Shown: positions 1 to 64,000 of the stretch, in pieces
Layout: each line of letters opens with the position of its first letter
Position numbering within the stretch: the stretch's first letter is position 1
DNA from: Channallabes apus
Taxonomy: Eukaryota; Chordata; Actinopteri; Siluriformes; Clariidae
Direction of reading: 5' to 3'
Assembly (NCBI GenBank): GCA_030522415.1
Contig: CM060109.1
Coordinates: 26,213,801-26,277,800 of the forward strand
DNA: 64,000 nt
Position numbers and translations under genes: made by a program
Notes under the pieces: generated by a model
Told to the model about the DNA's origin: nothing
Databases searched by the model: none
What the model saw: only the letters and a program-made list of their open reading frames with translations

Positions 1-798
1 AAAGGAAATATCAAAAGGTCCCTGATCAGCGCGAAGGCACTGAGAGCGTGACAGGACCCAAAATTTCAGCGTTTTGGTCGCCGAGCCACTTAGTTATCAC
101 TTTTGCCTTATGGCACGGTGCTCCATCATGCTGGAAAATGCATTGGTCTTCACCAAACTGTAGTTGGATTGTTGGAAGAAGTTGCTGTTGGAGTGTGTTT
201 TGGTACCATTCTTTATTCATGGCTGTGTTTTTGGGCAAAATTGTGAGTGAGCCCACTCCCTTGGATGAGAAGTAACCCCACACATGAATGGTCTCAGGAT
301 GCTTTACTGTTGACATGACACAGAACTGATGGTAGCGTTCACCTTTTCCTCTCCGGACAACCCTTTTTCCAGATGCCCCAAACAATCGGAAAGCGGCTTG
401 ATTGGAGAATATGACTTTGCCCCAGTCCTCAGCAGTCCATTCACCATACTTTCTACAGAAGATCAATCTGTCCCAGATGTTTTTTTTTTGAGAGAAGTGG
501 CTTCTTTGCTGCCCTTCTTGACACCAGGCCATCTTCCAAAGGTTAACAACTCACCTGAGTTAACAAGGCGATTACTGAAATGATCTCAGCAGGTCCTTTA
601 ATGACAGCAATGAAATGCAGTGGAAAGGTTTTTTTGGGATTAAGTTAATTTTCATGGCAAAGAAGGACTATGCAATTCATCTGATCACTCTTCGTAACAT
701 TCTGGAGTATATGCAAATTGCTATTATAAAAACTTAAGCAGCAACTTTTCCAATTTCCAATATTTATGTAATTCTCAAAACTTTTGTCCACGACTGTA
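1..798 (-). mobile_element. Tc1-like DNA transposon, cut by window edge (Tc1-A)
   Basis: The element runs on the minus strand. Its 5' terminal inverted repeat begins at about 798 next to a TA dinucleotide (797-798) and reads inward, on the minus strand, CAGTCGTGGACAAAAGTTTT. The 3' end lies outside the window, so the second repeat cannot be checked. The transposase remnant inside and the TA border support Tc1/mariner. Confidence 0.85.
26..532 (-). pseudogene. Tc1-like transposase fragment (DDE domain), decayed
   Basis: This 168-residue frame holds the middle of a Tc1-type transposase, the enzyme that cuts and pastes the element through three acidic residues. The first catalytic block, normally WSDESKF-like, reads FSNQAAF around residue 44, so the first aspartate is replaced by asparagine. 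The WGYFSSKGVG block and the second aspartate (IFQHDGAPCHK) are present. The frame is lost before the third acidic block, near the window edge. The N-terminal DNA-binding part is not in this frame. The copy is therefore inactive. Family assignment is firm; the exact subfamily is not determined. Confidence 0.85.
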
Positions 799-1594
799 GT
801 GTCCATGCCGTATTCCTTTGTTCATTAAAAGGCATGTGCTCTGGACATCAAGAGAGTGTCTAGGTGTGACTTGGTGCACCCTCCCCCCCAACTCAGGGTG
901 AAGCTACAATGCATCTGATCTTATGCCTTTTGAAGTTTCCTGCAGCTTTATTTTACAGATGCTCCTTTATGATCACAGATCAGATAAGATTATCGGGATG
1001 GCGACATGCAGGCTGGGAGAGGGACGCTGGAATGTGATCAATTGACTGCTCTGTCTCTTCGGGAGTCATGTTCATCGCTACACCTATATAATATTAATGA
1101 TTTCTTGACTTAAAGTTTCAATCATCATGTCATGTGAATATGAAGTCATCACCAATAATAATGATAGTAAATATAGTAATATGTTTTTGAACTTTTTTTT
1201 TGGTTGACAGCTGACTGCACACAATAAAAGGATGACGGCACATAGAAGCAGACGGAATTTTTCGTTTGCTGCAGGTGGATAATTTAAGTACGGAAACCTG
1301 TACTCTCTATATTTATACATAGCATGAAGGTAAAAAAATTTTATACATAGCATAAAGGTAAAAAACGATAAATGCAGTGTTATCTTGAAACACTGATGTC
1401 AATTGGGATTTGCGACTCCCTGTATTTTATTTTCTGGTCTAAATGGCTCTTTGAGTGTTCAAGGTTGCCAAACCCTGTACAAGGTGTTTATTTTGTAGTT
1501 TATCATCATAATAGTTACATATATTTTCTTAGTTTGTAATCATTTTATTACAAATCAAATGAAGTCCAATTTCCAACTTTGCCATTATCTACTG
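799..1594. other. No recognised gene
   Basis: A+T-rich sequence with a C-run near 884 and short open frames lacking recognisable motifs. I see no coding or RNA feature. Confidence 0.4.
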
Positions 1595-1710
1595 AACCAC
1601 CATTGGGCCAAAATATCTTTGGCTCGCCAATGAGCCAACGTTGGGCCAATGGACAAAATAACATTGGGCCAACTACTGGTGCCAACATTGGACCAATGTA
1701 TGCACTGCCG
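1595..1710. repeat. Degenerate tandem repeat of a palindromic TTGGGCCAA unit
   Basis: TTGGGCCAA occurs at about 1603, 1641 and 1664, with variant TTGGACCAA at about 1688. The core is nearly self-complementary (TTGG..CCAA). Spacing is irregular at roughly 23-38 bases. It looks like a small decayed minisatellite. Confidence 0.6.
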
Positions 1711-1876
1711 TTGACCCTTCAGCAGTTTGCTATCTGGGACATTGTTGAAAGAAAACCATAAGTCGTCCCATTTGCAGTTCCACATGGCTTGTTGCAAAGT
1801 GCAAATGAGACTTCTTGTGGCTTCATTTTAACAAGAAAGCCATTTAGGTGGACATGTCTTGGTAGGTTTGCAGTTG

Positions 1877-1975
1877 TGTCAAGTTAAGTAGGCTTTTATT
1901 GTTATTTGAACCATATACAGTTCAGTACACAGTGAATCGAAGCAATGTTCATCCAGGACCAAGGTGCTACATACT
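1877..1975 (+). repeat. Dispersed interspersed repeat, copy 1
   Basis: A block of about 100 bases (AGTAGGCTTTTATTG... to ...CCAGGACCAAGGTGCTACAT) recurs in inverted orientation at 42597-42684, with scattered substitutions. Two copies 40 kb apart in unrelated surroundings indicate a dispersed repeat family. Its class is unknown to me. Confidence 0.6.
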
Positions 1976-2097
1976 GTATACAGAATATGACATACTAACG
2001 TAAGATCATAAAATTGTAATGTTTTTATTCCTTATTTTTCCTGGTATAATAAATAAAGAATAGCCATGTTTTTATTCATTTGAAAATGTGGTTTAAG
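1976..2097. other. Flank upstream of truncated ERV-A LTR
   Basis: A+T-rich sequence that does not match the upstream part of the 3' LTR of ERV-A, so it marks the break where the 5' LTR lost its U3 start. Confidence 0.4.
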
Positions 2098-2375
2098 TGA
2101 ATAAATAATAAGGTATGGACATCTAGTCTGGGGCAGATAAAGAGTCATGAGTTTGAATGTAGGAACTTCACGTACGGGGCGTTGATTATGTTAACAGAGA
2201 TGTTTGTGTATAAAATAGGTCAACTAGAGAAAGAGATCACCTTTCTCTATGCTGCAACTGTTTGCTGTATGAGACTGGTCCTTCTGCAGAAGTTTAAAAT
2301 AAAACCTTTGTTACTTTGCTCTTACCCAGTGTATGGATTACTTGTCTTTATATTGGTTTCAGAATTTCCACCACA
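2098..2375 (+). repeat. 5' LTR of ERV-A, truncated at its start
   Basis: Matches the 3' part of the LTR at 9168-9601. It includes a TATAAAA-like box near 2212 and AATAAA near 2302, and ends in CCACA. The first part of U3 is absent. Confidence 0.85.
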
Positions 2376-2378
2376 ACT

Positions 2379-2393
2379 TGGCGTTGTCGGCAG
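2379..2393 (+). promoter_or_regulatory. Primer-binding site, tRNA-Ser-like
   Basis: TGGCGTTGTCGGCAG starts three bases after the LTR. From memory of vertebrate tRNA-Ser(AGA) 3' ends, 14 of 15 bases would pair. tRNA choice is inference; the position is typical of a retroviral minus-strand primer site. Confidence 0.55.
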
Positions 2394-2573
2394 TTCTCCG
2401 TGTTTGAGGAGGGCATTGGAGAATCCCGGGGAGGCGTAAGCGCTGACGCCTTGAAGGCTTTTCACTTCATCTCAAACGCTTAATTGGCAATCAAGCGTGA
2501 GAGGACCGGGGATTCACCATGTCACCTCAACACCGGAGTTAAAAGAACTAAAATAGTGTGGTAAGGAATTTTT

Positions 2574-2671
2574 TTAAGTTGTAAGTCTTTAAGTTGTAAT
2601 TGTTAAAGTAAGTTGTAATTGTTAAAGTTAAAGTAAGTTGTAATTGTTAAAGTTAAAGTAAGTTGTAATTA
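2574..2671 (+). repeat. Short tandem repeat in ERV-A leader
   Basis: Roughly four imperfect copies of a unit containing AAGTTGTAATTGTTAAAGT, 19-25 bases long, lie in the untranslated leader. Confidence 0.8.
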
Positions 2672-2904
2672 AGTAAGAAGTGCACTTTCTCACAGTGGCT
2701 GGGATAGATTTAAACTTGGATCTATCACACGAGTCTGGGATTCGTGAAAAGTACCCACAAAAGTGCAAAGGCGCACAAAAGAGAGAGAGATAGGGTACTG
2801 GTTTCGCCTCGTTTCCGAAAAACTTGGCCCCGCAGCAGACGTGCTCGGTGTGAGGACCTCCGGAGGTAAAAGCAAGTCAGAGTGCAGGGTTGCAAGGTGC
2901 ACAC

Positions 2905-3049
2905 GTAAAAGTCAAGAGGACTTTACGGGAAAAACAGTCAAGGGGACTGTTGAGGTAAATTAAGGTAGAGTGTAAAGTGCACCGGTAAAGTCAAGAGGAC
3001 TTTATGGCAGAGTGCAAACCGCTGCACCGGTAGCAGTCAGGGAGACTGT
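2905..3049 (+). other. Four repeated hairpins in ERV-A leader
   Basis: Hairpins at 2905-2926, 2933-2951, 2986-3004 and 3033-3049 share an AGTC/GACT stem core and a five-base purine loop (AAGAG, AAGGG, AAGAG, AGGGA). The pair beyond the core alternates A-T, C-G, A-T, C-G, and the stem is maintained. They lie between primer site and gag start, where retroviral packaging signals sit. RNA function is inference. Confidence 0.6.
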
Positions 3050-3098
3050 GAGAGCTCACTGTGAGTTAGTGGCACGTGTAAATTGACAAGTAAAAATC

Positions 3099-4618
3099 AT
3101 GGGTAACAGCAAAAAAAAAAAAAAAAAAAGATTGTTACGCTTGTGGCGTTCCTTGGTAAAGATAACATCTAAATTATGTTATGAGAAATGTTTGAGAAAT
3201 GTGGAAATCCAGGGAAAACAAAAGAAAAAAAAAAGAGAAATGTAGATTATTAATTACTGAGATTGCTTTTGAGTTGTGGATGTGTGAATCATGTGTAGAT
3301 AGATAATTACAATAACAAAAAGAATAACAAAGTAAACATTAATTGGGTAGGATTTAATATGTGGAAGGCAGAAGCAGAAACAGAAGAGAAAAACGCATAC
3401 AACCTAAAATGCAAGCACAAAACATTGATTCTTTTCAGTGTGTTAAGTCTATTTCAGATCCCGACCTGGACGGCTGCCCCCCGCGACCCCCAGCTATTAG
3501 ACAGATAGCCCCTTCAGCAGATCCAGTAAGACAACATGGACAAGAGACTTCTCGGCAGGCCCAGGCCCCAGCACAGCCAGCACAGCAAGCACGGCTCTGT
3601 CTCCAATTTCATCACATACTCGAACCAAGGCTCAGCTGAAAAGAGAAAAGGCTGATCGACAACCACCACCTGATGACAGCGAGGACGAGAGAGAGGAACT
3701 CTTAGGAGCTACAGGAAGTGTTCATCAAGAAATCACTGCTCCAATGATGGAAGTAGCAGGGGCGGATGGCACAGCGATGCTTGTTCACCGACCATGGACA
3801 ATAAAGGACATCGAAAATGCACATGGACAACTCCCAGACCCGAGAGAGGGGGGAGGACAAAAATTCGGTGATGAAATGAGCAGATTTTGCTCAGAGTTTC
3901 GCCCGACATCTTATGAAATGCGAAGACTTTGGGGAGAAAACTAGGTGCGGACTTTGCAAAGATTAAGTATTCCTGGCCAACGGACAATGTTTTCGCACGG
4001 CGAGCTCAGGCTGATCATGAAGAAAACCAAGCATTTAACGGTTTTGTGGTGTGCCTTACAGCAGCGTGTAAAGAAACGTTCCCAGCAAAAATGGATATGA
4101 CTAAAATATCAATGTGCAAACAACAACCAGGAGAGAGCGTGTCACACTATCTCACCCGTCTCACTGAGGTACATGATGCAAACAGCGGATTGGAGAGGCC
4201 TGCAGACATTTCTGTGGCAGCAATTTCACCGTATGAAGCACATTTGAGGAACAGTTTCATAAATGGATTACAGGAGGACATCGCTCAGAAGGTGAAAAAC
4301 ACATGCGTTGGATGGGACACTGGAAAACTTAGTCTCATTGAACAACATGCAATACACGCGGAAAAGCTGGTATCACAAGAAAAAGATAAGCGCAACAAGA
4401 AGAGAGAAGACCAGAGTGACAATGCACAGCTGGCAGTGTTGCAGATGGTAAGACAAACTGCGGATGTACAGTACAGGAGACGTGGAAGAGGAAGTGGACG
4501 TGGGAGAACAAATGGCTGTTATGCATGCGGAAGTGAAGACCATTGGATTAGAGACTGTCCGAGAAGGAGCAGAGGAGAGGAATGGATTAGGAGAGGTGAG
4601 GATCAGGGTGGAAATTGA
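3099..4618 (+). pseudogene. gag: ERV-A gag (matrix-capsid-nucleocapsid), frameshifted
   Basis: Gag forms the retroviral particle. A start at 3099 reads MGNS followed by a lysine run coded by a poly(A) tract (3111-3129), typical of a myristoylated basic matrix start, but the frame is soon lost. Capsid-like sequence is in one frame at about 3733-3944 (containing RPWTIKDIE and LPDPREGG) and shifts to another at about 3929-4618. The 3' part ends with one CCHC zinc knuckle, CYACGSEDHWIRDC, after an Arg/Gly-rich stretch, as in nucleocapsid. At least two frameshifts make it non-functional. Intervening frames such as 3361-3639 are Pro/Gln-rich and may be matrix-capsid linker. Confidence 0.8.
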
Positions 4619-4689
4619 CAGAAAAAGGCCGGGGGTGTGGGGAGCAGACCCGAAGGAGAGGGTGAGTCAAAAATAATTATTTTTCCTAC

Positions 4690-5100
4690 TAACACTTCTT
4701 GCTCTGATCGCAATGAAGAAAAGCTTGCTATCTTTTTCAGTGATTCAATTCACGTTTGTATCTTAGAAACATCCACACATGCTACGTATGATCTTGAAGT
4801 ATACAGTATCAGTAAAATGCCAACAATGGAATTGCAGCTCCATGACAAACAAAATTCATTTAGCTACATTCCATGCAGGTCATTCAGTCATTAAAGTGTG
4901 TGAATTTGACAGTTTAGTGAAACAGAGTGGCAGATTCCTGAACTCTGTGGGCACTTCAGGACATGCAGCTGAAAAGAGCCTCATAAAGACAAGCGTGTGG
5001 CTTTTTCCAGATGTACATGATAAATTTAGATTTTTTGCTCTTATTGCTGCCCAGTAAATCTATTGGGGTGAAGATTTCATATGTAAATTAGGTATAAAAC
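4690..5100 (+). pseudogene. ERV-A protease remnant
   Basis: Downstream of the zinc knuckle, weakly conserved frames include a stretch near 4951 (SVGTSGHAAEK) and one near 5060-5095 (GEDFICKLGIKL) resembling the C-terminal LGRDLL-KLG motif of retroviral aspartic proteases. The catalytic DTG box is not seen. The match is motif-level only; no intact domain remains. Confidence 0.4.
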
Positions 5101-6805
5101 TCTTGAGACTAAACCAGTATTGAGCCTGAGGATTTCACTCTTGTGAAATGTGATCCGTTGCCCCTGTTGTATGTGTATGAATGGAAGCTCTGCACTTCAA
5201 CTGTGAGTTCAGTAAATGCTACAGTGATAGACAAATATATACCAGTAAACACATTATGATATTAGATATGTGTCACATATCTCATTTTTTTAAAGATAAG
5301 CTCAGATGTGTAGTTAATGTAGAGATAAGGAGTGTGCACATGAGAAAATGTAGCACAAGTGTCACAGTAATCACAGTAGGGACACCCCTAATGTGTTATT
5401 GGATAAAAGTAATAAGGATGAGGAAAAAAATAACTAAATAAATAAATATTGGGCGTTTGAGTGACATGTGGTATGAATGAGAGTGATTGAGAATGAACGT
5501 CTTATCTGACATTACATTACAGCCACAGAGAAACAAATGCTGATGCAATGCTGAAAAATAATGTGTTAAAGTATAAAAGAACTGTATATATTACAGTACT
5601 TACAGTCACAAGACCTGGCCAGGCAGAAAAAATTAAGTTATCAGCATGCGGAACTTTTTCTTTTCTTTTATAAAAAGAATTTGTTTATAATTACTCACTA
5701 AAATGTACGGGCTAATGGCAAGCACGATGTAGGTTTAATTAAGGGAAGTGAACTGGCGGTGATCACCCCAAAGTAAAATTTAGGCCCTACAAACTTCATA
5801 CTGTATCTACCCGAGTCTTTAACTGAAATAATTCCAGTGTTTAATTCTTTATTTTAAAGCTGTTGTCATGGTAAACATCAGCAACTTCTTATTGTCCAGC
5901 AGAACAAGGTCATAAAGCAAACCATATAAAATCTACAATTCGTACATACAAGTATATCTTAGGTCAAATTGTTTTGGGACAAGATAAAACTTTGGATCCA
6001 AGTACAGTAGTAGTCCAAAATATTCTAAAACAAATAAGAAAATTGACGCTAAAGTAGAAATGTAAAAAGTAAAAGTGTTTTATTGCAGAAAAGTTAATTT
6101 GATCTATACAATCCTCGAGGCCCCAGTGAGCTATACACTCATGGGAAGGGTCTACTGGCCCACAGTGCACTTAGCTGAACTCCGGAAGCAAGAATAATCT
6201 TTAATTGAATCAAATTTGGCAGTATAAACTACTTTAATATTGGACATTTCAAATTATAAAAGGCCTTTTACAAAAACTGTTGATGAAAAGAATTGTTGCA
6301 TGATTTCAGACTGGCTGCAGAAAAAAACAGAGACAGAGAGAAACAATGAGATCTTTATCTCACTTCTCAGCCAAATCAGATCCTGTAGCAGCAGCATCAC
6401 CCATGTGTTTATGTCCAGTACCAGAAGCTGAGAAGGCAGGTATAGAATAAAGATATATAGTGGGCTACAGTAATTTGACATTTCTAGTTCATGAAGTTTC
6501 AGTATCTTTTATACAGAGAAGAATCACACTTATTTGCAACAGAGTGGTTAAAGTACAATACTAAATTATAAATATCAATGTGGAAAGATGTATAGATCTA
6601 ACCCTCTAACTCTTTTCTTTCACTGTTAAACAACTTTGTTCCACTAGGATTGATCCACAGTAAGCGCCACTACAGAATCCGGATATAAAATGAACGTGGA
6701 TGGAACAATATTTTGTGATAGAGAAATAGGTGCTAACAGGAGTTTGTCATAGTTATAGCACATGAAATTTAAATAGTGTAAATGTAATGCTCAAACTAAC
6801 AAATT
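5101..6805. other. ERV-A interior, polymerase core not recognisable
   Basis: No YxDD box or other reverse-transcriptase motif was found on either strand. The stretch has many stops and A+T-rich patches. It is probably decayed or replaced pol sequence. Confidence 0.4.
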
Positions 6806-7440
6806 ATATTCTATTTCAGAAAAGCAGATGCAGCAGTGAAGGCCGTGGCCAAACTTCCCCTTTCCTATAACCATAACATGTGTGTGTCTAATGCTCTCAC
6901 CCCCACAGCTAACCTTGAAGAGCTTCAGAGCTACAGTCACTCCAGGAGAGGAAACACTCTGGAGAAAAGCGGGATGTGTTTTGACAGAAGGGGTTTGGTA
7001 CGACCCCAATCACAAGCCGTGTCTACCTATAAAGCTATTTCTTTCTATGCTAAGTTGACACACGTGTAAGGACCATGTGTCAAAAGGGGGAATAAGCGAT
7101 AGTATGTGCATTTGTGTTTCTAATAACATACTGTACTGTAGATAAAGGAATTAAGATGAAGCCAGAGCACACGAAAAGTAAAAGGACATTGTGAAGATGA
7201 AATGTTATGTTATTGTGCAAAACTCTTTGAGGATTTATTTTTAATACAGGCCCACTGACAGTGCTCCTAACACCACAAAAAGAAGTCAAAGTAGTGGAAA
7301 CAGAGATGAGGGTACACGCCAGCTACCCCAAACATGTTCCAGAACCTAAGAGAAAACAACACAGAGGTCAACAAGGGTGAACAGTGATGTGCTAGTAACC
7401 TCTCCTGTGAACCCCAACAGACCCTCACCTGCACGCAAAG
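6806..7440 (+). pseudogene. ERV-A RNase H end and integrase remnants
   Basis: 6815-7080 reads ADAAVKAVAKLPL and later FYAKLTHV, which resembles the end of RNase H and the start of the integrase zinc finger, where a His-containing LTHG-HV block is expected. 7256-7350 resembles the C-terminal integrase SH3-like domain (TVLLTPQKEVKV, VHASYPKHVPEP). The catalytic core between them is missing. Order and spacing relative to env fit pol. The identification rests on short motifs. Confidence 0.5.
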
Positions 7441-7681
7441 TGCATGGGTCAGAAGAACCAACTAGAGTGGACAGAAACAACGCAGAACCACGACTCTCCA
7501 ATCAAATTCATCACAACAATAAGTACACTACATTTGAGGACAACACATGAAGAAATTGTAAGGTGTCAAAGTAGCAGTAGCACTGAGTAACATTGGTGAC
7601 ATATAAAAGTAATTAGAGTTAAAAGTAAGTGTTGTAACTACTGACAGGATAGAAGACTGTTTTAGAGGACGGAGTATATTA

Positions 7682-8779
7682 GTGACTGAGATTATTCACA
7701 CTACAGACATTGAATTAGCTGGACTGGACCCTTGGTTACAAATGAGAAAACACCCCAAAGCAATTTGGGTAACTTTAGGAATAATAATAGTTATGGTTAC
7801 CCTGATGTGCCTACTTATTGAGAATTCAGAGAGAAACGGCGATGGTAAAGTCTATTTAACAAACTCAAGCCACATGCATTTAACTAGAATAAAGAGAAGA
7901 GACAGCATGATAAAAAGGCATAACACTAATCTCAATAGATGTGCAGGGAAATTGGGAATGTGCCCTATCATTAGACATTGCTGATAATATAACAGACATA
8001 CACAACCTCTTGTGTTGTGTATGCCATGTCATGTCCTCGGGCTGGGTAGCACTGCCCCTAAATAATGTCACAGCAGCAGAAGCAAATGCAGACAACACGT
8101 CTTGTATTATACCGATAACCACCATGGCCATCTTACAGATATCTGAATACTACAAACAAACAGGGAGGCCAAACCCAGCCGTCCCTGAGTGTAATTATTC
8201 CAATAACCTATGTTTTGATGCCCCAGGGAGCTATTGCTCCCCATTGCCTGTTAAGGTATTTCAATTGGACAGGCTCATGTTATCCTGCATATGTAACTCC
8301 TAGTGTGTCAGTACACACAGAAAATCCGTGGGGGCCACAGATGTCAGAGAATATAAGAAAAAGAGATGTCCCTATTAAATTTCATGGTTACACTTTAGGA
8401 AACCCATGGACTAGCCCAGGAGCAAATGTAGGCTGGTCACTCTTCCTCGGCGGAGGAGCAGCTGTAGCCCTAAACAAGGTAAATGGTTTAGCATACATGT
8501 TACTAATACTAAAAAATGACACCGTAAAGGCCTTTCACGCCTTTCAATGACGATCATCAGAATATCAGCAACATCATAAACCGCATGAAGAAGGCTTTGC
8601 AACCACCTCCCCAAGTAGAGTCTTGGATCTCGTGGTTAACGCAATTATGGGGAGGCTGGGGTTATTGGCTGGTTTATAGTGTTCTACCAATTGGGATTAT
8701 AATCTTGTTAGGCCTCTGTATAACACCCTGTATTTGCAGATGTATACAGGGACTAGTTCTGAACACAGTAAATTATTAA
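7682..8779 (+). pseudogene. env: ERV-A envelope glycoprotein, frameshifted
   Basis: Three overlapping frames together look like a retroviral envelope. 7682-7984 has an N-terminal hydrophobic segment (residues about 28-46) and a basic RIKRR site. 7941-8303 and 8215-8550 carry several N-glycosylation sites, a second basic RKR site and a Gly/Ala-rich hydrophobic stretch resembling a fusion peptide (GWSLFLGGGAAVAL). 8585-8779 ends with a Trp-rich membrane-proximal part, a membrane segment and a short Cys-rich tail, as in a transmembrane subunit. At least two frameshifts break it. It sits between the integrase remnant and the polypurine tract, as expected for env. Confidence 0.7.
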
Positions 8780-9150
8780 ATGTTAAGACAGACTGACAAC
8801 ATAGAACGGAAAACGGACTGGGACGACCCGACTTCTGACAGAGTTCAAAATTCCGGTGACTATCATTTTGAATGTTTAGATCATGATATGGAAGAAGACA
8901 TAATGTAAATCTTTAGAGAAATGTCAAGCATGTATATTTAAGTAGGTTGCAAAATTTTTTTTTATGCTTTTGTGTCGGGGGTCTGGCCCCATAAAGACAG
9001 CTGTAGTGTCCTCTGTGTGCATTAGAGTGCTAGTGATGATGTTGTTAAAAACCCAGGTGGGAGAGAGAATATCTGATGAAATTTACCTAATGCATAGCTT
9101 ATTAGTATTGTTTTGAATTGTAGAATTAAAATATTTAGGTTGTCATAGAA
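8780..9150. other. Region between env and 3' LTR of ERV-A
   Basis: No accessory gene is recognisable; short frames only. Confidence 0.5.
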
Positions 9151-9167
9151 TGACAAAAGGGGGAAAT
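9151..9167 (+). promoter_or_regulatory. Polypurine tract of ERV-A
   Basis: AAAAGGGGGAAA lies directly before the 3' LTR, the usual site of plus-strand priming. Confidence 0.8.
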
Positions 9168-9601
9168 TGTAATGGAAAAATCATATTTTAATTATATGTA
9201 TTAATTCTATTTGATTCTTGTAGTAATTGTGTAACGTAGGCCTTAGAAGTTTGAACTTAGTTGTCGAAGCTTAGAGACACAAGGCCGAGAACAGAATAGA
9301 AACAACCTGATTGTAGTTGTCCCTGAATAAATGATAAGGTATGGACATCTAGTCTGGGGCAGATAAAGAGTCATGAGTTTGAATGTAGGAACTTCACGTA
9401 CGGGGCGTTGATTATGTTAACAGAGATGTTTGTGTATAAAATAGGTCAGCTAGAGAAAGAGATCACCTTTCTCTATGCTGCAACTGTTTGCTGTATGAGA
9501 CTGGTCCTTCTGCAGAAGTTTAAAATAAAACCTTTGTTACTTTGCTCTTACCCAGTGTATGGATTACTTGTCTTTATATTGGTTTCAGAATTTCCACCAC
9601 A
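9168..9601 (+). repeat. 3' LTR of ERV-A
   Basis: Begins TGTAATGG after the polypurine tract and ends CCACA. About 434 bases; its last ~275 match 2098-2375 almost exactly. TATAAAA and AATAAA boxes are present. Confidence 0.85.
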
Positions 9602-9902
9602 AGGGTTTGCTGACCAAGCATTTATCTTCTTTAAATAACTGTTGTTCATACTTTTATTTAGAAAAATTAAGACCAATTAGGATGCTGTCTCCTCTGATGT
9701 ACTGCCTGTGAGAAACAATGTTCTTGCAATTTTAATTAATTAAAGTATTAATATTGCCATGTTTGTAGCATATTTTCAAGTCCCCAGAACACAAATTTCA
9801 GCATGACGTATTGTGGATCAAAATGTTAATTGCAGTCTTTGCTCAAACTGCAGTGGCGGCTGCCCTAAGACTACAAGGGAAGCTCAGCTTCCCCTACTAT
9901 GT

Positions 9903-9920
9903 CAGAAAATAAATGCTCAT
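9903..9920. repeat. Target-site duplication of the RTE LINE, left copy
   Basis: CAGAAAATAAATGCTCAT, 18 bases, is repeated exactly at 33047-33064. It brackets the two halves of the LINE. Confidence 0.9.
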
Positions 9921-9946
9921 CTTCTTTGTCTTTCGGCTGTTCCCTT

Positions 9947-11704
9947 TCAGGGCTCGCCACAGCAAATCATCTGCCTCCATCTAACCCTATCCTCTGCATC
10001 CTCTTCTCTCACACCAACTAACTTCATGTCCTCTCTCACTGCATCCATAAATCTCCTCTTTGGTTTTCCTCTAGACCTCCTGCCTGGCAGTTCCAACCTC
10101 AGCATCCTTCTACCGATATATTCACCATCTCTCCTCTGAACATGTCCAAACCACCTCAATCTGGCCTCTCTGACTTTATCTCCAAAACATCTAACACGGG
10201 TTGTCCCTCTGATGAACTTATTCTTGATCCTATCCATCCTTGTCACTCCCAAAGAGAACCTCAACATCTTCAGCGCTGCTACCTTTAGCTCTGCCTCCTG
10301 TCTTTTCTTCAGTGCCACTGTCTCTAAGCCGTAGAGCATTGCTGGTCTCACCACTGTCCTGTACACCTTTCCTTTCATTCTCGCTGATACTCTTTTATCG
10401 CACAACACACCTGACACTTTTCTCCACCCATTCCAACCTGCCTGTATTCGTCTCTTCACCTCCTTTGAACACTCTCCGTTGCTCTCGACCGTTGACCCTA
10501 AGTACTTAAAATCCTGCACCTTCTTTACCTCTGCTCCCTGTAGCCTCACCGTTCCTCTTGGGTTCCTCTCATTCACAAACATGTATTCCGTCTTGCTGCG
10601 GCTAACCTTCATTCCTCTGCTTTCCAGAGCGTACCTCCACCTCTCCAAATTTTCCATCACCTGTTCCCTGCTCTCGCTACAAAGCACAATGTCATCTGCA
10701 AACATCATAGTCCATGGAGACTCCTGTCTAACTTCATCTGTCATCTTGTCCATCACTAGAGCAAACAAAAAGGGGCTTAGAGCCGATCCTTGATGCAGAC
10801 CCACCTCCACCTTGAACTCTTCTGTCACACCAACAGCGCATCTTACCACTGTCTTACAGCTCTCATACATGTCCTGCACCACTCTAACATACTTCTCTGC
10901 CACTCCAGACTTCCTCATACAACACCACAGCTCCTCTCTCGGCACCCTGTCGTACGCTTTCTCTAAATCTACAAAGACACAATGCAACTCTTTATTACCT
11001 TCTCTGTACTTCTCCACCAGCATCCTCAAACCAAATACTGCATCTGATGTACTCTTTCTAGGCATAAAACCATATTGCTGCTCACAAATTCTCACCTCTG
11101 CCCTTAACCTAGCTTCCACTACTCTTTCCCACAGCTTCATTGTATGGCTCATTAGCTTTATACCTCTGTAATTGCCACAGCTCTGCACATCTCCCTTGTT
11201 CTTAAAAATCAGCACCAATACACTTCTCCTCCATTCCTCTGGAATCCTCTCATTCTCTAAGATCTCGTTAAACAAACTAGTCAGAAACTCTACTGCCACC
11301 TCTCCTAAGCACTTCCATACCTCCACAGGTATGTCATCAGGACCAACAGCCTTTCCACTCTTCATCCTCTTCAACGCCCTTCTCACCTCACTTTTACTAA
11401 TATTTGCTACTTCCTGCTCCACAACAGTCACCTCTTCTACTCTTTGTTCTCTTTCGTTTTCCTCATTCATCAACTCCTCAAAGTACTCCTTCCATCTTCC
11501 CATCACCCTCCTGGCATCTGTCAGTACATTTCCATCTCTATCTTTAATCACTCCAACCTGCTGCACATCCTTCCTATCTCTATCTCTTTGCCTTGCCAAC
11601 CTGTACAGATCCACCTCTCCCTCCTTACTGTCCAGCCTAGCATACAAGTCCTCATATGCTCTTTGTTTGGCCTTTGCCACTTCTACCTTCACCTTATGGT
11701 GCAT
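9947..11704 (-). CDS. LINE reverse transcriptase (ORF2 C-terminal part)
   Basis: This 585-residue open frame is the reverse transcriptase of a non-LTR element, which copies its RNA at the nicked target. Visible blocks: KAVGPDDIPVEVWK (around residue 115), NYRGIKLMSHTMKLWE, QYGFMPRKSTSDA, the palm FVDLEKAYDRVPREELW, GLHQGSALSPFLF and the catalytic FADDIVLCS. The C-terminal region ends with LRWFGHVQRRD and GRRSRGKPKRR, typical of RTE-like fish elements. The frame is intact from about 11704 to its stop, but a one-base shift near 11705-11735 separates it from the endonuclease frame, and ERV-B interrupts the endonuclease further upstream, so the element cannot make a full ORF2. Confidence 0.9.
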   Translation of the reverse strand: MHHKVKVEVAKAKQRAYEDLYARLDSKEGEVDLYRLARQRDRDRKDVQQVGVIKDRDGNVLTDARRVMGRWKEYFEELMNEENEREQRVEEVTVVEQEVANISKSEVRRALKRMKSGKAVGPDDIPVEVWKCLGEVAVEFLTSLFNEILENERIPEEWRRSVLVLIFKNKGDVQSCGNYRGIKLMSHTMKLWERVVEARLRAEVRICEQQYGFMPRKSTSDAVFGLRMLVEKYREGNKELHCVFVDLEKAYDRVPREELWCCMRKSGVAEKYVRVVQDMYESCKTVVRCAVGVTEEFKVEVGLHQGSALSPFLFALVMDKMTDEVRQESPWTMMFADDIVLCSESREQVMENLERWRYALESRGMKVSRSKTEYMFVNERNPRGTVRLQGAEVKKVQDFKYLGSTVESNGECSKEVKRRIQAGWNGWRKVSGVLCDKRVSARMKGKVYRTVVRPAMLYGLETVALKKRQEAELKVAALKMLRFSLGVTRMDRIKNKFIRGTTRVRCFGDKVREARLRWFGHVQRRDGEYIGRRMLRLELPGRRSRGKPKRRFMDAVREDMKLVGVREEDAEDRVRWRQMICCGEP

Positions 11705-11729
11705 CTCCCTGTACTCCTGTCTACTCTCT

Positions 11730-12227
11730 TCAGTCCTCAGTGTCCCACTTCTTCTTGGCTAGCCTCTTTCCCTGTATACACTCCTGGACTTCCTCATTCC
11801 ACCACCAAGTCTCCTTGTCCCCTTTTCCCTTACCTGATGATACACCAAGTACCCTCTTACCTGTCTCTCTGATCACATTGGCTGTAGTTGTCCAGTCAAC
11901 TGAAAGCATCTCCTGACCACCCATAGCTTGTCTCAACTCCTCCCTAAAGACTACACAACATTCTTCCTTTCTCAGCTTCCACCACTTTGTCCTCTGCTCT
12001 GCCTTTGTCCTCTTCACCTTCCTCACCACCAGGGTTATTTTACACACCACCATTCTGTGTTGTCTGGCTACACTCTCCCCTACCAACACCTTGCAGTCAC
12101 TGATCTCTTTCAGATTACAACGTCGACACAAGATGTAGTCCACCTGAGTGCTTCTGCCTCCGCTCTTATATGTCACCCTATGTTCCTGCCTCTTCTGGAA
12201 GAAAGTATTTACAACTGCCATTTCCAT
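11730..12227 (-). pseudogene. LINE endonuclease C-terminal part
   Basis: The 165-residue frame contains TYKSGGRSTQVDYILCRR and ARQHRMVV, the end of an APE-type endonuclease; the histidine in QHR matches the catalytic SDH-type box. It continues into the linker before the RT but is shifted one base relative to it. Its N-terminal continuation lies at 32227-32749 across the ERV-B insertion. Confidence 0.85.
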
Positions 12228-12232
12228 CCTCT
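12228..12232. repeat. Target-site duplication of ERV-B, left copy
   Basis: CCTCT, repeated at 32222-32226 directly after the 3' LTR. Confidence 0.85.
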
Positions 12233-12580
12233 ATGGGAGAAATTTTTATTTGATTTCATTTGATTTTACTTACTTTTGGGGGGTTAGAAGATACCTTATC
12301 AGTATAAAATCATGGATGTGTGTGCAAGCTGGGACATAGGCTACTTTGTGTGCATTACATATAGGAAACCCAAGCTTTACATTGGGGGGGGGGGGGCTAA
12401 AGACGGCCCTTTAATGAAACCCAGATGTTGGAGAGAGGAGGGGCAGGCACTGCATATGTACTATAACGCACATCAAGATAATTCAGTTGCTCCACGGACA
12501 CAGCTCCGGCCTTGATGTTTGATAATAAAGGTCGTAATCTTCTGTAAGCAAAGCCCGACTCTGAGTATTTTTCCACAACA
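12233..12580 (+). repeat. 5' LTR of ERV-B
   Basis: 348 bases, ending TTCCACAACA. It has AATAAA in GATAATAAAGG near 12521 and a run of about 14 G near 12383; the run has 8 G in the 3' LTR. Confidence 0.9.
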
Positions 12581-12583
12581 TAA

Positions 12584-12601
12584 TGGCGCTGTGAGCAGGG
12601 T
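12584..12601 (+). promoter_or_regulatory. Primer-binding site of ERV-B, tRNA-Ser-like
   Basis: TGGCGCTGTGAGCAGGGT begins three bases after the LTR. From memory of tRNA-Ser(TGA) 3' ends, 16 of 18 bases would pair. Confidence 0.6.
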
Positions 12602-12905
12602 GGAAAAAGGGCAAAGGTGACTGACCGACGTGGGCTTCCTTGGTCGGCAACACAAACAGGTGGCCACTTACAAAGGTAAGCAACTTTTGCTTATATACTT
12701 AGGGTGTGTTGTTGGCTGAGGATCACCCATGGTGGTAAGGACACCTAATAAAGGCCTCTCCAACTCAAGTAATTTAAAATGGGCTTTGTTTCCAGAAGAG
12801 AATGCATGCATCAGATTACTAACAGTTGTACTGATAGTGAATTGAGAATAAGATTCTATATTAGAATAAGATAAGAATAAGATAAGCATTGCATTGGTCT
12901 GGGTG

Positions 12906-13061
12906 TTGTCAAGTGGGCATTGATTGATGGCAACATTAACAGACGGTATGAGGAAGCGCATTTGGATGTCTATTTGTTTTGTCAAGTGGGCTTTGAGAGA
13001 TGACAGGACAGGAAAAAGGTAGATAATCTCGATATTAATTTGTACTCATTGTCAAGTGGGC
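12906..13061 (+). repeat. Three spaced copies of TTGTCAAGTGGGC in ERV-B leader
   Basis: Copies begin at about 12906, 12979 and 13049, roughly 70 bases apart, each followed by a TTGA-containing stretch. They precede the hairpin array. Confidence 0.7.
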
Positions 13062-13168
13062 CTTGATTGGATGGCATGAGTAGTGCAGCAAGTTAATAAG
13101 GAATTGCGCTTAATTAGTTATATTGCTTGTGTAAGGTTACCCAGCAATTAATAAAAAAATACTCTTTG

Positions 13169-13470
13169 TATGAGGAACATACTGTTGTATGTCATAAGCA
13201 ATTTTGTAGCCACCGTAAATGTTATATGGTATGGGGTTGGTGGTAATTAATTAATACCCTTCATATGAGAAATGTACACTTGTACATCATAAGAAATCAC
13301 CCCTTATGTTTTATTAGTATGAGTTACAGGGGTAATTAATATACCCGTCGTATGAGGAATGTACAATTGTACATCATAAGAAATCACCCCTTATGTTTAT
13401 ATACCCCTTATTGATATGAGTGACAGGGGTAATGAATATCCTTCGTATGAGGAGCACGATTTGTGCCATT
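13169..13470 (+). other. Four repeated bulged hairpins in ERV-B leader
   Basis: Structures at 13169-13196, 13264-13291, 13351-13378 and 13446-13470 share an outer stem TATGA/TCATA (weakened in the last), a three-base GGA or GAA bulge and an inner stem whose sequence changes but still pairs: ACATAC/GTATGT, TGTACA/TGTACA twice, then CAC/GTG. Spacing is 87-95 bases. Leader position suggests an RNA signal such as packaging; that role is inference. Confidence 0.65.
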
Positions 13471-13559
13471 AAGTTGAATGCAATTGCAATTATTTGTGTC
13501 TAATTGATGTTTTGTCTATCTGTTTCTGTCTGAGTGTATGAGAGCTCTATGTTAACCTA

Positions 13560-13560
<1 letters not shown>

Positions 13561-13591
<31 letters not shown>
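13561..13591. repeat. (TG)n(AG)n microsatellite
   Basis: Consecutive TG and AG dinucleotide runs in the ERV-B leader. Confidence 0.9.
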
Positions 13592-14657
13592 ATGGTTGAA
13601 TGAGAACCATAAGCTCTGTGTTCTGTGAACAGGGCTGGACATCCCGAGGGAATTGTGTGTGCAACCCTCAGAGGGGGGGCAGCTTGCTGCCAGACCAGGG
13701 ACGTGTGTGTGTGAATGAGCCCTATTTAAGTAATAGCAAGCCTAATAATTAAATAGATAAATATTAATCAATAAAGGGACACGTGTGAGTGGAAAAATTA
13801 GCCCTTTTTCTAGGAAAAAGAGGGATAAAGTCTGAATGCATAGGCCTATGAATGAATAAATAAATAAATAAAAAGCGTGGAGTGGTGAATGTGTATGAAC
13901 CCCATATTAATATTGTGGCATTACACACTTATTGATGAAAGTGTTCACGGTGCATAAAAGCACTATGCTTTTTGGCAAGTGTTAATCTGAAAATAGTGAA
14001 GTGGTGTAGATTAAGGAGTGATTATCATTGATGAGCCTTGGTAAGTGGAGGTGGATACTTCTGTGATTCTAAAAGAGTGTATATTGTTGTAAGTAAATTT
14101 AGCCATTAAGTAAAAATTAAAAAGGCATAAAAAATAATAATAAATATCTAAGTGGTGACATAGGCTAAAGCATAATGGCAGCCTCTCCGGTGGAGACTTT
14201 AGTGCCGAAGCATCCTTTGTGTGAAGATCTCATCACTAAGACCTCCAATAAGTAGCAAAAGAGGACTAAAGATATGATTACAAGATGGCCAAAGGAGGGG
14301 ACATTTGATTTAGCACTGTGTTCTGAGATGGACACCTTGATAAAAAAATTACAAAGCGGCGGCAAGAGCTAGAAAGCATGTCCAGAGAAGTTGAAAAGAC
14401 AGCAGGAAAGAGTGGTCCTAGCTTTCTTTAAGAAAGTATAAGTAAAGTTGGTAAGAAAGTCAGGAAGTGAGGCCGAAGTAGCGAGAGAGAAGTTAGTTAC
14501 ACCTCCCCCATACAGTTGGTACAGGAAGACAGTTGAATTCCTAAGCGTAAGGGAATGGGGGAAGTTTCTGGTGAGACGGAGAAGGAATGTTATGCAGAGA
14601 GGTATAAGAAAGTGGGGGCAGATTTACAGAGAGTGGAAAAGCTATGTGGAGAGAAGG

Positions 14658-14665
14658 ATGTAGAG
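14658..14665. repeat. hAT target-site duplication, left copy
   Basis: ATGTAGAG, repeated at 16092-16099. Confidence 0.9.
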
Positions 14666-16091
14666 CAGGCATGTCAAACATACGGCCCGCGGGCATAAAT
14701 TTCTGCATAAATTTCTGAGTATGTCAAAAAAAGAAGCGAGTCTCGAGCTCATTTCTATCAAAAGTTGTGATTTTTTTAAAAATAAATACAAACCATATGC
14801 ACCATTCGGCCGCTAGAGGGCAGTAAATGTGTAAAAGCGCTCACGTCCAGCATGCGGCACTGACACGAGTTAGTCACAGGATGTAAACATTCGCAACGTA
14901 ATGTGTCCAAGTAAAAATAAACCGGCAATCTTGCTTCACCATTCACCACTACTAAACAAGTTATCGGTCAACACACCCTTCCCAAAATGGCACTGTCAAA
15001 AAAAAGAAAAGTGGACACGGAATGCAGAGTTTTCCAGGAAAAATGGACTGAGAAGTATTTATTCACAGAAGTGAATGCAAAACCAATGTGCTTGGTATGT
15101 AATCAGCAAGTTGCAGTGTTCAAAGAGTTTAATATTCAGCGCCACTATGAGACCCATCATAAAGATTCCGCTATGAAGGATAAATTTGGGTCCGTGGGAT
15201 TGGATACGTTTTATCAATATCTCGTGCCAGGTTACCCCAAATTAACAGCCATGGCTGCAAAGGTTCTATCCATGTTTGGGACTACTTATCTTTGTGAACA
15301 GGTGTTCTCCGTAATGAACAATAATAAAACAAAGCAGCGCTCAAGGTTAACAAATAAACACTTGAATGACATTGTTAAATGTGCTGCTACTCAGGATTTG
15401 ACACCTAATATCGATGCACTTGGGAAGGCAAAAGTTGCCAAGTTTCAGGAGCCAGCAGCAGCAAGTAGACTGCAGGAGTGCAGTGAGAGAGAGAGAGAGA
15501 AAGTGTGATGACACGAAATTTGTTTGCACTCATGAATACAGATCATTAAAAATAAGATTAATCTGGTTTCATATTAAAGATAATTAATATTGTGCAGTAT
15601 GTTCTCAGCTTCAGTAGGCCCAGCCTAGTAGTTTGATCTGATGTAGTCTAATCTTATTGCCCATGCACTGCTATAACTTTTATTTTGTATTTCTTTTTTT
15701 ATTTATTTATTTCAAAGCAGTATGACAATTAAGCCGAAAAATTTTTTTTCATAGCTCCCACTTGAGTTTGTTAATGTGGTGAGTTGGTTCAGGTGTAAAA
15801 CTGCATTCACTCAACTGTTAAAATAAACCAGTTGTTAACACATTCACCGCCAAACATGAAAATAATTTTTTCCCCATTGTTTGTGAATAAATGTGTTGTG
15901 CTTAGAAAAGATCCCTTGTCATCCATAATCATAATATGTAGGGTAGGCTACAAATGTAGGCTGAATGATAAAGCATAGTACTGAAAAACAAAGCTAAATA
16001 TTTGGAATTGACATTCTTTTACTGATCCGGCCCACCTGAGAACAGAAAGTCTGGATCCGGCCCCAGAGCAAAACTGAGTTTGACATGCCTG
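14666..16091 (+). mobile_element. Charlie-type hAT transposon, internally deleted
   Basis: Ends CAGGCATGTCAAAC and GTTTGACATGCCTG are inverted repeats of each other, and an 8-bp duplication ATGTAGAG flanks the element. At 1426 bp it is far shorter than autonomous relatives. It encodes a shortened transposase. Confidence 0.93.
14987..15508 (+). CDS. hAT transposase derivative: BED-type finger joined to dimerisation domain
   Basis: This 173-residue frame begins with a zinc-finger region (CLVCNQQVAVFKEFNIQRH, residues about 38-56) like that of Charlie hAT transposases and the GTF2IRD2 family derived from them. It then jumps, near residue 75, to the C-terminal hAT dimerisation region (YLCEQVFSVMNNNKTKQRSR, then LTNKHLNDIVKCAAT). 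The catalytic RNase H-like core that normally separates them is missing, while the reading frame is kept. The product could bind DNA or dimerise but not cut. The start is the first ATG ahead of a lysine/arginine-rich SKKRKV stretch resembling a nuclear signal. Whether it is expressed cannot be told. Confidence 0.8.
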   Translation: MALSKKRKVDTECRVFQEKWTEKYLFTEVNAKPMCLVCNQQVAVFKEFNIQRHYETHHKDSAMKDKFGSVGLDTFYQYLVPGYPKLTAMAAKVLSMFGTTYLCEQVFSVMNNNKTKQRSRLTNKHLNDIVKCAATQDLTPNIDALGKAKVAKFQEPAAASRLQECSEREREKV

Positions 16092-16904
16092 ATGTAGAGG
16101 AACAGGAGGGGGTGCAGACATGTGGAGAGAGGTTAGACAGAAGCACTAAAACACCAGTAAAAAGCAGATAGCTACACCATTAAAGACTGGACATAGATCT
16201 TTGTACAGTAGAGAGGATGGGGGTGAAGAGGATTTGTTATTTAATATGGGCAGTTCCACAATTCCCAATTTTAATTAAAGGTGGGGCATGGGCAACTCAA
16301 GGTCTCGAGGGTGTTGTCGACCGCCTCCCCAGCATTCAACGAGAGTGCAGGGACATGGTCTTAAACGAGCATAAGATTTTGTGGAGAGGAAAAAACGTGC
16401 TTTTGACTTGAGTGAGGCTGTAAATACATACCACATGGATGAACTGTCTTTGAGGCTTTGAGGCTGTTGTGTGGCAAGCCTTGCATGCAGAGTGTTGACC
16501 CAAGGACATTAAAGGGTGACCTGGAGGCAGTTACAGCTTGAAAACCTTACAGAGCGAACCAAGGAAAAAAGCTCAAGCTACTCTGATTACCAGAAAAAAC
16601 AGAGAGGGCCACAAGCAATCCTTCATCAAAAATCCAGCCAGCTTCAGTCAGTGATGACATCACCAGCAGCATTTTCTCCAAACTCAAGCCAGATGCCTGC
16701 GTCTGTCACCAACGTTTTCACTCCAAGGCCAGTGAAGAGAGAGTGGATGGATTAAATTGCCTCGCATAGCCATTGCCTGGCCCCGAGGGATGAGAGGGGG
16801 GGAGACAACATCCCAGGTCCGATAAGTCATGCTTCTCACATCTGGAAAAGTTTGCCAGAACCGTAAGATTCTCGGGAAGAAAAAATAGTTACTACAACCT
16901 AACA

Positions 16905-19704
16905 ATAAAAGTGTGACTATACCTGTATTAGTCTCAAGTCATACACAAGTTAATTTACTAGGAAAAGAATCATTAGGTGAATTAGGACTGCGAATATGGT
17001 GTTCTCCAGAAGGTGTGTATGTTGAACATAATACCTGAAGCACAATTACCCTGTCAGACTTTCACTGTACAATGATGTATGACCCATCACAACACATCAT
17101 CATAGGCCGGCAAGGAGCAGCTATCAGTGTAGAGGAGTGTGCTTTTGTAAAAAGGTGGTTCAATGTAACTGATTCTGTTCTTTAGGTGACATTTTATGTA
17201 CTGTAGGATAGAATTGCAGCTCATAGGACTTATGACCAATAGTGAGGAAAGCTGAAGAAGTCCAGTGGGACTCAACCATAAACCTGTTGATTTTCCATCT
17301 GAATTATGGTCTAAACATGATACAGATGTAGGCCTACTTAAATCAGCCAGCCAACTACAAGTACAACGTAAACCACATGTAGAATCTAACCTGAGGCAAA
17401 AGCGGGTATATAGAACACTATTGAAGGCCTTGTAAAAGCATCTGTGCTAAAAGAGACCAGTTGTTGCAATACTCCTATTTTTCCCAGTGATTAAGCCAGG
17501 TACAAATAAAGGGCATCATGTGCATGATTTACATGCAGTTAATAGTATAACAGGAAAGTATCCAGCAGAAGTTCCAAATCCACACACACTGCTGACTAAT
17601 GTCCCTCCCTAAGCCAAATAATTTATTGTAATGATATTTGTCCAAGCCTTCTTCAGTGTTCAAATGGCAGAAAAAAGTAACTACTGCATTTATTTGCATT
17701 TACAAGTGCCAGTTGACAAAATAGATACCAAAAATGCCACGGTGGTTCAAACATTCACTGTATATATTCAATCAGAGGTGGAAGCTGATTTAGGAAGTTA
17801 AAGGATAGAAGATAGTCTTGGTCAGCATATGGGTGACGGTTTATTATCATTATCATCATTAGAAACATGCCAGAATTATTCCATTAAGGTACACCGTAAG
17901 CTAGTAAGAAGGTCATAAAGTGTCATAAACTAAACTACAATACTGTAAGCCTCAAGTTAAATTGTTAAGGTGACTAATTTCACATGATACGACAGCCATA
18001 GTACATACATAATTAGAAGGCATAAGTAAGGCACCAGTGTCACAGCCTGATAAACAGTGATGGCTTTCTATGGTTAACAGGTTTTATGCTGACTGGAGTA
18101 AGGAATATGCAGGAAAAACAGCTCCACTAAGGGAAATAATAATGAGAAAAGAAGAACTGCAAGATCTAAGTGCTCCCTTAAAATAGAACACAGATATACT
18201 GTTAGCATTTGAATCCATCAAAAAGAAATGCAGACTGCACCTACTTTAGATATACAGTACAGTACCTGAGTATATCAATCCGTTATATCGGTATGTAGTG
18301 AACCAAGCTGATGGATCTACCTCAGCTATACTGATGCAGGAAAATGCAGTGATAGAAAAAAACAGTCCCTAGCTTACTACAGCACTAAGCTAGATAATAT
18401 AACTCAAGGTGACCCAACATGCTACCAACAGGGTTTTGTAGTTGTACATTATACATATAGAACAGCATCTTCATTGACAACAGGTTACCGATAGATTGTA
18501 TAAATTGATAAGACAAGGGGAAGTGTTCTAATCCAAGCTCGCCTCCAAGCATATTCTTCACTGCTCACATATCCCGACATTAATATAAAACGATGTGACA
18601 CAGTTAATCCAGCTAAATTACTCACTTAAACCTATAAAGGAGTGACTCATAGTTTTGTGGCGAGCTCATTGGCATTTACTCGGTTATGACCTGATCTTGA
18701 ATCTAAGCCTATAGCTGAAGCGGAAGTGACTTATTTTGTTGATGGATCTAGTTTAGAGACCAGGTAGAAAGTCACACAGGGTATTCAGTAGTGATGAAGG
18801 ATGGAGAAGATTTTAAACCTATCCTATCTCAGCATTGTACACAACCGTGTTCAGCTCAGTTAGCTGAGTTGAAATCGCTCACCGCTGCTTGTCAATTAGC
18901 CAAAGGACTAGTGGCAAATATTTTTACAGATTCAGCCTATTCCATGATGTATGTCATCTGTTTGGAACCGTATGGAAGCAAAGGTTTAAAAAGCATGAAG
19001 GAACTCTCATTCAAAGTGCTGAACGGATAAGTAAACTAATGTCTGCTCTGATGCTACCAAGATGATTGACTTTCATTAAATGTCAGACCCGTAAAAAAGG
19101 GAAATGACTGTGTTGCTAAAGGTAACAACATGGCAGATTTAGAAATGAAGTGTGCATCAAAATGGCAACTAGCTGTGCAAGCGCCCATAGTCCTTATAGA
19201 ACCACAGCCTCAGTAAGAGGATATCATTTGTACTCAACATCAAGCAGGTCCGTACGAGCACTCGATGTGGCTCCAGAGGGGAGCGTATAAGGACGCACAG
19301 GGTATTTGGTGTCCACATGAAGGTCTGATTATAGCACCCATAGCACTGGTGAATATTTCTGGTTTAAATGCTCATGGACTGGGCCATTGTGTAAGAAGAC
19401 AGGTTGTGAGAAAAATCAGGCAACATGGGTATTGGTCTTTATATCTGCATGCTATGGTTGAAGAGTTCTTAGCTTCATGGGAGATATGTGCTATGCATAA
19501 TGTCAGGAAGGAAACAGCGACACCTATAGGCTATACACCGGTACCAGAATGACCATTTAATCACTTAGTGGTGAACTATGTGGGTAGGATAAAGTAGTGT
19601 TCTGGGCGAAAGCTACATGCTTGCAATAACTGACATATTTAGTAGATGAGTAAAAGCAATAATATCTGCAGATGAAGAGTAAGGAACAGTTATCAAATCG
19701 TAAG
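16905..19704 (+). pseudogene. pol: ERV-B pol: protease end, RT, RNase H, integrase zinc finger
   Basis: Motifs appear in the right order. 16935-17030 resembles the end of a protease (NLLGKESLGELG). 17270-17830 resembles RT fingers and palm (NTPIFPVIKPGTNKGHHVHDLHAVN, shown in part; AFFSVQMAEKSNY), but the YxDD region is missing near 17820. 18060-18480 resembles the thumb/connection. 18740-19030 is RNase H (AELKSLTAACQLAKG, FTDSAYSMM). 19265-19552 is the integrase His-His-Cys-Cys finger (GLGHCVRR; SWEICAMHN). Many stops and shifts are present. The sequence stops at 19704 where the palindrome is inserted and resumes at 30088. Confidence 0.8.
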
Positions 19705-19708
19705 GGAA
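19705..19708. repeat. Target-site duplication of the palindrome, left copy
   Basis: GGAA, repeated at 30088-30091. A 5-base GGGAA (19704-19708 and 30087-30091) is the alternative if the end base is assigned differently. Confidence 0.7.
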
Positions 19709-19747
19709 CTACGGTGGCCCAGAAGGGCAAATCATCTTTCCCATATA

Positions 19748-20300
19748 TGTGTGTTTTTTCCCTCGTAAAAGTTTTTTTTCCCTTGAAAGAATATTTTGTT
19801 TCCTTGAAAAAAAAAATGTTTCCCTTGAAAATGTGTGCTTTTTCTCTTGAATTTTTTTTTCCTTTAAAATTTTTTTCCTTGAAAATGTGTGTTTTTTCCC
19901 TTGTAAATGTGTGCTTTTTCTTTTGAAATTTTTTTTCCCTTGAAAAATGTTTTTTTTCTTGAAAATGTGTGCTTTTTCTCTTGAAAAAGTTTTTTTTACC
20001 CTTGGGGGAAAAAAGTTTCTTGAAAATGTGTGCTTTTTCTCTTGAAAAAAATGTTTTTCTTTCCTTGAAAAAAAAAATTTTTCTTGAAAATGTGTGTTTT
20101 TTCCTTGGAAATAAAAAGTATTTTTTTCTTGAAAAAGTTTTTTTTTCCTTGAAAAAAAAATTTTTTTTCTTGAAAATGTTTTTTTTTTCTTTGAAAATTG
20201 TTTTTTCTTGAAAATGTGTGTTTTTTCCTTTGAAATAAAAAGTTTTTTTTTTCCTTGAAAAAAAAATAATGGAATTTTTTTTTCCTTGAAAATGTGTGCG
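19748..20300 (+). repeat. Minisatellite of TTTTCCCTTGAAAATGTGTG units, left arm
   Basis: About 20-30-base units rich in T, containing CTTGAAAATGTGTG, in roughly 20 imperfect copies. The right arm has the inverted version at about 29767-30055, only about half as long, which accounts for most of the arm length difference. Confidence 0.85.
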
Positions 20301-20339
20301 TTTTCCCGTTTGTGCGCAACCGCTTTTCCCCGTGTGAAA

Positions 20340-21790
20340 AACTATCTTTCTCCCGTATTTTGCAAGCTAAATGCTAAAGCTAACGCGCAAAGGACTATGG
20401 GAGTTGAAGTCAAAACGCAACTGAACACGGAAGCTTTCCGGATATCAGCTCCACAACACCACCATTGGAATGTACAGTGAATTATAGCGCGATAACGTTA
20501 TAATTTTCCCTAATTTTTCAACTGGACACATTTACCAGGTAATGTTTAATATATAAAATTAATTAGATGTTACTGTTCTAGGCACTAATGATAACTTTGT
20601 AGCAGTGTTAATACTTTTGGAGTGTTTGGGGGAAATGCCGAGCCGAGTGTAAATGTCAGTGATTAAAAGGAAGATAATCTCATTTAGACCATTAAACACT
20701 GATATAAACCATCAGCTCCATGCCATCTCTGTAATATACATCCACATATGGATTTATAAGCAAGCTAATATCACTATGCTAACCGCTAGCACTTAGCATG
20801 GGGAAACTAGCATGTTCATTAACATATATTAATTTAATGTTGTATTTGGACACATATACGTGATGTAAACAGTTAGCTCCATTGTTTCTGTAAAACACCT
20901 GTCCAAATATGGATCCATAAGCAAGTTAATATCATTATGCTAAGCGCTAGTTTACTAAAGGAGCTAAGATAGCAGAATGTCAGCTGTTGTCTATCAACTA
21001 TTGCTAATTATCCCTGAGCTAATTCTTAGCTGCTCCTGTTATGGGTTAAATGTTACAGATGGTTAATGAATTGTTGTATGCAGTTTATTGGAGCTCATGA
21101 GTTCCATATAGTGTATAATACTGCAGTGTAATGTAGTGGTATTATCATAGCTAGAGATCTTCTGAGTAGTTAGCTATGTGATTACACAATGTATGTAACA
21201 GTCAAGAAAAGGGGCTTTTTTTCAGGTTCTGTCTATTCTATTATAAAGTCATTAAATATGTGTTTATACTCCTCATAACGTGTGCTTGTGTGTTTTCCTT
21301 TTCACAGTGAACTGTATGTAAATCATCAACTGCCTGTGTATCAGCTGATTTCTAAACCAGGTGTACATCCTGAGCAGAAGGTCAGTGTTCAGAAGTATTC
21401 ACCTCTCTTTTCAAGAACACCACTGAGCACATCTTAATCTGGGGACAGGGGCAAATTTCTCTTCATGATGTGTGTTAACGAATGGTGTAGATGGGGCCAA
21501 ATTCTGCAGCAATCCTTAATAACAAAACCCAATAATTGTACACAGCATTACTAAAAGCTTGCGTTCTATGAAATATATAAAATTTTGTGTGCGTGCCTGC
21601 CTGCAGGCGTGTGTGTCAACTTGCATAGTAACATCATGAAGTCTTTTTACTAGACACTTACATTAACATGTCTTTATTTCTCCCCTGTTGTAGATTGTCG
21701 TGGAGAAGACATACCCTTGACGGTCTGCCTTCTTGCACCACCAATACATCCATGTATTTAATTAATTTGTAAATAAAGGGTTTAATGTAA
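20340..21790 (+). other. Possible spliced transcription unit in left arm
   Basis: A stretch with CpG and promoter-like motifs (GACTATGGGAGTTGAAGT, similar to a ZNF143 site inverted; TTCCGG, ETS-like) precedes a good splice donor at 20538/20539 (CAG|GTAATG). An acceptor with pyrimidine tract follows at 21307, donors at 21361 or 21381, another acceptor at 21693 (TTCTCCCCTGTTGTAG), then AATAAA at 21772. Open frames are short (one from 20400 ends at 20480), so a product would be non-coding or tiny. Splice and promoter function are inferred from motifs only. The unit is duplicated inverted at about 28277-29727. Confidence 0.3.
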
Positions 21791-22139
21791 TTTATAGTTG
21801 AGTATTTATTTCCAGTTTGCTTATTCTTTAGCAAAACAGTTAAAGTGCATGTAAAGCATTGCTGCAAATGACATTGAATAGAATCAGATGTTACTCCACT
21901 CTGTGTAAGGGTACAGGCTTATATAAAGTATGTGATTTTAGCATCATTAATGTTGTTCTGCTAACTTGTACATGCTGCCTTGGAGATATTAGTTACATCT
22001 CTGTTTCAGTTCGAACAACATATTTCATAATATTTATGAATAAATTAATCCCATATGTTAAGCAGTTAAAACAGAGGTTCTTTGCATTTCCAAAAATTCA
22101 TTTCTATGTTATTCAAAAAGTAAAACTTTTTGGTTTAAT
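21791..22139. other. Arm sequence without recognised feature
   Basis: A+T-rich; duplicated inverted at about 27928-28276. Short frames are identical in both arms. Confidence 0.4.
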
Positions 22140-22647
22140 TTAAATGATTACTGCTTACACCTCCATGAAAATCAAAAATCCAGTATGTCAAAATATTAGA
22201 ATATTTCACTGCGATCATGGGGAAGACTGCTGACCAAACAAGTTGTCCAGAAGATGATCATCTACACCTTCCAGAAGGAGTGTAAGCCCCCTAATGTCAA
22301 ACACTACCACCAACTATTTTGCTGACCATTTAGTTGCTTGATTGGCCAGCCATCTCACCTGACCTGACGTTTCATGGGAAAGATGAGCTGAAATCTGGGA
22401 TAAATTTACAAGCCGAATGCTTCAAGTGTTATCTGCACATTCATGCACACTTTTGCACTATATATTTTTATTTCCATTTATGGACCACTGCACAAATCAC
22501 TTTAATAATAAGGCAATTTAAGAAGTCACTTTTATGCATATTTGCACACCCCAGTCATTTCTACATTTCTAATTTGGACAAATTTCTATTTTCTTCTTTT
22601 ATATTTCTTATTGTTATATTGATATTTTGTTCGTATTTGTACAGTAT
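22140..22647. pseudogene. Tc1-like scrap next to the arm's LTR retrotransposon
   Basis: Contains CAAAATATTAGAATATTTC and a DWPAISPDL-like reading near 22340, recalling Tc1-type terminal and third-catalytic-block sequences. Too decayed to delimit. Inverted copy at about 27420-27927. Confidence 0.35.
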
Positions 22648-23359
22648 TGTAACGCTCAGAATTATTATTAGAGCTAATTACACTAAATCGGGGTCTAATA
22701 TCTATAAACGGGTTGATTACACTCACTTCCGGTATTGCGCAACCTTCGCGGAGCAAGGAAAGACGGTGACAACAACAACTTCCAAAACCAAACCAAAGTG
22801 TATTATATACAAAAGACAAACAAACAAATAAAGTGCAACAAAACAATATATACAAAATATAAACAAATATGTACAATGTCAGTAGTGTGTGCGAGTGTGT
22901 GTGTGCGTATGTATGAATGTCCAAGTCCGTGTTATTGTAAATGTATGGGATGATGAAATGGGGAGATGGCTCGATCTCACCGGTAAAAGATGGTAAGTCC
23001 GGGAGCTCGAGAAACGGAATGAGAGGGGTATAGTTGCCGTCCAGGAAAAGAATAATCCTAAGGAAATAGCCAACTAGCTCTCTCTCTCTCTCCAAACACA
23101 GCGCTGCTTGCTTCATCTCTCCGTGTTGACTGTCATGCCGGTTCCGGCTTTATACCGGCACACGTGACCTGATAGGTCATCGGGGTTCCCTCACGGCACA
23201 GCTGCGCATGCATGCGTGAGCTTAACCCCGGAACCAAGGCACCGTTGCCATGGGGACGAAAATAACCGAAAGGGGTCAGTTTGTTTATGCAGGTGAGCAA
23301 CATTAGCTCCTTCTTCGTTCCCCTGCTGTTTAACCGCCCCTTTATGTGGCCGCGCTACA
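22648..23359 (-). repeat. LTR of internally deleted retrotransposon, left arm
   Basis: On the minus strand it begins TGTAGCGCGG and ends GAGCGTTACA (about 712 bases). It matches 26705-27419 inverted. The (CA/GT)-rich stretch and TG...CA ends fit an LTR. Confidence 0.85.
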
Positions 23360-24610
23360 TAGACCCCCCCCCCCAGCCTCCGGCGTGTGAGGAGAGGACC
23401 GCACTAGCACTTTTTTTGATCCACTTTCTCGGTTTAGTGGGTTGCCCCCAGATCTAGTGTCAGTCCATTGGTTCTTTTTTGTGTCTTTTAGCAGGACCCT
23501 CCCACTGGGCACTAGCTCACCTGACAAGTCTTTGATGGGCAGAGGAAAGAGATGGAGTCCATCGCCAAACCAGCCCGCCCGGTAGCTCTGGCACCTCGAG
23601 CTGCCGGGAACGGTGGTAGCTGGCTTCTTTGGCAGACTGACCTGTTGGTGGTGGTGTCTCTTCCTCCGCTGTGATCTTGAGGTCGGTCGGTTCTGTATCA
23701 GTGGCTGGGTCTGTGGAGTGTTGTGGGGTGGTAGGCTGCTCCAGCGGCCCCTGGTTCGCTTAGCCTCACTCTGGGTGTTCTGGCAGACCTCACACGCACC
23801 CACGTACCGCCAGACGTCCTTGCGGATGGTGGGCCACCAGGCGACGTCTAGGAGGCTTAGTAGGGTTTTTAGCCCCCCCCGGTGGCCACCCGACGGCTTT
23901 TGGTGAAAGTCTTGTAGGTACGTCTGGACGTTTGTAGGTGGGACTACCAGCTGGAGTGCTCCTCCCTTCTTCCTCGGAACTCTACGGTGTAACGCCCCCT
24001 TGTGGTGTTCGAAGGAGACACCCTGGTTCTGGTTCGCTCCGACATCGACCACAGTGGCTATTAGGGCCACCTGGAGACCTTCCCGCTGTGGCGGTTCCAC
24101 CTCTGCGAGGTCTCTGGGAGGGGTGGCTGACCGCTCCGAGGTAGGTTGAGGAGGTTCTGCTTTTGTTGGCACGGCGTAGTAGAGCTGAGAGTGTGCAGAG
24201 AGGGGCTGGGCGTTGGACGGTCCGGCCTGGGCCAGAGTAGCAGAGGGCAGAGGTGCCACTTTCTTCCCATTCTCCTGGCTGTCCTTCTCTGGTGTTGCAG
24301 CGGTTGGACGATCAGCTGAATGTAGAGATGGAGGTGGTGAAGACGCCGTGGAGTGTGCTACAGATCTGAGGGCGGTGGGCGTGTTAAAGAGGCGCAGCTT
24401 CTTCATCTGCTTCTCCCAGACGATATCACGGCGCAAGAAACAGTCCACTACTGCTTTCTCCAGTTTCCCTAGTGACTCTCGGCAGTAGCGCTCCAGCTCA
24501 TCTAGCTTGGTGTCTACTGCCTGTCGAAAACGGAGTTCGCGGTTTAAGCTGCTGTCCATGGAGTCTCTGAAATTCCTCTCCAACACACCCACCTTTTCAG
24601 TCATAGCCAC
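23342..24610 (-). CDS. Gag-like coiled coil fused to integrase zinc finger (left arm copy)
   Basis: The 422-residue frame starts with a coiled-coil-like stretch (residues about 5-60, KLDELERYCRESLGKLEKAV), passes through a Pro/Ser/Thr-rich linker, then enters an integrase H2C2 finger at about residues 225-275 (HRGGLKTLLSLL, WWPTIRKDVWRYV, CEVCQ). It has no reverse transcriptase, RNase H or integrase catalytic core. This looks like the internal deletion of an LTR retrotransposon joining gag to integrase in frame. The same junction occurs in the other arm, so the deletion is older than the palindrome. The N-terminus is cut here at the arm boundary (24621); the full start is seen in the right copy. 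Its last codons run into the LTR. Confidence 0.7.
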   Translation of the reverse strand: MAMTEKVGVLERNFRDSMDSSLNRELRFRQAVDTKLDELERYCRESLGKLEKAVVDCFLRRDIVWEKQMKKLRLFNTPTALRSVAHSTASSPPPSLHSADRPTAATPEKDSQENGKKVAPLPSATLAQAGPSNAQPLSAHSQLYYAVPTKAEPPQPTSERSATPPRDLAEVEPPQREGLQVALIATVVDVGANQNQGVSFEHHKGALHRRVPRKKGGALQLVVPPTNVQTYLQDFHQKPSGGHRGGLKTLLSLLDVAWWPTIRKDVWRYVGACEVCQNTQSEAKRTRGRWSSLPPHNTPQTQPLIQNRPTSRSQRRKRHHHQQVSLPKKPATTVPGSSRCQSYRAGWFGDGLHLFPLPIKDLSGELVPSGRVLLKDTKKNQWTDTRSGGNPLNRESGSKKVLVRSSPHTPEAGGGGLCSAAT

Positions 24611-24639
24611 TACATCCCCTTAACTACTTAAGGGTTCAG

Positions 24640-24827
24640 TGGGCTAAAGAAAGACAATCTTGGACTGCGGATGACTGGATGAAAGTTAGATTCAGTGATG
24701 AATCACGAATCTGCATTGGGCAGGGTGATGATGCTGGAACTTTTGTTTGGTGCCGTTCCAATGAAATTTATAAAGACAACTGCCTGAAGAAAACATGCAA
24801 ATTTCCACAATCATTATTGATATGGGG
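24640..24827 (+). pseudogene. Tc1-like transposase fragment at palindrome centre
   Basis: Reads FSDESRICIGQGDDAGTFVW and KFPQSLLIWG, the first catalytic block and following strand of a Tc1-type transposase. The fragment is cut off by the truncated LTR at 24828. Confidence 0.8.
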
Positions 24828-25123
24828 TTACAATAACACGGACTTGGACATTCATACATACGCACACACACACTCGCACACACTACTGACATTGTACATA
24901 TTTGTTTATATTTTGTATATATTGTTTTTTTGTTGCACTTTATTTGTTTTTTTGTCTTTTGTATATAATACACTTTGGTTTGGTTTTTGAAGTTGTTGTT
25001 GTCACCGTCTTTCCTTGCTCCGCGAAGGTTGCGCAATACCGGAAGTGAGTGTAATCAACCCGTTTATAGATATTAGACCCCGATTTAGTGTAATTAGCTC
25101 TAATAATAATTCTGAGCGTTACA
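24828..25123 (+). repeat. 5'-truncated LTR at palindrome centre
   Basis: Matches the last ~300 bases of the LTR at 26705-27419, ending GAGCGTTACA, and is followed at 25127 by a primer-site-like TGG. Confidence 0.8.
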
Positions 25124-25206
25124 TATTGGTGGCCCGTACGGGGAGTCTATTTGTTTGGGTGTTTTTCCGGTGTTGTGTGAATTTGTGGAGCAAAATAGAC
25201 GCTAAC

Positions 25207-26722
25207 ATGGCTAGTGCTAAAGCTAACCTGCTTGCTAATGCTAGTAGGACCGGGAGGGCCAACTATGTTGCCGGTAGTAAAACACTGGACGAAGAATGTG
25301 CATTTGTGACAAGGCGTAATCCTAAATCATTGCTTAGTTCGTTGTATGTATCAGATAGACATGATAACATTGAGGAGTTTATGTCTAATATGTCTCACTC
25401 TAGTTTAAAAACAATGCGTTCTGAACTTAAGCAATGTAAAGGGGATGTAGTGGCTATGACTGAAAAGGTGGGTGTGTTGGAGAGGAATTTCAGAGACTCC
25501 ATGGACAGCAGCTTAAACCGCGAACTCAGTTTGACAGGCAGTAGACACCAAGCTAGATGAGCTGGAGCGCTACTGCCGAGAGTCGCTAGGGAAACTGGAG
25601 AAAGCAGTAGTGGACTGTTTCTTGCGCTGTGATATCGTCTGGGAGAAGCAGATGAAGAAGCTGCGCCTCTTTAACACGCCCACCGCCCTCAGATCTGTAG
25701 CACACTCCGCGGCGTCTTCACCACCTCCATCTCTACATTCAGCTGATCGTCCAACCGCTGCAACACCAGAGAAGGACAGCCAGGAGAATGGGAAGAAAGG
25801 GGCACCTCTGCCCTCTGCTACTCTGGCCCAGGCCGGACCGTCCAACGCCCAGCCCCTCTCTGCACACTCTCAGCTCTACTACGCCGTGCCAACAAAAGCA
25901 GAACCTCCTCAACCTACCTCGGAGCGGTCAGCCGCCCTTCCCAGAGACCTCACAGAGGTGGAACCGCCACAGCGGGAAGGTCTCCAGGTGGCGCTAATAG
26001 CCACTGTGGTCGATGTCGGAGCGAACCAGAACCAGGGTGTCTCCTTCGAACACCACCAGGGGGCGTTACACGGTAGAGTTCCGAGGAAGAAGGGAGGAGC
26101 ACTCCAGCTGGTAGTCCCACCTACAAACGTCCAGACGTACCTACAAGACTTTCACCAAAAGCCGTCGGGTGGCCACCGGGGGGGGCTAAAAACCCTACTA
26201 AGCCTCCTAGACGTCGCCTGGTGGCCCACCATCCGCAAGGACGTCTGGCGGTACGTGGGTGCGTGTGAGGTCTGCCAGAACACCCAGAGTGAGGGTAAGC
26301 GAACCAGGGGCCGCTGGAGCAGCCTACCACCCCACAACACTCCACAGACCCAGCCACTGATACAGAACCGACCGACCTCAAGATCACAGCGGAGGAAGAG
26401 ACACCACCACCAACAGGTCAGTCTGCCAAAGAAGCCAGCTACCACCGTTCCCGGCAGCTCGAGGTGCCAGAGCTACCGGGCGGGCTGGTTTGGCGATGGA
26501 CTCCATCTCTTTTCTCTGCCCATCAAAGACTTGTCAGGTGAGCTAGTGCCCAGTGGGAGGGTCCTGCTAAAAGACACAAAAAAGAACCAATGGACTGACA
26601 CTAGATCTGGGGGCAACCCACTAAACCGAGAAAGTGGATCAAAAAAAGTGCTAGTGCGGTCCTCTCCTCACACGCCGGAGGCTGGGGGGGGGGGGGGGGG
26701 TCTATGTAGCGCGGCCACATAA
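25207..26722 (+). pseudogene. Gag-like coiled coil fused to integrase zinc finger (right arm copy)
   Basis: Starts at 25207 (MASAKANLLANASRTG), 80 bases after the primer site, which supplies the N-terminus missing from the left copy. A two-base deletion near 25530 shifts the frame relative to the left copy; the frame is open again from about 25610 to 26722. The integrase finger (HRGGLKTL, WWPTIRKDVW, CEVCQ) is intact at about 26170-26290. Compared with the left copy there are about eight amino-acid differences (for example R/C, T/A and P/S changes), so this part of the arms has diverged by roughly 1%. A G-run of about 16 near 26684 precedes the LTR as a polypurine tract. Confidence 0.7.
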
Positions 26723-27419
26723 AGGGGCGGTTAAACAGCAGGGGAACGAAGAAGGAGCTAATGTTGCTCACCTGCATAAACAAACTGACCCCTTTCGGTT
26801 ATTTTCGTCCCCATGGCAACGGTGCCTTGGTTCCGGGGTTAAGCTCACGCATGCATGCGCAGCTGTGCCGTGAGGGAACCCCGATGACCTATCAGGTCAC
26901 GTGTGCCGGTATAAAGCCGGAACCGGCATGACAGTCAACACGGAGAGATGAAGCAAGCAGCGCTGTGTTTGGAGAGAGAGAGCGAGCTAGTTGGCTATTT
27001 CCTTAGGATTATTCTTTTCCTGGACGGCAACTATACCCCTCTCATTCCGTTTCTCGAGCTCCCGGACTTACCATCTTTTACCGGTGAGATCGAGCCATCT
27101 CCCCATTTCATCATCCCATACATTTACAATAACACGGACTTGGACATTCATACATACGCACACACACACTCGCACACACTACTGACATTGTACATATTTG
27201 TTTATATTTTGTATATATTGTTATTTTGTTGCACTTTATTTGTTTGTTTGTCTTTTGTATATAATACACTTTGGTTTGGTTTTGGAAGTTGTTGTTGTCA
27301 CCGTCTTTCCTTGCTCCGCGAAGGTTGCGCAATACCGGAAGTGAGTGTAATCAACCCGTTTATAGATATTAGACCCCGATTTAGTGTAATTAGCTCTAAT
27401 AATAATTCTGAGCGTTACA
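26705..27419 (+). repeat. 3' LTR of internally deleted retrotransposon, right arm
   Basis: Begins TGTAGCGCGG after a G-rich tract and ends GAGCGTTACA; 715 bases. Confidence 0.85.
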
Positions 27420-28276
27420 ATACTGTACAAATACGAACAAAATATCAATATAACAATAAGAAATATAAAAGAAGAAAATAGAAATTTGTCCAAATTAGAA
27501 ATGTAGAAATGACTGGGGTGTGCAAATATGCATAAAAGTGACTTCTTAAATTGCCTTATTATTAAAGTGATTTGTGCAGTGGTCCATAAATGGAAATAAA
27601 AATATATAGTGCAAAAGTGTGCATGAATGTGCAGATAACACTTGAAGCATTCGGCTTGTAAATTTATCCCAGATTTCAGCTCATCTTTCCCATGAAACGT
27701 CAGGTCAGGTGAGATGGCTGGCCAATCAAGCAACTAAATGGTCAGCAAAATAGTTGGTGGTAGTGTTTGACATTAGGGGGCTTACACTCCTTCTGGAAGG
27801 TGTAGATGATCATCTTCTGGACAACTTGTTTGGTCAGCAGTCTTCCCCATGATCGCAGTGAAATATTCTAATATTTTGACATACTGGATTTTTGATTTTC
27901 ATGGAGGTGTAAGCAGTAATCATTTAAATTAAACCAAAAAGTTTTACTTTTTGAATAACATAGAAATGAATTTTTGGAAATGCAAAGAACCTCTGTTTTA
28001 ACTGCTTAACATATGGGATTAATTTATTCATAAATATTATGAAATATGTTGTTCGAACTGAAACAGAGATGTAACTAATATCTCCAAGGCAGCATGTACA
28101 AGTTAGCAGAACAACATTAATGATGCTAAAATCACATACTTTATATAAGCCTGTACCCTTACACAGAGTGGAGTAACATCTGATTCTATTCAATGTCATT
28201 TGCAGCAATGCTTTACATGCACTTTAACTGTTTTGCTAAAGAATAAGCAAACTGGAAATAAATACTCAACTATAAA

Positions 28277-29727
28277 TTACATTAAACCCTTTATTTACAA
28301 ATTAATTAAATACATGGATGTATTGGTGGTGCAAGAAGGCAGACCGTCAAGGGTATGTCTTCTCCACGACAATCTACAACAGGGGAGAAATAAAGACATG
28401 TTAATGTAAGTGTCTAGTAAAAAGACTTCATGATGTTACTATGCAAGTTGACACACACGCCTGCAGGCAGGCACGCACACAAAATTTTATATATTTCATA
28501 GAACGCAAGCTTTTAGTAATGCTGTGTACAATTATTGGGTTTTGTTATTAAGGATTGCTGCAGAATTTGGCCCCATCTACACCATTCGTTAACACACATC
28601 ATGAAGAGAAATTTGCCCCTGTCCCCAGATTAAGATGTGCTCAGTGGTGTTCTTGAAAAGAGAGGTGAATACTTCTGAACACTGACCTTCTGCTCAGGAT
28701 GTACACCTGGTTTAGAAATCAGCTGATACACAGGCAGTTGATGATTTACATACAGTTCACTGTGAAAAGGAAAACACACAAGCACACGTTATGAGGAGTA
28801 TAAACACATATTTAATGACTTTATAATAGAATAGACAGAACCTGAAAAAAAGCCCCTTTTCTTGACTGTTACATACATTGTGTAATCACATAGCTAACTA
28901 CTCAGAAGATCTCTAGCTATGATAATACCACTACATTACACTGCAGTATTATACACTATATGGAACTCATGAGCTCCAATAAACTGCATACAACAATTCA
29001 TTAACCATCTGTAACATTTAACCCATAACAGGAGCAGCTAAGAATTAGCTCAGGGATAATTAGCAATAGTTGATAGACAACAGCTGACATTCTGCTATCT
29101 TAGCTCCTTTAGTAAACTAGCGCTTAGCATAATGATATTAACTTGCTTATGGATCCATATTTGGACAGGTGTTTTACAGAAACAATGGAGCTAACTGTTT
29201 ACATCACGTATATGTGTCCAAATACAACATTAAATTAATATATGTTAATGAACATGCTAGTTTCCCCATGCTAAGTGCTAGCGGTTAGCATAGTGATATT
29301 AGCTTGCTTATAAATCCATATGTGGATGTATATTACAGAGATGGCATGGAGCTGATGGTTTATATCAGTGTTTAATGGTCTAAATGAGATTATCTTCCTT
29401 TTAATCACTGACATTTACACTCGGCTCGGCATTTCCCCCAAACACTCCAAAAGTATTAACACTGCTACAAAGTTATCATTAGTGCCTAGAACAGTAACAT
29501 CTAATTAATTTTATATATTAAACATTACCTGGTAAATGTGTCCAGTTGAAAAATTAGGGAAAATTATAACGTTATCGCGCTATAATTCACTGTACATTCC
29601 AATGGTGGTGTTGTGGAGCTGATATCCGGAAAGCTTCCGTGTTCAGTTGCGTTTTGACTTCAACTCCCATAGTCCTTTGCGCGTTAGCTTTAGCATTTAG
29701 CTTGCAAAATACGGGAGAAAGATAGTT
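28277..29727 (-). other. Possible spliced transcription unit in right arm
   Basis: Inverted copy of 20340-21790 (coordinates sum to 50067). The same donor, acceptor and AATAAA motifs are kept on the minus strand. Both units point toward the palindrome centre. Confidence 0.3.
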
Positions 29728-29766
29728 TTTCACACGGGGAAAAGCGGTTGCGCACAAACGGGAAAA

Positions 29767-30055
29767 CGCACACATTTTCAAGGAAAAAAAAAATTTTTTT
29801 TTTCAAGGAGAAAAATCTTTTTAAAGAAAAAAAAAATTTTATTTCCAAGGAAAAAAACACACATTTTCAAGAAAAAATATTTTTTCCAAGAAAAAAAAAA
29901 CATTTTCAAGAAAAAAAATGTTTTTTCAAGGAAAAAAAAAACATTTTCAAGAGAAAAAGCACACATTTTCAAGGGAAACATTTTTTTTTCAAGGAAAAAA
30001 AATTTTCTTTCAAGGGAAAAAAAACTTTTACAAGGGAAAAAACACACATATATGG
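29767..30055 (-). repeat. Terminal minisatellite, right arm (short)
   Basis: Inverted counterpart of 19748-20300, with fewer units. Confidence 0.85.
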
Positions 30056-30087
30056 GAAAGATGATTTGCCCTTCTGGGCCACCGTAG

Positions 30088-30735
30088 GGAAGTGATATCT
30101 AGATTTGAAATTCCATCAGAGATGAGTTCCGACAATGGATCAATATTCATTCAGAAAATGTAAGACAGGTGCTGCAACGGTTGGGAAAAAGCTAAGATTT
30201 GGGGATGTCCACAGTCCCAGGGGAAGGTAGAGAGTGTAAATGGTAATCTCAAAGCCAAGGTTAATAATAATTGTAGTAGTACAATGCTACACTAGGTTTT
30301 AACTGATGCTGTACCAATGAGCTAACAAGCATGCAACCTAACACAAATGGACACCTAAGCCCGCATGAAATGCTTACGGGTCGACCCATGCCTGTGCCAT
30401 TCTGTTGAAGCCATATAAAGGCCCACCGCTTAACCAATTTTGAAAATCTTATATGAAGAAACTAACTGCCGTACATGAAGTAATCTATGTGCAGGAAAAG
30501 AACAAGGAGGAAGAGACGCTCCGTGTCCCATCACTCCAGGAGACCAGGTCTATCTGCGAGTGTTCAGGAGGAAGTGGCACAAGCCCAGGAGGGAGGGGCC
30601 CCACAAAGTGTGGCAGCCACTCCAACAGTGATTCAAGTGAAAAACAAGACCGTGTGGTATCACTTGAACCATGAAACGAGAGTCACAAAAAGCTATGGGT
30701 ACCGAAAACGAAGGAAGAAAGAAAGAATTACCTAA
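30088..30735 (+). pseudogene. pol: ERV-B integrase core and C-terminal domain, after the palindrome
   Basis: The integrase frame interrupted at 19704 resumes here. A SSDNGSIF block with the second catalytic aspartate lies near 30130, and a VESVNGNLKAK block with the glutamate near 30230 (both in decayed frames). 30540-30680 resembles the C-terminal domain (RKWHKPRREGP, VIQVKNKTVWYHLNHETRV in part). Frameshifts and stops are present. Integrase inserts viral DNA into the host genome; this copy cannot. Confidence 0.75.
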
Positions 30736-31866
30736 CATCAGAAAAAATACAAAGAAATTAAATCATTATTGGAAAATAATCAACTATTGGCACAAGTTGG
30801 ATACCAAATTGTGCAGCGTTGAACACTCCGCTGCTCCAAATTAAGAATGAGAATCTGCTTGAGAGCCGCATCCACTTCGGATATAAACAAGACTGACTGA
30901 CTGACTGACTTCGACCAGGTTTCTCCTGACACAATTAACAGGACAAACAATTGTACAGATTATGTGTGACAACTAACTGTGTCCTCTACATTGTATAAAT
31001 GCATTTCTGTTTAACTAACCCTATATTGCTTTTACAGATAAAACAGCAGCAGCGACAACTAATTTTAATTTCCTCCACAGGAAAAATGCACGAGAAGGAA
31101 GCACGCCTTAACCAGATTATGACAATATGTAATGCCATTAAACACCGTTCTCTTTTATTCCAGGTGCAGAAGTTTAATTAAAGCAGTTAATGGGTGACTT
31201 TACTGTGTCAAGTAAATTTATGAATGTGATTTATGAATTTATTAATCAAAGGTTTTCTAAAATTAACAGCATTTCCTAGCAACAACAGACAAGGATGAAT
31301 TTTTTGGACAGTCATCAAGGATATCCCTAACTCCATCATATATATCTCTAACAAGAGACTTTACTGGTTCATATATTGAAGTGTACAGTATCTTCCACGG
31401 CATGAGCCCACAATGACGTGCTGGCAACCTCTCTTGTGGGCTCCAACTGACTCCCTGCGGTGTGCAAAGCACCTGAGTTGAAGACTATTATGTTACAACA
31501 AGGCTGTTTAAATGTATATCCATTCTTACAAATTGTATTGTGTTATTGTGTAAATGTATGTTCCATTGTAGGTTATATGATTTATCCAATTGGTGTAATC
31601 CTAGAAAATCACTGTATTAAGTACATGCTCATGTCATGTTATTGAGTAATGGGAAGTACGATGTCATGGAGGTCGAGTCTTTTACTCCTGTTCCTAGTCA
31701 AGAGTGGAAGGAGAGGTTTGGCCGATTCTCCACTAGAGGGCGAATCCATGGGTCGGTCATTGATAAAAGTCCAGTGATTTAATTTAATCACCAGTTAGTA
31801 TAAGGAAGACTGACTCATGGAGTCACACTCTAGATTAACCAATTAGTGTGGGACTTATAAGTCCCA
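30736..31866. other. ERV-B 3' region, no recognisable env
   Basis: Contains a (GACT)5 repeat at 30891-30910 and short frames with hydrophobic stretches (for example 31460-31645), but no envelope motif I can support. Confidence 0.4.
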
Positions 31867-31876
31867 GAGGGGGGAT
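31867..31876 (+). promoter_or_regulatory. Polypurine tract of ERV-B
   Basis: AGAGGGGGGA just before the 3' LTR. Confidence 0.75.
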
Positions 31877-31878
31877 AT

Positions 31879-32221
31879 ATGGGAGAAATTTTTATTTGAT
31901 TTCATTTGATTTTACTTACTTTTGGGGGGTTAGAAGATACCTTATCAGTATAAAATCGTGGATGTGTGTGCAAGCTGGGACATAGGCTTCTTTGTGTGCA
32001 TTACATATAGGAAACCCAAGCTTTACATTGGGGGGGGCTAAAGACGGCCCTTTAATGAAACCCAGATGTTGGAGAGAGGAGGGGCAGGCACTGCATATGT
32101 ACTGTAACGCACATCAAGAGAATTCAGTTGCTCCACGGACACAGCTCCGGCCTTGTTGTTTGATAATAAAGGTCGTAATCTTTTGTAAGCAAAGCCCGAC
32201 TCTGAGTATTTTTCCACAACA
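31879..32221 (+). repeat. 3' LTR of ERV-B
   Basis: 343 bases matching 12233-12580 with about six substitutions and a shorter G run; followed by the duplicated CCTCT. Confidence 0.9.
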
Positions 32222-32226
32222 CCTCT

Positions 32227-32749
32227 TTGCAAAGTCCACCACCATCTGTCCTTCTACATTCCTGTCCTGAAGACCAAACCTGCCCATCACATTTTCATCC
32301 CCTCTGTTCCCTTCCCCAACATGTCCATTGAAGTCTGCACCAATCACAACTCTCTCACCTCTGGGGATGCTCTGCATCACTTCATCTAACTCACTCCAGA
32401 ATTTCTCCTTCTCTTCTAACACACATCCTACCTGTGGAGCATAACCACTAACAACATTGAACATCACACCATCAATTTCCAGCTTCAGACTCATCACCCT
32501 ATCTGATACTCTCTTCACCTCTAGAACATTCCTAACAAACTCCTCTTTCAGGATAACTCCTACTCCATTTCTTTTCCTATCCACACCATGGTAAAACAAC
32601 TTGAACCCTGATCCTAAGCTTCTAGCTTTGCTACCTTTCCACCTGGTCTCCTGGACACACAGTATATCCACCTTCCTTCTCTGCATCATATCAACCAACT
32701 CTCTTCCCTTCCCTGTCATGGTCCCAACATTCAAGGTCCCTAATTTCAC
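32227..32749 (-). pseudogene. LINE endonuclease N-terminal part
   Basis: From the start at 32749 this reads KLGTLNVGTMTGKGRELVDM, then VQETRWKG with the catalytic glutamate and GADFNGHVG with the catalytic Asp/Asn pair, which is an APE-type endonuclease that nicks the target. At 32227 the sequence runs into the ERV-B duplication; its continuation is at 12227 on the other side of the provirus. The downstream residues read from the LTR are not part of the LINE. Confidence 0.9.
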
Positions 32750-33046
32750 TCCTAAACTCTTGCCTTTCCTCTTCTCTCTCTGCTTTCGAACAGGCCTTCC
32801 TCCTCTCCTTCTTCAACCAACAGTAGCCCAATTTCCACCGGCACCCTGTAGGTCAACAGCACCAGTGGCGGTCATTGTTAACCCAGCCCACGACCGATCC
32901 GGTATGGAAATTATATTTCTGATTCGCACCATTGATTTGGCAAATGTTTTACGTCAGATGCCCTTCCTGACACAACCCTCTGCATTTATCCAGACTTGGG
33001 ACTGGCCCAAGAAGACACTGGATTGCGCCCCCCCATGGTTGCATTT
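32750..33046 (-). mobile_element. LINE 5' untranslated region
   Basis: Minus-strand sequence from the TSD at 33047 to the endonuclease start. It reads like the 5' leader of fish RTE elements and bounds the element's 5' end. Confidence 0.7.
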
Positions 33047-33064
33047 CAGAAAATAAATGCTCAT
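33047..33064. repeat. Target-site duplication of the RTE LINE, right copy
   Basis: Exact copy of 9903-9920. Confidence 0.9.
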
Positions 33065-34045
33065 ATATGCACTTATTCGTATTTATATTGGTTTTAATAA
33101 AAGTGCGCTAGAACGCGTTCAACTTCATGACTAGCTCGTTCAGAATCAGGTATTTATTGTAGATTGTTGGACGCGATTTTCTTGTCATACATTTCCGTGC
33201 AGCGCAGCGCATTAAACCCTCCCCCTGAAGCCCAGCTTCACTGGAGCGCTATGGGGAAGCACAGACTAGCTTTTTTCACTGCAGAAAAGCTGGACGGTAA
33301 TTGGATAAATGCACCAAAATCGTCACTTCCAGGGATGCTCGGCTTATCTGGGGGTGAATGGAGCAGCGGGCGGGACAGGACGCTGGGCTGCTGCATGATG
33401 ATTGGAGGAGCTGTTTAAATGGCGGAACCCCTTTTTGATTGACAGCATGTCTTAAGAATACATCAGAGTTACAGACAGCACGTCGCTAGGCCATTTTTAA
33501 GGGGGCTTTAGCCGCCCTAACATTTGTACTCAGCGCCGCTACCCCTAAAAATTCTCCATAAACTTCACACAAATTGCTGGTCCCCCATCATCGTCCCCTT
33601 TAAATTTCATATTAAAAGTGTCGGCAGACTTCGGCTCCTCCTCGTCTTTCAGTGCAGTCTTCAATTCACCATCACAGGGGGAGGATTAAGTCAAGGTGTG
33701 TGTTTTCCGATAAATTGTTATATCTGCATCAGTGCAGTCCTTTCTCATAAATACAGTTTACAAAATGTCATGAGGGATTAATCAGTTAAATCTTCACTGT
33801 GTTCACCCTCATCACACCAGCTGTTTCCTCTAGTGAACATGAAGCCCTTAATACAGACTCTATGAACCTATAGTCTACATTATAAAACAATCATGCCGCT
33901 GCTGTTTTGATTGGAAAACCTAACTGTCTATATAAAACATTAGTGCACACTGTAAAAAATAAAACTGTGCTGTACTCAATTTTTTTGGTGAAACATTTTT
34001 ACACTTAAAAATATCAATATAAATCTAAAAATGTAAAAGATCATG
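33065..34045. other. Interior of the outer hAT element
   Basis: G+C-rich part at 33170-33420 followed by A+T-rich sequence. No transposase motif seen. A CACTGTAAAAAAT stretch at 33947 recalls ends of other fish DNA elements, but I could not pair it. Confidence 0.35.
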
Positions 34046-34047
34046 TA

Positions 34048-35627
34048 CAAACCGGATTCCAAAAAAGTTGGGACACTAAACAAATTGTGAATAAAAACTT
34101 AATGCAATGATGTGGAGATGGCAAATGTCAATATTTTATTCAGAATAGAACATAGATGACAGATCAAAAGTTTAATCCGAGAAAATGTATCATTTTAAAG
34201 GAAAAATATGATGAATCAAAATGTCATGGTGTCAACAAATCCCAAAAAAGTTGGGACAAGGCCATTTTCACCACTGTGTGGCATCTCCCCTTCTTCTTAC
34301 AACACTCAACAGACGTCTGGGGACCGAGGAGACCAGTTTCTCAAGTTTAGAAATAGGAATGCTCTCCCATTCTAGTTTAATACAGGCCTCTAACTGTTCA
34401 ATCGTCTTGGGCCTTCTTTGTCGCACCTTCCTCTTTATGATGCGCCAAATGTTCTCTATAGGGGAAAGATCTGGACTGCAGACTGGCCATTTCAGTACCC
34501 GGATCCTTCTCCTACGCAGCCATGATGTTGTGATTGATGCAGAATGTGGTCTGGCATTATCTTGTTGAAAAATGAAAGAGATGACGTCTGGATGGGAGCA
34601 TATGTTGTTCTAGAACCTGAATATATTTTTCTGCATTGATGGTGCCTTTCCAGACATGCAAGCTGCCCATGCCACACGCACTCATGCAACCCCATACCAT
34701 CAGAGATGCAGGCTTCTGAACTGAGAGTTGATAACAACTTGGGTTGTCCTTGTCCTCTTTGGTCCGGATGACATGGCGTCCCACATTTCCAACAAGAACT
34801 TCGAATCGTGACTCGTCTGACCACAGAACAGTCTTCCATTTTGCCACAATCCATTTTAAATGATCCCTGGCCCAATGAAAACGCCTGTGCTTGTGGATCT
34901 TGCTTAGAAATGGCTTCTTCTTTGCACTGTAGAGTTTCAGCTGGCAACGGCGGATGGCACGGTGGATTGTGTTCACTGACAATGGTTTCTGGAAGTATTC
35001 CTAAGCCCATTCTGTGATTTTCTTTACAGTAGCATTCCTGTTTGTGGTGCAGTGTCGTTTAAGGGCCCGGAGATCATGGGCATCCAGTATGGTTTTACGC
35101 CCTTGACCCTTACGCACAGAGATTGTTCCAGATTCTCTGAATCTTTGGATGATATTATGTACAGTTGATGATGATAACTGCAAAGTCTTTGCAATTTTTC
35201 TCTGGGTAACACCTTTCTGATATTGCTCCACTATCTTTCTGCGCAACATTGTGGGAATTGGTGATCCTCTACCCATCTTGGCTTCTGAGAGACACTGCCA
35301 CTCTGAGAAGCTCTTTTTATACCCAATCATGTTGCCAATTAACCTAATTACTGTTAATTGGTCTTCCAGCTCTTCGTTATGCTCAAATTTACTTTTTCCA
35401 GCCTCTTATTGCTACTTGTCCCAACTTTTTTGGGATTTGTTGACACCGTGAAATTTGTAATCAACATATTTTTCCTTTAAAATGATAAATTTTCTCGGAT
35501 TAAACTTTTGATCTGTCATCTATGTTCTTTTCTGAATAAAATATTGACATTTGCCATCTCCACATCATTGCATTCAGTTTTTATTCACAATTTGTTTAGT
35601 GTCCCAACTTTTTTGGAATCCGGTTTG
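34048..35627 (-). mobile_element. Tc1-like transposon with IR/DR ends (Tc1-B)
   Basis: TA at 34046-34047 and 35628-35629 flank inverted repeats of about 210 bases starting CAAACCGGATTCCAAAAAAG. The motif CCAAAAAAGTTGGGACA recurs at the inner end of each repeat (near 34241 and 35418), the IR/DR layout in which transposase binds twice per end. Confidence 0.93.
34270..35330 (-). pseudogene. Tc1-B transposase, one stop and one frameshift
   Basis: From 35330 the protein has a paired-type DNA-binding region (RKIVEQYQKGVTQRKIAKTL, then a second helix-turn-helix and a GRKT linker). It stops after KKITEWA near 35001 and continues in the same region from 34982 with the first catalytic block VLWSDESRFEVL and the WGCMSACGMG block. 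A shift near 34567 leads to a QQDNARPHSA-like second block and a SPDLSPIENIW third block in another frame (34492-34560 and onward). All three acidic residues of a DD34E enzyme are recognisable, but the gene is broken. Confidence 0.85.
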
Positions 35628-35629
35628 TA

Positions 35630-37375
35630 AAATATACTTCATGAATTGAGTACAAGTCAGTAAAAAAAATAAGTAGACCTGAATAACTTTTTTTTAGTAC
35701 AATAATGTACAAAATTGAGTAAATGCAATGAAAATCAGAAGTTAATGCAAGGTTACCCTAAGTGAAAATGAGTAAAATAATTGAGTAGATATGGTTGAAA
35801 TGGAAGGTAGAAGAAACTGAAAATTAGACTATTATTTAACAAATAAATGTGCTACTTTTACTTATTTTAAATTCATTTAATTCATACATACAATTAATGT
35901 TACACTATTTTATTTTTTAAATACTGTATATTTAGCTTTTAATCAAGTTTTTTTTTTCAATTTAGGTCAATGTATGTAATGACATATCTAATTATAAACA
36001 AAGACACAATACACACATTACCATTTTAATTAAACATTTATTTGCCAAATTTGACAAGGCATGACGTCTAAACTCAATCTGGTTTACTTTGCAAATGACA
36101 TGTAACAAGAAACAATGAGCTGAATTGATCTCATTAGTAAACAGTCTCACAAACAATACTTCTGCCACAAGTATTATACAGTTAATATGTGGAAAGTAGA
36201 CTTTTGCATTAGAATAGAATCACAGTCACATTTTACATCTGAAAGATTGCAGACCTTCACACTTCAGTTTCCTGCAAATTGTGAGATCCATACAAATGTG
36301 TGTACAGACATTCTCAGGTCTTAAAGAAGCAATGACAGTCTAAATGAAGACAGGACACTGAATATCATTGATCAACACAATTCCTTTTGATGATGCGACA
36401 CATGTGCAGAGCTTACACCGCCATCCCATAAGCTAGCACCTAAAAAAGGAATTATAGTATACAAGTAAGTACAAGTGTGACTGTTACTGTATGCATCATC
36501 ACACTGATCTATAAGTGGTGTTCAAGTCAAAGCAGGACTTGTGATGAAAATTCTCTGAAACAAAGACGTAAAACTGATTTGATTTTACAGAGCCCATTGC
36601 TGGTAAAATTCCGGTGAACATTTCAGTGGAATGCTTTTACAAAAAACGGACTGCTTTGATCACCAAAGGCGTTTTGCTCTTGCAGAACAATGCACAACCT
36701 CATATATAGAAACAGAAATATAGAGAGAAATAAAGGGAGCTTTTCCGCTAATAAGTGTGTTCTATTACTCTGCACAATCAAAAGTCCCGCTTTGACTTGA
36801 ATGTCCCTTGTATATGTCTGTGTCCCTTGTATAAAAATTATACCCAACTTTATTTACGCATTACTATCAACTATATCATTTTTTTTACTTTAGTTACTGG
36901 AAAATCTAGTATATTCTAGTAGATTCGATATATTCTGGATTCAAAATAGGTAAAGTGAAATATTTCAAGCCGTGTTTCAATTTCTATCTTGGATTCAATG
37001 GTTACACATTTAATACTTCTAAAACATTTAAAAAGTTGACATTTACCTCCTGTTTTATCTCCATTCAACTTCTCTTCTTTAGTGGTGTTGGTGCTGTGAA
37101 AGAGATATTGAAAATATATAACGTTTCACAAAAATAATTTAAAAATCAGTTTATTTTTATTTTACTTACATATCACAACATATATAACATATTTCACTTC
37201 AATATTTTAATTTTATATTATTTCTGCCGATTATAATTCCGAGAGAAATGTTGTACTTTTACTTAGAACATTTATTTTATCAACAGCCATTTTAATAATG
37301 TTCAAGTACATTAAACATTGAGTGAGCTGTATTTATTTTTTATATGTGACAGCGGAAAAATACTTCTCACACAAA
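35630..37375. other. No recognised gene
   Basis: A+T-rich interior of the outer hAT. Short frames without family motifs. Confidence 0.35.
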
Positions 37376-37377
37376 TA

Positions 37378-38988
<1,611 letters not shown>

Positions 38989-41211
38989 TATGTAGATCCA
39001 CATTGAAGCAGTACATCCACTGCTGCACGGGACAACTTGTGTATTCGGTTGCTACCGCAACTTACTGAATACTGATACTGCACTTTATGAATTCTTCCTC
39101 ATATTTCTGATGTTTCCTACTTTGGTCTGACGGGCTCTTGCTCTTTTGCTTGGTCGATGTACATGGTTCCGATGACTCAGACAAACAATTTCCTTAACAT
39201 TTTTAGATTTGCTAATAACAAATGTATCCATCTCGGCAGTTGCGGTTATCCCGTGCAGTTGTGCGCTGTGGCAATAACTAGTGAGTCAGTCGCTGCACAG
39301 TGATGTCATATCTATGAGTCGCAATTTTTTTTTTTAACACTCAATTTAAACACTCAAACTCAATCAGTAGTATCTTTACAAATCAGAAAATATTTATTTA
39401 TAGCATTTACTTGTAATCAGGCCTGGACTGACCATAGGGCATACCGGGCAATGCCTGGTGGGCCGACGCACATTTGTGGGCCGCGCGCAAGCCCCCCCGG
39501 TCACATGATCTGAACGCGCCCCCCGGGTATTTAATCCCTCTCGCGAACCCTTGAAATTATTCCCAGTTTGGGAACCACTGCTCTAAATCATGACTGCTGG
39601 ACTGGACTCGGAGCTGTTGCTCTCTGCAGTGTTACTGCTGCTGGACTCACAGCTGATGCATTTACGTTTCCTACCGCAGTGTGCTAAGTGTTTAATCATG
39701 TTAAAAATACTCACATACAGTAATGGATAAAACAGTGCCAGAGCCTGGTGTCTAAACAGTGCCAGAGCTCGGACACTTCACCTCATTTCTGCTGTTTAAA
39801 CCTGCTTTGTTCTGCGTTTCCTCCTTAAAGTGTCAGAGTGAACCGAGCAGACTCACGGTTCAGTGTATGAGGTGGACCCGGTACACACGCAGTAATTATT
39901 TGAACATGCTAGTTTTATATCCTTGCCACAGTGGCGGTTGGCTGAGCAAAATCACCGCATTCGGCGGGAGAAATTCAAATATTGCGGCACAACCACGGCC
40001 GGTTACACCGAGAAACACGGACATGCACGAGCACGCGGCTTGGTGTTAAATCTCTCCTTTTACACCAGATTTTAAGTGTCTGTATTAACGCCGCTTTAGC
40101 TGAGCAGTTTGGTGGTTGAAACAAACAAGTAAAATGACAATGAACACCAGGACTGACCTGTTGCTAGCTATCGCTAGCTATGGAGCTCGGCTGTGACAGG
40201 ATTCAGAAGAGTAACTTACACACTATAAAGTTGTGTATACAGGCAGACAGAGTCATTATTTCAGTAACTTGTGTTAGCTGTTTACTCACCAGAATTTATA
40301 TGGAATGTTCCAGGTGCTTCATGTCCATTCTCACATCCTCACAGCCTTCTGGTCTCTGATGTTACACCAGATTTCCCATGAGCACTTGCACAGGGCAACT
40401 TACTCAATTATTTAAGTTTTTCTTGTTAAATATAAAGAATATTGAGTTGGAATGAGTGATGATTGTAGTTCTTGAAACTAATCAGTATAATTACTCAATT
40501 ACCAAATATTTTGATTGAAATGTATCAAAAATATTAAGTGCCTGTTAAAAATATAATTCAGTTAGTCAAATACAAATTTTTATTTGTGAAATAAACTTAA
40601 ATTATAGTGTAAATTTAAGACAAACATAACAGTAGTTTTTTTAGGCATTTATTTTGATTTGTCTAACTCAAACAATCATGTATGTGAATTTTAGAGATTT
40701 TATTAAGGTAACATAACCTGTTTATTACTGTGAAATTTACAAGGCCACAGAATCATTTTTAGAGTGCATATGGCATTAACTACCATAGAGTTATGAACAT
40801 AAATGTTTAAAAATAGTGACAGACAGCATTCAGTGCTCTCGTTTAACTGTATAGCAGTGTGATTTACAGAGATAGAAAAATCCTTTTTTTTGTAATAAAT
40901 ATTGTATTAAATAATGTCCCAAATCGTAAAATACATTTATTAACCTTAGAGTAGGGTTTTTGTCACTTTGATTTAGAAAACGTTACTTTTTTAATGAATA
41001 GAAACAAACAAGCAAAAAAGAATGATATTAAAAAGATGCTTTTTAAAAATTACATTAAAACAATGTTTGTCTATATTAATGAATTTGAATAAATAGTCTA
41101 GTAGCTATGAAATTTTAAGGGGTTGAATAGAGAACCTACTGTTATTTATGTAGCTAAAACACTAATTTAAACTAGATAACATGATCAAAGTTTTAATATT
41201 TATATTTAACT

Positions 41212-41315
41212 GTAGATGGAAGGTTTTTCAAGTCACATGAAAAAAAAGATGTTCTTTTCATACCTGCTGTGCATTTGGAGACTCCCCGTGTGAGTTGAAA
41301 AACCTTCCAGCTACA
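41212..41315. repeat. Short hairpin element (MITE-like)
   Basis: TGTAGATGGAAGGTTTTTCAA (41211-41231, first base included) is inverted at 41295-41315 with one mismatch, around 63 bases of other sequence. No clear target duplication. Confidence 0.55.
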
Positions 41316-41390
41316 GTTCTGTGTTCAGTTCTACTGTTCAGTTCTACAGTTCAGTTCTCTGTTCATTTCTACAGTTCAGTTCTCTGAAAG
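41313..41390. repeat. Minisatellite of TTCAGTTCT units
   Basis: Repeats of CTACAGTTCAGTTCT-type units about 12-25 bases long. Confidence 0.75.
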
Positions 41391-42323
41391 CGCAGCCTCT
41401 CAGACACATTAACACTGTGTCCCCAACATTGATTGAAGTCATTGCTTCAGAAACTATTTTTCACATTTTTTATGTTTGCCAGTTTCCAACAAAAAGCAGC
41501 AGTATTGTCAAAGAATGAACAGATAAATGTTTGTGAATGTACCTGAAAATCCTAGAAACGCTCCTGGCTACAGAGATTCGAGTTCAGTCCCATGCGGATT
41601 TGCAGGTGATTTTTTACGATGAAAAATTTAATTATAATATATTTTATGATGAAGGCCTAATATGAGCTTCCCCTGTTTCAAACGCTAGCAGCCGCCACTG
41701 TCAAGCTGATATCACTTAAAAGAAAGGACTCAAATTCCAGGTCAGAATCACACTTAACTGAGACACATCTGTTTTACAGATCACATCTTACATAACCTGT
41801 AAATACAGTAAATGTATTTTCTGCAATTTCTATATTAAATCCTCACTGTGATCACTTAACTTCTCACTTACAGTAAATAGGTTATAAGATTACAAATGTT
41901 CAGGTAAAGTTTAAGTGAGGAATGTGGGTCACATAAAGAATCCCCACTGGAGAAAACCTGTTACTGCAAATAACTTAAAGTTCATTGCTATTAAATACAT
42001 TTGGAACAAAACATCGGCTGCTTGTGTGGTCATTTTATCTCTAAATTATCTGTACTCACCTCCAGAGATATAGTGTTTCTAATGAGCAGTATAAATCCTG
42101 ATAGTGCCAATAAAATAAAGATAAGTGACAATCTGGATATGTGTCTGTCCATGACTGGGTGCCACAATCCCGATATACAGAGTTAATACAGGTAATCTCT
42201 CTAAGGAACTCTGTCAGAGAAAATGACATGAAACACACACAAACATTTTAGGCATAATTTAATTAGGTATTTAGCAAGGAAATGCAGTAACTAATATTGA
42301 CTTTTTTCAGGATTAGTTCCTAA

Positions 42324-42352
42324 ATAATAATAATAATAATAATAATAACAAC
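42324..42352. repeat. (AAT)n microsatellite
   Basis: About eight AAT units with ACA ends. Confidence 0.9.
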
Positions 42353-42596
42353 AATACATTAATTAGGAAGGTTATAAATAGTACAAGCTATTGGGAGATG
42401 TACCTGGAAAAAGATCCAAGCTGTCAGTAACAACCCAGGGACTACCAAGACAGGTTTATCATGAATCAAAAACTACTGGAACACCAGTGTTTTCATTCAA
42501 GCAAGTTTTATATCCTGAAGCCTCTGCTCCATAAACTACACCTTCAAGTTTGACAAAAGCTTGCGCCATCACCATAGTTAATTTATGTTGTTGTGA

Positions 42597-42684
42597 TGTA
42601 GCATCTTGGTCCTGGAGGAACTTTGTTTCATTTCACTGTGTACTGAACTGTACATGTTTGAAATGACAAAAGCCTACTTGACTA
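42597..42684 (-). repeat. Dispersed interspersed repeat, copy 2 (inverted)
   Basis: Inverted match to 1877-1975 (CCTGGAGGAACTTTGTTTC; AAAGCCTACTTGACT). Confidence 0.6.
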
Positions 42685-42904
42685 CTGTTCTTGACTTTAC
42701 CTCGCCACTCCTTCCACTAGCTTTCTGTAGCTGCCCGCATCATAATCAAAAGAATGATGATTGCCTACAAAGCCAAAAAAAGCACCCACTTATCTAAATC
42801 AACTTTCTCTAGATTTCCATACAGTGTGCAACTGACAAATTTAAGTGATGATTAAAGACCTACTATACTGTATCAGGCAGCTCTTGCATACCATGAAACA
42901 TGAT

Positions 42905-43090
42905 CATTACATTTACACATTTGGCAAACGCCCTTATCCAGAGCAACTTGCATTTTTATCTCATTATACATTTGAGGGTTAAGGGCCTTGCTCAAGGGCC
43001 CAACAGGGACAACTTGGTGGTTGTGGGATTTGAACCTAGGACCTTCCGAACCTTCCAATGCCTTAACCACTGAGCTACCTCTGACCCCCC
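42905..43090 (-). mobile_element. tRNA-derived SINE, copy 1
   Basis: Read on the minus strand: GGTAGCTCAGTGGTTAAGG (A box) and GGTTCAAATCCCAC (B box) spaced as in a tRNA, then a body and an A+T-rich tail ending GTAAATGTAAT. RNA polymerase III boxes and tail mark a SINE of a type common in otophysan fishes. Confidence 0.85.
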
Positions 43091-43473
43091 GTGATCATGA
43101 GGCGGTCCCTGGCATAAAATAGACTTGAAGGACTGGTCTTACCTACATACTTTGCTCAGAAACAGGTGTGCTTATGTGCTTTGTCTTTTATTCAAAAGAC
43201 ATGTGTGCAAAAGGTATGTGCAAAAGGTGGAGCAAGTGCTTTAGTTAGAATTGTGTGTATTGTGTGGAAATCCATGTCTGAAAAGCTTTATTCTGGAGTT
43301 GTTTTCTAAATATTTTCTGTGGCTGGTTGAATCCAGGAAAGCAGAAGCCATGAATACAAGAGAATAAATACTAACGCATTTTGATTAAACTAGGTTACAG
43401 GTTTATACAAGGCTTTAATACACTTAATAGCTATTCACCAGGCTGTAGCCAAGATTTGTAATTTGATCACAAT
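42917..43473. repeat. Tandem duplication, unit 1
   Basis: About 557 bases, almost identical to 43487-44057. It includes most of the SINE and ~380 bases of other sequence. Confidence 0.9.
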
Positions 43474-43486
43474 TTGGCACACGCAA

Positions 43487-44057
43487 ACATTTGGCAAACG
43501 CCCTTATCCAGAGCAACTTGCATTTTTATCTCATTATACATTTGAGGGTTAAGGGCCTTGCTCAAGGGCCCAACAGGGACAACTTGGTGGTTGTGGGATT
43601 TGAACCTAGGACCTTCCGAACCTTCCAATGCCTTAACCACTGAGCTACCTCTGACCCCCCGTGATCATGAGGCGGTCCCTGGCATAAAATAGACTTGAAG
43701 GACTGGTCTTACCTACATACTTTGCTCAGAAACACGTGTGCTTATGTGCTTTGTCTTTTATTCAAAAGACATGTGTGCAAAAGGTATGTGCAAAAGGTAT
43801 GTGCAAAAGGTGGAGCAAGTGCTTTAGTTAGAATTGTGTGTATTGTGTGGAAATCCATGTCTGAAAAGCTTTATTCTGGAGTTGTTTTCTAAATATTTTC
43901 TGTGGCTGGTTGAATCCAGGAAAGCAGAAGCCATGAATACAAGAGAATAAATACTAACGCATTTTGATTAAACTAGGTTACAGGTTTATACAAGGCTTTA
44001 ATACACTTAATAGCTATTCACCAGGCTGTAGCCAAGATTTGTAATTTGATCACAATT
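43487..44057. repeat. Tandem duplication, unit 2 (with second SINE copy)
   Basis: Matches unit 1; has one extra 13-base copy of GTATGTGCAAAAG (three versus two). The SINE copy (minus strand, to about 43660) lacks the tail end of copy 1, showing that the duplication, not retroposition, made it. Confidence 0.9.
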
Positions 44058-44860
44058 ATGTTACAGAAGCTGCTCGTCCTAACTAAGTGTGTGACAAGAA
44101 GGGTGCTGGAATGTGCTGACCAGCCTGTGGAAAGGGATCCTAAGTTCATATTATATATTTAAAAAAATTATACACACTTATAAATGCTCAAACATCAGAA
44201 TCACACTAAACTGAGATCATATTTTTTGGAACATACTTCATATTTAACAAACTTGTGCATAACATAAAATCTGAATAGAGATTACAGCTGAAATTCTGTC
44301 TGAGATCTAAAAAACAATGCATGTAATTTCTGTTTTTGATGCTCTCACTCAACTCTGTATATTATCCCATACTTTATAAGAATACAAATGCTGAGGATAA
44401 TTAGAGAAATTACTTATGTGATGAATTGAGAGACCTCCTTTAGGGCAAAAACCTTAAAGGTTTTGCTCTTGAATTCATTTGCAACAAGCACATCAACTGA
44501 CTGTATTTGGCTCTAAATGAGCTGAACTCACCTCCAGAGATGTCATGTGCTATTGATCAGTATAAATCCTCAATTGGCCTCGTACATTTCAATGAATGTG
44601 GAGCTGGAGAAAGTCTGAGTTGAGTCATGGCAACTGGACTTTCTTGTTAGATAAAAACATTTAGTCTAAGGGAAGTTGGTAAGTTTCTCATATTTAAATC
44701 CTCCTAAGTCAAAGGATCGTCCTCTGTCTGACAAAGTTCATTAAATGAGCAATGTAGAGTTGGAGAAAGTGTTTTCTGTGCTTGATACCCACCCTACTGT
44801 ACTGTTTAGAAGAGGTGGAGTCATTCTCAAAACAACTGTTCAAAGGTCATAGAGGAAGGT
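44058..44860. other. No recognised gene
   Basis: Distantly resembles 41740-42110 (shared CAGAATCACACT, ACTCACCTCCAGAGAT and CAGTATAAATCCT), suggesting an old local duplication. On the minus strand CTGGAG|GTGAGT is a consensus splice donor in both copies. No exon can be proved. Confidence 0.3.
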
Positions 44861-45502
44861 ACAGCGGGAGCCACGTCAAACAGCCGCTTGGAGCATGATA
44901 GATCCATGACAGGTCAATGCCGATCCGTACACGGAATGTGATCCCCCGCGATTACGCAGTTAACGATGCCCCGCCCCATAAACGCCCCCATGTGCTTTCT
45001 AAAAAGATGGTTGCAATGCTGTATAATCCCGATTAATTTAATCCCGATTAAATAAATCCAGTATAAAATGATTAATAAAACAGATTTGTTAAATCAATCA
45101 ATACACAACCCATGATGATTATACTATTTATTATTAAATAATGAATTAATAAAACTAGTTAGTGAAATATTTAATATTTAAGACATCCTGAAATAATCCT
45201 TAAAGACACGTTAACGTCTGTAATTTATCTATACCGATCATTGTAGGTACGGAATACAAATGCGGGCTATGTACAGTATTTTACATTACGGTGTATTTTA
45301 CCTAGTTCCATTTAATATACTGATAGATAATATTTTGCTGCAAAGTAAAGCTCAAAATGTAACTTCTGCTTGGATTTGTTTTTGTTATATTTTTGATGAT
45401 GTTTTCGCTGATGTTTTTTTTTTTTCACTGATAGTCAACAATTGGCATAACAAAGGCAATTTTTGGCGCATGCAATCTGGAACATATATCTGCCCAAGGG
45501 CG
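44861..45502. repeat. Unclassified repeat X, copy A
   Basis: Shares with 52925-53650 the start ACAG(C/T)GGGAGCCACGTC, GTGATCCCCCGCGAT, CCCCGCCCCATAAACGCCCC and a 3' part with GTAAAGCTCAAAATGTAAC. Probably a non-autonomous DNA element. Confidence 0.7.
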
Positions 45503-45537
45503 TAGATTTGCTCTGAACGTAGGTGGGGACCTATATA

Positions 45538-47151
45538 CAGTGGTGTGAAAAACTATTTGCCCCCTTCCTGATTTCTTATTCTTTTGCATGTTTGTCACAC
45601 TTAAATGTTTCTGCTCATCAAAAACCGTTAACTATTAGTCAAAGATAACATAATTGAACACAAAATGCAGTTTTTAAATGACGGTTTACGTTATTAAGGG
45701 AGAAAAAAAACTCCAAATCTACATGGCCCTGTGTGAAAAAGTGATTGCCCCCCTTGTTAAAAAATAACTTAACTGTGGTTTATCACACCTGAGTTCAATT
45801 TCTGTAGTCACCCCCAGGCCTGATTACTGCCACACCTGTTTCAATCAAGAAATCACTTAAATAGGAGCTACCTGACACAGAGAAGTAGACCAAAAGCACC
45901 TCAAAAGCTAGACATCTGCCAAGATCCAAAGAAATTCAGGAACAAATGAGAACAAAAGTAATTGAGATCTATCAGTCTGGTAAAGGTTATAAAGCCATCT
46001 CTAAAGCTTTAGGACTCCAGCGAACCACAGTGAGAGCCATTATCCACAAATGGCAAAAACATGGAACAGTGGTGAACCTTCCCAGGAGTGGCCGGCCGAC
46101 CAAAATTACCCCAAGAGCGCAGAGACGACTCATCCGAGAGGCCACAAAAGACCCCAGGACAACATCTAAAGAACTGCAGGCCTCACTTGCCTCAATTAAG
46201 GTCAGTGTTCACGAATCCACCATAAGAAAGAGACTGGGCAAAAACGGCCTGCATGGCAGATTTCCAAGGCGCAAACCACTTTTAAGCAAAAAGAACATTA
46301 ATGCTCGTCTCAATTTTGCTAAAAACATCTCAATGATTGCCAAGACGTTTGGGAAAATATCTTGTGGACCGATGAGACAAAAGTTGAACTTTTTGGAAGG
46401 TGCGTGTCCCGTTACATCTGGCGTAAAAGTAACACAGCATTTCAGAAAAACAACATCATACCAACAGTAAAATATGGTGGTGGTAGTGTGATGGTCTGGG
46501 GTTGTTTTGCTGCTTCAGGACCTGGAAGGCTTGCTGTGATAGATGGAACCATGAATTCTACTGTCTACCAAAAAATCCTGAAGGAGAATGTCCGGCCATC
46601 TGTTCGTCAACTCAAGCTGAAGCGATCTTGGGTGCTGCAGCAGGACAATGACCCAAAACACACCAGCAAATCCACCTCTGAATGGCTGGAGAAAAACAAA
46701 ATGAAGACTTTGGAGTGGCCTAGTCAAAGTCCTGACCTGAATCCTATTGAGATGTTGTGGCATGACCTTAAAAAGGCAATTCATGCTAGAAAACCCTCAA
46801 ATAAAGCTGAATTACAACAATTCTGCAAAGATGAGTGGGCCAAAATTCCTCCAGAGCGCTGTAAAAGACTCGTTGCAAGTTATCGCAAACGCTTGATTGC
46901 AGTTATTGCTGCTAAGGGTGGCCCAACCAGTTATTAGGTTCAGGGGGCAATTACTTTTTCACACAGGGCCATGTAGGTTTGGATTTTTTTCTCCCTAAAT
47001 AATAAAACCCCTCATTTAAAAACTGCATTTTGTGTTTACTTGTGTTAGCTTTGACTAATAGTTAAATGTGTTTGATGATCAGAAACATTTATTGTGACAA
47101 ACATGCAAAAGAATAAGAAATCAGGAGGGGGGCAAATAGTTTTTCACACCA

Positions 47152-47154
<3 letters not shown>
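45538..47154 (+). mobile_element. Tc1-like transposon (Tc1-D), sister of Tc1-C
   Basis: TA at 45536-45537 and 47155-47156, same ends as 37378-38988. Identity is very high over the full length. A (TA)n run begins at its right border. Confidence 0.93.
45946..46937 (+). pseudogene. Tc1-D transposase, one frameshift
   Basis: The first start codon is altered (ATCTGCC where Tc1-C has ACCATGCC), but an ATG at 45946 opens the frame. A one-base loss near 46326 ends it at 46470; the catalytic part continues in another frame, 46362-46937, with [21 protein letters not shown] and [11 protein letters not shown], so the acidic triad is present. The 10 N-terminal bases lost in Tc1-C are kept here. Confidence 0.88.

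Positions 47155-47198
<44 letters not shown>
47155..47198. repeat. (TA)n microsatellite
   Basis: About 22 TA units at the Tc1-D insertion border. Confidence 0.95.
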
Positions 47199-47201
<3 letters not shown>

Positions 47202-47728
47202 TAAAAATTCTCTTAAATTAATTCAACTTAATAAGAAGAATAATAGACTTCTAGATTATTTTTAATTGAAGTGTCTCTTGCTACATCCTTTTCACGGTGT
47301 AGGGAATATTTGATTTTTAGTGTGTTTCATGATATTCTGTGTGCGTGAGAACAGAATGTTTTTTCTTTCTCTTACCTCGACACAAGCTGCACTTTCAATA
47401 AACACGTCCTATAGTAGTTTATGTTAAAGGTCGTAAAACTGTTGAACGCTCGTAAATGCAGAGTTACTCCGAATTTTATGTTCTTCTTTACCTTATCTTT
47501 TATAAACATTCCAGACCAGATGTAAACACTCCTGCACCCACCTTTTCTTTGGTTCTTTGTGTGTGTGCGTATATATACTCCTGTCTTCCACAATAAACTT
47601 TGAATGTCTCACTAAGCACAGACTTGTGTATTATTGAGGCGTTTCCTGGCCAGGCGGGAAGCAAAATACAGGCTGAGCACTGAGTAGACCAAAGGGGGTC
47701 TACCAAAATTCAAGAAATCCTTACAATT

Positions 47729-47747
47729 TGGGGGCTCTGTCCGGGAT
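47729..47747 (+). promoter_or_regulatory. Primer-binding site of ERV-C, tRNA-Pro-like, and splice donor
   Basis: TGGGGGCTCTGTCCGGGAT differs by one inserted base from the proline-tRNA site known from gammaretroviruses. A consensus donor CAG|GTGAGT follows at 47760. Confidence 0.75.
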
Positions 47748-48056
47748 ACCTCTAATCAGGTGAGTGCTGCTTTTTTATTTTTCTCTGTAAGGATAGAGCA
47801 AGCACGCTCCCTGGTTTTTGATATCTGGACCATATATAGTAAGGGGGAGGATTGTCTTGTGGCTTTTACGCCAGTATAGTGCGCGCTCGCTTCTGAAAAG
47901 TTCCTTGAACTGAAGCATAGTGTGGAAGCTGTATTCTGTTCCCGCTCTTTGTTGTTGTCTTTGTTGAGCTCTTTTTGTTGTCTTTTGTTGTTGTATTGTG
48001 TGTTGTTTGTTGAAGATATTGGTTCCTTCTGTCACGGGTTAATTCACATTTATAAA

Positions 48057-49760
48057 ATGGGCAATAAGAACAAAACTACTTATCCCACTTAACCCAGAAG
48101 AGGTTCCGCGTGACTGGATGAATAGGTGTGGACTCACTTACTTTACCACACCTTGGCTTGATAATTTATCAGGGTGGACTGAACCACAATCTCAATTTTT
48201 AACCTATCCACGTGGAGGTACTTTTAAGCCTGAATATCTAGCCTCTGCTTACTCTCAGATATATGAGGGTATGGGTGACCCAGGTTGGGATTATCCTTAC
48301 ATGGGTTCATGTTGTCAAAAATGAGTAAAAATGAAAGCTCTTTGGGATAAATACTTAGACATAAAACAAACTAAAATACAGAAGAAAAAGATTCCAAAGG
48401 TCACATCCGAAACTAAATTCAAGCCGCCCGTTCATTCAACCTTTCCGATTCCTCGTCCATACCATGCTGACATAGTAACATCAGCATTTAACCAGCAAAT
48501 TATTGAGAAATTTTATCCTAATTTGAATCCCACCAATCCTTTTGTGAGATGCCCATCTGTGCCTCTCTCCCCCGCACCCACAAAACCGTGTTCACCTTCA
48601 TCGGAAAGGGAAAGACTCCCAAGAAGGTGTCAGGACGAACTCCTGACAGCCCTCTTTCGGATGATCCCGAGGATACTGATGGTGAGGATTTTGATAACTC
48701 GGACGATGAAGGTCCGGATGAGAGGTCTCGCCCCAAACCTCGACAAGAAAACACTGCGTTTGTTTTCTCTATGGGACCAAAGGGTCCAAAAATCCTTCCA
48801 CCACCCGTAAGCACGCTGAAGAACATTATTAAGATGCTCCCTTCTTCCAACAAACTTTTGCATTTTGTTGATATGCTGATAAAGGCTTCCAGCCACTGTC
48901 AGCTCCTGGGTGCGGATTTTCAATTTATTTTGCAATCGGTTTTGGGAGATGGGTACGATGAGGCTGATTTGATAAAGAAGGTAAAATGTTTAGATCCTGA
49001 AAAAGACAGATGGACTGTAGTGGTGAAACATGAAGACGTAGAGGGTGGGGAGACGAAAAAAGAAGGAATATGATTTTCTTTGGGGTAATTCTAATGAGGC
49101 TATGAAACTTTTAAAAGATGAGCTAACTACTTATCTTCATGCACGTCCACAAGCTAGTCAGGATCAGTCACAGGTAACTAATTGTAGACAAGAAAAGAGT
49201 GAAACCACATCCAGGTTTCTCGAGAGGTTTCGAGAGACCTGGACCCTTTTGGGTGGTATGCCCCTCCCTGGAGAAAACCCTAACCCACTTTTCCTTACCA
49301 CCTTCTTGAATAATTGTCTACCAGAAATCATGACGATTTTAAAGTTTCAATTGTCAGACCGTTCTACAACGACTATTAAAAAATTTTAGAAAACAGACAA
49401 GTGGCATGTTTGTTTGTGGAGAGAGAGGTGGAAAAAAGTGGGGTAGAGGAGGCCGAGGAGGCCGTGGAAGAGGTAGAGGAGGTCTGCAGGGTCAGAGTGT
49501 ACCCCATAGATCTGGTTATTGTTATTATTGTTATAAAGAAGGTCATTGGGCTCGTGAATGTCGCACGAAGGCCCTTGATGAGGGACGTAGTGGACAAAAT
49601 GTGTACAATCGATTGAATGATGATCAGTGGCATAATGCTAATGAGGTGTTCTCCTAATCCTTCACAGCAGCCACCACAGCGAGTACAACCACAACAACAG
49701 CAGCAGCAATATAGACCCAATCCCTTCTCAGGGATGCAGGTAGGAGCATATGATGCATAA
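48057..49760 (+). pseudogene. gag: ERV-C gag, several frameshifts
   Basis: Starts MGNKNKTTYPT at 48057 (myristoylation-type MG start) and hits a stop; the matrix-like part continues in another frame (48118-48324, WLDNLSGWTEPQS, GGTFKPEY), matching ERV-D Gag in order. Later frames 48331-48810, 48549-49073 and 49045-49389 cover capsid-like sequence (RFLERFRETWTLLGGMP). A CCHC knuckle CYYCYKEGHWAREC lies at about 49519-49560, where ERV-D has two. A Gln-rich tail precedes the stop TAA at 49758-49760. Confidence 0.75.
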
Positions 49761-52700
49761 GGATGCCCGCAGAGTTCCAGCCCTGCGATGTAACTTTGTA
49801 CTTTCGAGTCACCTCTGGTTAATGAGTTGCCCTTTATAGAATTGTGTATAGATGGTTCTGTATTCTCTTTATTGGTGGATACGGGAGCTACAATGTCGTC
49901 TTTAGGTCATGATTATGAGGGACCGCTCTCGAATAAAAGTATCAGCTCTGTGGGAATTGAAGGAGTTGTTCAACGAAATTATTTCACTCCTCAGATACCT
50001 GTAACATGTCCTTTAGATAAGGGAATTCATCTCTCTCATCGTTTTGTCTGTATGCCTGACTGTCCTTTTAATCTGTTAGGACGCGATTTAATGAGCAGAC
50101 TACACATGTCCTTGACTTTTTCTGGCGCAAAACTCACTGTTGAAGTGCCTGATTCAGTTCCTTTTTCCAACCTCACAAATATGCATGTAAATAATTGCTT
50201 CCTTTCTTCACAGAACAGCTCTATTCCTGCTACCCTTGAATGTGTGCCGAGCAGTCTGTGGGCTGAAAATAAGGGTGAGGTGGGGTTAGTACACTGTGTT
50301 CCTTATGAAGCAAAATTAAAACATTTGCAACCTGTGTACATCAAACAATATCCACTCTCTGAGGCCAAGGCCTCAGGAATAGATGAAATTTTAAGCTCAT
50401 TGCTCAAGCAGGGTGTTGTTAAACCATGTGTAAGCTCTTATAACACACCTGTTAATCCAGTACTGAAACATGATGGTACGTGGAGATTTACACAAGATCT
50501 GAGAAAAATAAATGACATAATTATCCCTGTAGCACCTGTTGTGCCTGATGTGCTGTCCATCGTCTCCTCTATACCTTGTCATCATTTGCATTTCTCTGTT
50601 ATTGACCTTTGCTCTGCCTTCTTCTTGTCTGCCTTGTTCCTGTTCGCCTTCACCCACCTGCATGATAATATGTCATAGGCCACGCCCACTAAACAGAAAC
50701 GAACTTGCCCGAAGTCAGTTTACTGGTTATTCTCCAAACTATGAAAATGTATTTCATTATCCAAAAGCAGCTTATTCGATGTGTTATAACCGCTGAAAGA
50801 GATCAACATAGACAGCTAGCTTATTAACTATTTGGTTGGTTGTTCGTGTGAAGCCTGCGACTATTAGTTCTTCACTTATTTACTCATACACTTTTAATAC
50901 ATTCTTAAAGCACTTTCCAATTTCTGCTGAATCTCGGCCGATGTCAAAATTGTTAATAGCGCTTTTGTTTCGTCTGTGCTCCACATTAACCGACTCTGTG
51001 TCTCCGCCATTTTTTTACGCTCCCTATAACTCCGCCCACCGCTCGTGACGTCACGGGTCCTCGCGACTAGACCTGGAGAACTAATGATCTGGTGATCTAA
51101 CTCTCCCCACCATCGTTGTCCGATCTTACGCGGATGATCTACTGGTGTACGCCACTTCGCCTGCCGTCTGCGAAGAAGCCACCATTTGTCTCCTGAAACA
51201 CCTGGCACAGAAGGGTTTCAAGGTATCAAAGACTAAATTACAGTTTTGCAGAGACACTGTAAAATACCTGGGTTTTGAACTCTCCCAAGGCCAAAGAAGG
51301 CTCTCAAAGGAACAAATCCAGGTTATTCTCGACGCTAAACATCCCAGCACTAAACATGCTCTCATGGCTTTCCTGGGACTGATCAACTACTGTCGTCAGT
51401 GGATTCCTGACTGCTCATTCTACGATAAATGCATCAGGACAGCCATCTCACACAACGATCCGCTCCAACAGCCTCTGACATGGACTGCTGACATGATTGA
51501 GGCATACAAGGAACTGAAAAAGTCCCTATATTCTGCTCCAGCACTGGGCCTGGCTAACTATCAAAAACCATTCCATCTATATGTGAGCACGGGGGCACTG
51601 CTTCTGTTGTATTGGCACTGGAGCATGGGGGGGGGATGAGACCATGTGCTTTCTTATCTAAAACTTTAGATGCTGTGGCACAAGGTTTACCTGCCTTGTC
51701 TGAGGGCTGTGGCCGCCTGTGCGGTGATGGTACAAGATGCTGAAAAGATTGTTCTCTCTCATCCTTTAATTTTGTATTCTCCACATCAGGTTAAACAAGT
51801 GCTGCAGAACCTTCAAACACAACACATGACGGCTCAGAGACGGTCTGGGTATGATATTATCCTGTGTTCTACAAGTAACTTAGAGATAAAATCCACCTCT
51901 TCTTTTGACACCCTCGGATATGCTCTGGCACGCTTGATCAATGCACAGGACGACACGCTAGTAGATATAGATCATGACCGCTGTTCAGAGATACTCCACT
52001 AGTATACGTCCAGATCTACTACTAGATGGAGTATCTTCTACTCCATTAACAATTGGTGACACACGTTTGTAGATGGTTCCTGTTCAAAACCATATGATGG
52101 GAAATTTCTCTGTGGTTATGCTGTGCGTCCACTGCCAGATATAACCATTGAAGCGTACTCTCTTCCTTTCTCATCTGCTCAGGCAGCTGAACTTTTTGCT
52201 CTAACTCGTGCGTGTGTTCTTTCTGAAGGAAAAGATGTCACTATATACACTGATTCTTGTTACGCTTTTGGTATCGCTCACGACTTTGGCCACATATGGC
52301 AATCCAGGGGTTATCGTTCTGCTGAGGGTAAGCCTATTTCTCATTTTTCTCTTTTTTTCAGGATTTAATAGATGCATGCCATCTACCTAGTACTCTCGCT
52401 ATTGTAAAAACTAAGGCTCATTCTTCTGGTGACTCTATGGAAGTGCGAGGTAATTCGCTAGCTGATCGTATTGCTAAACAAGCAGCTCAAAAACAGATTT
52501 TCTTTCCTGACTCTGGTTCTGATTTGATCAATTCATCTTTTCTTGCTAGTTCCTTGATTCCCGATGTAGATTTATTGTCTTTGCAAGCTTCAGCCACGCC
52601 AAATGATTCCTCATTTTGGCAAGGTCAGGGTCCCTACATTGCTTCTGATGGTTTATGGTATTGTGCTGATGGCCGTTTGTGCCTGCCGTCTCATTGTCTA

Positions 52701-52924
52701 CCATTCCTCGTGCGCGATGTGTAACACCGTCGAACTGTGGAAGGGGCGTTAAGGAAGATATGGAAAACCTCTTTTGCATAGCTAACATGCTTGGAACAAT
52801 TGATTTATTAATATCTAGATGCTTGGTGTGTGCTCAGAATAATGTGACAAAGGGTTTAGGTAAACACGAAAGTCTTCCGTTACCTACTGCTCTGTTTGCA
52901 GAGTGGCAAATTGATTTTACACAT
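49761..52924 (+). pseudogene. pol: ERV-C pol: protease, RT (interrupted), RNase H, integrase finger
   Basis: From 49761, directly after the gag-end TAA and in the same frame as that stop, comes a protease with VDTGATMSS and FNLLGRDLMSRL. RT fingers follow (NTPVNPVLKHDGTWRFTQDL), then VIDLCSAFF, after which about 450 foreign bases (50660-51110) replace the middle of the palm. YADDLLVYA resumes at about 51127 and the thumb/connection at 51145-51639. RNase H has DGS near 52074, AAELFALTRAC and YTDSCYAFG. The integrase finger is weakly seen, and the core starts (WQIDFTHT, 52905) but is cut at 52924. Frameshifts occur near 51640, 52000 and 52368. Confidence 0.8.
50660..51110. other. Foreign segment inside ERV-C reverse transcriptase
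   Basis: The segment has no pol similarity. Its right part is CpG-rich with TGACGTCA (a CRE-type palindrome, 51045-51052) and CCGCCCACCGC. No terminal repeats or clear target duplication were found. It may be a captured promoter region or an unknown element. Confidence 0.5.
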
Positions 52925-53650
52925 ACAGTGGGAGCCACGTCAAACAGCCGCCTGGAGCATGATGGCTCCATGGCAGGTCCATGAACGGTTAATGCAAGCT
53001 TCGTGCACGAAATGTGATCCCCCGCGATGACGCAGTTAACAATGCCCCGCCCCATAAACGCCCCCATGCGCTTTCTAAAAAGATGGTTGCAATGCCGTAT
53101 AATTCCGCCAGATGGAGCTGACACAGTTAACTGCAGTGTCCAGGAAGCCCAATACCATATCTTTAATATACAGACAGTTATTGTATTGTCAACATAGTTT
53201 CATAAATAGATGACGTGGTAAAAAACAACAACAAACCGATTAATAAAACAGATTTGTTAAATCACTCAACACACAACCCATGATGATTATGCTATTTATT
53301 ATTTAATAATGAATTAATAAAATTAGTTAGTGAAATATTTTTTAAGACATCCTGAAATAATCCTCAAAGCCACGGTAACGGCTGTAATTTGACTAAACCG
53401 ATCATTGTAGGTACGGAATAAAAACGCGGGCGATGTACAGTATTTTACATTACGGTGTATTTTACCTCGTTATATTTAATATACTGATAGATAATATTTT
53501 TCTGCAAAGTAAAGCTCAAAATGTAACATCTGCTTGGGTTTGTTTTCGTTATATTTTTGATTATGTTTTTTTTTTTCACTGATAGTCAACGAGTGGCATA
53601 AGAAAGGCAATTAATGCCGCATGCAACCTGGAACAAATATCTGCCCATAT
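52925..53650. repeat. Unclassified repeat X, copy B, inserted in ERV-C integrase
   Basis: Begins ACAGTGGGAGCCACGTC at the break of the integrase frame. See 44861-45502 for the other copy. Confidence 0.7.
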
Positions 53651-53948
53651 GGATCAGTATTTCTTTTGTCATTTAATCATGCATAATGCTCCCCCGTCAA
53701 AAGATCTGATGGGGCATTAATCACTTATCACAACTGTGAATGGATGCAGCAGCAGAGACAGATTAAATCCCCATAAACACTTGGAAACAATAGTAAAAAA
53801 TTTCCAGAGGGTTAGTGCCTGTTATACTATTGTATTTTACTGATTTTTTTACTGCTTATATTTCGTTTGGTTTTACACAATTTCGTGTGTGTGTGTGCGC
53901 GCGCACGCGAGAGAGAGAGGATACTCTGACAAGACCAAATTCCGTGTG

Positions 53949-54032
53949 GCTCCCGTGGCGCAATCGGTTAGCGCTTGACACTTATAAAGCGGTCCAGGTG
54001 AAGCAATGCCGAGTTCGAGCCGCACCCAAAGC
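53949..54032 (+). pseudogene. tRNA-Ile(TAT)-like pseudogene
   Basis: The 5' part GCTCCCGTGGCGCAATCGG with GTTAGCGC (D arm and A box), an anticodon stem-loop around CTTATAA and the B-box-like GAGTTCGAGCC are recognisable. The intron-like middle (GGTCCAGGTGAAGCAATGCC) fits tRNA-Ile(TAT) genes, which have an intron. The 3' acceptor strand does not pair with the 5' strand and the T arm is shortened, so it is probably inactive. Confidence 0.55.
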
Positions 54033-54219
54033 ATTTTACTGCATATCGCACTGTGTATGTGACAAATCAAATTTTTATTTGAAAGTAAAGCTTAAAATGT
54101 AACTTCTGCTTGGGTTTGTTTTCGTTATATTTTTTATGTTTTCGCTGAAAGTCAAATTGGCATAACAAATTGATTAATGGCGCATAATATCTGGAACAAA
54201 TATCTGTCCATACGGATCA

Positions 54220-54389
54220 TTCATTCATTAATTCATTCATTCATTTTCTATACCGCTTAATCCTGTGTTCAGGGTTGCGGGGGACCTGGAGCCTATCCCA
54301 GGAGACTTCGGGCACTAGGCGGTGTACACCCTGGACAGGGTGCCAATCCATCGCAGGGCACACACACATACACACACTCACACACCCAA
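54220..54389 (-). mobile_element. L2-like LINE 3' fragment
   Basis: Starts with (TTCA)n, which is a TGAA-type tail on the minus strand, followed by the widespread fish sequence CCTGGAGCCTATCCCAGG and CACCCTGGACAGGGTGCC. A 13-base duplication TCCATACGGATCA flanks it (54207-54219 and 54390-54402). The L2 assignment is from memory of similar repeats. Confidence 0.6.
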
Positions 54390-54720
54390 TCCATACGGAT
54401 CAGTATTTCTTTAGTCATTTAACCAGCATAATGTCCTACATCAAAGATCTGATGGGGCATCAATCACTTATCACAACGGTGTATAGATGCGGCAGCAGAG
54501 ACAGATTTAATCCCCATAAACATTCACACTTGAAAACAAAACTAACAGAAGTAAACAGTTCTAGAGGGTTAGTGCCTGTTATCACAGGACAGGAATCACC
54601 TACAGGATACTACTGTATTTTTACTGCTCATATTTTTTTTTACCCTAGTTTCATTTGGTTTTACGCGATGTCATGTGTTATTCATTTGTGTGTGTCTGTG
54701 TGTACAGTGTGCGTGTGTGA

Positions 54721-55747
54721 GTGCGAGAGAGGGCTTACATGGTGATTTGTCCAAGGTTACTAAAACCTGGCTTACTTCCTATAAACATTATTTCAATTTA
54801 ACTCATGGGTCTCAATCACAGATGACACGACAAATTATATACTCTGAAACATTCATTTGAACATTTAAAAATATATACAAAAAACATAAATACTAATGTT
54901 ATCATGGTGTAAATTATTAACATTAGGTTAGGTCCTGCCCTTAATTAATTCATATTATAATTACTTTTACATAGTATAGTTGCTGACTATAAACTAGCTA
55001 TTTCATTTAGCCTTTCTAAAATCAACCCATTTATCATTTATAATCAGAAAACATAAAACATATTATGATCTGTTCAATAGACCATCTGTTTTAATTTAGT
55101 TTGTATTTTTTATTATTCATAAGACAACCTTTCAGTTTTGTAAATATTTTAGTTATAGTGTGTTAAGTCTTACTTTAGGTTAAACGTTTTTGAGAATTTG
55201 ACCATCCAGCTTAGATAAATGTTATGTCATTGATTGATAAAATCTGGATTAAGGATATTTTATTTTATTTCTTTAATTAAAATTTTTTAGTTTCCCCCTG
55301 AGGGATTGCCACCTTATTGTGGTCAGGGGGTTTGCGTGCCTCAACACAATTCAGCAAATACAATACTGTTACTATAAGCCCAGGGAAAAACAGTGCTCGA
55401 ACTTGATGCCCCCTTCACATTTCTGACTGCGCCCCCCCCCCTCCCCCCCTGGTCTAGAACAGCCCTGCCTCTGACCGTCTTTTGTCTTGGAAATGAGTAT
55501 TCTCACTCACCTTCCAATCCCCCCAGTGCACACACTCTGTTTGTCCTGTAAGCTGTAACTGTGTTTGCTAGGGCACTTGGTTATACACAGTACTTTAATG
55601 TATGGAACACTTACTTAACTTACTGGTTTGGTTTAAATATCGCTTATTACCTTATTCAGCAAAATAAATTAATTATTAACGTATTGAAGTATTTTAGTTA
55701 AGGACAAAAACTGTGCTTGTGTTTAGAACTGCTGAACAGCCTAAAAC
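54721..55747. other. No recognised gene
   Basis: A+T-rich, with a C-run at 55430-55457. Confidence 0.4.
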
Positions 55748-55799
55748 ACACACACACCCATCCCCCCGCCAAAAACACACACACACACACACACACAGA
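55748..55799. repeat. (CA)n microsatellite, interrupted
   Basis: Two CA runs separated by a C-rich stretch. Confidence 0.9.
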
Positions 55800-55930
55800 G
55801 CAATTAACACCATGTCATACTCGGGTGTGGAAGGTGAGAAACCTCAATGGAGAATACCAAGTTTGTCATTGCTCTTTTGGAGTTCTTAAAACCCAAAACA
55901 TTTATTTATACTGAGAAAAAAATATTATGG

Positions 55931-55935
55931 GTCAC
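55931..55935. repeat. Target-site duplication of ERV-D, left copy
   Basis: GTCAC, repeated at 63823-63827. Confidence 0.9.
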
Positions 55936-56468
55936 TGTTAGAATTATTTTATATATAAAGGAGTTGATTCTACTCTCTTGTTCTCTTCCTCATAGATTTG
56001 ATATTAACGTGTTAAATCTTTCCTGCTGCTATCTTCCTGTCTCCTCTTGCATCTGTTCTTAAAGGTGTGAACGCTCCCACGCTCACCTTCCCATACTCTC
56101 TTTATGTCTCTCTCTCTCCCCCTCTCTCCCTCTGTCTCCTTCCCCCTCTCCCCCTAACTCGAGCCAACATCTTGTGATCTGTCTCTGCACGGACACCTCT
56201 ATCTTCCTCTCCTTTGATTCTTCAGGATCTCACCAGGACATTTACAATGGTTCATGCTCTTTGTAGTAACATATGTCTATAGCCCAGGCGTTTGGTCAAA
56301 TATATATAAACCCCATCTTTTGCTGTTAATAAACAGAGACCTTTCTGACAGACAACATGTGTGTGTGTTTGACTGAATCTCTCCTGGCGCCAGAAAAGCT
56401 TACCGAAGCACAGCGGACAGACCGAGCAACTCGCCTCTTCTACTACAAAACTTTAGATAAACCTTACA
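55936..56468 (+). repeat. 5' LTR of ERV-D
   Basis: TATATATAAACC (TATA box) near 56303 and AATAAA near 56330; a long CT-rich stretch at 56095-56160; TG...CA ends. Confidence 0.93.
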
Positions 56469-56471
56469 ATC

Positions 56472-56488
56472 TGTGGGCTCGTCTAACC
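56472..56488 (+). promoter_or_regulatory. Primer-binding site of ERV-D
   Basis: TGTGGGCTCGTCTAACC follows the LTR by three bases. It resembles a proline-tRNA site at its first ten or so bases only, so the tRNA is uncertain. Confidence 0.5.
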
Positions 56489-56501
56489 TTTTCTCTCCAG
56501 G

Positions 56502-56510
56502 AAGGTAAGT
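56502..56510 (+). promoter_or_regulatory. Consensus splice donor in ERV-D leader
   Basis: AAG|GTAAGT, a perfect donor, about 15 bases after the primer site. ERV-C has CAG|GTGAGT in the same place. Confidence 0.65.
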
Positions 56511-57026
56511 TAAGCAGTATTTTTGCTATTGTACTTCCTTCCTTGGTCAGAAAAGTTTTTGAACCAATAGTTTATTTATGTAGTAAATTGGCGTGTATTT
56601 GGGCTATATTTTGGAAAAAGAAACTTTATGCGTTTTAATTAGTTTTTGTTTCGCGTTGTGTTTGACATTACTCGCGTTGGTTTATTGGCTAAAATTACAG
56701 CGATTGTGGATAATTGAATGATTTAGATTAAACTAGGTGTTTAACTGATACTGAACCGGTGTTGTTAGCCTTAAGCTAAAAACATACACAGCGCTGTCGT
56801 CGCGAGTACCTACGTCATCAAAACCGCGTCCCGCTAGAGGAGACGCGCTACTTCGGATGTGTTTTAAAAAGATATACGTTCGCTAAATTCTGTTGTTTAC
56901 GTAATTTATGCACTTTCAATATTGGTAATTTAGTGAGGCATTTGTAGCATGCACTTTGTGTATAAGCTGGCCCTGGCGTAGAGGCGCGTGGCTAGAAAAT
57001 TTATAAATTAATTGGTTATAGCCATA

Positions 57027-57479
57027 TTCCTTAGAGTGTTCTTTGGAAGAGGGAGCGGCGTGCAGTTGCAGTTATACACGTGCATGAGTTTTATTGTCTC
57101 CCTGACGTAGAGGCGTGTGGACTCAGCCCGGCGCACCTGAGGTCCATTTTTCTGGTAGTGTTATCAGAAACAGGGTAGATTGGCCGAATGCCTTATTAAT
57201 TCACTATATTGGTATTTGATAAATGTGTGATTAATCTCCAAAGATGTAGAGGCATGTGAGATTTGAAATATAATCCATATTCCTGGTAGTGTTATCAGGA
57301 ACGTGGAGATATTACACATTTTTGATAATACACTTTTAAATTACAGTATTCTTCAGTTTTAAATATATACTTATTAATTTACTATATTGGTATTTGATAA
57401 ATGTGTGTATGATCTCCAAAGATGTAGAGGCATGTGAGATTTGAAATAGAATCCATATTCCTGGTAGTGTTATCAGGAA
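57027..57479 (+). other. Four 22-base hairpins with GTGT loops in ERV-D leader
   Basis: At 57027-57048, 57149-57170, 57280-57301 and 57458-57479. Each has a nine-pair stem around the tetraloop GTGT (the first has a two-by-two mismatch). The third pair from the base is T-A in the second and C-G in the others, a compensated change. GTAGAGGCGTG-like boxes lie 33-50 bases before each (56978, 57107, 57246, 57424). Confidence 0.7.
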
Positions 57480-57548
57480 AGCGGAGATAATACACATTTT
57501 TGATAATACACTATATAGATTACAGTATTCTTCAGTTTTAAATATATT
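57195..57548 (+). repeat. ~176-base tandem duplication in ERV-D leader
   Basis: Units at about 57195-57370 and 57371-57548 are about 95% alike and include the third and fourth hairpins. Earlier, more diverged relatives hold the first two. Confidence 0.85.
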
Positions 57549-57583
57549 CTGATACACTCTGTTCGAACGTCAAACCACCCGTA

Positions 57584-57632
57584 AAAAAATAAATAAATAA
57601 ATAAAAATAAATAAATAAATAAATAAATAAAA
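57584..57632. repeat. (AAAT)n microsatellite
   Basis: About 12 units in the leader, 100 bases before the Gag start. Confidence 0.9.
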
Positions 57633-57730
57633 TAATATTTATAATTTAAAAATTTTTTTAAAAAAGGCTTAAAGTGTCCGCTTAACTTCGATAAGCTTGG
57701 TTTGTTTACTAACTGGAACTTACTAACAAG

Positions 57731-59296
57731 ATGGGAAATGGTCGTTCCAAACAGTCTCTTACTCCTAATGATTGGATGTATAATCAAGGATTTGGAATTT
57801 TTGTTCAACCGTTCATTAACAATTTGGCTGGATGGACGGAGGGTTCTTCTCAGTGGAGACACTATCCAAGAGAAGGTTCATTTGACAATGCTGACATTAT
57901 CACTGCTGATCTTTTAATTAATCAAGGTTATGGTGATCCACAGTGGGACAGTCAATATATGAAAAAAGCATTTACTACATGGCGTGATTTGAAACCGAAG
58001 TGGGATGGTGAGTGCTCTAATAAGATGATAACTAAAAACAGTAAAGTTAATATTCGTAAGTGTAAACTCACCCTCAACTCCAAACCAGTCATACATGCTT
58101 TTCCTGTTCTCACTACTAAGGTGGAATCACCTATTGTCTCTGCTCCCCCTAGCTATTCTTTAACCACGGATACACATAGCTCTCAAGGTGGGGGCCATGG
58201 TATGGTAAAATCAAAAGGTGCTCCCTCTAATGTGTCAGATAAGTCATTACAAAGGTCAAGGAACACTGATGGTCCCTGTCTCACATCTACAACACCTAAT
58301 TTTTCATATCCCTTTGTTACATGTGGAGAAAAGAGATGGAATATTTCACCTCCAACTCTATCTGATATCAATAGCATTGTTTCTAGCCTTCCTAAACCAT
58401 CTGATGTTCACTTATTTTGTGATCAACTTAAAAGCACAACACGTTATTCACAGTTGACTGGTCCTGATTTCAGGTGCATCTTAACACGTAACGAGGAATC
58501 CGTCACCTCTGCTCCTAGAACACAAGAGGATGTGCCCTCTCTTAATCACAAACATGATGTATCTATAGATGATGAGGTTGATGCTAATGGAGACACATGG
58601 AGTGCTTATTATTCATGGGCAGATTACAAACATGTTGATAAAATGTTTTCTGAACTTAAAGCTTTTCTTGTAAAGAAATATCAATCTTCATGTGATCTCT
58701 CACAGGTGGCATCTATCAGACAGGATCCAGGTGAATCAGCAACTGCCTTTTTTAATAGGTTTAAAACTGCATGGTCTGAACACGGAGGGCTTCCCTTTGG
58801 TCATAATATTCCTCCACATTTCACACAACTCTTTCAAACTACGTTTGTTAATAATATGAACACTGATTCTGCCAAAACTCTCAAAATTTCCCTAGCAGGA
58901 ACCGGAAATGAACCTGACATACAACTCCTGGGACGGATGGTGCGTGATCTGGATGCTGCAGGTGCCTTTATCGCCAATCACAGCGGAAACTCTAATCAAA
59001 CTCTTGCCGCTGTTTATGATTATGCTTCACAACAATCCGCCAAACGCCTACATGTCAGGTGCAAACGCTGTAATAAACCAGGGCACTGGGAAAGACAATG
59101 CAAACAGACAATATGCAATTATTGCAAGGCAGAAGGACATTGGGCACGGGACTGTAGACAAAAATGTAACGATATGGAAAATGGGTATGTCTCTTCTACT
59201 TCCCAGGCTCACCAAATGCAACAGACCACCCCATCAGGTACTATGGGCCCAATCAGGCCTACACCTGTTAACGCACAGTGGGACTTTCGCCCATAG
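57731..59296 (+). CDS. gag: ERV-D Gag polyprotein
   Basis: This 521-residue open frame encodes the structural precursor. The start MGNGRSKQS has glycine 2 for N-myristoylation and membrane targeting. An N-terminal matrix-like part includes WMYNQGFGIFVQPF and NNLAGWTEGSSQWRHYPREG; a middle Ser/Pro-rich part follows; capsid-like sequence around residues 300-400 includes SATAFFNRFKTAWSEHGGLP. Two CCHC zinc knuckles close it: CKRCNKPGHWERQC at 444-457 and CNYCKAEGHWARDC at 462-475, which bind genomic RNA. It ends at TAG (59294-59296), in frame with the protease. The start is chosen by homology to ERV-C and the myristoylation signal. No disruption is seen. Confidence 0.92.
   Translation: MGNGRSKQSLTPNDWMYNQGFGIFVQPFINNLAGWTEGSSQWRHYPREGSFDNADIITADLLINQGYGDPQWDSQYMKKAFTTWRDLKPKWDGECSNKMITKNSKVNIRKCKLTLNSKPVIHAFPVLTTKVESPIVSAPPSYSLTTDTHSSQGGGHGMVKSKGAPSNVSDKSLQRSRNTDGPCLTSTTPNFSYPFVTCGEKRWNISPPTLSDINSIVSSLPKPSDVHLFCDQLKSTTRYSQLTGPDFRCILTRNEESVTSAPRTQEDVPSLNHKHDVSIDDEVDANGDTWSAYYSWADYKHVDKMFSELKAFLVKKYQSSCDLSQVASIRQDPGESATAFFNRFKTAWSEHGGLPFGHNIPPHFTQLFQTTFVNNMNTDSAKTLKISLAGTGNEPDIQLLGRMVRDLDAAGAFIANHSGNSNQTLAAVYDYASQQSAKRLHVRCKRCNKPGHWERQCKQTICNYCKAEGHWARDCRQKCNDMENGYVSSTSQAHQMQQTTPSGTMGPIRPTPVNAQWDFRP
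59294..59296 (+). promoter_or_regulatory. Gag-Pol stop codon, candidate read-through site
   Basis: TAG between Gag and Pro with no frame change, followed by GGCTGCCCACAGAG. ERV-C has TAA followed by GGATGCCCGCAGAG at the same junction. Gammaretroviruses make Pol by reading through such a UAG. Confidence 0.65.
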
Positions 59297-62200
59297 GGCT
59301 GCCCACAGAGCAGGAACCCCACAGTGAGTATGTTGAACTTGATACTGAATAATGATCCACAAAACCTACCCATTTTAATGTTAAATATCAATGGTACTCC
59401 TTATCCCTTCATGGTGGATACTGGAGCTACATGCTCTTCTTTTAGTGGTTCTCAGTACCGCCCTGTTTCAGCATCCACTATCAGCTCTGTAGGGATTGAT
59501 GGGGTCCCAATTTCATGCCCTAAAACTTTTCAACTTCCTGTAACTAGCCCAGATGATCCAAATTTGCATTTCCGTCATTGATTTGTGGTGATACCTTCAT
59601 CTCCTTTCAATTTACTAGGCCGAGATGTACTCTCTAAATTAGGCTGTTGTATATCTTTTGCAGAAGGCAAAACCGTTTTAGAGACCCCTAACAATCTGAC
59701 TATGTTCTCTGATGTGATCCCACAGGTTGATTCTACTGATGGATCTATTGTCATCCCATCCTACTTGTCTTCTGTACCTCCGAGGTTGTGGTCTACTCAT
59801 GCTAATGAAGTGGGCACAGATTGCACTACACCATACACAGCAAAACTTAAAACACTGACACCTGTGTATTGTAAGCAATACCCTCTTTCACCAGATAAAG
59901 AGGCAGGTATTGAGAAAGTGATTTTGTCATTAATACAACAAGGTGTCCTAGTTCCTACCCAATCTCCATACAATACACCTGTTAATCCTATACAAAAGGC
60001 AGGTGGAAAAGGATGGAGATTTACACAAGATTTGCGAAAAATTAATGATATTGTCATTCCTGCAAGTCCTATTGTTCCAGATGTCCCTTCCATTTTGACG
60101 TCAATACCTCCTAATCATTCATATTTTACAGTAGTTGATTTGTGTTCTGCATTTTTCAGTGTCCCTGTCAGTGAGCAGACGCAGCCTATATTCGCTTTCA
60201 CCTTCAAAAACCAACAGCTGACCTGGACTCGTCTTCCTCAAGGGTTCGTAGACTCCCCAGCTGTGTTCTCCTCTGTTGTAAGAGATGCCATGGCTTCCCT
60301 GACCCTGCCTGAGAAAGTCCAACTTCTGTTATACGCTGATGACATCCTCCTCTCAGGTGAAACTGAGGACTTATGTCGCAAACATTCACTGCGCATGCTG
60401 ACACATCTGGCTGATGTTGGATTCAAGGCTTCACTCACTAAGCTCCAATTTTGCTTACCACAGGTCTCCTATCTGGGATTCACAATCGCCCAGGGACAAA
60501 GAACATTATCTGCTGATCGCATACAATCTGTTGTCGAGATTCGTCCACCTGCCACGACACAAGCAATGATGAGCTTTCTTGGACTTATAAACTATTGTAG
60601 GCAGTTCATTCCTGACTGTTCCTACTATGACAAGATATTACGCCAGTCATGCTCCTCCACTCAACCAGACAAAATCACATGGACATCTGAGATGAAGGAC
60701 TCTTTTTGTTACCTCAAGCGATCTCTAAGTTCAGCTCCAGCATTGGGTCTACCTGATTATGGCAAGCCATTTCACCTATATGTCTCTGAAGGCGGGGGGG
60801 TCGCAGCGGGGGTCTTAGCCCAAGATCACGGCGGGTCTTATCGGCCAGTTGCATACTTATCTAAAACCCTAGATCCTGTAGCATCAGGACTTCCTGCTTG
60901 TCTGCGAGCTGTGGCTGCCTCTGCTCTCATTGTCACGGATGCTGAAAAAATTGCTCTCTCGTACCCCTTAGTATTACACTCTTCTCACCAAGTTATAACG
61001 ATCCTTAATAATATTCAAACACAGCACATGACAGCTCAACGTCGTTCAGGATATGAAGCTATTCTTTGTGCCACACATAATCTAACTATTAAACCAATAT
61101 CGACACCCAACACTCCGGCTGTACTCTTACACCGTCTCATGACACTCTGTGGCCCTGATCAGACCCAACCAGACTGGGCTGATCATGACTGTTTACATGA
61201 GATCACCACTACCTCGGCTGTACGCTCCGATTTATCTTCCACTCCTTTAGAGCATGGCACACACATTTATGTTGATGGCTCTTGTTCAAGGCCTAATGAC
61301 AATGTGACACATTGCGGCTATTCTATCTGTCAGCTGCCCAACATTGTATTAGAAGCTTATTCGTTGCCTTTTCTTTCAGCTCAAGCTGCAGAACTTACCG
61401 CTCTTACTCGTGCATGTCGCCTATTTAAAAATCAACCTGTTACTATCTTTACGGATTCGCGTTACGCTTATGGTGTCACACACGATTTTGGGAAGATTTG
61501 GGCTTCGCGAGGTTTTAAATCAGCTGATGGAAAGCCTATTTCACATGCTACTCTTGTGACTGATCTTTTACAAGCTAGTTTACTCCCATCGCAATTGGCT
61601 ATAGTGAAGGTCAAAGGTCATGCATCTGGTGACTCTGAAGAGGTTTTAGGTAATTGTTTAGCTGATGAAGTTGCCAAATGGGCCGCTAAAGAAGCACCTT
61701 TGTCCCCACAGGTTTGTAGGAGTACAGTATTCTCTTTGACGTCCCATGTCTCTGTTCCTAGTTTGTCATCTGACATCGACCTTGCCTTTTTGCAAACCCA
61801 TTCATCACCTGAAGATCTACATTTTTGGTCTTCCCGTAAGTGTTCACCTGGCGGCGATATGCTAATTCGGGATGAAAACGGCCATATAGCTCTTCCCGCA
61901 TCTGTCCTCCCGTTATTAGTGCATCATTTTCATGGTATTTCACATGTCGCAAAACGGGGGGTAATCCGTATGATTGAGGACAAATTCTGCATTCGCAATA
62001 TCAAACAGGCTACACTTGTTCTATTAGATTCCTGCTTGATCTGTGCTCGTGCAAATACACAAGGACAACATGTTAAACATGATGCCTTGCCAATGCCTAT
62101 TGCACCATTTCAATGCTTACAAATTGACTTTACAAACATGCCACCTGTCAGAAATCTGAAATACATGCTTGTAATCGTGGACAGATTTTCTAAATGGGTA

Positions 62201-62911
62201 GAAGCATTTCCATGCTCAAAAGAAAATGCAACAATAGTAGTTAAAATTCTGGCTAAAGAAATCATTCCTAGATACGGTATTCCAACATCTATTGACAGTG
62301 ATAATGGCACGCCATTCGTCTCCAAAGTGACACAAAAATTGTGTAAATTTTTAAGCATTGATTGGAAATTTCACATCCCCTACCATCCCCAAAGTTCTGG
62401 TGTGGTAGAGAGGATGAACAGAACAATCAAAGATAGGTTGACAAAAGCCATGATGGATACAGGTAAGAATTGGGTTGACCTGTTACCATCTGTGCTTTGT
62501 GAAATTAGAATGACACCCAATTCTACAACCAAACTTTCACCATTTGAGATTATAATGGGACGACCATTCCCCACCCCCTGGGTAAAAGGTAACCCTGGTG
62601 TTTCCCTTACAGGTGATCTGGACGTGATTGTCGGCGATTATACGCAAGCGCTCATTGAAAAACTGAACAGTGTTCACGGTAATGTCTCTGCTTCTCTCCC
62701 TCTGCCTACAGACAAGCCTACTCACTCTTTCATCCCAGGTGATACAGTGCTGGTGAAAAGTTTAAATGCCAGGAAGGTGGGGGATGCGGCCTACAGTACA
62801 CCTACAACTGTAATTGCAGTGACACGCACAGCTGTTCTCACAGACTCACAACCACAGTGGATTCACGCCAGCCGCGTGATGAAGGCACCGCAGATGACTC
62901 TGACTGCTTGA
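59297..62911 (+). CDS. pol: ERV-D Pro-Pol: protease, RT, RNase H, integrase (one in-frame TGA)
   Basis: Continues in the Gag frame. Protease: FMVDTGATCSS near 59410 and FNLLGRDVLSKLG near 59605, with a TGA at 59579-59581 between them; ERV-C has an arginine codon there, so one C-to-T change explains it. From 59585 1108 codons are open. Numbering from 59585: RT with YADD at 250-253; RNase H with D564, E603 and D624; integrase zinc finger His780/His783 region to Cys817/Cys820; catalytic D848, D906, E942, spacing D-35-E. The tail (to 1108) has an SH3-like region. All catalytic residues are present. Apart from the single stop the gene looks functional. Overlapping frames on the minus strand are shadows. 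Confidence 0.92.
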
Positions 62912-63272
62912 CATAATCGACCACTCACAAGATCTCCTAGCCCGCACCGAGGGGCTAGTGGAGCAACATACGCCCAGAAGACACCTCAAAAGGGGGCTCT
63001 CGTCGCTTCTCACCTTTTTCACATACACATATAGGTTCAACTTTGTATTAGTTTGCTTTTTCCACATTTTATTTTTGTGCCAACGCCTGATGTAGTGTGA
63101 ATTTCATTTCTAATTATGATTCTAGAAGTGATTTAATCCTGGCTATCTTCTTCCTTTATCACCCTTCTTATAATCATCTTTGCTGACTCTACTAATTATG
63201 AATCTCTGCTTCTTCACGTTAATATCTCTTGCTATGTTAACTTATTGACATTCACAAATTCTGTTAGAATTT
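62912..63272. other. ERV-D 3' untranslated region, no env
   Basis: About 360 bases with stops in all frames; no membrane protein is encoded. Confidence 0.7.
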
Positions 63273-63283
63273 AAGGGGGCAAC
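63273..63283 (+). promoter_or_regulatory. Polypurine tract of ERV-D
   Basis: AAGGGGGCAAC just before the 3' LTR. Confidence 0.75.
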
Positions 63284-63822
63284 TGTTAGAATTATTTTAT
63301 ATATAAAGGAGTTGATTCTACTCTCTTGTTCTCTTCCTCATAGATTTGATATTAACGTGTTAAATCTTTCCTGCTGCTATCTTCCTGTCTCCTCTTGCAT
63401 CTGTTCTTAAAGGTGTGAACGCTCCCACGCTCACCTTCCCATACTCGTTATGTCTCTCTCTCTTCCCCTCTCTCTCTATCTCCCTCTGTCTCCTTCCCCC
63501 GCTCCCCCTAACTCGAGCCAACATCTTGTGATCTGTCTCTGCACGGACACCTCTATCTTCCTCTCCTTTGATTCTGCAGGATCTCACCAGGACATTTACA
63601 ATGGTTCATGCTCTTTGTAGTAACATATGTCTATAGCCCAGGCGTTTGGTCAAATATATATAAACCCCATCTTTTGCTGTTAATAAACAGAGACCTTTCT
63701 GACAGACAACGTGTGTGTGTGTTTGACTGAATCTCTCCTGGCGCCAGAAAAGCTTACCGAAGCACAGCGGACAGACCGAGCAACTCGCCTCTTCTACTAC
63801 AAAACTTTAGAAAAACCTTACA
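63284..63822 (+). repeat. 3' LTR of ERV-D
   Basis: 539 bases, same ends as the 5' LTR. Confidence 0.93.
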
Positions 63823-64000
63823 GTCACATAATCACAAACACAAATACATATAATCAAGTGTTTAACTGGTTTCATTTGTTTCTATGACCAATAATTATTA
63901 TTATGATTTTCAGCCCAACTCTTTGGCTATTTAAAACAAAGTTGTGTCCCATTTTTTGCCCATTGAAGTTGTTGGTTCAACTAAACGGTTTTTAAATCCC
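63823..64000. other. Target duplication (63823-63827) and right flank
   Basis: GTCAC followed by A+T-rich sequence without features. Confidence 0.6.

Follow-up and report, generated by a model that had tools for sequence, protein, structure and literature searches.

The window, that is, the whole 64,000-nucleotide stretch of Channallabes apus DNA that was analysed, holds a palindromic element that is bounded by inverted ends and lies within an old integrase gene (Table 1). Its left arm (19709-24624) measures 4,916 bp and its right arm (25436-30087) 4,652 bp, with a spacer of 811 bp between them, and a stretch of 2,567 bp is 100% identical between the arms (20275-22841 and 27226-29792). The mirror symmetry stops exactly at the terminal CTACGGTGG...CCACCGTAG; in the 300-bp flanks no arm symmetry was found (local score 18, reached in 90 of 200 shuffles). 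With up to 3 mismatches allowed, the 28-bp end occurs in the window only at the two element ends (expected 0.00), and the 11-bp end sequence, searched with up to 2 mismatches, rendered 7 matches against 5.89 expected and is exact at those two ends only. The palindrome, coordinates, ends and arm sizes of the preliminary description were reproduced, and its cargo of minisatellite, intron-like unit and LTR element is present as well. The anatomy is that of a fold-back element, with very long terminal inverted repeats (TIRs) that make up most of the element, a short middle, and tandem repeats inside the TIRs.

Table 1. Features of the palindromic element and its insertion site (window positions)
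Feature	Position	Strand	Remarks
Left flank, decayed retroelement integrase remnant	19217..19552	+	H2C2 17.4 bits, below the cut-off of 25.5
GGAA, left flanking copy	19705..19708	+	TSD or pre-existing GGAAGGAA
Whole palindromic element	19709..30087	.	10,379 bp
Outermost left TIR	19709..19763	+	55 bp same as right end; includes GCCCagaaGGGC
Left T-rich minisatellite	19747..20292	+	Left end to identical tract, 566 bp
Left body of DNA element	20275..22647	+	0 substitutions vs right body over 2,373 bp
Exon-like piece in body	21308..21380	+	Between AG and GT; mirrored in right arm; sites read by eye
LTR of nested retroelement, left arm	22648..23359	-	
Nested LTR element interior, left arm	23360..24624	-	Broken off in gag-side region; has integrase H2C2
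Tc1-like transposase gene fragment, central filler	24625..24827	+	203 bp
5'-truncated LTR	24828..25123	+	3 substitutions/296 bp vs right 3' LTR
Nested LTR element interior, right arm	25124..26704	+	1.58 kb; gag-side start, integrase H2C2, poly-G tract, then LTR
3' LTR of nested retroelement, right arm	26705..27419	+	
Right body of DNA element	27420..29792	-	Identical inverted copy of left body
Right T-rich minisatellite	29772..30042	-	Right end to identical tract, 295 bp
Outermost right TIR	30033..30087	-	Counterpart of the left 55 bp
GGAA, right flanking copy	30088..30091	+	

The body appears to carry an intron-like unit, with splice sites read by eye: the first donor-like site follows 20538, and the last exon-like piece begins at 21694 and contains AATAAA at 21772-21777. 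The peptide of the joined exon-like pieces had no Pfam match. No transposase of the element's own was recognised in four of its open pieces that were scanned with Pfam; these four gave the integrase H2C2 and otherwise only matches below threshold. Rfam at gathering thresholds rendered no match, and a tRNA search found none. We know of no transposon family that the ends fit. Superfamilies with a 4-bp target-site duplication (TSD), among them Chapaev, Sola, Ginger and Academ, were considered for this element. The exact 28-bp end had 0 matches in each of the viral and prokaryotic contig collections, which are little informative for such an element, and nothing related to the end sequence was seen among the literature matches listed, as judged from their titles.

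The piece nested in both arms is an LTR retrotransposon, with a 715-bp LTR (TGTAGC...GTTACA), an interior between LTRs, and an integrase (Pfam H2C2 domain, 8e-15; in PDB, PFV integrase at 1.5e-5, with the Ty3 polyprotein at just 0.011); "gag-side" in Table 1 is a label given by position. Both arms carry it at one and the same position and with the same kind of shortening in its interior, and the axis of the palindrome falls inside this internally deleted element, next to a truncated 5' LTR. The central 203 bp matched three Tc1-like open reading frames of the window with local scores of 90, 92 and 69, none of which was attained in 300 shuffles each, and are called Tc1-like on account of these matches. 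One of the three frames has a Pfam Tc3_2 transposase domain and the other two are presumably Tc1-like; the centre piece itself gave only sub-threshold Pfam matches and two insignificant PDB matches (E 0.37 and 0.84). Since the axis lies in a nested LTR element and is closed by a Tc1-like scrap, the palindromic form appears to have arisen after the LTR insertion, as a derived form of this copy.

The two arms have not diverged uniformly. Differences amount to 0/2,373 in the body, 1/712 in the LTR, 14/1,259 in the LTR-element interior and 3/142 in the outermost TIR. This last count omits the tract 19851-20274, which has 8 more substitutions and a number of gaps but whose repeat arrays could not be aligned with confidence. 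The interior differs from the body (Fisher p = 3e-7) and from the LTR (p = 0.015); p is 1e-6 when 13 differences are counted (13/1,258, leaving out the substitution at 24622, which adjoins the junction), and 0.004 with CpG sites removed. The contrast is in part related to CpG: 8 of the 14 differences in the interior carry a CpG flag, and CpG dinucleotides number 60 in the left interior but 31 in the left body. An APOBEC-like clustering of these 14 changes was considered and rejected in view of the CpG flags, TpC not being prominent by eye. The patchiness points to copying during break repair or to later conversion between the arms.

The reading that we prefer, to which we assign a probability of roughly 0.55, is that the palindrome formed in situ, by a break repair that copied one half of the element, LTR included, in inverse orientation. 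A probably non-autonomous DNA transposon with ends CTACGGTGG... and a minisatellite in its terminal repeats would have inserted into the decayed retroelement integrase, and a deleted LTR retroelement would next have inserted into its inner part. A double-strand break may then have eliminated the inner part of one half, and the broken end, homologous in its TIR and minisatellite to the other end, would have copied the intact half inwards, over the minisatellite, the body, the LTR and part of the LTR-element interior. End joining, with the 203-bp scrap as filler, would have linked the new end to the opposite side of the break, which lay within the 5' LTR. The outcome would be a fold-back copy with terminal repeats of ~4.7-4.9 kb. 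The right arm was probably the template and the left arm the copy, because the right arm extends further into the LTR element, of whose 5' LTR it retains a remnant.

Several observations support this reading: the symmetry ends with the TIRs and does not enter the flanks, the nested LTR element occupies one site in both arms with the axis, truncated 5' LTR and filler inside it, and the arms diverge unevenly. The unequal outer arrays (566 vs 295 bp) are as expected if each end retained its own array, but could alternatively come from ordinary slippage after a symmetric origin. What stands against repair as a single step is that the LTR-element interior is less identical than the body, so that either a further step or another copy of the LTR element has to be assumed. 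Later conversion between the arms, or two-ended repair from two slightly different copies of the LTR element, may have left the tract from 20275 to ~23.5 kb nearly identical while the adjoining segments kept 1-2% divergence.

By analogy, the literature on Galileo also favours this route. In D. mojavensis, a break in TIR2 repaired from TIR1 is proposed to recruit internal DNA and so to give longer inverted arms; tandem repeats inside the TIRs and the proposed extension mechanism are common to that element and ours, although its TIRs reach up to ~1.26 kb, according to the portion of the report consulted (PMC3573991). Excerpts on Galileo further indicate that a transposable element inserted in one TIR ends up in both. 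The closest likeness is to copy 112 of Drosophila willistoni, assigned to the P superfamily, which in the excerpted account is 9,021 bp long, lacks a transposase segment, and has identical TSDs and TIRs of 4,246 and 4,680 bp (PMC4168063). The same excerpts describe tandem repeats unequal in length between the TIRs and fragments of other elements nested in both TIRs, as here in an element of nearly equal size, but the nested pieces are P and Mar fragments instead of a shortened LTR retroelement, the middle is 95 bp (by subtraction) against 811 bp, the ends are others, and the TSDs have 7 or 8 bp (PMC4168063). Our flanks have only 4 bp in common. No P-type THAP transposase was found in the four scanned open pieces; the gene is missing from non-autonomous Galileo copies. 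Tetris of D. virilis shares the fold-back anatomy and the tandem repeats in the TIRs and, as excerpted, resembles the palindrome in having no apparent coding capacity, its mobilising transposase not having been found, but differs in its 8-10-bp TSDs and 220-bp repeat unit (PMC4079207). Among the literature matches listed, no comparable fold-back element from a fish was conspicuous.

The preliminary description took GGAA as a flanking duplication and adduced it, together with the continuity of the interrupted integrase, for insertion as a unit; that continuity does not prove the duplication. GGAA does lie on both sides, and the flanking octamers TAAGGGAA and GGAAGTGA have only this 4-bp direct repeat in common, but the reading frame of the integrase speaks for two copies that were there from the start. 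With both GGAA kept, the flanking integrase aligns without gaps to another integrase of the window over 56 residues (3 stops as X, score 119); with one removed it splits into two frames with scores of 54 and 69. A second window integrase, used as reference, gave no convincing match (score 31), and of three pattern-matching stretches in viral contigs none was confirmed as a relative. Since the gapless alignment needs both copies, GGAAGGAA may have stood in the target before the insertion, and the frame makes a TSD doubtful. An insertion that left no TSD at all, which is compatible with other readings discussed here, has in our judgement somewhat less than an even chance. TIR elements without a TSD are rare, which counts against it. 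The host integrase is also decayed, with stops and a further frame change upstream, so that a 4-nt deletion there is possible, and the reading obtained with one GGAA removed, VREVISRF, is plausible too. Cut-and-paste elements that insert without a TSD do exist, such as Spy (PHIS), but the latter fits poorly: in the parts of the reports consulted it is confined to invertebrates, inserts mostly at AAWTT (~60% of insertions) and comes with no mention of fold-back arms (PMC11304231, PMC9179366). The site here is GGGAA/GGAAGTG.

It can also be the case, which we regard as rather unlikely, that such TIR extension made the palindrome at a donor site, from which it reached its present place as a single 10.4-kb unit, moved by a transposase assumed to recognise the two identical ends. 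The ends are indeed intact and share their outer 55 bases, a 4-bp direct repeat borders the element, and the symmetry stops exactly at the ends; however, one extra step is required, the repeat may be older than the insertion, and the window data are equally compatible with extension in situ. The claim of insertion as a unit is therefore not established: such ends and a short repeat prove only that something so ended was inserted, and its arms may have lengthened later, as TIR extension in situ would also leave intact ends. Of the "one transposon" first proposed, the element bounded by inverted ends within the old integrase gene stands, but the palindrome itself need not be what inserted.

If repair in situ holds, the Galileo pattern of Drosophila would be carried over to another host, and fold-back transposons would be a state reached by ordinary TIR elements through inverted repair, not a lineage, with the steps (nested LTR, broken edge, filler, conversion tract) legible in a single copy. 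It would also caution that a short direct repeat with intact ends does not establish the mobilisation of a whole palindrome in one piece. That the ends CTACGGTGGCCCAGAAGGGC mark a vertebrate superfamily of DNA transposons not yet described, which duplicates 4 bp on insertion or nothing at all, whose TIRs are extended by inverted break repair and whose copies can then move as 10-kb palindromes with duplicated nested retroelement pieces, is an improbable proposal, offered speculatively.

An assembly artefact, in which an inverted read or graph error doubled one arm, is very improbable. A collapsed or polished duplicate would show just such a 2,567-bp tract of perfect identity, but a fold-back read or missed adapter would mirror the flanks and leave no spacer; here the flanks differ, the 811-bp spacer holds an unrelated filler, the interiors differ by 13-14 substitutions, among which CpG changes fall on both arms, and the minisatellites are unequal in length. 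The new class of giant fold-back element first suggested, if understood as a categorically separate one with the palindrome as its normal form, is scarcely tenable. Although no own transposase was recognised in the four scanned pieces, the ends fit no family known to us, and the viral, prokaryotic and literature searches gave nothing useful, the centre consists of a truncated LTR retroelement, itself nested, and of Tc1-like filler, which mark a secondary form, and Galileo, in the excerpts consulted, provides a precedent with the same anatomy (PMC4168063).

The palindrome reported in the preliminary description at 19709-30087 is borne out: it is 10,379 bp long and its two arms align globally, with 4,634 matches, 32 substitutions (six of them past the arm ends) and gaps mostly in the minisatellite. 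Both ends are identical over the outer 55 bp, arm identity is 100% over the 2,567 bp from 20275 to 22841, and the symmetry stops at the ends, the 300-bp flanks (left reverse-complemented against right) giving a score of 18 that 90 of 200 shuffles reach. A chance origin is not a candidate.

The centre of the palindrome is not symmetric. The left arm ends abruptly, at 24624, within the interior (inner part) of a nested LTR retroelement that is present in both arms. Directly after this point comes a 203-bp piece of a Tc1-like transposase gene (local protein alignment to three Tc1-like open reading frames of the window scores 90, 92 and 69, values that none of 300 shuffles reached for any of the three), which at 24828 joins a 5'-truncated LTR; between this LTR and the right 3' LTR, 3 of 296 positions differ. 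Because the left arm breaks in the interior and is followed by the Tc1-like piece and then the truncated LTR, the axis lies within the nested element, sealed by foreign filler. For an ancestral fold-back family, a middle of its own would be expected. The present copy already contained the LTR element when it became palindromic.

The same description held that the palindrome had moved as one transposon, a candidate new class of giant fold-back element. The ends and the direct repeat show the arrival of an element bounded in this way but give no date for the palindrome. In-place copying of one terminal inverted repeat (TIR) from the other would leave the same ends. In-situ TIR extension seems somewhat more likely than movement as a palindromic unit, since it needs fewer steps.

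Divergence between the arms is about 1-2% in segments outside the identical tract and almost none from 20275 to about 23.4-23.5 kb. Substitutions amount to 3/142 (plus a 1-bp indel) in the outermost TIR, 0/2,373 in the body (the DNA-element part of the arms), 1/712 (plus a 3-bp indel) in the LTR and 14/1,259 (plus a 2-bp indel) in the nested-element interior, or 13/1,258 without the junction base; where the LTR meets the interior, a C/G run differs by 6 bp in length. Positions 19851 to 20274, with 8 further substitutions and many gaps in the array alignment, were left out of these counts. The interior differs from the body (p = 3e-7; 1e-6 with 13 in place of 14) and from the LTR (p = 0.015), while no significant difference in divergence was found between outermost TIR and interior (p = 0.22). 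Of the 14 differences in the interior, 8 are CpG-flagged, and 5 versus 0 are left in interior and body when CpG sites are removed (p = 0.004). To explain such uneven divergence, either the arms recently underwent conversion between each other or a repair took place with homology at both edges, and the data fit either; in the case of repair, the homology would be provided by the TIR and minisatellite outside and by two LTR-element copies inside. An assembly artefact is unlikely, since a fold-back read or missed adapter is expected to give mirrored flanks and no spacer, whereas here the flanks are not mirrored and a spacer is present, and CpG changes on either arm speak against a copied read.

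Galileo offers a parallel. The passages describing copy 112 of Drosophila willistoni give 9,021 bp, TIRs of 4,246 and 4,680 bp and no transposase segment, and place tandem repeats of unequal length and fragments of other transposable elements (TEs) in both TIRs; according to the same authors, a TE inserted in one TIR ends up in both (PMC4168063). For D. mojavensis, the mechanism as outlined has TIR1 serve as template for mending a broken TIR2, so that internal sequence is copied and the inverted arms become longer (PMC3573991). By analogy, the present copy would work like these Galileo copies. It need not itself be a Galileo: it lacks the duplication of 7-8 bp seen there, and scanning four of its open pieces revealed no P-type transposase.

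At the insertion site, GGAA does stand on both sides, but its reading as a target-site duplication backed by continuity of the split integrase is doubtful. Short joined flanks were compared with the integrase of another window element, the sole reference: with both GGAA copies kept, a 56-residue gapless alignment is obtained (scoring 119 when three stops are treated as X), and with one removed the same region splits into two frames scoring 54 and 69. The plain reading, favoured by this result, is that the target already contained GGAAGGAA and the insertion made no duplication. Alternatively, a true duplication may have been made in a host gene already short of 4 nt at that spot, which is conceivable given the decay of the host copy (it contains stops, and its H2C2 match reaches 17.4 bits, below the cut-off of 25.5).

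In the body, exon-like pieces and a polyadenylation-like signal were seen by eye, and the peptide joined from these pieces has no Pfam match. Nor does the peptide LLDWPAISPDL... encoded in part of the body and its mirror, which looks Tc1-like; the element may be partly assembled from scraps of other TEs. The right-arm interior piece matches, among PDB sequences, PFV integrase (1.5e-5) and, weakly, the Ty3 polyprotein (0.011). This interior is 1.58 kb, too short for a complete LTR retroelement, and it is shortened in the same way in both arms.

Features of the palindrome, from outside to inside, and other elements of the window
Feature	Positions	Description
Left arm	19709-24624	
Spacer	24625-25435	
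Right arm	25436-30087	
Element end		outermost in each arm; begins CTACGGTGGCCCAGAAGGGC
Inverted repeat GCCC-agaa-GGGC	19717-19728, 30068-30079	just inside each end (by eye); possibly a protein-binding or hairpin site
T-rich minisatellite		next inward in each arm; end-to-identical-tract distance unequal, 566 vs 295 bp
Body	20275-22647, 27420-29792	inward of minisatellite in each arm; 2.4 kb, AT-rich
Peptide resembling Tc1	22334-22460 and mirror	within body
LTR of nested retroelement		inward of body, one per arm; TG...CA; 715 bp in the right arm, 712 bp in the left
Interior of nested retroelement		inward of LTR in each arm; integrase H2C2 domain, Pfam 8e-15 per arm
Two elements, presumably Tc1-like	37375-38997, 45535-47163	97.4% identity across 1,633 bp; inverted ends of ~220 bp in each, ~90% alike; 346-codon open frame in the first
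LTR-flanked retroelement	55934-63825	direct repeats 55934-56471 and 63282-63825, 96.9% identical; between them lie a CCHC-knuckle ORF and a pol-like open frame of 1,109 codons
Minus-strand pieces, presumably LINE-like	9947-12230, 32114-32812	reverse transcriptase domain in the first (2.9e-38)
Similar segments near the LINE-like pieces	12232-12580, 31878-32221	96.8% alike
hAT-like remnant	14921-15508	one 195-codon frame; zinc-finger match, closely followed by hAT C-terminal dimerisation region
Tandem direct duplication	42917-43474, 43487-44057	~560 bp, 97.5% identical
Head-to-tail repeat	57192-57547	178-bp unit, two copies, 93% matches
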